A DNA stretch of 64,000 bases, taken from assembly GCA_033439295.1 (NCBI GenBank), contig JAVTLE010000001.1, positions 1,674,001 to 1,738,000 on the forward strand, given 5' to 3'. Positions within the stretch are counted from its first letter, which is position 1; each line of letters begins with the position of its first letter. Below the pieces are notes generated by a model that was not told the origin of the DNA, searched no databases, and worked only from the letters and a program-made list of their open reading frames with translations. Below, one piece after another: positions 1-64,000 of this stretch. This stretch comes from Deuterostichococcus epilithicus. Lineage: Eukaryota > Chlorophyta > Trebouxiophyceae > Prasiolales > Stichococcaceae. The position numbers and the translations under genes are program-made.

Positions 1-1912
1 CGCCTCGATCTCCGCTGGGCTGTGCGGCCTGGCAGACGCCATGCCTTGCGCGCTGCGAGATCACCGCAATCAAATTCGAAATCCGCAGCTCAGCTTCCCT
101 TGCTGACTGGGTCCATCCGCACAAGCTCCGGCACCTCCTCTACCTTTGCGCATGCCCCAGGCCCTCGAATCTGTGCTGCTGAGGCGCTGCCGGTGTCGGA
201 ATTCCAAACAAAAGGGTGCGAAACATGATCGTCCCTCGCATTTGCATTCTTGAATTCGCGCGACGTCAAGAGCGCCGGTGCGGTGTCATGCCTTGTGGGT
301 TGCAAGTGCACATGCATTTTTGGTCCTGCCTACGCTCTGTAGCGTGTGCGCACCACGCTGCTTAGCTCAGGAATCAGTCAAGGGTGTCAGTTCGTTCATG
401 CCACCTGCGCGCTGACAGACTGGGAGCTGCCTGAACGGACACCAGTGCAGGGCAGTGGATGTCAGTGTCGCCCGCATCGGCACGCGCCGTCAGCTTATAT
501 CGTCAGATACTGCGCGCGGCCATCCACTGGCCAGACGCGGAGGTGGGTGACCCGCATGTTGCGCATCCGCTGATCCCGCACTGTGCATGCGCCGGTCCGC
601 TTCCGCGACCTCCCCATTATGCAGACATCATCAATCATTGGCCAGCTTGTAACGACGTCTCGTGCTGCTATATCTGCCAGGAAACGCGGTACATCAGGTC
701 GGAAGCGGGGCAGCAATTCCGCGCCAACCGGCATGCGCTGGGCACAGACCAGGAGGTTGCTCTAAAGGAGGCAGAGACGCGACTGCACTACGCCCTGCAC
801 TGTGAGAAGCTTTATCTCAAGGAGCCTTCAACATAAGCTGGCCAGCAATCCTCCTGCAGATTGCATGCATGTTGGCATGGTGACTCCTTTAACTGCATGG
901 GGCACCACGGTGCAACGCCACAACTGCTGCGGCAAGCATTCCTTGCTGCTGGACCGCATAACCGAAGTGACCGGGCTTTTCGATGCGCTGCAGATGGCAT
1001 CCCATACCCACGGCTGCACCACACGAAGGTCCGCAACCGCTTTGCGCCGCAGACGGATTTTGGCCATACGGTGCCGCACACCAGGTGATCTGATAGCTGC
1101 GGAGGCTGTGGGGCAGAAAGTGCTGCAGTCTTGCTGGATGCACACTTGGGCTCGAGTTCACTGACCTAGAGTGTGATTGGAGGTCGTTGGCTGGATCAAG
1201 CACTCAAAGTCTTGCTGGACCGCCTGCTGCTGCAGTGATCCAGGGGCCGACTCGAAGCTTGCACGGGCCGCCAAGAGGATTGGGCCGGTGAGTCCTCTGC
1301 CAGCGATGATTAAGTGCCTGCAGCAGGAGCAAGGCATTGAAGTTAGCGTGCGTTTGCAGGCAGCAATGTGCCATGCATCAGGCCCTCGCAACATGGCGCA
1401 GGACGTCTGCAGTGTTCATTCATGGTCCAGTTGACATTGCGCAATCTTAGATGCCCTGACGCAGCAATGTCATGCTGCAGCGACAGCGACAAGCCTCCGG
1501 GGAAGGTGAAGCGCGGGAGCAGTAATGTCTGTTGAGGCTTCGTGGCGGCAGCTAATTGCTTGAGAAGTATTGACGCTTGGTGCTGGAGTTATCAGCTACG
1601 ATATGTTACACATACGTTTTGGGCATGCTGGCTACTCGTTGCGACAGAATTTGGGGCTCGAGGCCGATTCCGATGCAGTTGACTGATCAACTAAGGTTAA
1701 TGTCCCAGAAGCAATCACTCTCAGCCATGCAGTCCAAACAAACCAGGCATTCTCTTCGTCAGAATCGGGCTCCACTTGGAGGGTACTGCTCGCCCTAGAA
1801 CGAAACTGCAGGCGCGCGCCACCAAAGCGTGTGCCAATAGCTGACAGCCTGCATGAATTATTGCACCACGCGACATGCCGCCGTCTGCACTCTCGTCTGT
1901 ATGTTCTCATTT
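1..1912. other. No supportable gene
   Basis: Short open frames exist on both strands, but none shows a recognisable domain, signal peptide or a chain of frame-consistent splice sites. This is probably intergenic DNA plus the 3' flank of the GH114 gene that ends at 1913 on the minus strand. Confidence 0.5.
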
Positions 1913-3744
1913 TCAGTTGCCGAAAGCCTTTGAACAAACGGACCCCTTGTTGGCGTTGCAGTTTTTCCGGCCCTTGCGGCCCTTGCAAGGGTTGCGGGAG
2001 CAGTACTGCTTGCAGGTCACGCGCTTTACATCAAGGTCCGTATCCTTTGTGAGCCAGTTGAAGCCCCAAGAGAGCAGCTGCGGGCAGTAGCATCCGGGGT
2101 CCTGCAGGCTCAAAGCAATTGGCGCCCTTGTCAGGTGCAGCGCTGCACATGATTTGACCAAGTCTGTGCACACGTGCATCATGTGGGCATGTGATGTCTG
2201 TCAAGCACAGCGCAACCGCTGGCATTCGCTTGCCTGTGTGACTCCGTTGTCTTGAGCTGCACAGCATGGGATCCCACGATGAGGAACACTTCCCCATAAT
2301 TTGAACATTTCGTTGAAGGCTTGGCATGATGTCAGGCGGATGGCGACACGACCAAGAGCCCCACGCACCTGAGGCGTCGCAGTACTCGACGCCAAACACT
2401 GCCTTCTTTTTGCCCACAACCTTATAGGCGCCGCAGCTGTTTTCGGCGCTGCACTGCTCATTCAAGAACCAGTCGTACATTTTGTGCAGCTGCGGCAGCA
2501 GAGAATGCGTGTTCTTCAGCCTGCAGCCACCAGCAGGCCGATGCGTAAGGCTGCCTGTCTGGCTTTAATGCCAGTCGTGCCAGTCATAGTGAACTGTATG
2601 TAGTGCGCGGTGCAAGGATGTTGCAGCAATCGGAAAGATGGGCGGGCACAGCAGACTGCTTACCCAACGCTCATCTGGCGACGATGCACAGCGGTGGCGA
2701 TCCATTTGCTGTAGGCCAGCTGTATAGCAAGATGTTGCTTGTTGATAGCAGCTAAAGGTGTCACTGACAGGCCGTGCGATACACCTGTGAACACATGCGC
2801 GAAAGGCACGTCGCACAGTGCAGAGTGCCACCGGTGCTGAACCCGCACCGAGTCGGCCTTCGTGATGGCGAACCCAGTGTTCTTCTCTCCTTCCTGGTAC
2901 GCGCCGGTGTTGTCGGGCTCGATGCCGTCGCAGCCGATCTTCTTGGCATAGTCAAACCGCTTGGCCATCAGCACCTTGACGCGGGGATTCCTGCTCAACG
3001 CACCCTAGTGGACTCTGCTCCACAAGGGCCTGTAAAAGGATTTTTCGCAATTCCCACAGCAAAAAGACCCGAACTGCGAAGGCTGTGTTATGGGCAGTGC
3101 ATGGTGGGGGTATCGTGTTTTCAACCTTGCACCATGTTAACGCGGCGTATCATTCACCTGATGTCCAGCCAGCGCTCATCAGAGAAGGGCGGCGCATAGG
3201 ACTTGCCCTTCAGCCCGTTCCAGTCGCTGGGCTTGATGCCTCGCCTGCTCTGATCGGCGTCCTGCACGCGCAAAATCTGTAATCATGAACGATTCAAGCC
3301 GAGACGCCGGTTCAAACCAACAGACAAGATATACAGCAACAAACAAGAGGGTATGCCGCCGCCGCACCTGCCGGTACGGTTCCCAGGTGCCGACGCTGAC
3401 GTAGCAGATCACTTGCACGGCGGGTCGAGCTCTGCGAAGCTTCGATATCTGAGAAGCGGCGGTGTCCAGATCGATGTCGTAGACGCTCACGCCCTGCATG
3501 CAAGGCATGGCGTCAGCAGTGGCAGTGACGTGCGCATGAGGTGCGCTGGTCAACGCCAAGCCACAGGTCGACCTTGCAGCCATGACACCTTAATGACGGA
3601 GATGCTGCCGTTGTCCGCAAGCTGCCACTGCCAAGACGCGTTCCTCGCTGGCACTCTGAATGCCAGTGCCGCAGAGGCGCGACGCGCGCTCAGGCAGACG
3701 GTGCAGAGGACCGCAAAACAAGGCCAGCTGACGAGTGCCATCAC
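1913..3744 (-). CDS. Secreted GH114-type glycoside hydrolase (endo-alpha-1,4-polygalactosaminidase-like)
   Basis: Seven exons join with consistent phases: 3744-3589, 3493-3368, 3261-3158, 2990-2849, 2719-2664, 2520-2369 and 2142-1913, giving about 321 residues. The N-terminus is a typical signal peptide (hydrophobic core, then ARRASA). The family blocks appear in order: WQWQL, VYDIDLD, ICYVSVGTWEPYR, DERWLDIR, GCDGIEPDNTGAY, GLKN, FLNEQC and FGVEY, followed by a Cys-rich basic tail. These are hallmarks of GH114 TIM-barrel enzymes, which cleave alpha-1,4-linked galactosamine polymers of fungal or bacterial exopolysaccharide; the acidic pair in GIEPDN lies in the expected active-site strand. 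Substrate in this alga is inferred, not shown. The start was chosen because the ATG at 3744 opens the signal peptide. The gene is divergent from gene A, and its upstream DNA is not part of the segmental duplication. Confidence 0.9.
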
Positions 3745-4640
3745 GTCTGTTGCGTCGGCCTCGGCAGAAGGCTATGAGCAAGCGGTGCGCGACGTCAGCA
3801 TTCCCCAAGCGCCTAGTGAATTCTGCTCGTCTTTTGCCGAGAATTCTACAACCGGTGCACTGCCCGGTGATGCGCTTTGCGTCAATTATACTGCAACCTA
3901 CCAGAACGGTTTTATTGGACTTCGCCGCTCGCGACAATCTCCTGCGCACAGTCTACCGACTACAATCGAGGATCTTTCGACGAGAGGTGCACACCGAGCC
4001 TACAGGCCTGTGTTGCTGACTGCCGGTATCATCAGTGGTGCCAGGGACAGAGCGAATGCGGAAGTATGGAAGCCACACGTGCATGTTTTAGTAACATCAG
4101 CAGAAAAAGCAGAGAAGGGCACGCCCATACGAGGGGGTGTGTCAGACAGGGCAAAACCCTGACCCCAGCATAGCTGCTCGCACCCCGCCGAAGAGGGAAT
4201 CGTGCCGACTTGTGGCCTTGAAACGATGGAGCCCTGGGGCCCTAGCAGACCGCTGTGGATGAAGGGATGCATGCCTGCGTTTGGCTGCTCGTGTACTCAG
4301 CGAGACGCTTCAAGGGCCGCTGCCTACAGGCGCTTCGACCGCCGCACCCGCCTGCACCCTCGCTGCTTGGAGGTTTGCCCTGACGATCAAACATTTGAAA
4401 ATTTCAAAGCGGGTCATTAGGTGCATCGGTAGCATGTTACCTTGCTGATTCCAGTCCGCTGTACCCCTCCTCGCCTGCGTGCTGACAGTAGCGTACTTGC
4501 CCTCATCCTGCAGCCGCCGCCTTTTCACCGCCGTTCCGATCCGATGCCTCCTCTGATTTTCTGCATGCACTGCCCCGCTTGAGTGCATCCCATCCGCTCT
4601 CGCCCTTGGAGGTCGTCTCCATTGTTGCGAGGACAGTTCG
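3745..4640. other. Intergenic, upstream of the GH114 gene
   Basis: No exon chain or domain could be supported here. It should hold the minus-strand promoter of the GH114 gene. No convincing core-promoter element was identified. Confidence 0.4.
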
Positions 4641-4641
4641 A

Positions 4642-4705
4642 GCGTCGGGGACGCTCAACGATCTGAGATGCTAGCATCACGGATCACGTTGAGCGTCCCC
4701 AACGC
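4642..4705. repeat. Inverted repeat at the left edge of duplicated block I
   Basis: GGGGACGCTCAACG (4647-4660) is matched by its reverse complement at 4687-4700, and the arms extend to 19 bp with one mismatch around a 26-bp spacer. Sequence similarity to the block starting near 23037 begins inside this structure; copy II keeps only the right arm in recognisable form. Confidence 0.6.
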
Positions 4706-6499
4706 CCGTACGCGCTCCAGGTTAATCCTTCATTCCCCTTGTGTACGCGCTAGCACAACAGAGGAAAGCTGCGCAGTTCACTTCCTGCGCATTCCCGCCG
4801 TTGGAACTTGCACGACTTCCGCAACCAGCCACACCACCAGCACGTCAGGGTCTGCGGGCTGGGCCTGCGGTCGGTGCTCCCGTGACGCAAACGAAGACTA
4901 GGTGCGCGCATCGAGATGCAATCCAACTACATGCGCTTTAGCGCCTGACACCGCGCAGTCAACACTTCACATCGAACGAAACCGCTCCTTTTCATGACGG
5001 CAACAAGCAAAATGCCGCCGGTGGACGACCTCCTGCATTGCCGGCAGCGCTGCCAGTGCAGGTGCCCCAGATGTGCTTTCGGGGCGCCTCGCCGCGAACA
5101 ACCGTGTTCAGCCGCAGCGCCCGAAAGCGCGGCTCGACATGGCAGTAGCTTCTGCACTGTGGAGTTCCACTTAGAGTTCCACCAGGGAGCAGCATCGGCA
5201 ATGCTGTCACAGCCGTACCGCGTACGTGTGCCTGCTACACACGCGTTGTCCACACGAGCAGTGCATCAGCCGGACACCCAGCCTGCTGGCCTGTTCGCCT
5301 GTCGCCATTTGACACCTTATGGCCGCCTTCATGAGTATTCCATAGTCGGTTCATTAGCGACTGTTGCTGAGGCAGAATCGTGTCCGGCTGCCTTTGACGG
5401 CGCTGCACTTCTTACCCTGCTGTCGAGTCGTTGAGACTAAGACTGTCTGCACTAGGGTGCGCGTGCGGCAGGTGGGCTGTCTTTGCTTATTTGTGCCCAC
5501 ATCTTCTTGACCGACGCGTTCGGTGCTCGTCAGACGGTCTAGAACCTCGCACACCAGAGCCCTGCTGAGTCCCGAGCCCGACCCTACTGCTAGCCCTCAG
5601 AGATGCCTATAGTATATTCAGCTGCTGCATTCCTGCCTGATCAGCGGGCAGGTACAGGCGGTCCCTTCCGCTGACACCCAATGCTGACGGATGATCGGAA
5701 GTCACACGTGACCAGCAGTACAGCACAGTCAACTCACGAGGGACCCGCCTTTTGCTCCGTTGTGGGAAAAATTGCGCTGCAGTCAGCTCCAGATCTGCCT
5801 CATCAGATTTTCGCCTCCGTCGAGCCCTGCAAGCTTTACTTGTAGAGGAGCCTCCGCCCGCTGGGAGCTATGTAGGCCGCAGCGCAGTTGATGCACCTCT
5901 GCTGCTGGTTCGGGCACGGCGCGGGATATCGGCCTGTAGTTGGAGGGGCATCAGTCGCATGCCCAAGGATGGACCTCAAAGTCTCAAAGTTACAGCCGGG
6001 GCTCGTCACCCACCTACCAGGTATTCTACTTGTGAGTAGGCGCCATGCATTTGGCACTGGTAGTACGGCTGATGCTACATGTCTCGGCTGTGCGCAGGTT
6101 GCAAGGACCTCGGGTGATATTCAATCGGCTGGAGCTCACCCTCGCTGAGTGTACAATTCGAACACACAGGCAAGTTCCTCGAAACCTGCACCCCTTTCGT
6201 GTGTGTCATGCTGAACGCAGACACGATATCGAAATCTGCTGGTTGTGGGCATGGGACTGCATGCGTCAGGATTACTCTGAAACGATCGCAGACCTCGGTT
6301 TAGGTGGGTGGCGTGTCGCTGGCCTAGGCTGGACGGCTGACCGACGCGGTTACAACCGCTCTCCAGTGATTGCTGCGCGTTTAGTCTTTACACTGTACCG
6401 CACGGCCGCTTACGTAGGCAGTATTCACTATATCTGAATTTACAGGTGCGTCTCATCGTGGCCTTTGGCGGCAGCGGTCGCCCGTGCCGCGCTTCACTG
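4655..6499 (+). repeat. Upstream block I, paralogous to 23037-25081
   Basis: Scattered blocks align collinearly with the region upstream of gene B. Examples are the GGGCTGGGCCTGCG stretch (4850s and 23190s), GATCAGCGGGCAGGT (5640 and 24210), and the sequence leading into the signal-peptide exon (TTTGGCGGC...ACTGATGATGC). No conserved reading frame runs through the pair, so this is read as a co-duplicated promoter/5' region of the two M15 genes rather than as a gene. Confidence 0.65.
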
Positions 6500-9151
6500 A
6501 TGATGCAAGGCATGCCGCTGTACCTGGTCCTGACGGTGCTTCTGCTGGCGGCTTCAGCCGCCAATGGACAGAAAGCGGCGCAAGACGGAAAGGTGAGTGG
6601 ATTACGCCCACCACCCGACCCTTGTGCCTTGAACCCCACGAGGATTATCAGCTTGAACCTTATGATCTGGCCTAGCAATCGTTACCCGCACGACTGGTTG
6701 TGCGCATGCACCAAGTCACCTGGCGGAGTTGGCATAGCGATGCACATGCCCTGAGACGGATGCACTTCCTTGCACTGTTTCTCAGCAGCAGCCTGTCCCT
6801 TCATGCCGGCAAATGCAGCACAACCGAATGCAGCCAATGGCTCCCGACTGTGCCAAAACACGCAAGCCCAATGCGCCTAAACCAAGCCATCATGCATTGA
6901 GGACTGCACGCTGGAATATCAAAAAGATCAGACAACCTGTTGCCTCATTATGCTGAGGCACCCTTGCTGTGTGCATGCACGTGCAGGTCCGCACCTTGGA
7001 TGCGTACGGCCAAGGCAGCCGACGCGCCTTGAAGCAGACGACTCCCAAGACACCTCCTCCAAACCGGCCTCCTCCAGTACGGCAGCCGCCGCCGCTGCTC
7101 AAGCGCCCGCCCCCCCAACTGGTCAGCAAGCCTCCGCCGCCGATGGCCGCAAGCAAGTCTCCGCCGCCAAAACGCCCGCCGCCGCCAATCGTCGCCAGCA
7201 AGTCTCCGCCGCCAACACGTCCACCGCTGACCGCCGCCAGCAGGTCTCCGCCGCCGACACGTCCACCGCCGACCGCCGCCAGCAAGTCTCCGCCGCCAAC
7301 ACGCCCGCCGCCGACCGCCGCCAGCAAGTCTCCGCCGCCACCACGCCCACCGCCAGCCGCCGCCAGCAAGTCTCCGCCGCCGAAACGCCCACCGCCAGCC
7401 GCCGCCAGCAAGTCTCCGCCGCCAAAACGCCCACCACCAACCGCCGCCAGCAAGTCTCCGCCGCCAACACGCCCACCGCCAGCCGCCGCCAGCAAGTCTC
7501 CGCCGCCAAAACGCCCACCACCAGCCGCCGCCAGCAAGTCTCCGCCGCCAANACGCCCACCACCAACCGCCGCCAGCAAGCCTCCGCCACCACTGCCAGT
7601 GCGGCCGCCATTGCCACCGCCATCGCCGCCCCGACCTCCTAGCCTAGGCACATTCGGCAGGTCTCCTTCCCCTCCCCCATCTCCGTTTGTCAGGCGGCCG
7701 CCTCCGCCGCGCCCTGCGCCACCGCCGCCTTTGGAGTGTTATTCCGGCTCTATCCCCGTCACCGACCCCCTGACCGACGTAGCTTCCTGTCAGGACTGCC
7801 CTGGAGGCTACATTGCGGTGCGCTTCAGACTCCATGCGTTGATGCATTGTCCGCAATGTCCTCAGATTGCAGCACTGACGGATGTGCTCTCCAGTGATGG
7901 CAGAGCAGGTATACTACAGCATTGCCTGTGACGTCACCTGCGCATGTGGTTGGGCTGATATTTCTCGACTGACGATGCGCAGCCATCCGGATCGACGAAC
8001 TGCACGTCTTGCAAGGCACAAGGCGGCTGGACGAGCTACATCTATGCAGACGCGTGCACACAATGCCCCCCAGCCAGCGCTTGTCCGGTGTGTGACCCAA
8101 TACAAGGCTGCATCGCTTCGCGGCCAGGGTTTGCTCTAACATCTTACGGCGACATACAAGGTGCGCACTCGAGTCAAGTTCATGCCAACACTTGAGCTGC
8201 ACTTCGTGCCAGGTGTGGGCCCTCATCCATGTTTCATGGCATTCCCTTTAAGAAACTGCACCGAATGAACTTGAGATTGACTTTTGCCATCTTGCGGTGC
8301 AGACTGCTCCCAGAGCAATGGCTTCACGACCGTGGCCAATGCAACCAGCTGCTCCTCCTGCAACTGGTGCCTGCAAGGCTGCACCAGCGCCACAGCTGGG
8401 TGCTCAGCGTCGGTTGGCTGCTATGACGGCTCGACGTATAATGCCACCTCTAAAACCTGCGAAGGTATCACATCGCAGGGCGCTGCTCCGCCTGCGACAG
8501 CACATCGTTATTGGCAGCTCACCTGCCTCGTGATGCAGATCACATCATCGTAGTTGTGGGTGATCTACCTCTTGTTCTAAGAACTCTGTGGTTCTGGTGT
8601 GGCGCAGTGTGTCCACCTGGCACAAAGGGCAATGGGCTCAATGGTCCGGGGGCAAAGTGAGCTCTGCTCACGAGATACGATGCCCCTTGTCCACACACCA
8701 TGCACGTGGCATGTACTTGCTCTACTCGTGTCGCAACACCACCAACCAGGATTTAAGTTTTGGCAGTACCTGCGCAGGTGCCTCAAGTGCACCGCGGCCA
8801 ACTGCGCCACGTGCTCCAATGACGTCAGTGTTTGCGACTCTTGCGCTGCCGGCTATGGAATGACCTTTGACACCAATGGCAATCCAACTGGCGCTTGCAA
8901 ACGTGCGTGCGTCGCCGCTCCTTGCATGGCTATTTTCGCTTGCTTGCTGCGCAAACGCATCCTGATCCTGTAAACAAACGACTGCTCAACATCATCAAAT
9001 GTTTGCAAATTCTTGGCAACTCACGCCCCGGGTTGAAACCGAACTGAGTGTCACTTGCAGTGTGTCCCAAAAACACCGCAAATTACGCTGGGTCGTATCA
9101 GGCATGCCAAGGTGTGTTATTGCATGGAGATCGAGCCAGCCTGCCTGCTTG

Positions 9152-9184
<33 letters not shown>

Positions 9185-12100
9185 ATGTCTGGGCATATTT
9201 GCGTACGACGGGTGATCAATTTCTTGCCAAGTACACAGATTGCACAGAAATTGGAGGCTACACACTGGGTACTGGCTCAGGTAAGATGAAATTTGCTCCA
9301 CTACTTCCCGAGTTTCATTCGGCATGCAAGAGAAGCGCTGGACGGCCCCTTGCTCGGTCTCCGTTGATTTCTCTTCATTAGGCCGCTATATTGTGTGTTT
9401 GCAGCCGAATGCCTCTACTGCGGATATCCGTGCGACGACGGCGCTTGCGGAGCCAATGGCTGCACTTCGTGCGCACCGTCGTACACGCTTGTTAAGGGCG
9501 TTTGCACAGGTTTAATATTCACGCACTTCCTCAGAAACTAACTGAAGTCATGCCCGGCTGCACAAGTACTCCAAGATGGGTTCTTGCACGATGCTACTTG
9601 GCTTGTGTCACGCTCACTACTGCTCATGCAAACCCAAGAAACTGACATTATGGGTGTGCACACGATGCAGAGTGCCCGGCGGGCACTTACAAGGCCACCA
9701 GCGGCAAGCAAGCCTGCACTCCTTTTCCCGCAAACTGCACCGACTACTCTAATGACTATGGCTGCACACGCTGTGCGCCAGGCTATGGACCGTCCAGCGA
9801 CCAGTCGAAATGCCTTGGTGAGGGTCTCAGCGGAACGCTGCCACATGCATGATCGGGCCATGTCACTGGCGTGTCAAGTGACGATGATCGGCCTCCTAAA
9901 GTATGCATGTATATGGTTGCAGCCTGCCAGCCATCAAAATTCTCCGCCGACGGCTACTCTTGCTCAAGTAAGCCTTTTGGCGTTTGCGCTATAATCCCTC
10001 AAACTGCGTCGTCATCACGTCTGCATCAAGCCCTTCCTTTGCATCGTGTCTTTATGGCGATGTTGACTTGTGAAGGTTTACAGTATTGTCCGACACTTCC
10101 AGGCTGTGACGATAACACGTTTTCGGCCACCACCAAAGCAACAACATGCTCTGCGTGCACAGGCTGGTGGGTCCCCTTTCTGATATGCTGATATCGAGTA
10201 TGTCATGCATGGTCTGACAACCCACTGACAAGACTCCATCGGTGATGATTCTGCAGCTCCGAAGGTCTCTGCAGCCCGACCACGGGCTGCTCAGCTTGCG
10301 TGGCTCCGTTTACGCTCAACACCACCACGAAAACCTGCTACCGTGCGCCCTCAAATGCTTGTTTATCCGCGATCACAAGTTGCTTGCACACTTCCCGCTG
10401 TTTTATTAAACCTCTACTTTGCATACCTCAGCTCGTTGTTGCACATGCTTGCGATGTGTTGCAATTATGCATTACCGCACCCACATATCTTGACAAACAT
10501 TTGTCAACAACCGCCTGGAGGGAAGTACCGTGAGTGTCATCATGCAGAGGCCAACAATGGCGGTGTTGGGCCTGACATGGGAAACCTCACGGGAACGCCC
10601 GTCACGCTGCCGACTAACGTTCGTGTTGCTGGCATCTACGAGTCCTATGATGGTGCGTCCATTTGCCTATCACGTAGGCTTTGTCACAACACCTAATTGC
10701 ATACTGCGTGATCTGTTGTGTGACAGAAAAACCCTGAGCTTGGGTACAAACTCCATGCAGTTTCGGGCTGTCGCTCAAACCTGGACCCTTCAACTGTGTT
10801 CCCCAACGACCCATATGTGGACTGCTCCACCGGAGCCTGCCGACAGACCTTTGGGCTTGGATCCAGCGTATGTGCCAACCCTTCCCACCGCTGTGATGCC
10901 ATATATATCCCAGGCTTGATTTCCTGCACCGTTGCATGTGATGATGCATGCCTCTATCATGCGACGAATGCTCTGCATTGATAAGTCGACTTTACGTTTC
11001 TCATGCAGATACAAGGCTGCCTTGTCATGTTTGTCGCAACGCCGGCCGTAAGCACCGGCCGGAAGTTGCAACAGGTTCCAAGTGAGTGCTCGTGGGCCGA
11101 TCATTGTGAATGGCATCTATCAGGCTGCAGGTTGCCACGAATGTCTCCGTCCAGCTTGTACAGAATGCACAAATGTATGCGATCCGGGTCTCGGGAGCAG
11201 CCGGACAACATGCATACATAGCGCACGCTTCATCAAATGAGGCTGACTTGATGACAACCGCGTCGTCCCTTACACGCAGGCACATGCGCAAACCTGCTGC
11301 GCTTCGTTCCGACGGGTGCATCTGCGATCGTTGGCAATGTGGATGCCTGGATCTCTCCGGATTTCAATGGCCGCATGCAGGCAAGCTGCAATCCGACAAA
11401 CCATCAGATCCTGTCTTGCACCAGTATTGCTGCCGTTGTGAAACACCCAACCTTAGAAGAGATGCGCCCACATTCACTGCAATGCAGGCCCTGAACAATT
11501 TGGCCCTCAAGTACGGTGTCAAGTTCGAAATCGTCAGCAGTGCACACAGCAGCGCCACCGTCGCACCTGGGGCCAAACCCGGAAACCATCAAGCCGGACA
11601 CGCTCTCGATCTCACTTTGGTGCGCTTTACCTTTGATAGCCGGGCAGCATTGTGTGGACAGCTCCGGTGCACACAGTTCGCATCTTTTCACCCACTCACT
11701 ATTATGAATGCATGCAACGTTTGCCACCCAAGGTTGATTGCTTCACGGAGCACAAATGTTGATGGCAGGCTGTTGATGCTGGGATCTCGTTTTGCCCAGA
11801 TCTCCAGCGCTGGGGATCGATATGACAACCCATGCGATCTGGGCTACTACTGGAACCTGGAAAAGATGGGGTACACCGGCTATTTGCCGGCAAGCATAAA
11901 GAACTTCCTGATCCGCACCTCCACTGTCGGCGTGCGATGGGGCGGTGAGCACATGCATTTCACATGCGTAAAGTGTCCGACTCCACTTGTCATGCTGTGC
12001 ATTGCAAAGGTGATCAATTGCTGCCGTGGTACCTCTCGTCTTGTCAGCTTTGTGCTTGTCGGCACCACCAGGTACATTTGTTGACAACACCCTCTACAAT

Positions 12101-14015
12101 GAAACGACTGACACGTGGTATTGCGGAGGTGCGTATGGCCCGAACTTGGCCTTGCCTCATTCAGGATGTTGCATTCATGTGTCCGGCGCGACTTGACGAC
12201 ATTTTGGGCTTTCTGACTTCTCCTTCACCTTCTAATGCAGGAGGTCCTGATGATAATCATGTGAGAGACGACTCATGATCTCTGCATACCCATCCCCAAG
12301 CAATTGCATTCCTCAGCATGCGTTGTTGCGCGCGACCAACCCTAATGATATGTGTGCTATGATCATGCAGGCCTGGGTGAGTGCTTGCGCTGTCTCATCC
12401 CGTCCCTACTGCTCATGTCTGCCATATGCTTGTGCCATCAGCCGGTTGAAACTCGAGAACCTCACTACTTTCTTTTAACTTGTATCATGCTTATTCTGTC
12501 ACACTTACAAGCCTGGACTGTGTTTGCAGACGCATTTTGATGACGCCTTCAACGTCAAAGACGCGCCGGGATTTGCTGAAGACGTCCCTAAATTCCAAGC
12601 GGATCTAGCAAATGTCTGCAGTGACACTTGCAGCAATGTCGCCATCACCGGCCCCGACTGGACACCATCCATGTGCAGCAGCTTTGGCGGCCACAAGTCA
12701 CCCTCCAAAGGTCCGTTGATATCTGCACCAGTGTAGTTGGGAAATATGACGAGCAAGGCAGGCCGCCCTGTTTCCGATAGCCATGGTTTCATGATGTTAT
12801 CTTTGCTGTTGCAGCAACGCCGCAGACACTGAGCATTCCTGCGGGAGCGACCATCCAACAGCTCACCGCATCGGGCGAGGAGCAGCCGCAAAATGGCCTC
12901 TTGCTGTTCCCCATCAACCTGCAACTGTACCCTGGTAGGAACTTTCACCGGAGTTTTTGTCCCGGCAAAGAATCACCAGAGCTCTATTCATGCCGTAGAG
13001 TTCTCCAGAGGTCTGGTGAGGACAATGGATGACTAAGATCCAGCATGCCAACATGATTTGATGACCCTGCAGATGGTTCGCTTGGAGTCGTGGCTGCTGG
13101 GCAGGGATATGCAAGTGGCACTGTGTTTGGCAAGGCCGATGCAGATGAGGGTGATGCCCTCCCTCAGCGCCGGCTGATGCAGGTAAAACATCCGAGATTT
13201 CTCTAGTCATCGTGCTCCACAAAGGTTGTTTTCGTCCAGTCGAGCAGCTAATACGTGTGCATTGCAGCACGGCGCTTCTGCCCAGCATCGAACGAGTGAG
13301 GTCAAATTATTGAATGTCCTGCCCATGTCAGCAGGTGCAGCCTCCCAGGAATACTACGTCATCCACATTATTGCCGGTGCACTCACAGCGGCTGCCCAAC
13401 GGCAGCACAGAATATCGATATGAGCTGCAGGTATGTTGGGTCTGACCTGAGAGGACACGTTCCCAGTTGATAATAAGTAGCTCTGCGATAGGTGGTCAAA
13501 GCATATATGAGATCTTGCTGTCATGCTTGGCGTGCACATGATGTCGAACATTGTACTTTTTTTTGTTGCGAAGGTCAATGCTTTGGGCATCAACTCCCGC
13601 CGCCAGTATGTGACCACGTCGAGGGCGGTATTGGGTCCTGTGACCAAGACGCCCACGCTGCTGACCTTCCTTACTCTCCTGAAGGGTGAGCCACTGAGAC
13701 GGCCTTCTCGTTGTTCTCCTCGATTTGTGTGGGCCGCTGTTTGCACCCTTCAGGCGCTTTGACATGCTTGCAATGCTCATCTGTAGGAGGCACTTCACCC
13801 AAAACTACCCATGCACGATCGAAAGCAACCATACTGGTTGCCATGCAGGACGGTGTCTGGCGTATGACGGTTCGGCTGATTCCTATGAGACAGACAGGTC
13901 CCAGCTTGACCGTCAGGCCAGCTATCTTCAGGATGCTTTGTGGTCTGCTTCGGACAGTGGAGGTCCGACACCGGCTGACCGCACGAGCATACTCGAACAC
14001 ACGATGATGTGTTGA
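6500..14015 (+). CDS. Gene A: secreted Pro-rich/Cys-rich protein with an M15-type zinc peptidase domain
   Basis: Exon 1 (6500-6592, 31 codons) is a signal peptide (start MMQGMP, hydrophobic core, ASAANG). Exon 2 (6987-7817) carries a RRALKQ segment, a stalk of about 12 units of the type RPPPAAASKSPPP, and a first Cys motif (CQDCPGGYIA). Exon 3 (7983-8160) adds CxxC modules (TNCTSC, CTQCPP, CPVCDP). Further Cys-rich exons lie at 8.3-10.9 kb. The peptidase part lies at 11.3-12.6 kb: GNHQAGHALDL fits HxxGxAxD, STVGVRWG precedes the last ligand block, and GPDDNH supplies DxxH, so all three zinc ligands are present. The C-terminal module ends with exon 13849-14015. M15 peptidases cut D-Ala or L-Ala-D-Glu bonds of bacterial cell-wall peptides, but substrate here is unknown. 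Boundaries of the middle Cys-rich exons (8.9-10.9 kb) are uncertain. Confidence 0.83.
7050..7735 (+). repeat. 42-bp tandem repeat encoding the Pro-rich stalk of gene A
   Basis: A 42-bp unit (14 residues, consensus RPPPAAASKSPPPK) is repeated about a dozen times inside exon 2. Because the period is a multiple of three and the units lack stop triplets, other frames are open too and give spurious Gln/Val- or Gly-rich proteins. Position 7552 is an N. Confidence 0.9.
9138..9183 (+). repeat. (CTGC)n microsatellite inside gene A
   Basis: About eleven near-perfect tetranucleotide units. In the frame that continues into the conserved YTDCTEIGGYTLGTG stretch it would encode a PACL/ACLP run. Gene B has no repeat here, only a non-repetitive Cys-rich stretch. 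Confidence 0.8.
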
Positions 14016-14860
14016 ACAAATTGCGGGGAGCATCGATGCGGCGCCCTGGCGCGTAAGAAATTCTATCAGCAAGGCGGCAGATGTTTTATGGAGCGCAACA
14101 AACAAACATGCAAGGCGCCCGGCAATCACATGTTGTCCTAAAAACTTGGGTTATCTGCTACATCTTTGGCGAAATGTGCACGAGGGACGTAGAAGATGAC
14201 TTGCTTGCTCGCTATCAGCGTTGAAAAATGGGAATGCTATCCCTCCTCCTTGCTTGCTATCTCTCGATTTGCTCTTTCTGTGTCTTAGCTTTCGAGTTAT
14301 TGGACGAAGTGAAACAAAGTTTGAAGGCTCAATTGCATGTGACATCGACCAAGCAAGCAATTCGATGGTTCAACATTTGGTAACAGCGTCTTTCCTTGCT
14401 TGGTGGTCGTGGGCGAGGGAACTGAAACAAAGAACTGTATGTAATCAAGTCAGACGATATTCTTGCTCCCAGAATGCTTCCCATCGATCTTGCATCAAAT
14501 ACAGAAATTGACGTCGAACGCAACATACCGTACCGGCCTCAATATACTGCTCGCAACTACTCTGCTCGCCCGTTCTCGAGGGTGTGTGTGGACAAAGATA
14601 GTTTTCCCCGCACGCCGCCCGCGATGAAAATCCAGTGACCGTATTTTTGGACACCCCCTGATAGGACATGAATGGGCAAGTTTCCGACACTCGTTGACCG
14701 AAAGTGGTCCAAGTGTTCTTTATCGTTAGGCAATCCGTTCGGCAGTCCCGAGCAAAGTATTACAGTGCCACACATCACCTCAGCACCGCCTTGCCCCTAT
14801 AATAACAGGTGACACCTGAGCTGCCAATAATGTTCATCCCATCAGCTACTTCAATATTCT
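14016..14860 (+). other. 3' flank of gene A, paralogous to the 3' flank of gene B
   Basis: From the stop codon to about 14450 the sequence aligns with 47003-47400. Shared landmarks are TGTTGAACAAA after the stop, a TTTCTGTGTCTT-type tract, a CGAAGT-AAAC stretch and GCATGT-GACATCG. It probably contains the 3' UTR. No gene was seen in the remainder. Confidence 0.55.
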
Positions 14861-15390
14861 TTTCCTTTCCATCGAGGCAGTTGACAGGTGCACCTCGGCC
14901 CAATTGACTACTTTCTCATTCTTTTTCTCCCATCATCCGTGTGCGTGCGTGGCACACGCATGCACCTCATCAGCCCACTTGGCTACTTTTCCACTTTTCT
15001 CCTCCCAATCGTGAGGCAAATGTACCTCACGGCCAGCCCAATCGGCTACATGTGTTTTTTTTCCTACCTCCCATCCGGGGTACAGTTATCGCAACGGTAG
15101 CTATGCTGATTGCCCTTCACGCTCGGATCAGAGGAGAGAAATGAGAGGCAACGGTTATTGGGCGGCACCTCCGTTAAGTGCAAACTTGAGCGCCCCGGAT
15201 GGGAGGAGTTCATTTTGACGAAGTAACCACTGGGCCACACGCGCAGAGGCTACTTTGTCATAGTTCTCCTTCCATCCGAGGTGCGTGCAACCGGCATTCG
15301 CATCTGGATCACAATGCAGCTTCGGCGACTTTGAAAAGTCGGTGTTCGTATTCGCGCGGATGGGAGGACAAAATCAGCCTGTAGCATGGA
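14860..15390. repeat. Degenerate tandem repeat with TCCCATCC motifs
   Basis: Roughly 65-80 bp units, each with a short TACCTCACGGCC-like block, a CCCAATCGGCTAC-like block and a pyrimidine tract ending in CTCCCATCC, occur three times between about 14890 and 15085. The motif then recurs at 15190-15370, mostly inverted as GGATGGGAGGA. Units are diverged; no coding potential is supported. Confidence 0.5.
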
Positions 15391-15764
15391 AGCAGGGCCT
15401 CCTCGCGACCGTGGAGACGAGGAATCAAACTGCCAGCTAGCTGCTCATCAGCTTAGACGAATTGCCCTCACCAGCACAAAAACCTTCCCACAGGATTAAC
15501 GGCATACGTACACACACTACACAAGCACAGACAGGTATACTTCACGCGAAGACGATCAGAATATTGGACAATAATTCTATGCACCAATGCAATGACTGCA
15601 GCGCTTATTTGGCTGAGTGGCCCAATAATGTGGCTGGGAGCCGGCTCATCATCGGGCAATTGTTATCGGGCAGAAAAGTTGATCAGGATGCCCGAGGCTC
15701 AAATTACAGGTTCTCAGAATTACTGGCAATTGTTCAACGAGGTGAATATTCTCTTTCGCTTCCT

Positions 15765-16612
15765 ATTAAAAGAGGGCAAGGTGAAAGGAGGCAATGTGCT
15801 TTTTCTTAAATGCAAGCAAAGGTGAAAGGCGTGGCAGTGTGTTCTTTTAGAAAAGATATAAAGGTGAAAGGTAGCCGGGCAGTTCTCTGCTTTTTTCAAG
15901 CGGACTGTCCGGCGACTTATATTCGCGTCGGCCTCCATGAGGGGGGGTCGCGGACCCCCTCCCCCCACCCTGCTTCACTACCCCCTCCGCGTACCTATAG
16001 GGGTTTCAGCCTCCAGACAGGCCCCCTCCCCCCACCCTGCTACCCTACCCCCTCCGGGTACCTATCGGGGTTTCAGCCTCCAGACAGGCCCCCTCCCCCA
16101 CACCCCAATTGCAATACCCCTACCGCCCACCCCGAAGCTGCAGCCGCGGCACCACCATGGGACAAATCCAACGAAGCTGCCATGTCCATATGGGCGGGCA
16201 TTTGTGTCCGACCACCTTCACAGCAAAGCAATAACCCAAAAGCGCTGCCCTGCCAGACATGCACCTCTGCTGAGGTTCGTTGCAGAGCTCAAATTTCGTA
16301 AGCTAGGGGGGGGAGGAAAGGGGTGCCCATGGGGGAGGGCCTCAGCAGCATTGATCCCTCGCACTCATGGTGAAAGTGACCCCCCAGGCTACCCCAGGGG
16401 GTACCTTGTATGGAGGTAGGGGGCCTTCCTTACCCCCCCCCGGCGGACCACCACAGCTTGACCCCCTACCCTACCCCATGGTGGCCGACGCGGATAATAA
16501 GTCACGGACAGTCTGGTGGTCTGAAAGAAAACAAAGCGAAACGCGGCGGTGTGTTCTTCTCAAAAAGAGAGCAAGGTGAAAGGCGACAGTGTGACCTTAT
16601 TGCTTGAAAAGA
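15765..16612. repeat. Short tandem repeat (GGTGAAAGGCGGCAGTGTG type) split by a TIR element
   Basis: Units containing AAGGTGAAAGG, then G-CAGTGTG and a T-rich end lie at about 15776, 15828 and 15860. The series resumes after the element (about 16530 and 16570) with AGCAAGGTGAAAGGCGACAG. The layout implies that the element landed in an existing tandem array. Confidence 0.6.
15903..16513. mobile_element. Non-autonomous TIR element (MITE-like), about 0.6 kb
   Basis: The left end GACTGTCCGGCGACTTAT and the right end (reverse complement) GACTGTCCGTGACTTAT begin imperfect terminal inverted repeats of about 37 bp, continuing with CGCGTCGGCC. The interior is very C/G-rich, with long C runs and a direct repeat of about 66 bp (15955-16090), and has no transposase. 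No clear target-site duplication was seen, so the superfamily is left open. Confidence 0.6.
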
Positions 16613-16630
16613 AACCTAAGTATTCAAATT

Positions 16631-16951
16631 GAGCTTAGGTTGCATGTCAATTAACTAGCGGCCTAACCGCGCTCCAGGTTCCGCAGTAGTTCCTGATCTC
16701 TGACGAACTAAAAGTTTCGCATCTTCTGGCTAGCTGAAATGGCTAGCTGTGGAAACGATGATGGCGTCAAGTCTGCGTCAAGGTTTGCAGCCTGGCACCA
16801 AGGCGGGACGTCGTGACGGCTGAGATTGCCGATGTTGGAAGAAACGGAAAGGTGGCGCCTATATAAAAGTACTTTCTAGGCATTATGCCAATCAGCGCCA
16901 ATAGACACTTGCGCACCATAAGCGCTTTTCTATAAAGAAAGCGCTCCTCAA
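16631..16951 (+). repeat. Diverged direct repeat, left copy
   Basis: Shares a collinear series of blocks with 18248-18512: AGCTTAGGTTGC, CTAAC-GCGCTCCAG, TCGCATCTTCT, GGCGTCAAG, AAAGGTGGCG and CAGCGCC, then GCGCACCA-AAGCGC followed by a small hairpin. A TATA-like CCTATATAAAAG lies at 16857. The pair brackets the palindrome block. Nature unknown. Confidence 0.55.
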
Positions 16952-17458
16952 TGATGGGACATTCGCAAGCAAATGTGGGCATGCCTGGTTGTTTGAGATC
17001 ATCCGGATGCTCTCATGGGGAACAGTTGGGAAACTGATCTGTTACGTACATAGGTGTATCTTACTCCGAAAGGAAGGAAGGGCGAGCAGCCATCTTGCTG
17101 ATTAAGGATGAAGTCAGAAGTGCGGCTGTGTTGCAGCCGTTATGTGCACAGTATAGCGACTGCTGGCTGCTGCAGCAGCAGAGCAGCTGCCACTGCTCTG
17201 CAACTGGTTGCTGCACCATGGCTGGGCAAATTTGCTGGCAAGTACTACAGGGCAGGCAGCCCCACTGCAGGTCAGCTTAAACATTTGGCCTAGCGCCGAC
17301 AACTCAGCCTGAATGTCATCTTGCAGAAGCAAATGTTCGCAATTGATGATGTTCATACGTCGAATAGCTTCAGGAACAAGATTCCTGAAGCTGTCCGGAT
17401 GCTTTGTGTACACAAACAACAGCCGCGACCGCTCAAGCTTGCAAACGACAGTCGCTCT

Positions 17459-17540
17459 TGTTGAAAGAGGGCTTAATGAGCCGGACAACAACCCTATGCG
17501 CATAGGGTTGTTGTCCGGCTCATTAAGCCCTCTTTCAACA
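17459..17540. repeat. Perfect 82-bp palindrome, copy P1
   Basis: Two 41-bp arms with no spacer. The ends are TGTTGAAAGAGG and its complement, and the centre is CCCTATGC|GCATAGGG. Identical in sequence to P2 and P3; one additional base pair (T/A) extends the symmetry here. Confidence 0.97.
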
Positions 17541-17922
17541 AAACATGTAGACTGAGGTCTCAGGTTCGACTCCCAGAAGGGGCAACTGACAGAAGGGCAG
17601 GCATCTATGCGATAGGGCACTAGTCGGCCTGGCAAGCTGATGGGGGCCTCTGCAGCCGACTGGGAACGGTAACTGGGAGATGAACGGTGGCTACACCACC
17701 TAAAGACCCCAGTCTACATGTTTTGTTGAAAGAGGGCTTAATGAGCCGGACAACAACCCTATGCGCATAGGGTTGTTGTCCGGCTCATTAAGCCCTCTTT
17801 CAACAGGCTGCAGAGGCCCCCATCAGCTTGCCAGGCCGACTAGTGCCCTATCGCATAGATGCCTGCCCTTCTGTCAGTTGCCCCTTCTGGGAGTCGAACC
17901 TGAGACCTCAGTCTACATGTTT
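17541..17922. repeat. 117-bp perfect inverted repeat between palindromes, with a tRNA-like B box
   Basis: 17541-17657 and 17806-17922 are exact reverse complements. Together with the palindromes they give the order P1-Q-unique-P2-Q'-P3, a 199-bp perfect inverted repeat (17459-17657 against 17806-18004). Q contains GGTTCGACTCC, an exact match to the RNA polymerase III B-box consensus (GGTTCGANTCC). No full tRNA cloverleaf or A box at the right spacing was found, so a tRNA-derived SINE relic is only a possibility. Confidence 0.85.
17724..17805. repeat. Perfect 82-bp palindrome, copy P2
   Basis: Identical to P1. It is preceded by 14 bp (CAGTCTACATGTTT) that also precede P3, and followed directly by the inverted copy of the 117-bp segment. 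Confidence 0.97.
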
Positions 17923-18004
17923 TGTTGAAAGAGGGCTTAATGAGCCGGACAACAACCCTATGCGCATAGGGTTGTTGTCCGGCTCATTAAGCCCTCTTTC
18001 AACA
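17923..18004. repeat. Perfect 82-bp palindrome, copy P3
   Basis: Identical to P1 and P2. Sequence to its right (GCTCTCAGCGG) is unrelated to the flanks of the other copies. Confidence 0.97.
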
Positions 18005-18247
18005 GCTCTCAGCGGATATTTGTGCTTGAGGTATATCTTGGTGCACTGTGGTGCATTGAAACGCTTTCTACGCTGCCGTGACATATTGGCACCGACGCAG
18101 ATGAAGCGTGACAACATCCGGGGGTTTTGTGCTCTTGCCAGCAGGCGCCCGGCCCGCAACCGGGTGCAATGCTGCAGATCTGCTCGAAGATCATGTCGCT
18201 ACCTCACAGCGGTGCGGCGCACACACCGAGTGCTGCTGCGCTAAGTA

Positions 18248-18512
18248 AGCTTAGGTTGCCTACTAACAACCTAACTGCGCTCCAGATGGCGCAGTTCCCA
18301 GTTGTTGAAGCACTGAATCTCGCATCTTCTATTTAGCTAAAGTCTGGACGTGAAGCTGGCGTCAAGGCTGTCAGCCCAGAATATAAAGGGACCTGACAAC
18401 TGGAAACCCGGAAGAAAATGGAAAGGTGGCGTGCGTGCTAGGGCGTGCATGCCAAGCAGCGCCCAGTCGACACTAAAGCGCGCACCACAAGCGCGTCTCT
18501 CCAAAATAAACG
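18248..18512 (+). repeat. Diverged direct repeat, right copy
   Basis: Same block order as the copy at 16631-16951. It ends in GCGCACCACAAGCGC and the perfect hairpin CTCCAAAAT/ATTTTGGAG. Similarity is patchy, so the two are old relatives rather than a fresh duplication. Confidence 0.55.
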
Positions 18513-19501
18513 CATTTTGGAGAAACAAAAATTTCAACAATTTTGACAGTTAAGAATTTCAAAAAAATTGACGTGCTGACTGACCGACTGAAGAGGAACC
18601 AGTCAAGAGACAAACAACCCAAGGGTGCGCACGGAAACCGCGATAGTATTGATGCAACAGACACCTTCCGAAATCACAACTAGATATGGGTAACCCCAAA
18701 ATTTGACGAATCACCTTGAAACCTCAAACGGAAACGTGTCAAGAACCGTTAACGTTGCATGGGACAACGACCCAATATTTCTCGAATTTTTGACTGTTGC
18801 GCCTCGTAGGCAGTGTAGAGCATGCAGATTGACGTTTGTCGGCGCTGCACTGGGGGTCGTTCACAAGCATGATCTGGAAGCGACATAGCATCAGGGTACG
18901 CGCGGTTGCAGAAGACAATGGCAGGTAGCAGGAGATACAAGAAGGTGGCATCCCCGCCTGCTGCCACGGTCGGTGCATCGGTGCGGCTGCTTGTCAGCAT
19001 CAGGCGATGCGGTTGTCAACGCTGCAGTACTTACACACCGGAAGTCAGACCAGCCGGTAAAAAAAAGGTCGAATTTTAGTCGTCGTACCTGCTCGACAGA
19101 ATCCCAAAGGACAGTCAGTGGCTCGCCGTAAACATTACGAGATGGTATATAATGTATCGGTTTACATAAAACCTAATTACATGAGGCAATTTTCCGGAAC
19201 ATGAGGTGAATGAATACGATTGGTAACGCTAATACTCAAAATATGAGTAACCCACGAACTGCAAGGCCACCATAGTCTGAATTACTCATTCGTAATGAGT
19301 TCAGAAGAAGGCCACCAGTTTATGACGAGAACCTTTGCTCCACGGCATCATTGGTATAGTACGTAGGTACGCTCTATCACACGGAGTCAATCAGGTTCTT
19401 CGGCGATGATCGTGCGTGCTGCGCCACCCAATTGTTCTCAACTCTAGTCGCTTGATATTTATTATTTGCCCCAATAATATGGCAATATATCCAGATACAT
19501 A

Positions 19502-19943
19502 GAACAGGCCAGGGTTGCACCGGGTTGCACGGCGCACGCGTGCGCACGCGCACGCGTTCCGCACGCGTGCGCACGGCCGCACGGCTGTGAGCACTGCCGT
19601 GCGCACGTTGTCAGACGCTGTCAGACAGTGATGTAATCCAGCTAGACAACAGTTGCCGGCATGCTACTGCGGCTGCAAATGAGACGCAACTGCACATCAC
19701 CGCCGATTTAACATGTTGCATACATCATTTCAACGCATAAGATATATGTGCAGTGAGGATGTATGCATTGTTCAGCCTGTTATGGCCCAGCGCAGCCTGT
19801 TTTTTTCATTCCCCTGGGGGATTAACATAAGCAGCCGTGCGAAAGTGCCGTTCCCTGCCGTGCGATGTGCGCACGCTGTGCGCACGCGTGCGCAAGGCCG
19901 CATGTCAGTGTAAAGTGACGTGCGGTGCAACCCTGGAACAGGC
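19502..19943. mobile_element. hAT-like MITE with 8-bp target-site duplication
   Basis: The element proper is 19510-19935 (426 bp). The ends are CAGGGTTGCACCG and its reverse complement (13 bp perfect). Both sides are flanked by GAACAGGC (19502-19509 and 19936-19943), an exact 8-bp duplication as made by hAT transposases. Subterminal stretches are alternating purine/pyrimidine (repeats of GCGCACGCGTGCGC), able to form Z-DNA or hairpins. No transposase is encoded, so movement would have depended on a partner elsewhere. Confidence 0.9.
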
Positions 19944-20019
19944 TGAACTGTTTAGCACGGTTCTCACGCGCTGCCGTTTTTATCCCAATGCAGCAAACAA
20001 AGTGCTTGAACAAATGATA

Positions 20020-20745
20020 GAGACGAACGTCGCAGCCTGTCAAACCGCTTGGAGTTGACGTGACCACTGCGAGAGCGGTTCGGTTCATTTTGGACCCGGT
20101 CAGCTTCCCCCTAATTGTCCCTAATTTGGGCTATCAAAGAGTACCCTCACCGCTTGCGTACAGTGAGTATTCTGCTCCTCCACGTAAAGTGCTTCTGTTG
20201 ATGACAGTAGTCAGTGGCAAAAACACCAGATGACACCCTCCCGGCACGACGTCCCGCCATGATGCCGAAGCACTACTATCAGATTTTCCCCGACTGCCTT
20301 GGCGCACCCGACAAGCAGGTCGGGAGCCGCGTGCTGCTGAATTAGTCAATTGGCAGAGGCCTGCTCCTCCGAACTTCAGCAGGCGACGGGAGCTTGTCGC
20401 TGGCGCCCCCACACCTCTCGCTGCTGGGTCGCTCGGCGCCATCCGCACCAACGGCCGGCGGCGCACTTGCACGTGCAGCAAGCGGCATCAAGCTGAGGCA
20501 CGGCTCCCTCAGCTCGCGCACCATCCATGGCAATGCGCCGTGGTGCCGCTATATGGGACATGCTGCGAGGCAAGTCGCGCTTCCGGCGCCAAAGCTATTT
20601 CCGGCCTTTTGGAGCGTTTCCCGAGGCTCCATTTTGCACTTCACAACGCCTCATGCTGCGAGGCGGTTGATTTGCAGTCCTTGACGAACACCCTGCATGG
20701 GGCAGCAGCCGACCCTGCGGTCACACCAGTGTTCATCCCGCGTCA
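20020..20745 (+). pseudogene. Gene C relic (copy of the start of gene C)
   Basis: Aligns with 48075-48790, including the upstream GACG-GAACGTCGCAGCC block. The start region MTPSRHDV matches MTTSRHDV of gene C, but the frame from 20230 meets a stop after ten codons (20260-20262) and indels follow. A later block (SAPSAPTAGGALARAASG) is still recognisable. Similarity ends at about 20745, where the decayed LINE begins. This is interpreted as the C gene of duplication copy I, now dead. Confidence 0.75.
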
Positions 20746-20749
20746 AGTG

Positions 20750-22345
20750 CTTAGAGAAGCCCACGGCGTCGTATGGCCGCTTCCTTGCACATGTACGTCG
20801 CATTGCGACAGGAGCATTGCCAACGCCAAGAGACACAGCGCACGTCTTTACCTGCGCGGCGTCTGGCACCCCTGGTCGGCCCTCACTTCCTGGAAGCAGC
20901 CACATGACCACCAGGCACGGCTTCATTGCCCCTCCCAGCATTGATCCGGTACGACCAGTCGTAAAAGTCCATGGTGGTAGCCTTGGCCATTCCCCCGGTG
21001 GCGCTCGTGTCGGATCCCCAGCTTGTCCAGGGTCTCTATGCTGACGGACCGCATGGTGCCGGAATTGCCCAACTATGTCGGCACCTCATCCCGTTCCTCC
21101 CTGCGCAGGTGCTGGCAGAGCACGGCATTTTGTCGCTCAGCAGCAGGATTTATATTGCCATGCACCTCCAGGTCGACTGCACATATAACCTCGACCAGGT
21201 AAACCTTGCACATGCTGCGCTGCACTGGCGTCATGCGCCTGAACAAAGCACCTGCTTCATACTGATTGTCCTCAACCACGAAGAGAGTTAGCTGCCATCA
21301 AGAGAGAGTCCGGGCAAGAGTGCTGCTTTGCATGCTGCATGAGCTGCGGCGGCACCTTGTTGGGGGTTGCGCCCCTCCGCGACTGCATTCCAGCACCATC
21401 TGTGTACCATGCACTTGTCGGACTGCGTGCCCTGCGCCCATGCCGCATGCAGCGTTCTGGCAATCTCGTGATGCCGCGTCGTGATTGTGCCCATCTGTGC
21501 AGGGAAGGTGCAGCGGGTGAGCCAGTGCTCCGGCATGTTTGGGATACTGTGGGTTGTTGTACCTGCACACAAGGCAATTAGGTGAAGAGCCAGGCCATTT
21601 CTGTGCATCCTCACCTGCCTGTGTGTTCGTCATGTTGACCGGCGCTGCAAATATGCAATGCCACTGCAGTGGAATAGCTGTCTACCTAAAGTTGTATGTG
21701 ACGCCAAATAAGATGCGCCCTCACCCTTGTGAGTCTTTGTGCAGGCCGCATATTGGCCGCATGATGCTGCTTCAAACCACCCGTGCAAGTCCACATCTGT
21801 TTACCAAACGCCTCTGTTGTCACCCACAGGTATGAAAGAAGTGCGGCAAGCTCTCTGCGCTTGACCCTCCATTCGACAGCTTGTAAGGACAGTGCGGCCG
21901 TGCCTCGCCCGGCCCAGCACCCCGCACTCCATGAAGGTGATGTCTTTTCTAGCTGGTTCGTTCTCTTTCACAGCCGCATCTGCCAGCTCGTTGCCCACAA
22001 TCTGGCAGCAAACAATTGTCATCTATATCTGTTAACCACCGTGCCCCTGCCCCGGATGCTTTCCGCCTCGTGCTTGTGGCGGCCCCAGTACAACCTCTCG
22101 GGGACAGCAGCATATCTTCAAGGTATCATTGCGCGTTCGACTGTCCGTGAGCGGCTGTCCATTGCATATATCAATGAGTGTCGTCAGCAAGGCGGCCAGC
22201 GGTTCACGCGCCGCGGTGTTGATCTGCCCCGCGTGCCCCTTCAGGGCGATGAAGACATTCCTGCCGGATGCTAGGCAGACCGTCGCGCTGGTGAGCTGCC
22301 TGGCCTGTTTGCTGCCGTCCGTCCAGCAGCACAGCTGCTGCTAGT
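20750..22345 (-). mobile_element. Decayed LINE fragment with RNase H remnants
   Basis: On the minus strand, near 22340-22130, a frame begins CWTDGSKQARQ and continues ASGRNVFIALKGHAGQINTA, typical of an RNase H domain. A second piece in another frame (about 22000-21940) reads IVGNELADAAVKENE, the GNE-AD block that ends LINE-type RNase H. No intact reverse transcriptase was seen. The remaining sequence down to about 20750 is probably the 3' end of the element, lying next to the truncated C relic. The clade (I/Tad-like) is a guess. Confidence 0.6.
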
Positions 22346-23036
22346 CAGGAAACCTGAGCGGACATAGCGCCAGCCTTGGCTGGACTGCTGGCTGCACTGC
22401 ATACGGCATGTATCCGTCAGGTTCGTCCCACCAATGCGTGCTCTCAGGCAAGACTGACGCCGTTTGATAATGCGCTGCTGTAGGTTTCAATGGAGTGTAT
22501 CCGGCTGTGAGCCCCCGAGGAGGGCTGGCTGCGCGGCTGCGCGACGGACTACAAGATTTACGTGTCTGGGATGGCCCTTCCGATCTGCCAGCAGGTCACA
22601 GTGGGTTTGCTGATGTGACCACGTAAAAGGGATTACGCTGAATATTCGATCAGTCAATTCTGTTCTTTTCTTTCCACAACAGTATATCCCAGGCTCAGCC
22701 GAAGTCAGGGTTTTTGACCTGTCCATCGCGCGTCCTGCTATGAGCTAAGGTTGTAGCCACCCACTGAAAGGTCCGGCCGCTACAGCACGCGCACGCTCGC
22801 TGCTGGGCTGATGCAGTGCCTGACCCGGAGGTCTCAAATAGAGCCACTCATCACTATTCATGGTAGGCGCTGCCTGCCGCCGCTGCCCGCCGGCAGAGTC
22901 GGATTGCACAGTGCTGGGTGGTGGGGGGAGGGGGGGTGGGCGCCAGGCCGGTCGAATGCCGTGGTCTCGCCGAGTCGGTTTCTGGGGCCGTGACACTCCA
23001 AGCGACTGGCCGCCGATCAATCATCTGGGGATCGGG
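22346..23036. other. No supportable gene
   Basis: Short frames only. A G-rich tract (GGTGGGGGGAGGGGGGG) lies near 22920. Part may be older LINE sequence. Confidence 0.4.
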
Positions 23037-25081
23037 CATCAACGAGATGCTCGCATTACGTTGAGTGTCCACCCATACGGTACGGGCTGATGGCAATACA
23101 TAGCATACTGTGCAGCGCGTACCACATGTGCAATTTCGGCGTTGCTAGACGTTCGCGGCCGGCCTCGCCACCAACACGTCGCGGGTTTGTGGGCTGGGCC
23201 TGCGATTGGCGCTTCTGCAACGCTGTCCTTCAACGAGGACCGACTAGGTGCGCGCGTCAGCAGGTTCGAGTGCGAATGTTTGTCGGTCAGGCGAACCAAG
23301 ACACGCACTTTGGCGCCTGACCGCGCGCATCAACACTTTGGATCGATGACACCCGTCTGTAATCCAAAACGGCAACAAGCAATTTGCCACCGGTGGCGAC
23401 CTGGCGCACTGCCGGCGCTGCCAGTGCAGGTGCCGTGCCCCCATATCTAATGTTGGGGCGCCTCACCACAAACAACATGTTCAACTCCAACGCTCCATGG
23501 AACAGCTCAACTACGCTTAATTGACAGCATCAGCTTCTGTAGCATATGGTACAAACATAGCAATTCACCAGGGTCCGAGCAGCTGGAATGGTGTTGGTGT
23601 GAAGCCGTACTGCTGCTCCAGCGTACGTGCGTGTCGTGTGCCTGCTACGCACAGGCAGCGCCTCCGCCAAACGCCCTGCCTGGCTTCGCCTTTAGTCGGA
23701 AGTCGACATGGTTAGCCGCCTTGCGAGGTTCCAGCCCGCTGTCATCGTGTAGTCAGCCATAAAAATGCTGCGGCATTCATCTCTCGCGTAGACAGAATCC
23801 TATGTGAAACCGGTCGTTTGCGCTGCCTGATGCAACGGAGTATGCTGAGGTTTCTGGGTGGGCCTGATGCGGCGCTCAACAGTGCCGGCAATGACAGTCC
23901 GGGTAGTAGAGTTTGTGTCGTCAACGCCGCCTGTCCCCCAGCACGCATCTGATGCTGCCAGTCTACTACTGCTACGTGCACCCAGTGCCTTGACTGCGCT
24001 TCGCTTCCTATCCTGTCGAGCTTTTGAGACTACCGTCAGGCACTGTAGTCAGGTCGTCCGCGAACCTGCGTGCAGCCGCGGGTGCGGGTGGGTCGCATTT
24101 GCTTCTCCGCCTGCGTCCGACGCGTCGGAGAATCTGACTGAGCCCGAGCATCTAGTAGCCTAGCCCTTGAATGCGTTCTTTTTTCGCTTCAGTGCCTGCA
24201 ATCCTGACTGATCAGCGGGCAGGTCCAGGCGGGTCCCTTGCAAATTGCCTGACACGATACCGCTGATGCCGCAAGAAGGGAACGCTTTCCAGCAGCACAG
24301 CACAATCAGTCAATGTGGGCCCGCCGTCGAGGGTGCTGCCTGAGTTCGTTAGTGCCTGGTGTCGAGGAAATGTTGCATTGCATTTAGCCGAGCGTTGGAT
24401 GATCATTCTAGGATCTTCAGCTCCGTCAGTACACAATAGTCTATAGAAAGGGGCCTCCGCCCACTGGTCTGTGTCGCGTTGCAATGGATAAAGAGGCACT
24501 ACGACGCCCCGATGAACTGCTGCTGCTCATTCGGGCATCACGACGCGGGATTTTAGCCTGTAGGAAGGGCATCACGCCCAAAACCATAGCAACGTGACCT
24601 TTGCTTTTCAAATTACATCCGGAGCTCACCCAGGATCCCAATCTGTAGACGCAGGCGCCATGCACGTGGCTCTCATCGCTGGTGCAAAAGTTCTCGTTGT
24701 GCGCAGGTTGCAAGGACCTCAGGTGACACTCGGCTGGAGCGCGCCCTCGCAGAGTATCAGACAGTTCGAACATTTGAAGGCAAGTTTCTCGGAACCCAAA
24801 CCCCTTCCGCGTGTGTCATGTGGACGCTCTTGCCAAGTGCCGATACTAAGCCTACTATATGAGCCACGAGAGCAGACACCATTCTAGTTGGGTGGCATCG
24901 CTGACCCAGGCTGGCCAGTAGGTAACCGATGCGATACATCCGCACTCCCACTGCTGCTGCGTGATAAGCCTGTACATTGCACAGCAGAGCCGCAGCAGTG
25001 CTTACTATACTTCTTCAGCAGGCACGTCCCATCATGGCTATTGGCGGCGGCGGGAGCTCGCGCTGCCATCTACCCTTACTG
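23037..25081 (+). repeat. Upstream block II, paralogous to 4655-6499
   Basis: Collinear with the region upstream of gene A up to the signal-peptide exon. Similarity is patchy, with many indels, so the duplication is old relative to the triplication inside gene B. No coding exon is supported. Confidence 0.65.
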
Positions 25082-28000
25082 ATGATGCGAGGCATGCAGC
25101 TTTCCCTGGTCGTGATGGTGCTTCTGCTGGCGATGGCAGTGGCCGATTGCCAGACACTGGCGCAGGATAGCAAGGTGAGTCGGTTTTGACCGTCCAGCCC
25201 ATGTGTCCTGAAACCCACGAGAGATGTCTTGTGGAACGTCACCTGACGGAGTTGGCATGTCAACAGCCATTAGTCGCAAGCCAGCAACTGCGCAATTTTG
25301 GTGGCGCTTGTTGTGCACATCCTTGCTCTTCCGCAGACCCGAACGCAGCCAAAGGCTCCTAGGTGTGCCAATAGATCTTTTGGCCTAGACCTGAATGAGC
25401 AGGCGATCATGCATTGAGAACTGCATGCATGAGGGTATCCATTAGACACTTTTGAACCGACAACTTGTTGCCCCAATGTGCTGATGCACCCTTGTTTGCG
25501 TGCATGTGCAGGTCCGCAGCTTGGATGCACACAGCCAGGGCAACCGACGCGCCCTGAAGCAGACGACTCCCAGGAAACCGCCTCCAAAGCAGCCTCCTCC
25601 AGTACAACCGCCCCCACTGCTCAATCGCACGCAACCCCAACTGGTGAACAAGAACCCACCACCGCCGACCGACGCCAGCAAGTCTCCGCCGCCAGCACGC
25701 CCCCCGCCGACCAGGTCCCCGCCGCCAGCACACCCACCGCCGGCCGCCGCCAGCAAGTCCCCGCCGCCGGCACGCCCACCGCCGACCGCCGCCAGCAGCA
25801 AGGCCCCACCGCCAGCACGCCCACCGCCGGCCGCCGCCAGCAAGTCCCCGCCGCCGGCAGGCCCACCGCCGACTGCCGCCAGCAGCAAGTCCCCACCGCC
25901 AGCACGCCCACCGCCCGCCGCCGCCAGCAAGTCCCCGCCGCCAGCACGCCCACCGCCCGCCGCCGCCAGCAAGTCCCCGCCGCCGGCACGCCCACCGCCG
26001 GCACGCCCACCGCCGGCCGCCGCCAGCAAATCCCCGCCGCCGGCAGGCCCACCGCCGACCGCCGCCAGCAGCAAGTCCCCACCTGTACNACGCCCACCGC
26101 CGGCCGCCGCCAGCAAGTCCCCGCCGCCAGCACGCCCACCGCCCGCCGCCGCCAGCAAGTCCCCGCCGCCGGCACGCCCACCGCCGGCAGGCCCACCGCC
26201 GGCCGCCGCTGGCAAGTCCCCGCCGCCAGCAGGCCCACCGCCGGCCGCCGCCAGCAGCAAGTCCCCGCCGCCGGCAGGCCCACCGCCGGCCGCCGCCAGC
26301 AAGTCCCCGCCGCCAGCACCCCCACCCCCCGCCGCCGCCAGCAAGTCCCCGCCGCCGGCACGCCCACCGCCGGCAGGCCCACCGCCGGCCGCCGCTGGCA
26401 AGTCCCCGCCGCCAGCAGGCCCACCGCCGGCCGCCGCCAGCAGCAAGTCCCCGCCGCCAGCAGGCCCACCGCCGACTGCCGCCGCCAGCAAGTCCCCGCC
26501 GCCAGCAGGCCCACCGCCGGCCGCCGCTGGCAAGTCCTCGCCGCCGGCACGCCCACCGCCGGCAGGCCCACCGCCGGCCGCCGCCAGCAGCAAGTCCCCG
26601 CCGCCAGCAGGCCCACCGCCGGCCGCCGCCAGCAACTCCACACCGCCAGCAGGCCCACCGCCGGCCGCCGCTGGCAAGTCCCCGCCGCCAGCAAGCCCAT
26701 TACCCGCCACCGCCAGCAAGTCCCCGCCGCCAGCACTGCGGCCGCCATCGCCGCCGATGGTGCCGCGACCCCCCAGTCTAGGCACTTTCGGCAGATCACC
26801 TTCGCCTCCACCATCTCCAATTATCCGGCGGCCGCCTCCACCGCGCTCTGAGCCGCCGCCGCCACTGGAGTGCTCATCCGGCTTCCTCCCAGTCGTTGAC
26901 CCCCTCACCGATGAAGCTTCCTGTCAGGACTGCCCTGCAGGCTACGTGGCGGTGCGCTTCAGGCTCTATCGTTTGATGCATTGTCTGCCCTGCCTTCAAC
27001 GGCAGCACTACACGACATGCTCACCAACGATGGCCACAAGAAGGTGCACGCATAGCACTGCGTGTGTTGTTGCCTACGATGTCTGTAGTCTGTTCGTTTT
27101 TATCATGCGCAGCCATCCGGATCCACAAACTGTACATCGTGCAAGGAACAAGGCGGCTGGGCGAGCTCCATCTATGCCGACGAGTGCACACAGTGTCCTC
27201 CAACCAGCGCTTGCCCAGTGTGTGACCCAATACGAGGCTGCATTGCCACGCAGCCAGGTTTCGCTCTGACGTCTTACGGCGATGTACAAGGTATGCACTC
27301 AAGTCAAGTGCATGGCTGGAATATGAGCCACTTTTTGTGCCATGTGCTGAGCCCTCATGCAATGATGTCTAAACTCCCTTTGCAGATTATCGACCCACAT
27401 CAACCGTTGTTGAAGCCTTGTCGTCTTGCGGCGCAGACTGTTCCGTCAGCAGCGGCTTCACGACCGTGGCAAATGCGACCAGCTGCTCTTCCTGCTACTG
27501 GTGCTTTCAAGGCTGCACTAATGCTACAGCTGGATGTTCAGCGTCGATTGGATGCTGGGCCGGCTCGACGTACAATGCCACCTCGAAAAACTGCGAAGGT
27601 ACAGCTTCTGCTACATTGCTCCACGTGCGACAGCATATCGTGACGGGCGGCTCGCCCTGCCTCGTGGTGTCACACCAGCTTTTGAGCGCTCCCGCCTTGT
27701 TCTGAGGACAAGTGGTGCTTGTGCAGAGTGTCCCCTCGGCACAAAGGGTAATGGGCTCAACGGCCCAGGAGCAAAGTGAGCTCTGTGCAAGAGAAACGAT
27801 GCCTCTTCTTGCTAACACATGCATATGGCACTCATCTGCTATGCTTGTGTTACAGCGCCATCGTTCAAGCTTGGGCAGCACCTGCGCAGGTGCCTCAAGT
27901 GCACTGCGGCCCATTGCGCTTCATGCTCTGGTGACGTCAGTGTATGCGAGTCTTGCGCTGCTGGCTACGGAATGACCTTTGATGCCAATGGCAACCCCAC

Positions 28001-31000
28001 TGGCTCTTGTACACGTGCGCGCGTCGCCGTTCCTTGCCTGGCTACGTCCGCTTGCTTGATGCGCCACAAACGCATGCCTTTCCGTTTTTCCTGTGCAAGC
28101 CCGTTCAACAGCAAATTTGCAAAACCTGTGCTCCCGGTCGAATCATGCCAACCTGCTTGACAGCACCGAGCTGAGCGTCACTTGCAGTGTGTCCAAAGAA
28201 CAAGGCAAACTACGCGGGGTCGTCTCAGGCATGCCAAGGTGCGCTTTACTTTGCGATCTTGCGTCGTTGATTGGCCTGGCTGTGATGATCCATATCCATG
28301 CGATTGTGACCATTCTCTCTCTGAGAACACAGATTGCACAGCATCCGAAGGCTACACACTGGGTACTGGCTCAGGTGATTCAGGTTTTTGCACCCACTGT
28401 TCACTACGGTTTCTGCTCGGCCTGTAACAGAAGTTGCGAATAATGGCACGTTGCTAAGTCTGCAATCCTTTTCTTCATTGGGCCGGAATGTGTATTTGCA
28501 GCCGAGTGCCTCTCCTGCGGATACCAATGCGACGGAGCCTGCGGAGCAAATGGCTGCACTTCCTGCGCGCCATCGTTCACGCTTGTTCAGGGCACTTGCA
28601 AAGGTCTTCCCTTGACAATTGCAAACCCTGGGGCTTCTCGCACGTCCACACAAGCCTGCCAAGAATGTCTGCGGCATGAAGCCATCAAAGCCTGCTCCTG
28701 ACAGCAATTGCAGCCCAGCAACTAAAGTCATGCATGTGCAAATTACGCAGAGTGCACAGCAAGAACTTTCAAGGGTACCAGCGGCACACAGGCGTGCACC
28801 CCGTTCCCCACAAATTGCATCGACTATGCCTATGGTTATGGCTGCACACGTTGCGCACCAGGCTACGGACCCTCCAACGACAAAAAGCAGTGCCTCGGTG
28901 AGCACCTCAATATCATGATGCCCTACCCTTGATTGACATGTGATTGTGCCATGCAATGTTCGCGATCAGCTTGAGAACGGTTCAATTACACTGTATGCAG
29001 CCTGCCAACCATCAAGATTCTCCGACAATGGCTACTCTTGCTCAAGTGGGCCTTCCGGCATTTCCTCCATTCCTCCACTCATGAAGACGCGTCAGCACAT
29101 GTGCTCAAGGATGGTTTCCTTGCATCGTCCATGATGATAAGTGTCGAGATGTGGAGGCTCATAATAGACCTGGTTTGCAATTCAGGTTGTGATGCCAATG
29201 CGTTTTCGTCCACCACCAAAGCGACTGCATGCTTGGCGTGCACTGGCTGGTGCGTGCCCCTTCTGATGTGCTCATCAGTTATCTAATGCATGATCTCACT
29301 GCCCATCGAAACAAACCCATCGATCATGAATCTGCAGCTCCGAAGGTCTCTGCAGCCCGACCACGGGCTGCTCAGCTTGCGTGGCTCCGTTTGTGCTCAG
29401 CACCACCACGAAAGCCTGCTACCGTGCGCCCTTCCAGCGCTCATTGAACCGGCTTATTACAGCTGTTTGCTTCTGTGAAAAGCCCCTCCGCATGATCAAA
29501 CCCCTGCAGCGCATTAGTTTTAGACCAGCTGTTTGCTGCACATGCTCACGTTTTGTTGCATCTGTGTTGCTGCACTGCAGACACCACAGCCAAGACTTGG
29601 CAAAGACTTATTCAAGCTTGCAGTGTCGTGTTTGTCATGATGCAGAGGCAAACAGTGGCGGTGTTGGGCCTGACATGGGAAATTTGACAGGAATACCCAT
29701 CGCACTGCCGCCCAATGTCCGTGTTGGTGGCATCTACAAGTCCTATGATGGTGCGTTCGCATTGGTGGATTCTAGGGGAAGACGTTCAAGACGTCTTCTA
29801 AACGACAGATGAAAGACGACCATTCAGATGCTTTGTTGACAACTTTGTTGAGATCTGAGCTCGGTTTGAACTTCGTGCAGTGTCGGGCTGCCGCTCAAAT
29901 TTGGAACCTTCAACTGTGTTCCCTGATGACCCGTTTGTGGACTGCTCCAATGGAGCTTGCCGCCAGACTTTTGGGCTTGGCTACAGCGTACGTGCCACCA
30001 ATTGCACTCTCCGTGAAGCCTTGTGCTGGGCTTACTCCACATCGTCGTTGCCTGTGATGATGCCTCTGCCATGCAAAGAGTGCTCTGCATTGGTTTGGTC
30101 TCCTGGACTCTCCTGTGTCTCATGCAGGTACAAGGTTGCCTTGTCATGTTTGTCACGTCGCCGGCCGTAAACACCGGCCGGAAGCTGCAACAGGTTCCAA
30201 GTGAGTTGTTCGCCAGCCAATCACTGTAATGATCTTTGCAGATGAGGAGGCTTGACGAAAATCTCTGTTCAACCTGGGGAACATTGCACAAATATACACG
30301 ATACGCGCCCCGGTAGCGCAACAACATTCACTGTGCACGCTGTACGAATGATACTGCCATGATGGCATCCCCTTTTCCCTTACACGCAGGCACGTGCACA
30401 AATCTGCAGCGGTTCGTTCCGTCGGGTGCATCTGCAATTGTCGGCAATGTGGACGCCTGGATCTCTCCCGATTTTTACGGCCGCATGCAGGCAAGCCACA
30501 GCCTGATAAAGCCTCAGAGCCTGCCTTGGCTCAGTAATGTTGCCACTATGAGACTCCCACCCTCAGCAGAAACAAGTTCGCCCCTCTGCGCCACAGGCCT
30601 TGAACAATTTGGCCCTCAAGTACGGCGTCACATTTGAGATCGTCAGCAGTGCACACAGCAGCGCCACCGTTTCAAATGGGGCAAAACCCGGAAACCATCA
30701 AGCTGGACATGCTGTTGATCTAACCCTGGTGCGCTGTGCCTTGGGTGTGTGAGAGTATAATGCCCGTTTTGCACAATCATTCCGTTTTTGGCTGTCTTTC
30801 ACCATGAAGGCATGCACCGCTTGCCCACCCACGCAGTAGTGTGCATTGCCTGCTCCACAGTCGGAGCACGAACGTTGAAAGTACTGGGATCTCCTTTGCA
30901 CAGATTTCCAAGGATGGAGATCGATGGTCAAACCCTTGCGATCTGGGGAGATACTATCTATGGGACAAACTGGGTTACACCAGCTCTTTCCCAGCAAGCA

Positions 31001-34000
31001 TCAAGAACTTTGTAACCCGCACCTCCACTGTCGGCGTGCGATGGGGCGGTGAGCACATGCATTTCACATGTGTAACATATGTGCATATACCCGACTCCAT
31101 CTGTTACGCTTTGCATTGCAAGGGTGATCGAGTGCTAGGTGTGGTACCTCTCGTCTTTTCAGCTTCGTTCTCATGAACAACGAGCAGGTACATTTGTTGA
31201 CAACACCCTCTACAACGAAACGGATCAAACATGGCGCTGTGGAGGTATGCTCGGCCAGAACTCGGCTTGGCTCAATCAGGCTGTTGGAGTTCTGCCTCGA
31301 TCAGGATTGTCGCATGCATTCATGGGTCCAGCAACACCTGATGAAATGCAATCTTATCAAGCACGATGCTGACCGTGCGTGACGCAGGAGGTCCTGACGA
31401 AAATCATGTGAGTGGCAACCTGTGCGAACCCCAAGCGATTGCATTCTCAGCATGCATTGATGTATGCGCATGCCCCCACTCTAACAGCGTGTGTGCTATG
31501 ATACTGCAGGCCTGGGTGAGAGCTTGCATTGCACTGTCCAATCCCTGTTGCAAGCTTCTCCCGTCAGATGGTCGAAGCTCGAGACTCTCTTTGGCGTTTC
31601 AACCTGCAGCATGGATGACATCGTCTCACGTCCAAGCCTGGGTTGTGTTTGCAGACGCACTTCGATGACAGCTTCAACATTAAAGACGCACCGGGTTTTG
31701 CTGAAGATGTCCCTAAATTTCAAGCGGATCTAGCAAGTGTCTGCAGTGACACTTGCACCAACATCGCCATCACTGGCCCCAACTGGACACCGTCAATGTG
31801 CAGCAGCTTTGGCGGCCACAAGCCACCCTACAAAGGTCCATTGGTAGCCGCACTCACTGATGTAGCTCAATCTTGCAAGCATGAAGCAAGGCAGGCCACG
31901 GGCTCCTGAATGCATGGTCGTCAGTGAAAATGTTGTGTCCCAAAATGCAGCGATGCCACAGGCGCTAAGCCTCCCTGCGGGAACAACCATCCAACAGCTC
32001 TCCGCATCGGGCGAGGATCCGCTGCAGAATGGGCTTTTGTTGTTCCCCATTGACCTTGAGATGCACCCAGGTCGGTGGGAACCTTAGCCGAGATGTGGTC
32101 TACAGCAATGATGCGACATAGACCAGAGTTCATTTATACGTGTCGATGACGAACAGTGATGCACTCCATTCAGCATGGTAACATGACCGTGACCCTGCAG
32201 ATGGCTCGCTTGGAGTCGTGGCCGCTGGGCAGGGGTATGCGAGTGGCACCGTATTTGGCCATACCGATGCAGATGAGGGCGATGCCCTCCCCCAGCGCCG
32301 GCTGATGCAGGTATGTGACTGGGTTGTTCTATCATCGTGTCACCATAAATGTGGTTTCCATCCTTTAGAGCGTCTGATGCGCTCGCATTGCATCACGGCA
32401 TTTCAAACCCAATATCAGCCAATCACACAAGCAAGTTCAAGTTGTTGACTTTCTTCTACTTTTTTTGTGAGTAGGTGCAGCCTCCCAGCAACCCTACGTC
32501 GTCCGCATTGCTGCCAGTACGATCACAACAGCTGCCCAGTGGCGACACAGAATATCGATACGAGCTGCAGGTATGCGACTCAGGGTCTGCCGTGAGAGCA
32601 CACGTATTAAATCGAGTTCCCGAACGCCGTATATAGAGCATGGCAGAATTGTTCCTTCCTGTTCTCACGACCCCGGACCGTGTACATTCCTTCTGCGAAG
32701 GTCAATGCATTCGGCATCAACTCCCGTCGCCCATATACATATGTGTCAAGGGCAATTTTGGGTCCTGTTACCAAGACACCCACGCTGCTGACCTTCCTTT
32801 CCATTTTGAAGGGTGAGTCACCGGAACAGCGTGCTTGTTGTTGTCCCTGCTTTGCGTGTGCCCCTGTTTGCTCCCGACTGATGTGCTGTGTCATTGCTTG
32901 AGTGTCCGTAGGATAGCTCATCTGCAGGAAGCAGTAAACCTGTTTGTCTATACATCTAAAGCATCACGTTGGCCGACATGCAGGTCGGTGTCTGGCATAC
33001 GACAATTCGGATGGATATTCTTACACAACTGACCGGTCACAGTTGGAACAACACATGTACTACCTACAAGCTGCTCTGTGGTCTGCATCGGACGGAGGAG
33101 GTCCGACGCCTGATGACCGAACCAGCATACTCGAGCACACGATGACATGCACAGGTCGAACTGTCGTCAGCGAGTCTTTGCTGCCGGCAAGCCCACCACC
33201 AATTGCTGCCGGCAAGATCCCGCCGGCAGCAGGCCCACCACCGACCGCCAGCAAGTACCCGCCGCCATCAGGCTCACCGCCAGCAGGCCCACCGCCCGCC
33301 GCCGCCAGCGGCTCCCCGCCGCCAGCAGGCCCACCGCCCTCCGCCGCCAGCAGGTCCCCGCCGCCGGCACGCCCACCGCCGGCCGCCGCTGGCAAGTCCC
33401 CGCCGCCAGCAGGCCCACCGCCGGCCGCCGCTGGCAAGTCCCCGCCGCCAGCAGGCCCACCGCCGGCCGCCGCTGGCAAGTCCCCGCCGCCAGCAGGCCC
33501 ACCGCCGGCCGCCGCCAGCAAGTCCCCGCCGCCGGCAGGCCCACCGCCGGCCGCGGCCAGCAACTCCACACCGCCAGCAGGCCCACCGCCGGCCGCCGCT
33601 GGCAATCCCCCACCGCCAGCAAGCCCATTACCCGCCACCGCCAGCAAGTCCCCGCCGCCAGCACTGCGGCCGCCATCGCCGCCGATGGTGCCGCGACCCC
33701 CCAGTCTAGGCACTTTCGGCAGATCACCTTCGCCTCCACCATCTCCAATTATCCGGCGGCCGCCTCCACCGCGCTCTGAGCCGCCGCCGCCACTGGAGTG
33801 CTCATCCGGCTTCCTCCCAGTCGTTGACCCCCTCACCGATGAAGCTTCCTGTCAGGACTGCCCTGCAGGCTACGTGGCGGTGCGCTTCAGGCTCTATCGT
33901 TTGATGCATTGTCTGCCCTGCCTTCAACGGCAGCACTACACGACATGCTCACCAACGATGGCCACAAGAAGGTGCACGCATAGCACTGCGTGTGTTGTTG

Positions 34001-37000
34001 CCTACGATGTCTGTAGTCTGTTCGTTTTTATCATGCGCAGCCATCCGGATCCACAAACTGTACATCGTGCAAGGAACAAGGCGGCTGGGCGAGCTCCATC
34101 TATGCCGACGAGTGCACACAGTGTCCTCCAACCAGCGCTTGCCCAGTGTGTGACCCAATACGAGGCTGCATTGCCACGCAGCCAGGTTTCGCTCTGACGT
34201 CTTACGGCGATGTACAAGGTATGCACTCAAGTCAAGTGCATGGCTGGAATATGAGCCACTTTTTGTGCCATGTGCTGAGCCCTCATGCAATGATGTCTAA
34301 ACTCCCTTTGCAGATTATCGACCCACATCAACCGTTGTTGAAGCCTTGTCGTCTTGCGGCGCAGACTGTTCCGTCAGCAGCGGCTTCACGACCGTGGCAA
34401 ATGCGACCAGCTGCTCTTCCTGCTACTGGTGCTTTCAAGGCTGCACTAATGCTACAGCTGGATGTTCAGCGTCGATTGGATGCTGGGCCGGCTCGACGTA
34501 CAATGCCACCTCGAAAAACTGCGAAGGTACAGCTTCTGCTACATTGCTCCACGTGCGACAGCATATCGTGACGGGCGGCTCGCCCTGCCTCGTGGTGTCA
34601 CACCAGCTTTTGAGCGCTCCCGCCTTGTTCTGAGGACAAGTGGTGCTCGTGCAGAGTGTCCCCTCGGCACAAAGGGTAATGGGCTCAACGGCCCAGGAGC
34701 AAAGTGAGCTCTGTGCAAGAGAAACGATGCCTCTTCTTGCTAACACATGCATATGGCACTCATCTGCTATGCTTGTGTTACAGCGCCATCGTTCAAGCTT
34801 GGGCAGCACCTGCGCAGGTGCCTCAAGTGCACTGCGGCCCATTGCGCTTCATGCTCTGGTGACGTCAGTGTATGCGAGTCTTGCGCTGCTGGCTACGGAA
34901 TGACCTTTGATGCCAATGGCAACCCCACTGGCTCTTGTACACGTGCGCGCGTCGCCGTTCCTTGCCTGGCTACGTCCGCTTGCTTGATGCGCCACAAACG
35001 CATGCCTTTCCGTTTTTCCTGTGCAAGCCCGTTCAACAGCAAATTTGCAAAACCTGTGCTCCCGGTCGAATCATGCCAACCTGCTTGACAGCACCGAGCT
35101 GAGCGTCACTTGCAGTGTGTCCAAAGAACAAGGCAAACTACGCGGGGTCGTCTCAGGCATGCCAAGGTGCGCTTTACTTTGCGATCTTGCGTCGTTGATT
35201 GGCCTGGCTGTGACGAGAATCCATGCGATTGTGACCATTCTCTCGCTGAGTACACAGATTGCACAGCATCCGAAGGCTACACACTGGGTACTGGCTCAGG
35301 TGATTCAGGTTTTTGCACCCACTGTTCACTACGGTTTCTGCTCGGCCTGTAACAGAAGTTGCGAATAATGGCACGTTGCTAAGTCTGCAATCCTTTTCTT
35401 CATTGGGCCGGAATGTGTATTTGCAGCCGAGTGCCTCTCCTGCGGATACCAATGCGACGGAGCCTGCGGAGCAAATGGCTGCACTTCCTGCGCGCCATCG
35501 TTCACGCTTGTTCAGGGCACTTGCAAAGGTCTTCCCTTGACAATTGCAAACCCGGGGGCTTCTCGCACGTCCACACAAGCCTGCCAAGAATGTCTGCGGC
35601 ATGAAGCCATCAAAGCCTGCTCCTGACAGCAATTGCAGCCCAGCAACTAAAGTCATGCATGTGCAAATTACGCAGAGTGCACAGCAAGAACTTTCAAGGG
35701 TACCAGCGGCACACAGGCGTGCACCCCGTTCCCCACAAATTGCATCGACTATGCCTATGGTTATGGCTGCACACGTTGCGCACCAGGCTACGGACCCTCC
35801 AACGACAAAAAGCAGTGCCTCGGTGAGCACCTCAATATCATGATGCCCTACCCTTGATTGACATGTGATTGTGCCATGCAATGTTCGCGATCAGCTTGAG
35901 AACGGTTCAATTACACTGTATGCAGCCTGCCAACCATCAAGATTCTCCGACAATGGCTACTCTTGCTCAAGTGGGCCTTCCGGCATTTCCTCCATTCCTC
36001 CACTCATGAAGACGCGTCAGCACATGTGCTCAAGGATGGTTTCCTTGCATCGTCCATGATGATAAGTGTCGAGATGTGGAGGCTCATAATAGACCTGGTT
36101 TGCAATTCAGGTTGTGATGCCAATGCGTTTTCGTCCACCACCAAAGCGACTGCATGCTTGGCGTGCACTGGCTGGTGCGTGCCCCTTCTGATGTGCTCAT
36201 CAGTTATCTAATGCATGATCTCACTGCCCATCGAAACAAACCCATCGATCATGAATCTGCAGCTCCGAAGGTCTCTGCAGCCCGACCACGGGCTGCTCAG
36301 CTTGCGTGGCTCCGTTTGTGCTCAGCACCACCACGAAAGCCTGCTACCGTGCGCCCTTCCAGCGCTCATTGAACCGGCTTATTACAGCTGTTTGCTTCTG
36401 TGAAAAGCCCCTCCGCATGATCAAACCCCTGCAGCGCATTAGTTTTAGACCAGCTGTTTGCTGCACATGCTCACGTTTTGTTGCATCTGTGTTGCTGCAC
36501 TGCAGACACCACAGCCAAGACTTGGCAAAGACTTATTCAAGCTTGCAGTGTCGTGTTTGTCATGATGCAGAGGCAAACAGTGGCGGTGTTGGGCCTGACA
36601 TGGGAAATTTGACAGGAATACCCATCGCACTGCCGCCCAATGTCCGTGTTGGTGGCATCTACAAGTCCTATGATGGTGCGTTCGCATTGGTGGATTCTAG
36701 GGGAAGACGTTCAAGACGTCTTCTAAACGACAGATGAAAGACGACCATTCAGATGCTTTGTTGACAACTTTGTTGAGATCTGAGCTCGGTTTGAACTTCG
36801 TGCAGTGTCGGGCTGCCGCTCAAATTTGGAACCTTCAACTGTGTTCCCTGATGACCCGTTTGTGGACTGCTCCAATGGAGCTTGCCGCCAGACTTTTGGG
36901 CTTGGCTACAGCGTACGTGCCACCAATTGCACTCTCCGTGAAGCCTTGTGCTGGGCTTACTCCACATCGTCGTTGCCTGTGATGATGCCTCTGCCATGCA

Positions 37001-40000
37001 AAGAGTGCTCTGCATTGGTTTGGTCTCCTGGACTCTCCTGTGTCTCATGCAGGTACAAGGTTGCCTTGTCATGTTTGTCACGTCGCCGGCCGTAAACACC
37101 GGCCGGAAGCTGCAACAGGTTCCAAGTGAGTTGTTCGCCAGCCAATCACTGTAATGATCTTTGCAGATGAGGAGGCTTGACGAAAATCTCTGTTCAACCT
37201 GGGGAACATTGCACAAATATACACGATACGCGCCCCGGTAGCGCAACAACATTCACTGTGCACGCTGTACGAATGATACTGCCATGATGGCATCCCCTTT
37301 TCCCTTACACGCAGGCACGTGCACAAATCTGCAGCGGTTCGTTCCGTCGGGTGCATCTGCAATTGTCGGCAATGTGGACGCCTGGATCTCTCCCGATTTT
37401 TACGGCCGCATGCAGGCAAGCCACAGCCTGATAAAGCCTCAGAGCCTGCCTTGGCTCAGTAATGTTGCCACTATGAGACTCCCACCCTCAGCAGAAACAA
37501 GTTCGCCCCTCTGCGCCACAGGCCTTGAACAATTTGGCCCTCAAGTACGGCGTCACATTTGAGATCGTCAGCAGTGCACACAGCAGCGCCACCGTTTCAA
37601 ATGGGGCAAAACCCGGAAACCATCAAGCTGGACATGCTGTTGATCTAACCCTGGTGCGCTGTGCCTTGGGTGTGTGAGAGTATAATGCCCGTTTTGCACA
37701 ATCATTCCGTTTTTGGCTGTCTTTCACCATGAAGGCATGCACCGCTTGCCCACCCACGCAGTAGTGTGCATTGCCTGCTCCACAGTCGGAGCACGAACGT
37801 TGAAAGTACTGGGATCTCCTTTGCACAGATTTCCAAGGATGGAGATCGATGGTCAAACCCTTGCGATCTGGGGAGATACTATCTATGGGACAAACTGGGT
37901 TACACCAGCTCTTTCCCAGCAAGCATCAAGAACTTTGTAACCCGCACCTCCACTGTCGGCGTGCGATGGGGCGGTGAGCACATGCATTTCACATGTGTAA
38001 CATATGTGCATATACCCAACTCCATCTGTTACGCTTTGCATTGCAAGGGTGATCGAGTGCTAGGTGTGGTACCTCTCGTCTTTTCAGCTTCGTTCTCATG
38101 AACAACGAGCAGGTACATTTGTTGACAACACCCTCTACAACGAAACGGATCAAACATGGCGCTGTGGAGGTATGCTCGGCCAGAACTCGGCTTGGCTCAA
38201 TCAGGCTGTTGGAGTTCTGCCTCGATCAGGATTGTCGCATGCATTCATGGGTCCAGCAACACCTGATGAAATGCAATCTTATCAAGCACGATGCTGACCG
38301 TGCGTGACGCAGGAGGTCCTGACGAAAATCATGTGAGTGGCAACCTGTGCGAACCCCAAGCGATTGCATTCTCAGCATGCATTGATGTATGCGCATGCCC
38401 CCACTCTAACAGCGTGTGTGCTATGATACTGCAGGCCTGGGTGAGAGCTTGCATTGCACTGTCCAATCCCTGTTGCAAGCTTCTCCCGTCAGATGGTCGA
38501 AGCTCGAGACTCTCTTTGGCGTTTCAACCTGCAGCATGGATGACATCGTCTCACGTCCAAGCCTGGGTTGTGTTTGCAGACGCACTTCGATGACAGCTTC
38601 AACATTAAAGACGCACCGGGTTTTGCTGAAGATGTCCCTAAATTTCAAGCGGATCTAGCAAGTGTCTGCAGTGAAACTTGCACCAACATCGCCATCACTG
38701 GCCCCAACTGGACACCGTCAATGTGCAGCAGCTTTGGCGGCCACAAGCCACCCTACAAAGGTCCATTGGTAGCCGCACTCACTGATGTAGCTCAATCTTG
38801 CAAGCATGAAGCAAGGCAGGCCACGGGCTCCTGAATGCATGGTCGTCAGTGAAAATGTTGTGTCCCAAAATGCAGCGATGCCACAGGCGCTAAGCCTCCC
38901 TGCGGGAACAACCATCCAACAGCTCTCCGCATCGGGCGAGGATCCGCTGCAGAATGGGCTTTTGTTGTTCCCCATTGACCTTGAGATGCACCCAGGTCGG
39001 TGGGAACCTTAGCCGAGATGTGGTCTACAGCAATGATGCGACATAGACCAGAGTTCATTTATACGTGTCGATGACGAACAGTGATGCACTCCATTCAGCA
39101 TGGTAACATGACCGTGACCCTGCAGATGGCTCGCTTGGAGTCGTGGCCGCTGGGCAGGGGTATGCGAGTGGCACCGTATTTGGCCATACCGATGCAGATG
39201 AGGGCGATGCCCTCCCCCAGCGCCGGCTGATGCAGGTATGTGACTGGGTTGTTCTATCATCGTGTCACCATAAATGTGGTTTCCATCCTTTAGAGCGTCT
39301 GATGCGCTCGCATTGCATCACGGCATTTCAAACCCAATATCAGCCAATCACACAAGCAAGTTCAAGTTGTTGACTTTCTTCTACTTTTTTTGTGAGTAGG
39401 TGCAGCCTCCCAGCAACCCTACGTCGTCCGCATTGCTGCCAGTACGATCACAACAGCTGCCCAGTGGCGACACAGAATATCGATACGAGCTGCAGGTATG
39501 CGACTCAGGGTCTGCCGTGAGAGCACACGTATTAAATCGAGTTCCCGAACGCCGTATATAGAGCATGGCAGAATTGTTCCTTCCTGTTCTCACGACCCCG
39601 GACCGTGTACATTCCTTCTGCGAAGGTCAATGCATTCGGCATCAACTCCCGTCGCCCATATACATATGTGTCAAGGGCAATTTTGGGTCCTGTTACCAAG
39701 ACACCCACGCTGCTGACCTTCCTTTCCATTTTGAAGGGTGAGTCACCGGAACAGCGTGCTTGTTGTTGTCCCTGCTTTGCGTGTGCCCCTGTTTGCTCCC
39801 GACTGATGTGCTGTGTCATTGCTTGAGTGTCCGTAGGATAGCTCATCTGCAGGAAGCAGTAAACCTGTTTGTCTATACATCTAAAGCATCACGTTGGCCG
39901 ACATGCAGGTCGGTGTCTGGCATACGACAATTCGGATGGATATTCTTACACAACTGACCGGTCACAGTTGGAACAACACATGTACTACCTACAAGCTGCT

Positions 40001-43000
40001 CTGTGGTCTGCATCGGACGGAGGAGGTCCGACGCCTGATGACCGAACCAGCATACTCGAGCACACGATGACATGCACAGGTCGAACTGTCGTCAGCGAGT
40101 CTTTGCTGCCGGCAAGCCCACCACCAATTGCTGCCGGCAAGATCCCGCCGGCAGCAGGCCCACCACCGACCGCCAGCAAGTACCCGCCGCCATCAGGCTC
40201 ACCGCCAGCAGGCCCACCGCCCGCCGCCGCCAGCGGCTCCCCGCCGCCAGCAGGCCCACCGCCCTCCGCCGCCAGCAGGTCCCCGCCGCCGGCACGCCCA
40301 CCGCCGGCCGCCGCTGGCAAGTCCCCGCCGCCAGCAGGCCCACCGCCGGCCGCCGCTGGCAAGTCCCCGCCGCCAGCAGGCCCACCGCCGGCCGCCGCTG
40401 GCAAGTCCCCGCCGCCAGCAGGCCCACCGCCGGCCGCCGCCAGCAAGTCCCCGCCGCCGGCAGGCCCACCGCCGGCCGCGGCCAGCAACTCCACACCGCC
40501 AGCAGGCCCACCGCCGGCCGCCGCTGGCAATCCCCCACCGCCAGCAAGCCCATTACCCGCCACCGCCAGCAAGTCCCCGCCGCCAGCACTGCGGCCGCCA
40601 TCGCCGCCGATGGTGCCGCGACCCCCCAGTCTAGGCACTTTCGGCAGATCACCTTCGCCTCCACCATCTCCAATTATCCGGCGGCCGCCTCCACCGCGCT
40701 CTGAGCCGCCGCCGCCACTGGAGTGCTCATCCGGCTTCCTCCCAGTCGTTGACCCCCTCACCGATGAAGCTTCCTGTCAGGACTGCCCTGCAGGCTACGT
40801 GGCGGTGCGCTTCAGGCTCTATCGTTTGATGCATTGTCTGCCCTGCCTTCAACGGCAGCACTACACGACATGCTCACCAACGATGGCCACAAGAAGGTGC
40901 ACGCATAGCACTGCGTGTGTTGTTGCCTACGATGTCTGTAGTCTGTTCGTTTTTATCATGCGCAGCCATCCGGATCCACAAACTGTACATCGTGCAAGGA
41001 ACAAGGCGGCTGGGCGAGCTCCATCTATGCCGACGAGTGCACACAGTGTCCTCCAACCAGCGCTTGCCCAGTGTGTGACCCAATACGAGGCTGCATTGCC
41101 ACGCAGCCAGGTTTCGCTCTGACGTCTTACGGCGATGTACAAGGTATGCACTCAAGTCAAGTGCATGGCTGGAATATGAGCCACTTTTTGTGCCATGTGC
41201 TGAGCCCTCATGCAATGATGTCTAAACTCCCTTTGCAGATTATCGACCCACATCAACCGTTGTTGAAGCCTTGTCGTCTTGCGGCGCAGACTGTTCCGTC
41301 AGCAGCGGCTTCACGACCGTGGCAAATGCGACCAGCTGCTCTTCCTGCTACTGGTGCTTTCAAGGCTGCACTAATGCTACAGCTGGATGTTCAGCGTCGA
41401 TTGGATGCTGGGCCGGCTCGACGTACAATGCCACGTCGAAAAACTGCGAAGGTACAGCTTCTGCTACATTGCTCCACGTGCGACAGCATATCGTGACGGG
41501 CGGCTCGCCCTGCCTCGTGGTGTCACACCAGCTTTTGAGCGCTCCCGCCTTGTTCTGAGGACAAGTGGTGCTCGTGCAGAGTGTCCCCTCGGCACAAAGG
41601 GTAATGGGCTCAACGGCCCAGGAGCAAAGTGAGCTCTGTGCAAGAGAAACGATGCCTCTTCTTGCTAACACATGCATATGGCACTCATCTGCTATGCTTG
41701 TGTTACAGCGCCATCGTTCAAGCTTGGGCAGCACCTGCGCAGGTGCCTCAAGTGCACTGCGGCCCATTGCGCTTCATGCTCTGGTGACGTCAGTGTATGC
41801 GAGTCTTGCGCTGCTGGCTACGGAATGACCTTTGATGCCAATGGCAACCCCACTGGCTCTTGTACACGTGCGCGCGTCGCCGTTCCTTGCCTGGCTACGT
41901 CCGCTTGCTTGATGCGCCACAAACGCATGCCTTTCCGTTTTTCCTGTGCAAGCCCGTTCAACAGCAAATTTGCAAAACCTGTGCTCCCGGTCGAATCATG
42001 CCAACCTGCTTGACAGCACCGAGCTGAGCGTCACTTGCAGTGTGTCCAAAGAACAAGGCAAACTACGCGGGGTCGTCTCAGGCATGCCAAGGTGCGCTTT
42101 ACTTTGCGATCTTGCGTCGTTGATTGGCCTGGCTGTGACGAGAATCCATGCGATTGTGACCATTCTCTCGCTGAGTACACAGATTGCACAGCATCCGAAG
42201 GCTACACACTGGGTACTGGCTCAGGTGATTCAGGTTTTTGCACCCACTGTTCACTACGGTTTCTGCTCGGCCTGTAACAGAAGTTGCGAATAATGGCACG
42301 TTGCTAAGTCTGCAATCCTTTTCTTCATTGGGCCGGAATGTGTATTTGCAGCCGAGTGCCTCTCCTGCGGATACCAATGCGACGGAGCCTGCGGAGCAAA
42401 TGGCTGCACTTCCTGCGCGCCATCGTTCACGCTTGTTCAGGGCACTTGCAAAGGTCTTCCCTTGACAATTGCAAACCCTGGGGCTTCTCGCACGTCCACA
42501 CAAGCCTGCCAAGAATGTCTGCGGCATGAAGCCATCAAAGCCTGCTCCTGACAGCAATTGCAGCCCAGCAACTAAAGTCATGCATGTGCAAATTACGCAG
42601 AGTGCACAGCAAGAACTTTCAAGGGTACCAGCGGCACACAGGCGTGCACCCCGTTCCCCACAAATTGCATCGACTATGCCTATGGTTATGGCTGCACACG
42701 TTGCGCACCAGGCTACGGACCCTCCAACGACAAAAAGCAGTGCCTCGGTGAGCACCTCAATATCATGATGCCCTACCCTTGATTGACATGTGATTGTGCC
42801 ATGCAATGTTCGCGATCAGCTTGAGAACGGTTCAATTACACTGTATGCAGCCTGCCAACCATCAAGATTCTCCGACAATGGCTACTCTTGCTCAAGTGGG
42901 CCTTCCGGCATTTCCTCCATTCCTCCACTCATGAAGACGCGTCAGCACATGTGCTCAAGGATGGTTTCCTTGCATCGTCCATGATGATAAGTGTCGAGAT

Positions 43001-46000
43001 GTGGAGGCTCATAATAGACCTGGTTTGCAATTCAGGTTGTGATGCCAATGCGTTTTCGTCCACCACCAAAGCGACTGCATGCTTGGCGTGCACTGGCTGG
43101 TGCGTGCCCCTTCTGATGTGCTCATCAGTTATCTAATGCATGATCTCACTGCCCATCGAAACAAACCCATCGATCATGAATCTGCAGCTCCGAAGGTCTC
43201 TGCAGCCCGACCACGGGCTGCTCAGCTTGCGTGGCTCCGTTTGTGCTCAGCACCACCACGAAAGCCTGCTACCGTGCGCCCTTCCAGCGCTCATTGAACC
43301 GGCTTATTACAGCTGTTTGCTTCTGTGAAAAGCCCCTCCGCATGATCAAACCCCTGCAGCGCATTAGTTTTAGACCAGCTGTTTGCTGCACATGCTCACG
43401 TTTTGTTGCATCTGTGTTGCTGCACTGCAGACACCACAGCCAACACTTGGCAAAGACTTATTCAAGCTTGCAGTGTCGTGTTTGTCATGATGCAGAGGCA
43501 AACAGTGGCGGTGTTGGGCCTGACATGGGAAATTTGACAGGAATACCCATCGCACTGCCGCCCAATGTCCGTGTTGGTGGCATCTACAAGTCCTATGATG
43601 GTGCGTTCGCATTGGTGGATTCTAGGGGAAGACGTTCAAGACGTCTTCTAAACGACAGATGAAAGACGACCATTCAGATGCTTTGTTGACAACTTTGTTG
43701 AGATCTGAGCTCGGTTTGAACTTCGTGCAGTGTCGGGCTGCCGCTCAAATTTGGACCCTTCAACTGTGTTCCCTGATGACCCGTTTGTGGACTGCTCCAA
43801 TGGAGCTTGCCGCCAGACTTTTGGGCTTGGCTACAGCGTACGTGCCACCAATTGCACTCTCCGTGAAGCCTTGTGCTGGGCTTACTCCACATCGTCGTTG
43901 CCTGTGATGATGCCTCTGCCATGCAAAGATTGCTCTGCATTGGTTTGGTCTCCTGGACTCTCCTGTGTCTCATGCAGGTACAAGGTTGCCTTGTCATGTT
44001 TGTCACGTCGCCGGCCGTAAACACCGGCCGGAAGCTGCAACAGGTTCCAAGTGAGTTGTTCGCCAGCCAATCACTGTAATGATCTTTGCAGATGAGGAGG
44101 CTTGACGAAAATCTCTGTTCAACCTGGGGAACATTGCACAAATATACACGATACGCGCCCCGGTAGCGCAACAACATTCACTGTGCACGCTGTACGAATG
44201 ATACTGCCATGATGGCATCCCCTTTTCCCTTACACGCAGGCACGTGCACAAATCTGCAGCGGTTCGTTCCGTCGGGTGCATCTGCAATTGTCGGCAATGT
44301 GGACGCCTGGATCTCTCCCGATTTTTACGGCCGCATGCAGGCAAGCCACAGCCTGATAAAGCCTCAGAGCCTGCCTTGGCTCAGTAATGTTGCCACTATG
44401 AGACTCCCACCCTCAGCAGAAACAAGTTCGCCCCTCTGCGCCACAGGCCTTGAACAATTTGGCCCTCAAGTACGGCGTCACATTTGAGATCGTCAGCAGT
44501 GCACACAGCAGCGCCACCGTTTCAAATGGGGCAAAACCCGGAAACCATCAAGCTGGACATGCTGTTGATCTAACCCTGGTGCGCTGTGCCTTGGGTGTGT
44601 GAGAGTATAATGCCCGTTTTGCACAATCATTCCGTTTTTGGCTGTCTTTCACCATGAAGGCATGCACCGCTTGCCCACCCACGCAGTAGTGTGCATTGCC
44701 TGCTCCACAGTCGGAGCACGAACGTTGAAAGTACTGGGATCTCCTTTGCACAGATTTCCAAGGATGGAGATCGATGGTCAAACCCTTGCGATCTGGGGAG
44801 ATACTATCTATGGGACAAACTGGGTTACACCAGCTCTTTCCCAGCAAGCATCAAGAACTTTGTAACCCGCACCTCCACTGTCGGCGTGCGATGGGGCGGT
44901 GAGCACATGCATTTCACATGTGTAACATATGTGCATATACCCAACTCCATCTGTTACGCTTTGCATTGCAAGGGTGATCGAGTGCTAGGTGTGGTACCTC
45001 TCGTCTTTTCAGCTTCGTTCTCATGAACAACGAGCAGGTACATTTGTTGACAACACCCTCTACAACGAAACGGATCAAACATGGCGCTGTGGAGGTATGC
45101 TCGGCCAGAACTCGGCTTGGCTCAATCAGGCTGTTGGAGTTCTGCCTCGATCAGGATTGTCGCATGCATTCATGGGTCCAGCAACACCTGATGAAATGCA
45201 ATCTTATCAAGCACGATGCTGACCGTGCGTGACGCAGGAGGTCCTGACGAAAATCATGTGAGTGGCAACCTGTGCGAACCCCAAGCGATTGCATTCTCAG
45301 CATGCATTGATGTATGCGCATGCCCCCACTCTAACAGCGTGTGTGCTATGATACTGCAGGCCTGGGTGAGAGCTTGCATTGCACTGTCCAATCCCTGTTG
45401 CAAGCTTCTCCCGTCAGATGGTCGAAGCTCGAGACTCTCTTTGGCGTTTCAACCTGCAGCATGGATGACATCGTCTCACGTCCAAGCCTGGGTTGTGTTT
45501 GCAGACGCACTTCGATGACAGCTTCAACATTAAAGACGCACCGGGTTTTGCTGAAGATGTCCCTAAATTTCAAGCGGATCTAGCAAGTGTCTGCAGTGAA
45601 ACTTGCACCAACATCGCCATCACTGGCCCCAACTGGACACCGTCAATGTGCAGCAGCTTTGGCGGCCACAAGCCACCCTACAAAGGTCCATTGGTAGCCG
45701 CACTCACTGATGTAGCTCAATCTTGCAAGCATGAAGCAAGGCAGGCCACGGGCTCCTGAATGCATGGTCGTCAGTGAAAATGTTGTGTCCCAAAATGCAG
45801 CGATGCCACAGGCGCTAAGCCTCCCTGCGGGAACAACCATCCAACAGCTCTCCGCATCGGGCGAGGATCCGCTGCAGAATGGGCTTTTGTTGTTCCCCAT
45901 TGACCTTGAGATGCACCCAGGTCGGTGGGAACCTTAGCCGAGATGTGGTCTACAGCAATGATGCGACATAGACCAGAGTTCATTTATACGTGTCGATGAC

Positions 46001-47002
46001 GAACAGTGATGCACTCCATTCAGCATGGTAACATGACCGTGACCCTGCAGATGGCTCGCTTGGAGTCGTGGCCGCTGGGCAGGGGTATGCGAGTGGCACC
46101 GTATTTGGCCATACCGATGCAGATGAGGGTGATGCCCTCCCCCAGCGCCGGCTGATGCAGGTATGTGACTGGGTTGTTCTATCATCGTGTCATCATAAAT
46201 GTGGTTTCCATCCTTTAGAGCGTCTGATGCGCTCGCATTGCATCACGGCATTTCAAACCCAATATCAGCCAATCACACAAGCAAGTTCAAGTTGTTGACT
46301 TTCTTCTACTTTTTTGTGAGTAGGTGCAGCCTCCCAGCAACCCTACGTCGTCCGCATTGCTGCCAGTACGATCACAACAGCTGCCCAGTGGCGACACAGA
46401 ATATCGATACGAGCTGCAGGTATGCGACTCAGGGTCTGCCGTGAGAGCACACATATTAAATCGAGTTCCCAAACGCCGTATATAGAGCATGGCAGAATTG
46501 TTCCTTCCTGTTCTCACGACCCCGGACCGTGTACATTCCTTCTGCGAAGGTCAATGCATTCGGCATCAACTCCCGTCGCCCATATACATATGTGTCAAGG
46601 GCAATTTTGGGTCCTGTTACCAAGACACCCACGCTGCTGACCTTCCTTTCCATTTTGAAGGGTGAGTCACCGGAACAGCGTGCTTGTTGTTGTCCCTGCT
46701 TCGCGTGTGCCCCTGTTTGCTCCCGACTGATGTGCTGTGTCATTGCTTGAGTGTCCGTAGGATAGCTCATCTGCAGGAAGCAGTAAACCTGTTTGTCTAT
46801 ACATCTAAAGCATCACGTTGGCCGACATGCAGGTCGGTGTCTGGCATACGACAACTCGGATGGATATTCTTACACAACTGACCGGTCGCAGTTGGAACAA
46901 CACATGTACTACCTACAAGCTGCTCTGTGGTCTGCATCGGACGGAGGAGGTCCGACGCCTGATGACCGAACCAGCATACTCGAGCACACGATGGCATGTT
47001 GA
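25082..47002 (+). CDS. Gene B: fused array of three Pro-rich/Cys-rich/M15-peptidase units behind one signal peptide
   Basis: Exon 1 (25082-25174) is a 31-codon signal peptide (MMRGMQ, hydrophobic core, AVADCQ). Exon 2 (25512-26951) has RRALKQ, a long KSPPP-RPPP stalk and CQDCPAGYVA. Exons 3 (27113-27290) and 4 (27386-27598) carry Cys modules with the same lengths and phases as in gene A. The M15 core follows: GNHQAGHAVDL (near 30700), STVGVRWG (near 31040) and GPDENH (near 31400), keeping all three zinc ligands. The last exon of unit 1 (about 32990-33145, ending SILEHTMTC) has no stop; it reads straight into a new SPPP stalk. Unit 2 joins unit 3 the same way near 40070; only unit 3 ends, at EHTMAC-stop (47002). 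I estimate about 3,000 residues. Alternatives are separate transcripts with internal promoters, or an assembly artefact. Confidence 0.72.
25512..33146 (+). repeat. Array unit 1 of gene B
   Basis: Has the longest stalk (about 25560-26870, roughly twice that of units 2 and 3, with an N at 26089). From about 26700 onwards it matches units 2 and 3 almost base for base, introns included. A unit-specific 3-bp insertion near 28285 (Asp-Asp-Pro-Tyr in place of Asp-Glu-Asn) keeps frame. Confidence 0.9.
33147..40071 (+). repeat. Array unit 2 of gene B
   Basis: 6,925 bp. It starts at the junction GACATGCACAGGTCG, which lies inside an open frame, and goes directly into a short stalk (about 33180-33800). 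It has no signal peptide and no copy of intron 1. It differs from unit 3 at only about a dozen positions by eye. Confidence 0.92.
40072..47002 (+). repeat. Array unit 3 of gene B (terminal unit)
   Basis: Same junction and stalk as unit 2, but it ends with a stop codon and a 3' flank like that of gene A. Most differences from unit 2 lie in its last 900 bp (46.1-46.9 kb), including a one-base change in a T tract near 46310. Confidence 0.92.
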
Positions 47003-48074
47003 ACAAAATGTGAGCAGCATGCCACATCATTACAGTATGGTGCAAGGACCACATCAGCAAGCCGGGCATTTTGTGTAGCAGCATGTGAAGGCAGCAGGGG
47101 TGGCAACCACATGGTATCCTAGAAGCTGGGTTGTTTTGCCCCAGCCCTCTCGGCCTCTACGTGAAGTGTGCAATTGCGTTGAGAAAGACGACATGCTGTC
47201 CATCCTCATACTGCTCTGTGTCTTTTTGAGCTACTTGAACGAAGTAAACTTTGAAGATATATTTGCATGTTGACATCGCATGAGCCAATTCTACCGTTCT
47301 TTAGTTGTTAAGATACAATGTTCTTCGTTGGCAAAAATGTTGGAGGAACGTAACAACATAGCCCAGTCACACGTTGCCAGCCTCATGGAACGCTAAAAGG
47401 GATGCCGGAGAGTTCAAAGAGAAGCAGCAGCAGCAGCAGCCAGCAATTCTCCGCAAATATTCGAAAATATATTCACATTCGCATAACATTGCCAAACATC
47501 TCAATTTGCAAAACTCAGCATGCAACACTATCTGCCGGCAACACCGCGGCTCGACAGCCTTCCTTCCTTGATGTTATACTCCAGTCAAGGCCGGGCCGGG
47601 GGCTCAAATAAAAGGGCATGTGTCCCACAGGAGGCACAAAGCCCCAGGCAGCGTGCAGGCTTGATAGGCGCGACACCGGTGATGCAAGAGTATCTCTCTG
47701 GTGCTCTCGGACCCCCTACAGCCACAGAATTATTGGCAAAGGTGCGCTCTACACAAAGACGGTAAGACTATTGGGCGATAATTCAGCTGCACCACTCAGT
47801 ATACACTTATTGACTTCATCCAGCCGCTTCATGCTTCATCTACTGTAAGCCCCAGAATGTGGGTGCTTGCTGCCAGCTCCACTTACCTATCAAGCAGTAC
47901 AAGGTGAACAGGATACCGAAGGCCCAGAACCCTGGATATCTCTGAGTCTGCTATTTGGCAATGTATTAGGCAATAGGTTTGACACGATCAAACACGATTA
48001 CTAGATGAATAGATAAAGCCATAAAGCACAAAACTCCCGCGCAAATATTCATCCCTGTAATTAGCAAACAACAG
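47003..48074 (+). other. 3' flank of gene B and spacer to gene C
   Basis: The first 400 bp align with the 3' flank of gene A. A further block near 47745-47790 (AAGACGGTAAGACTATTGGGCG) matches 15555-15600, showing that spacer DNA was also duplicated. A short (CAG)n lies at about 47427. No gene is supported. Confidence 0.55.
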
Positions 48075-48154
48075 CGAATCCGAGCAATCGATAGACGCGA
48101 ACGTCGCAGCCTATCAAACGGCTTGGTGTCAACGCGGCTATAAGCGGCTGTGAT

Positions 48155-48170
48155 CCTAAACCCTAAACCC
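48155..48170 (+). promoter_or_regulatory. Telo-box-like motif (CCTAAACCCTAAACCC) upstream of gene C
   Basis: Two plant-type telomere repeats 122 bp before the predicted ATG. In plants, telo boxes (AAACCCTAA) are promoter elements of growth-related genes. The aligned position in the C relic (about 20090) has no such motif. A regulatory role is inferred. Confidence 0.45.
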
Positions 48171-48291
48171 TTAGAGACCCGGGTTAGCTTCTCCCTGATT
48201 GTCCCTGTATGTCAAACATTGCTCTCGTGCGGTCGCTCTTGTCCACTTCTAGTGTTTCGGTTGCCGCCAGTAATCAGTGGCGAAAACTCAC

Positions 48292-49935
48292 ATGACGACC
48301 TCGCGGCACGACGTCACGCCAGGCCGAAGTTCTGTCAGATCCCCACTGCCTTGGCGCACACCCGACAAGCAGCTTGGGGGGCGCATGCTGCTGACTCAGT
48401 CGAGAAGCAGAGGTCTGCTCGCACGAACGTCAGCGGGCGACGCGAGCCTGTCGCCGGCGCCCCCGCAGCTCTCGCAGCTGGGCCACTCGGCGCCAGCCCC
48501 AGCAGCGGCCAGCGGCGCTCTTGCACGTGCAGCAAGCGGCGTCCAATTGAGCCAAAGCTCCCTCAGCTTGCGCGGCGTTCAATGCGATGCGCCTGGAGCC
48601 GCCACGCGGAACACGCTGCAAGGCAAGTCGCACTTCCGGCGGTAAAGCAGTTTCCAGCCTTGGGAGCGTTTTCGAGGGCTCCACATTGCACCTCAACACG
48701 CCCCGAGCGGCGAGGCTTGACTGGAGCTCCTGGCGTATCACCTTGTCTCGCAGGAGGCAGCGGCACAATGTCAATGTTCATCCCGCGGCCGTGCGCTGGT
48801 GCATCCAGCGCAGCAGGCGGCGGCGTCAGCCTGCGNCGAGGCGCATCCGCCGCACCAGCGCGCGCACCCNNCGGCCGCGCAGCCTGGGACCCCATGGCCG
48901 GCGGCAGGCACATGGCAGGCAGCGCGGCGGCGCAGGGCTCAGGTGAGTTTGTACGGCGATCGATGGGCTGACTGGAGGTCGCAGTCGGCGACTGGCACTA
49001 CTGATTCGCAATGCCCAACCGGTTGCATTCGACTGCAGCAGGGAGTCTTCCTGGACGAATCCTGAGCAGGAACCCTGCGCTGCGCAGGCATGCTGAAGGT
49101 CGTCGGCGGCGGATTGGAAGCCGGCTGGCAGCTGCGGAGGGGCGTGCTGCCGGCGTCGCGGCAGGTGCAAATCCAGGGCCACGTGCTGTCGACAACGATT
49201 GGACTCGGATCCTTCCCGCAAGCCCTGAGCGCATTGCTGAGGACCAGGCGCCACAGAGATTGGAGCCTTGTGGCCTCTGATCGCAGGCCAGGGCGCAGCA
49301 TCTGCAGCGGGCCCAGCCGCCGGCGGCTGCACATCAGACGAATCAGCAGCCAGGCGGCGCAGTGGCGCTGGCTGCGCTGCGGCGGGAGCTGCGGCAGCTG
49401 GATCCTGCGCTCGGTGTCGCGCTGCCGCCGCAGGCCGCGGCCAGAGAGGACGCCTCCGGAGCGGCGCCGGCGCCTCGGCTGCGCTCGCGCGACAGCATCC
49501 GGCAGAGCCTGGCGCAGCTGCAGCGCCACCAGCAGCAGGCGCAGCAGATGCGGGTGAGCTGCACTGCGGTGTCAGGCTCCACGTGCTGGCCAGGCTGCAA
49601 TGGGCCATGACTCGTGCGCTTTGCATAGATCTCGTCCTTCAAATTGCGAACAGCGTGCCTGGCGTCCTGCGCAGGGCGCGGCAGCACCAGCGGCAGCGGC
49701 CGGGCAGGCGGTTGCGGATGACCTCAGTTGGCAGCAGCGGCAAGGTGACGGCGCCGTGGTGCCCTCGTTACCACATCCACAGCCGATTGTCCGCAGCGTC
49801 AGCAGTGGACAGCCGCGCGGCGCTGGCAAGGCGTCGGACAGGCGGTCTTACGGCATCTCGCGGCAGCTGCAGCAGCTGGCGCTGCTGCAGAGCAAGGGCT
49901 CGAGGTTGGCCGCCAAGACGATGCTGCAAGCATGA
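48292..49935 (+). CDS. Gene C: unrecognised low-complexity protein
   Basis: No family was recognised. The first exon starts at 48292 (MTTSRHDV) and is Ser/Arg/Ala-rich, like an organelle-targeting peptide; it could end at CTGCAAG before GCAAGT, a GC donor near 48626. A middle exon with MSMFIPRPCAG near 48770 holds three N positions, so its frame cannot be confirmed. Exon 49289-49553 runs from an acceptor at ATCGCAG and encodes an Ala/Gln-rich, probably helical stretch (LAALRRELRQLDPAL and SLAQLQRHQQQAQQM). The last exon (from about 49673) ends ...LAAKTMLQA-stop at 49935, after a Gln/Leu-rich helix. The downstream exons look coding by frame consistency only. A broken copy lies at 20020-20745. 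Confidence 0.45.
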
Positions 49936-51432
49936 GTATTCTGCAACATCTGGTCTCGCTGCAATATCTGTTGAATATCCCCTGGACCAGTGGCAACGCT
50001 GTGCACAGGCAGTTGCTGAAGCGTCGCGTTGGGAGGGGAATCAGCAGTGTCTGTGTGGTTTGTGGAGGGCTAGCGAGACTGGGTACAGAATATAACAGGT
50101 AGCTGCCAAGCCGTCTGTTGCGGTCGGCGCGTTTTCCTGTTGCCCTGTGCGCATGCAGCCAACCAACAAGAGCAACAGCCTGACTAACCGAACCTAAAAC
50201 AACTAGACATACACTGGCAGTTTTAGGTGCTGATCCAAATGCATGTCAGCCAAGGTTGTCAGCCCGGGTCTGCCAGCTGCGTTAGTTAAGTGTTTTACCG
50301 GCCGAATGGCTTACCGTTAGGGGAGAAGGACATCCTGGTGAGGGAACTTGCTGCCGGTGGATGCGCCGCCGTCGCACGCGCTTTGCAGGTGCGCACCTGG
50401 CTGGTCTGACTGGCGGGCGGCCGGTCTTCCATGGGCAGCGGACACGCGGATCGCAGCCGCGCGCAAGCCCCCTTTGCAGCAGTGACACACTGGGATGCGG
50501 CGTGCGCCCGGCGTGCCGCGTCTCGGTGCACGCAGATGGCGGCGGGGCACGTGGAACAGCCCAAAGAAAAGAGACCAGCTTGCGCGGATCCTGCACTTGG
50601 CAGATGAGCTGCGCCTGACTGGTCCTATCGACGGCTGGCTGAACCTCGAGCCTGGATCCAGCTCAGGCCGCACCAGATCGAAGGCAGACCGCTCTCAACG
50701 CACAGCCGCGTCTGACGTGGCATTTGGTGCCGCTGCACCAAACCCCTATATTCTCAAGCACGGCGGGGGGTTCCATCGGTGATCGCGCATCTGGCCGCTC
50801 GTGCAAGAGTTTGCAGCGCGGCCGGCTGAGCTGCGCGCCTGCGGGCCCGGCCCTTGCTAGGGGTCGACTAACACCTCCTATGGAGAGCGCACCCGCAACC
50901 AACTCAACCCGTGCCAGCTGCGCGCCGGCTCGACGTCATCGTTGGACGCTCACTAGCACTTTGCAGGGCAGTCGCCACAGCGGGTCTTCCTTCCGCAGCT
51001 GATTCGTACTGCCCACTTTCTGGTCTGACTGGAAGGACAGTCGTCACGGGTCGCATTGGTGAAACGTCGGAAGATCCGCAGCTGCGCTGAACAGCGTGCG
51101 CGACACGACGCTGGCCAGGTGTCTGGCGGCCGCACCCAAAGCAGCCGCAGCAAGGCTGCACGGCACCGTCGTGAATAATGGAGGCTCGCTTGGGGTTGGC
51201 GATAGCGCCAGCTGGGTCCGAGCGCGGATTGACTCCGGCGTCGATCACTGCTTTTAACGTCAGCGATTATAGCACGCAGGAGATCCTGGTCGATGTGCAT
51301 CAAGGTATTGTCGGCTTGTAGTCGAAAGTAATCAACGCACCGTTCGTGCAGGGGCTGCTCGGGCGGAGAAGGGGTTTGCTTGGAGGTCAGGAACGTTCCT
51401 GAATCGAAAGGATGCGCACTCGCATCGCCGGC
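49936..51432. other. Intergenic, no supported gene
   Basis: GC-rich frames are open on both strands (for example minus 51522-50953), but none carries a known domain or a convincing splice chain. It should contain the promoter of the LPMO gene. A small unrecognised gene cannot be excluded. Confidence 0.35.
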
Positions 51433-53049
51433 ATGACTGGTAGCTGCACGAAGACTGCGATGCGAGCATGCTCCGTCCTGGTGATGGCGGCGCTGTCGGC
51501 GCTGCCTCAAGCGCTGGCGCATGGATACATGATGGTAAGACTGCGCGTGTGATGGCCTTGGCCTGTTGTCGACGCTGGCAGTAAATTCTGCAGATTGGGC
51601 CGTCCGGTCTGGCCGAGCCCTGCTTCACTTGTTGCCATCGCCCTGCCGCAGCAACCGATGGCGCGGAACTGGCTGGTGGCGGGCCAGCGGCAGTGGAATT
51701 CACACTCGGCGCAGGGTTTCTACACCCCAATGAGCCTGAACAGGTGTGTGCAATTTTGGTGCGACGGCGGCAATCTGCAAGGATAGCACAAAGGAGCCCG
51801 CGACAACTGCCCTACCTGCATTTTGTGCTTTCCATGTCTGTAGGCCGGGCAGGCCCAACAACGGTGCCACATGCGGAGGACTTTATACAGGCGATGGCGA
51901 GTTCGAAGTCGGTGAGCCTATGCTGCATGTATTGGCTGATGGGCTCACGTATGTCGCGCACTGTGCCATTTGCTGACCGCCAGCTCATCGTCCACCACCA
52001 CAGGAGGCAGGCTTGCCAACCGTAAGGTCGTTGCCCAGTACAAGGCCGGCCAAACCATCAAGATCACGGTCAGGGTGAGGAAGTGCCACCGCTTATGCAT
52101 CAGCAATATACCTGGCGCACACGCCTAGCGGCCAGGCTGCCAAGTGGAAAATCCTGCACAGGCGGTCGTCTAAAAACATCTTCATGTTCGCGTTGTAGAT
52201 CACGAATAATCACTGGGGTTACTATTCGATTCGCCTGTGCCCGCTCAAGGGCACCAGCAATGCCGCTGAACGCGCTCGGCTGTCGGAGAAATGTTTCCAA
52301 CAGTATGTGTTGAAGCGCGCCGACGGCGGGGGAGCCAAGTATTGGCTCTACAGAGGAGCGCCAGGTGCTTGTTCAAGTCGTACTGCCTTGGTTTTCTCGT
52401 TTCTCATCTTGTGTCTCTTTGTTGGCGGAAGCAATGCACTGGCTGCATTGTCACGCCCGCGCAAACATGTGGGTGGTCCGGCTCACAGCATTGTGCGGCA
52501 CAGGACCTCAGGTGATTCAGTGATCCCAGCTATGTGCACCACGATGCAGGCTCCCAATACACGGTCTCATCCTCGTGGAGGCTGCCCAAGGGCATACGCT
52601 GCCCGCGATGCGTGCTGCAGTGGCGCTACATGACGGGTCACATGTGCTAGTAAGTTCGAGCCGCATCACGGTTGAAGCTAGCGCCCTGCATACGCACTGA
52701 TGCGTGTGCATGGTCATCGTCAAGTGCGGCACTAAGGCAAACTGTATCCCTCCAGCTTGCCAGGTGTGGACCGGCAGAGAATGCTGAGGTTGCAGCCAGG
52801 CGGGAACATAAACTGCCCACGGAATTATGCGAGCCTGAACGCCATTCCTGTGGAGAAGTTTAACAACTGGTGGGGACTCTTCTGACCTCATCCGTTTGGC
52901 GTTTTGGGTTGGCATTTCGCTACTCTTGGCTCGTGTCATGTGCAAAACTTGAACCAGGTTCAGTTGCTCTCCGCTAGACAGCGTTCGCAAATCGGCTGTC
53001 CTGACTCTCTGCGTGTGCGTGCCGCAGCGCCGACATCCGCATCACCTGA
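51433..53049 (+). CDS. Secreted AA15-like lytic polysaccharide monooxygenase
   Basis: Nine exons join with consistent phases: 51433-51534, 51652-51743, 51844-51911, 52004-52074, 52199-52364, 52550-52636, 52737-52763, 52800-52869 and 53028-53049. They give about 234 residues, a normal length for the family. The signal peptide ends ALA, so the mature protein starts HGYMM; this N-terminal His is the first arm of the copper 'histidine brace'. The second His lies in ITNNHWGYYSIRLC. Other family blocks are QPMARNWL, FYTPMSLN, YKAGQTIKITV, WRLPKGIRCPRCVLQWRYM and the C-terminal FNNCADIRIT. AA15 enzymes oxidise chitin or cellulose chains outside the cell. Exons 7 and 8 are short and least certain. 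Start alternatives are the ATGs at 51433 or 51460, both upstream of the signal core. Confidence 0.9.
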
Positions 53050-54253
53050 TGCAGACCAGCGGCCGCCTGGCACTTCGTCGCAGCAGCAATACTGTGCCAT
53101 CTTTTGCACCAGGCGCCATGATCATGTGTTTATTTCCACGTGATGTTCTTCAGCCTTCAGCGCAGCGCTGCTGAACGTAAAATTCCTTGCTATGGTTAGT
53201 CCGCGGCGCAAATAGTCGCGAAGATCGAGTAGTATGAATTGGTTCGTCCCACATAGAAAATTTGTTTGCCATTCATTGGTCGATGCGGTTTGATTTGAGC
53301 TTTCAAACGCTGGTCCATCCGCTTGGGGCAACACCCTAAGCTTGGCTCATGTGTTTGACTGAATGGAAAGTGCTGTGCATGCAGCCGCATGGAGACACAG
53401 CTGGCATGTGGGTATCAAATTTGGTTTGTTGCATTCAGTTTCCGCCGGTAGGTTCGTGCCATTTGATGGTTTCAGCAAAGTTTGTGTCCTTTATCACTCG
53501 GTGAGCTCATGTAGAGCTCATGTAGATTTAACAGAAGTCTTGGTACCCGCTTGACTGTCGACTGCCGCTTCAAAATGACTTCATTATTTACAGATGAGGT
53601 CAACGGTGATCCCTCCAATGTGGCCGACCCCATAACACCAAACGAAAGGCTGATTCCTGCGTGCTCGTGCTCGTAAAACCCGCAACACTTATGGATTCGA
53701 GAATCGTGGATCAAAAGAATTCGATGAGCCTCCCAAGGCGGGCTGAACATGCGCGCACCAAACCCTGAATTTGGCAGCGCTTGCGTTTCTACTACCGTCT
53801 TACCACCTAAACACGCCTGACCTGAACCTCTAGCGAAGTTTGCGGCAACCTGGGATTCGTCCTCGTCTCGGTGTGTGGCAAAGGCCACAGCCATGCCACG
53901 CCGCGCAAACCCCCAATATTCGGATGGCAGCCAGCAATCATGGGGGCCCCCGCCCGTGGCCCGTCGCCAGGGAGCGGCTGCAGCCGACATGCGGTCGCAT
54001 TGCCCTGCCGGGCATGGCAGACACCGATGCCGTGCCTCGTCGGCGCTTCGTCCGCGACCGGCCATGGGCAAGGTCCGCGAGCCCTGGCGCTGCGGCCGCG
54101 AGGCAGGTTTGCACGCCAGCAAGCGGCCCTTCCACAGGCCGTCCCCGCCTCTCGAGTGCACGGCTCCTGCCCCCGCCTCTCGAGTGAGCGGCCCCTGCGC
54201 CTGGAGGCGCCCGTTGGGAACCACCAAGCACCAGGGGCCGCCGCCGACGCCGC
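53050..54253. other. Convergent 3' intergenic region
   Basis: Lies between the stops of the LPMO gene (plus) and the acyl-activating enzyme gene (minus). No domain-bearing exon was seen. It presumably holds both 3' UTRs. Confidence 0.5.
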
Positions 54254-57200
54254 TCACAGCTCGTCGGTGAGCGCCTGGACCTGCGGCGCGTAGTGCGACA
54301 GGATGGCAGCGCGCCGCGGCTTCATCGTGCGCGTCAGCGTGCCCGCCTCCGGGCTGTAGGGCTCCGACAGCACCTGCGGACGCGGAGGGTTGCCCAGGCC
54401 ATGTGAGGGTGAGCAGCGGGGATTGCTCGGCTGGCGAGTCAGCCAGCTGCGTGCCCAGCGTCCCAGTATCATGCCTGGGCCTGCAGGCTGCCTGGGGCAC
54501 TGTGCCTCCCGTGCTGCGCACGGCGCGCTGCTGGCGCCTCAGGCGGTCGACAGGCCTGCACGCGTGGTGCTTCCGCATGGTGCTTCGAAAGAGCAAGGGC
54601 GCCGGCCGTGAGTCGAGGGCGGAACCCCATGATGTGCAGCAGGACCTCATCCTGCGCAAACCCCGTAACGCAGAGGAGAGGCACCGGCATGATCCTGCGT
54701 CAGGCGCGTGAGCACGACGTGAGGTGGGGATTGAAAGCGACAGAGCTTGCGTGGACGCGCCTTGAACAGGCGGATGTGCTCGCGGGAGGTGCGCTTTGCG
54801 GTGGCCGCCGTGATCTCCTCCCGCACAAGCGCCCGCACTTGGTCTGCAGGCAGCTCCTCCACGCCTGCGGTGCAGATGATATGGTGTTGGAGACTTGTGC
54901 CAAGGTTCAAGTTTCCTAGTCACTGCCCATGTCGACGTGCCAGCGCCCATAACCGATCGCCAACAGGTTCCGAGTCGAATGTCCGTGTCAAGGTCCAGAG
55001 TTCGCTGCTGGCTGGGAGGGACTCCTCATCAGGGAGCCGCTGCCGAGCTGCGGTCCTGCCGGCGCACAACGTATGACACGCGTGTCTTGAGAAACTGCTG
55101 TGTCTGCTGCTGCTCGCTGTGATGCAGAACCAGGCACAAGGTGTGAAACAGGAGGAAACGCTGCGGCACGCAGCGCGCCCCTGCTGGACTCGCGGGGTTT
55201 CCTGCTGTCTGCGCAGCACGGCAGGAGCTCCAGGGCAGGTTCGAGGGGGGAGGGGGCCGGCGCACCGGTAGCCTGCGCGGCCTCGGCGGACGCTGTTGGG
55301 AGGAGCAACAATCACCCTACAAGGCCAGAGAAGCGTTAGGGGGGCAAACGGCGGCGCACCTGCAGCCTGGGCGGCCTCGGAGAGCGCGTCGGGATCCGTC
55401 ACGATGAGCGCCCCCAGGTGCTTGCAGTCCTGCCCCACCACGGTGGCGAACTTGATGAGGTGCGACACGCACAGCGCGTCCTCGATGGGCTGCGGCTCGA
55501 TGTTCTCCCCCGACGCCAGCACGATGGTGTCCTTCGCGCGGCCGCTCAGCACGATGCAGCCGCCCATGGTGCTGCCGCGGACGCCCTGTGGAGGACAAGA
55601 TGCAGAGGGGTGTCAGACTCGGCGCTGGGGGCGGTATCAGGACGTTCCTTACCCTTCTTGCGTGAGCTGCGCAGCACACTGGAGCACGCCTTCTTGTGGC
55701 CTCCCCGCAGCCTTCGGCATGCCTCACGATGGCGCAATGGGCATCACCGAGGAGGTCGACGCCAGCGCGACCGGGCTCGGGTACACATGCCCAGCCTGCC
55801 GACAGCACACACGCGCAAGGCGCCGGACGATCCTCGCTGCGCACGGGCGGTCGCACCTGGGGGCACCGCCAGCCAAGGTCGCCGGTGTCGAACCAGCCGC
55901 CGCCGGCGGAAAAGGCGGCTTGCGTCGCCGCCTCGTCGGCAAAGTAGCCGGCCGTAACGCCCGGCCCCCGCGCCAGCAGCAGCCCCTGCGCCCCGTCTGG
56001 CAGGTCCGCTTTTGTCTCCGGATGTACCACCCGCAGCTGGGTGCCCGGGATGGGCGTGCCTGTGGCAGGGTTTTCGCAGCCTTTCAGGGCCTTTCATGAT
56101 CTTGGAAAAGGCGGGACACAGCCGGACATCGCTGCCCTGGCATCACTGACAATGTCCGGACGGCATGTTGTGCTGTGGCGCCTCAGCCCTAGTGTGTGTT
56201 TGGCACAGGGGCAATGGCGCCGACAGTGGTATAATATGGCAGCACATCGTGTAACTGCATTGCTGCGTTCGTGGCGCCGGGAGTGACTGGCACGGCCTCC
56301 GCAGCGTGCAGCCTCAGCAGCATGCCCCAGGTAATGAGCCGAGCCAGCATCGAGACGAGTGCGCACCCACAGTGCCGCGCACATTCCCCAGCTGGGTGTC
56401 TGTCCGGCAGGCGAGCACGGGCGAGGTTTCCTGCACAACAGGCAGGACAGCGGCGCACTCAGACTCCGTGCTGGCACCACCAAAGCGACGGCAGGCAGCG
56501 CATCCACACCGACACCGCGACATCCTCGTGCAAGTGCAAGCGTGCCCTTACAGCTTCAAGCAAGGTGCGGCGCCAGAGCGGTGCGCCGCTCCGCCATGCT
56601 GCGGGACTGCAGCGGCGAGGCACAGCGGCGCTCTCTTTCAGACAAACCCCCCCGAACGAACGATGCCTGCTCAAGCATGCGAGACCCCTTCGGCAGCGCT
56701 GTGAGCGCTGCGCACCGAGAGGCCCCAGCCATTGAGCACGGTCAGGCCGATGGTCTCGTAGAACAGGTCCAGGTGCGGCGCGAGGCTGCCGCCGCCGCTG
56801 ATGACCGCGCGCCGCACGCCCAGCGCCTCCCGTATCTTACCGTACACCAGCCTTTGAGCAAGCCTGCGGCGCGGCCGGCTGGGCTGTCGGTTTCAGGGAT
56901 GGACGCGACCACCAACATGAGCATGGCTGGGCTCTTGATGGTACCGCCGCCACCGCTGATGACCAGCGATGACGGCACGCCCTGCGCCTCCCAGATCTTA
57001 CTGTTCCCCAGCTTTGGCGCCGGCTTGCCGGCAGGGCCGGCGTGGTGTCGCCAGCTCGAGGGGAAGAGGCTTGCGGTTTGGGGGGGGTCCAAGGGCCACC
57101 GCGGCCGCTGCTAGCAACAGCGCCCCGCTTGTGTCAGCGCTTGAAGCCTGGACGAGGCGCCTGCGCACACCCCTTCGTCCGGGTGCAAGCGTGGCCGGAG

Positions 57201-60137
57201 CGTCCAAACAGCATGCCCTGCAGGAGTGCGCCTGGACCTCTGTTCCCTGGTGCTGCACGCCGCGGCTGCTCAGCGCACATTGCACCAGCGGGGAGCCGCA
57301 CACGCCGCTGTCTTCAACAAACGCACTTGTGCAGCGGCGCCAGCACGGCGGTGACGACCAGCGCCCAGAGGTACGCCAGCATCGGCCGGGGGACCGTGGC
57401 GTACTGCAGCGCGGTGCCCTGCACCACGCGCCGCGCCCGCACATAGGCACCGCTGACCGCTAGTAGGGCGCGCGCAAGGGCGCGCTTGACAGCGGAGCCG
57501 CGCTTGAGCGTCTGCTGCACCTGCGGAACCGCAATGATGTGTCAGTTTCGGAGCTGCTGCAGAGGCGGCTGCACCTGCGCAAATGCGGTGGTTCGTGCGC
57601 TCGAGCTGCTGCTGAGATACAGACATCCATGGATGGGGGTTTGACTTGAGAGGCTGCTGCGCCTGCGGAAGCAGACACGGTCGTGCCGCAAACGCCGCAG
57701 CACCCGGCTGCAGCTAGCAGCGTACTCGGGGTCTGTTGCGCAGCAATGTGGCAGGCCGTCCTGCGGCCCCATGCACCACGCAGACAGGCACGTTCGCCGA
57801 TGGTGGCTCACCCTGGTGTGCAGAGTGTCGAGCACCAGAGGCACACAGATGAAGAAGGTTGGCGGAAAGGCCTTCAAATCCTCTCTGCGACAGACAAGAA
57901 CACAGCGTTGCGAGGTGCCCCCCTAGCGAGCTTTCCTCGTCCGAACAGCAGTTCGGGCACATCAATGCTGCAGGTCCTCGTGCTCGACTGTCGGCACCTG
58001 AACTTCTTGATGTTGCTGTACACCTGCAAGCATTGACCACAAACATCAGGCATGGGCAACCACACCAAAAATACACAAATGCCTCTGAAAGTTGACCTCA
58101 TGCCGAGTCCATGCCGGTCATCAACGGACGCAGGCTCGCTGCCCAAGTGCAGCATGACTGGCATGAATACATACTATATTTATAGGATGTGCACAGTACC
58201 TGGGTGCAGCCCTGCTGGAAGATGAAGTAGCCGGTGGTGCGCTCGTAGATGTGCCACGGCGGCAGCAGCGACAGCGTGGTGTCCCCGGGCTGTGGCTCGA
58301 CAAAGTGGCTGAAGTTGCGCAGCTGACTCACGATGTTGGCATGCGACAGCATCACGCCCTGCGGCAGACGAGGGTCGCACGGCTGAGGCGGCTTGACAAG
58401 GCAGTCCGTGTTGCGCGGCGGCAGCGCCAGGCTCAATGGGAAGCTGCACAGCCCAGGCAGAGGACAGGCTCATGCTCGGAGCCCCAGGCGCGAGCGTTGC
58501 ATGCTGCCGCCGCCGACAGAGCCGCTGGCCCAGCGCCGGCCGGCGCCCGCTGCTCTGAACTCCTGCTGTGTGCCACCCGAAGTCGCTGCACGTGCCCTGG
58601 GCCCCTGATCTTGTGCCAAGGCGGATTGCAGCCCCCGCCTTAGTTTTGCTGCCGGAGGTGTACACCGGGCGCACTCCAAAGGTGCACTCTCAGAACGATT
58701 TATAGTTTCGAAACGGTCTTACCTTACTTTGGGCTGCCGGTGGTGCCGGAAGTGAATTTGCGCAGTCAACATTCGAACCCTCCAAACTTTAAGCAGTCTT
58801 CTTACATTGTACATCCATATTATACCTTGGGGCTGCCAGTGGTGCCGGAGGTGTACACCAGCGTCGCCAAGCTGTCCGGCCGGATCGCCGCCAGGTCGGC
58901 GGCGCCCGCCGGAGGGTGGTCCCGCCCCCTGCCCAGCACCTCGTCAAAGGACAGCACCGGGCAGTCGAGCGCCGACGCCGCCGCAGCCGAGGCGCCGCCC
59001 CACAGCACCACCACGAAAGCCAGCTTCTGCGGGCCGGATGCAGAGATGTTGGATGTTGCGGCCGTGGCTCAGATGTCAGGTGCATGCATGGGCCAAGCAC
59101 ATGGCGCCAGAGACGGGGTGAGGACACAAAGGCAGAGGGCGCCCAATGCTCTCACAGCACAAGGGGTAACCAGCGCTGGCTGTGCAGGGGCATTGCATGT
59201 GAGTCACATCGACAAGCTTACCGGCGCGGCGTGCACGCCGCTGCCGTCCCCAGCGCTGCCGTTGCTGCTGCCGTTGCCGCCGCCGCCGCTGCCATTGCCG
59301 CCACCGCCGTGGCTGAGGTGCGGCAGCAGCCGCTCCAGCGAGGCACTGTCCTGTATGACCAGGCCGCTGCTGCGCGAGTGCTGCAGGATGTATGCCTGCT
59401 CCTCTGCGGGAGTTGTGGACCCGCGCACCTGCGGTGTTTACCAGATGCCAACATGAACACTCTGATTTGTACACACAATAGAGAACCTGTGCAATGAGGC
59501 CATGAGCAGCATTGTAGGCGTGTGCAAGGCCGAGGTGTAATCTACATTATGAACCAGCTGAAACTGTTCACGGTGCAGGCACCCGTCTGGTCCTGGTCCC
59601 TTCAGAAAGGCCCCTCTAGAACATGATGGAGACAGCGCCATTTGCATCGAAGGGCGGCGCCTTACCGCATCAGCGGCGCCCAGCATCATGATGCCCTGGT
59701 CCGCGATCAGCCAGCGGGAGGAATTTTCGCTGAACAGCGACACGCAATCGCCGCGGCGCAGCCCCAGCGACTGCAGCCCCGCCGTAAACGCCTGCATTTG
59801 CTCGTGCAGCTCCCTGCACAGGCCCATGATCAGGAATTGGTGCGATTGCGCCTCAATCGCAGCCTGCTGCTAAATCTGCCGCGCAAGCGGACGTCAGCCA
59901 CGCACTTGTAGGTGAGCTTGCTGGCTGGCTTCTGGTGGGGGTCGTGCACGGCGAGGCGGTCGCCAAATTTGGCGGCGAGCTCGCCCCAAAGTTGCGGCAC
60001 GACCTGCAGGCTGCCATCCTCCGCCGCTGCCGGGACCTCCGGCCGAAAATGCTCCGCGCTGGTAGGCTCTGCCGTCTGGCTGCTGACACCATGCTGCTGC
60101 TGGAACGCCTGCGTCACAGCAGGGCGGGCGAGCGTTG
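54254..60137 (-). CDS. Plastid-type long-chain acyl-activating enzyme (AAE15/16-like acyl-ACP/acyl-CoA synthetase)
   Basis: At least 13 minus-strand exons. In order: QLWGELAAKFGDRLAVHD; ELHEQMQAFTAGLQSLGL; VRGSTTPAEEQAYILQHS, followed by a Gly/Asn/Ser-rich insert; KLAFVVVLWGG; the P-loop LVYTSGTTGSPK (exon ending at 58826); GVMLSHANI and LSLLPPWHIYERTTGY; VYSNIKKF-REDLKAFPPTFF; an Arg/Ala-rich helical exon; AVISGGGSLAPHL (56863-56716); ETSPVLACR; GWFDTGDLGW; GRAKDTIVLASGENIEP; EELPADQVRALVREE; and the last exon, VLSEPYSPEAGTLTRTMK, ending 54254. The VRGS, PPWHIYER and insert blocks match AAE15/16 rather than peroxisomal LACS. These enzymes activate free fatty acids with ATP, in plastids onto ACP. 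The exon beginning at 60137 has no ATG. A transit-peptide-like frame at 60507-60315 (MAVPLQAQQG) may supply the start, but I could not fix that splice. A short exon near 54650 is also unresolved. Confidence 0.9.
56940..57003 (-). repeat. Decayed copy of an acyl-activating-enzyme exon segment
   Basis: About 64 bp resembling the KIREALGVRRAVISGGG coding stretch of the true exon (56787-56851). On the minus strand it reads KIWEAQGVPSSLVISGGGG. It lies upstream of the true exon in transcript order, inside an intron, and lacks the rest of the exon. Confidence 0.65.
58640..58768 (-). repeat. Two decayed copies of the P-loop exon end
   Basis: On the minus strand, 58765-58727 reads KFTSGTTGSPK followed by GTAAGG, and 58668-58640 reads VYTSGSKTK. 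Both resemble the end of the true P-loop exon (LVYTSGTTGSPK, 58858-58826) and lie in the intron immediately after it. The first copy even keeps a usable donor site. Confidence 0.65.
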
Positions 60138-60507
60138 CTGCGCACGCAGTATACAGAAGTTTTTGCTATCGGTACGGCAAGTCACACACAGGCTGGGAAA
60201 GCGTGCACAAAAGTGGGTGCGGTGTCAGCTCAGATCGTCGCGAAGCGCTATGAAGCGGCTGAGCCACTCCAGCCTTGCTACCCGGGCGAGGGCGGATAAG
60301 CCTTCTGACCTGAATTAGTAGACCTCTGCACGCTTTGCCGTGACTGACGTTGAGCTGTTGTGACTGATATTTTGGGAGCCTTCTCGCCCGAATCGCCGAG
60401 CCGCTTCCGGCGCGCAAGTCGCAAGCGCCGAGACGCGGTGTTGGAGTCGTGTGTCGTGTTGTCTGCCAGGAGCCCGCGCCCTGTTGGGCCTGCAGCGGCA
60501 CCGCCAT

Positions 60508-60978
60508 GCTGCTCGCCGCCGTTCAGGCTTTACACAATGCGAGGCCTGTGGTACGCTGGCGATGCTGCTGCACCTCGTGCGTGTCGGTTCGCGGGGTAAC
60601 ATCCTTGCTTCGTGCCCTTGTGTAAAGCTCACGTGACCTTGTGAGCAAGTGCTGCAACGGTTGTGGAGACCACGAGTCGTTTGCGCGGATGTTGGGTCAA
60701 AACCAGCACATCGGCGTGAATCCTCTGCGCGATTCCTGCCTCACTCAGGTGTTCAGGCACTGTGTCTCGGTGCTGCGATCTCACCACTCATATTTTTAAC
60801 AGCGCGACAGTGGGCATCGGGCTTCGTCGGAAGCAGTGCGACAGTGACAAAACATCAACATGTGTCTGTTGAGATCATAACAGACCGATGCGTGCGGCAC
60901 TCCTGGCGAAGTCAGACAGCAGCTGAGTTACGCCTGTCGGACACCTTGGAGCTGTCACTGTGACGCTGAAGGGCAGTC
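60508..60978. promoter_or_regulatory. Presumed bidirectional promoter between the acyl-activating enzyme and ORP genes
   Basis: If the transit-peptide exon at 60507 is real, only about 470 bp separate the two divergent start codons; if not, the gap is about 840 bp. No other exon is supported here. No core element was identified with confidence. Confidence 0.4.
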
Positions 60979-63900
60979 ATGTCGACTCGCGCGATACGAG
61001 AGGCACTCAAGGAGCCCAATGTGCCCGCTACCAACCCCATGCCGTCGACCAAGGTGAGCCACACTCACCAACCTCTTCCACTGTGTAGAGGTTAACCGAT
61101 CGCCACGGCTGCTCGCAACACGCTGCCATCGAGGCGCGTGCAATTGACACTGCGTGTGGTCCGCAGATCGTGGCGGGCGTGCTCACGAAATGGGTCAACC
61201 TGGGACAGGGGTGGCGGCACCGGTTGTTTGTGCTGAAGGCTGGCGTCCTGCGCTACTACCGGGTGAGCCCTCTTTTCTCTTGAGCACGTCAGGAGCGCCC
61301 AATTTCAAAACGCTCTGCTTCCAGCAAGGACGCTAACAGCATCCCGGTTGAGGAGCCGCGGAGGCGCTGCGGACAGGGAGCCGTGGTTGGCCATGACGTC
61401 TGTGGACACAGCACACTTGCTGAAGGAGGCTGGTGGCTGGCACGGATGAACTGCAGCCGCTGTGTGGGCTGTCCAGACAACCAATAACCACACCTCGGAA
61501 CAGTCCGCGCTGCTCGGTGCGCAGGTGCTGGGCATCGCGCACAAGTCGGACATCCACCAGATGTTTGCCGCGCTGCGCGCAGAGGGCGACCTGCAGCTCA
61601 TTGGCGCCGAGGCCGGCATACTGGAGGACAAATGGCGAAAGTGAGCCGCGTCGCATTGGCACACACCACTTGCCCTGCATGTCAAAATGCTTCTGCGACG
61701 TGCTGAGCAATGCACTCAGTGGGCCCGCGCCACACTAGGCACAACTAAACGGAGGTGTTGCGGAGACTCTGCTCGCTTTTATGGCATTTAATGGACCCAT
61801 CGCTTCCACACATCCTGCAGGTCGGGGAACGGCTCGCTTAACAGCGCGAGGGAAGCCCTGGCAGACCCGCAGGCTGAGGTTCACTTGCAGGTCGGCCTAG
61901 CCTAGGGAGAGCAACACCTGCTGTGCATCTTGCTTTGCACCTGCGGCGCTATGCAGCAACTGCTATCAAGAAGCCGAGCGTTGTTGTACAGGCACCATGC
62001 ATGAGAGCAAAGGGCAGTGATCAAGAGGGAAACATTCAACCAATCTCCTGAATGTCGTCGTGCACTGCAGTTGGCGGATATCGAGCTGTCGCAAGCCGAC
62101 CACTGCAAGCTGTACATCCACACCAAGATGAACAACATCACCTACCGCCTCAAGGCGGAGACTGCGTGCGCTCCTCCCTGCTGGCCAGCCTGATTCCCGT
62201 TTGCATGCATGGATTCTGCAGCATGCGGCACGTTGACGCATTTCCAGTCGAGGTTCAGAAAGGTTGTCGGTGATGCCGCAGGGATGACCGGCGGGCATGG
62301 GCGGAGGCTCTAGACTTTGCGAAGGTGCGCTTGCGGTGTTGGACTCAGGACTGGAGCCAGCAGCCGCACGAGGATCCTGCAGCCCGCTTTGCCGGTCTTG
62401 CGGCAGCGCCTCCCTGCCCATGCGTGCCACCCTCATCGGGTCTGCTCTGCACCGCTTGCACCCACCCCCCTTGCAGGTGCAGTGGGAGGGGAAGCCGCCG
62501 CAGGTGGCCAACGCCCTCACCACGCCCAGCACGTCAGCGTGCGCCACTGCCCTCCTCACCGGCTCCCCCCAAAACCTCTCTGAAACCCGAGGCCTGGCAC
62601 CCCTGTGATCTCGGAGCCAACCCTTCCTTCTTAAGCGTGGCGGCGCCCCCGCTCACCGCTGGGTCTCACGGGTACATTGGACCTCGGCGCAGGCGTAAGG
62701 CACAGGAGGAGAAGCTGCGGGCGCTGACGGGCGCGGTGCGGGAGGAGCTGGCCGCCCGGGGCGCCTCTCAAGACGTGCAGGCCTACGTGGCCGACCTGCT
62801 GCAGGCGCAGCACGGGCGGTACCAGGAGTACATGGCCAAGGAGGCGGACATGCGGCGGGAGCTGCAGCGCTACATCGCCACGCTCGAGGTGCAGAACCTG
62901 CTTCACAGATGGGCAGCCTCAGGGAACCGTTGGGGGACAACAATTACAGGTCTTTCGAAGGTGCTGCTGGGTCATGCATGCTGTAGCTCAGCAGGCCATA
63001 CCACGAATGTGACGAGCAGGGCTGGCCACGCTGCCGTCGCTGATGGCATTGCGCCACCATGATGACACGCTCCCTCAAGCGCCAAGCAATTCCGAAGGCG
63101 GGTTCCGCTGCTTGTCAAGTCCTGAGAAGTGTCCACGAAGCTGCACCGCCGCGTGAGCAGCGGGGACGACTGTGCAGAGGCAAGGATTTGGGCGGTGGGA
63201 CGCCGATACAGAGCCTTTTGGTACAGTGAATCGAACCTGAAAGGGTCAAGGGCTCGGCTGCCTGCGAAGCACCCACCACCTGGACCCTTCTGTGCCCTGA
63301 CCGCAACCTGTCCTGAACCCAACCTCGTGTTGTCCGAGCAGAACCAGCACCGGGAGCTGGAGACTGCGGTGGTGGTGGAGTCGCAGGCGGGCCGCGGAGG
63401 CAGGAACGTCCGCAAATCGACCGATTCGCCGTCGGTCGCCGACGAGGGGCGCTCCGACAGCAGCGGGCCCTCCGACGTGGATGGCGGCGGCGACCGGTGC
63501 GCCTCGTCACTCGAGCCGTGACCCTTCAGCCCCGCCGCCTTGGGGCTGCCAACCCAGCGGGCCCAGCAAGAGCTGTCTCTCTGTCAGCGCACGCTGTGGC
63601 TGCTCGAGCGGGACGCGTGCGCGTAGCACAGTCCGCGAGCTCAAGCTCGTCATGCGTTTACACCAAAGAGGATCGTTCGGCTCCGGTCTCACATTTGCTT
63701 ACTCCCTGGGCTTTCCGCAGGTTCTACTCGGACGAGGAGGATGCGTTCTACGACGCCAGCTCGCGGCGGTCGTCAGCCAGCGCCTCGGACGTGGACGCCG
63801 CGATGTCGGGGCTGTCGCACAGCAGCGGCTCCGGCGGCGGCGGCTCCGACGGCGATGGCGACGCCGACTGGCTCAAGTGAGCGAGGCTGGGTGGATCTCC

Positions 63901-64000
63901 AATGTGCAGACAAAGCGCAGGACTTGTGCAAGACTTCTGCAGTCTGCGGCGCGACATCATGTTTGCTCACCGCCGTGGCTCATGCCGCAAGCAGCTGGCA
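60979..64000 (+). CDS. Oxysterol-binding-protein-related protein (ORP), N-terminal half; runs off the window
   Basis: Ten exons chain with perfect phases: 60979-61053, 61167-61262, 61525-61640, 61821-61890, 62071-62165, 62282-62324, 62477-62538, 62693-62888, 63342-63517 and 63721-63876; the last ends at a donor (AA|GTGAGC). The PH domain starts [19 protein letters not shown], followed by [12 protein letters not shown], and closes with [17 protein letters not shown] and [14 protein letters not shown]; these closely follow plant ORPs. A coiled coil comes next ([19 protein letters not shown], then [17 protein letters not shown]). A Ser/Asp-rich linker holds [14 protein letters not shown], an FFAT-like motif that would bind VAP proteins in the ER. 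ORPs move sterols or phosphoinositides at membrane contacts. The lipid-binding OSBP domain is expected beyond 64000 and not seen. A ceramide-transfer (START) protein is less likely given the ORP-like PH sequence. Confidence 0.88.

Follow-up and report, generated by a model that had tools for sequence, protein, structure and literature searches.

Does the array at 25082-47002 encode one secreted protein with three peptidase domains, and how could such a gene have come about? The array lies in a 64,000-nucleotide stretch of the green alga Deuterostichococcus epilithicus (contig JAVTLE010000001.1, positions 1,674,001 to 1,738,000), here called the window, whose first letter is position 1 of the coordinates below. 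The genome context is a 46.8 Mb assembly of 21 contigs, in which intron-rich genes and SPPP-rich proteins are present.

The three-unit gene and its single-unit paralogue

Three tandem units of about 6.9 kb each occupy 25082-47002 as direct repeats with a period of 6925-6928 bp, and in a BLAST comparison 26255-40074 matched 33168-46998 at 99.2% identity, stalk included. The spliced model of this three-unit gene runs from an ATG at 25082 to a TGA at 47000-47002 and combines 80 exons into a chain of 3,601 residues free of internal stops, so that the three stalk-plus-unit cycles in one open chain, as put forward in the original prediction, are present in the assembled sequence. Introns start with GT in 76 cases and with GC in three and end with AG in 79 of 79, counts that are partly by construction, since exon edges were taken from a comparison of gene A, the upstream paralogue, with unit 3 and then refined by hand by reading splice sites, with canonical, in-frame sites as selection criteria. 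Independent support for the model is that corresponding splice sites serve gene A as well as every unit.

All parts of the gene lie on the plus strand. Exon 1 (25082-25174) encodes a start that by eye resembles a signal peptide (MMRGMQLSLVVMVLLLAMAVADCQ), in sequence and model the sole one in the three-unit gene, and exon 2 (25512-26951) encodes the long Pro-rich SPPP stalk of unit 1 and the first Cys-rich residues (LECSSG from 26865). In the model, the Cys-rich exons 3-14 (27113-29750) and a linker of exons 15-16 (29881-30200) precede the M15-like exons 17-19 (30390-31069), which contain HQAGHAVD and RWGGEHMHF and are followed by the modeled C-terminal exons 20-27 (31188-32812). A read-through exon (32984-33879) then connects the last exon of unit 1 in frame to the stalk of unit 2, whose Cys-rich, M15-like (37315-37994), and C-terminal exons are modeled at 34041-39737. 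Likewise, a second modeled read-through exon (39909-40804) fuses the last unit 2 exon in frame to the unit 3 stalk, with Cys-rich, M15-like (44240-44919), and C-terminal exons modeled at 40966-46661 and a last exon (46833-47002) in which the stop TGA is kept after SILEHTMAC. A signal peptide had been expected in the first unit only, and this agrees with the signal-peptide-like exon 25082-25174 and with the joins, where no second signal exon is possible because the last exon passes directly into the next stalk.

The unit cores comprise 897 amino acids each and differ from one another by 1-3 residues, and ahead of the Cys-rich region there are 482 amino acids in unit 1 (counting the signal region) and 214 in each of the other two. 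Proline makes up 38% of the first 480 residues, and the stalk repeats are 42-45 nt long. HQAGHAVD is found at residues 1024, 2135, and 3246 of the chain and GEHMHF at 1083, 2194, and 3305; one frame of 3601 codons thus holds three copies of both motifs, which predicts a multidomain chain whose domains are peptidase-like only. Isolated Ns are present in the window at 7552, 26089, 48836, and 48870-48871, two of them within the GC-rich stalks of gene A (7552) and unit 1 (26089).

Gene A (6500-14015, plus strand) is a single-unit paralogue of 28 exons and 1,176 amino acids with its own signal-peptide-like start and its own stop, and its introns are of the GT-AG or GC-AG type. Compared with the array gene, its exon columns are 83% identical and its intron columns 59%. 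Past the stalk, 733 of the 898 encoded residues that could be aligned are shared with unit 3, with dN 0.106 and dS 0.541 (NG86) or dN 0.109 and dS 0.464 (YN00), corresponding to a dN/dS of 0.20-0.24. Exon identity above intron identity, combined with low dN/dS, is the sequence signature of a constrained gene family. Own-genome searches returned at least 28 matches of the M15 part, at least 20 of the C-terminal part, and at least 37 of the Cys-rich part; the matches listed all lie in C1:1681731-1720999, and among them these three parts hit nothing but gene A and the array units. Within gene A, intron 18 (11620-11799) separates the two zinc-motif exons, measures 180 nt, and has no in-frame stop, and its retention would add 60 residues between the zinc ligands; the counterpart in unit 1 contains an in-frame TGA.

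Identity of the M15-like domain and candidate substrates

How far the heads of the units can be called peptidases depends on short motifs. We take the zinc ligands of M15 peptidases to be the H and D of HxxGxAxD and the H of [DE]xxH, with the acidic residue of the latter acting as the base. HxxGxAxD, WGG, and [DE]xxH occur in this order in each unit and in gene A, a combined pattern seen in 1 of 300000 shuffles and shared with M15 peptidases such as VanX/DdpX, CwlK, and the phage T5 endolysin, as judged from a 30-row alignment of T5-endolysin relatives. HxxGxAxD was thus retained in each unit as had been claimed, but the second motif, given there as DxxH, is actually E-x-x-H (GGEHMHF). The DLTL and ExxHF stretches presumably resemble D-Ala-D-Ala dipeptidases (VanX, DdpX), a likeness backed for the unit by a single NCBIfam row at E 0.061.

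Few relatives were recovered outside the locus. Among 8000 scored candidates, none was homologous to the M15-plus-C-terminal part of one unit at E <= 0.001, and a two-row profile retrieved from 374 candidates one protein at E <= 10, P0001, which comprises 157 amino acids, originates from an 826-base NCBI contig, and is 89% identical over 21% of the query. P0001 represents a further version of the HxxGxAxD exon, one that differs from those in gene A and the units and shares their SSAHSS motif; therefore, a related gene exists in another record. In viral contigs, 30 pattern matches were obtained and 0 confirmed, and tblastn against phages gave 11 records with a best E of about 2, none of which carried an endolysin or M15 annotation.

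Alternatively, the domain might fall outside the M15 peptidases or be a catalytically inactive member of them, and the product would then be a structural glycoprotein of the wall bearing three globular heads. We consider this doubtful, yet it deserves serious attention, as several comparisons favor it. The best Pfam match of the unit, PF13539 (M15_4), had E 0.017 and 16.1 bits against a cut-off of 25, and PF08291 reached 12.5 against 23.2; in gene A, the corresponding values were E 0.019 and 16.0 bits for PF13539 and 12.7 for PF08291, also under cut-off. Searches of the genome exons gave 0 matches to PF01427 (E <= 0.001) and 0 to PF13539 (E <= 10). With solved structures, no M15 chain matched, five DD-transpeptidase rows appeared at E 0.16-0.38, and the profile search gave none at E <= 10. 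An hhalign comparison with a profile of 30 M15 proteins yielded a probability of 1.3% and a score of 19.25, exceeded by 5 of 100 shuffles, and the controls scored 12.05 (reversed profile) and 10.06 (C-terminal region). Gene A is without a peptidase or endolysin row in NCBIfam or PHROGs. Furthermore, G-x-R, invariant in 30 of 30 M15 rows, is replaced by S-x-H in gene A, the units, and P0001 in a hand alignment. The array units thereby differ from M15 peptidases, which are bacterial or phage proteins with G-x-R, and their overall similarity to these stays under the family cut-offs.

The motif order, rare among shuffles, nevertheless speaks against a merely structural head, as does the nature of the weak hits: the weak Pfam and NCBIfam rows of the unit are M15-type families, two of its four PHROGs rows are endolysins, and both weak Pfam rows of gene A are M15. 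In addition, hhalign set HxxGxAxD over the correct M15 columns. We therefore call the domain M15-like and use the peptidase label tentatively. Accepting an M15-like domain, the claim of one secreted three-peptidase protein is borne out in its open chain and its single signal-like start, both predicted from DNA, and its peptidase part holds at the level of motifs.

A secreted protein of the matrix or wall is suggested by the signal-like exon, the SPPP stalks, the Cys-rich repeats, and the M15-like head. No Pfam family matched the Cys-rich part of the unit at E <= 1, and that of gene A matched an ephrin-receptor-like family at E 0.0007, below cut-off. As the light-harvesting family gave 39 exon matches in the genome, the organism looks photosynthetic. 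The Ddl C-domain and the PBP transpeptidase had no genome match at E <= 0.001 in an exon-by-exon search, which can miss genes, and this makes the alga's own peptidoglycan a less likely substrate; bacterial walls or an algal glycoprotein might, on this slight indication, be likelier ones.

Joins, unit history, and copy number

Gene A and unit 3 end in SILEHTMMC and SILEHTMAC, respectively, each followed by a stop, with TGT-TGA at the matching place. Units 1 and 2 instead read SILEHTMTC-TGRTVVSESLLP into the following stalk, and the proposed junction, SILEHTMTC-TGRTVV-SESLLP in frame into the next Pro-rich stalk, reads as described at both joins. The two joins are identical base for base (33000-33900 and 39925-40825; 901 bp). 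Unit 1 remains homologous to unit 3 up to 33149, inside the final codon ahead of the stop: 33149 is G, as is 46998, and the first difference at the join is C at 33150 versus T at 46999. Units 1 and 2 thus lack the stop because the breakpoint fell at the last codon before it. Past the join, the Cys-rich region is reached without a stop only in the frame that is used, the other two stopping after 186 and 209 codons; with one of three frames open, the frame alone carries a chance prior of about one-third.

The segment following the join looks by eye like a degenerate stalk repeat. In a genome search that skipped simple repeats, its matches outside its two copies were at most 80% identical and no second source emerged; the segment copies no present stalk repeat that could be the 5' parent of the join. 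In 60-base comparisons, similarity of the join-side stalk to the unit 1 stalk rises from 67% to 100% near the stalk end. Placing the break at the acceptor of intron 1 (CATGTGCAG/GTC versus CATGCACAG/GTC) was considered and dropped, as the downstream exon sequence differs.

The three cores vary at 25 columns of about 6450, with unit 1 the odd one out in 11, unit 2 in one, and unit 3 in 13. Seven of the 25 are exonic and cause three amino acid changes. With gene A as the outgroup, derived states of unit 2 recur in unit 3 at four columns (28292, 28293, 31093, and 31750, of which 28292-28293 adjoin a gap within an intron whose alignment is loose) and in unit 1 at four others (29594, 29906, 32280, and 32460). 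Unit 1 has six private columns and unit 3 has seven, and four are without polarity, including 28629, the column in which unit 2 is odd. A single crossover would not account for unit 2, as sites 29594 and 29906 require further exchange. Unit 2 has derived sites in common with both neighbors and no more than one private site; this is compatible with recent unequal crossover, although an extra unit created in assembly would have much the same appearance.

This raises the main rival to the amplification history, namely that the copy number in the assembly is wrong: there might in truth be just units 1 and 3, linked by one join, with unit 2 an assembler mosaic, or the array might be longer or polymorphic. 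We consider this unlikely. The patchwork of unit 1 and unit 3 states in unit 2, with one private base among the 25 varying columns, would be accounted for in this way, and the identical stalks and joins of units 2 and 3 and the isolated Ns inside the stalks of gene A and unit 1 point in the same direction. However, repeats in assemblies are collapsed more frequently than expanded, and a recent crossover gives the same pattern in unit 2. Moreover, the 24 columns that distinguish units 1 and 3 require no fewer than two units and one read-through join.

A real array, in turn, might not make one protein: its transcript could stop near the joins or bypass them by splicing, or the second and third units could be silent passengers. 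Promoter and exon 1 are missing from these two units, and very long transcripts tend to end early, a general expectation that might hold here too. Judging by sequence, an acceptor-like CACAG/GTC at 33154/33155 fits the phase of the donor before the last exon, and its use would skip 171 nt (32984-33154) with the frame kept. On the other hand, the joins contain no in-frame stop, and TGTAA, the green-algal poly(A) signal, is absent from both join regions (33000-33800 and 39925-40725), whereas gene A and unit 3 have stops with TGTAA downstream of them, at 425 bp and 842 bp, respectively. Such outcomes appear improbable to us, and a single transcript is the preferred, predicted reading.

Proposed origin and relation to known proteins

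On balance, we lean toward in-frame tandem amplification of a single-unit gene into a gene for one secreted protein of 3,601 predicted residues. The starting point would have been a secreted gene resembling gene A, with signal peptide, Pro-rich stalk, Cys-rich region, M15-like domain, and C-terminal region. An internal tandem duplication with its 3' breakpoint at the last codon before the stop and its 5' breakpoint inside the stalk would have joined the ends in frame, producing a copy without promoter, signal peptide, and stop, and later unequal crossover or conversion between units could have added a third copy with the same join. Transcribed from the unit 1 promoter and spliced as a single 80-exon gene, the array would yield a secreted product with three near-identical peptidase-like units on extensin-like stalks. 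Any benefit of tripling might most simply be a gain in dosage or avidity. The suggestion of a processive or polyvalent wall enzyme found no evidence, and the near-identical, young units argue for amplification having preceded any division of labor; the other suggestion, a precursor cut into three parts, may also apply. Because the array is so young, its intact frame is weak evidence of selection. A stronger form of the proposal, which we regard as somewhat unlikely, would be a newborn tri-catalytic secreted enzyme made from one 80-exon transcript, with three active, near-identical M15-like units caught in the first few dozen mutations after amplification and perhaps a unit number that varies between strains through unequal crossover.

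Hydroxyproline-rich matrix proteins of green algae combine secreted SPPP-rich stalks with globular domains, some of them metallopeptidase domains; Volvox metalloproteinases (VMPs) and gametolysin belong to M11 and have one catalytic domain. We know of no stalk-plus-peptidase cycles among these proteins, and the multicatalytic peptidases known to us all have long-diverged domains. The claim that no M15 protein of this architecture has been described was probed by searches of the open-access literature for M15 in green algae or the chloroplast, which found nothing, a weak negative. Nothing was found on fused tandem duplicates, and broader searches gave nothing relevant among the papers listed. 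The closest parallels come from other peptidase families. Carboxypeptidase D (M14) is a single secretory-pathway polypeptide with three tandem metallopeptidase-like domains (PMC5683605). It is membrane-bound, and activity is predicted in its first two domains only. The array units differ from it in being nearly identical, M15-like, and placed on Pro-rich stalks. Similarly, polyserases 1-3 (S1) have two or three tandem peptidase domains per chain, with polyserase-1 cut into three and polyserase-2 remaining whole (PMC1435904). Polyserases are serine peptidases whose domains are diverged and partly inactive, unlike the near-identical array units. What sets the array apart from both systems is how young its units are, that stalks separate them, and that their head is M15-like; if expressed, the gene would add a new form to this kind of multicatalytic peptidase.

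If the preferred reading is true, the locus would show the birth of a multicatalytic protein, with duplicate units that are just 1-3 residues apart and the single-unit paralogue adjacent. The ingredients would be a break falling immediately ahead of a stop codon, a stalk whose repeats make joining tolerable, and unequal crossover that subsequently alters the number of copies, and the result would be a gene whose unit number could be compared across strains.

Further features were noted in the surroundings of the array. About 1.2 kb past the array gene, a short stretch resembling plant-type telomere repeats (CCTAAACCCTAAACCC) was seen at 48155-48170 by reading the sequence. At 17459-18004, nested inverted repeats have arms of 199, 102, and 82 nt that are 99-100% complementary; the 199-nt arm has at least 44 matches, on contigs C1, C4, C5, C6, and C12, and these dispersed matches indicate a dispersed repeat family of the foldback type. 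On the minus strand, 54920-59827 contains a gene for an AMP-binding enzyme, likely an acyl-CoA synthetase, with the AMP-binding domain in the open reading frame 59438-59827 and its C-terminal domain in 54920-55567, the two being assumed to belong to one gene.
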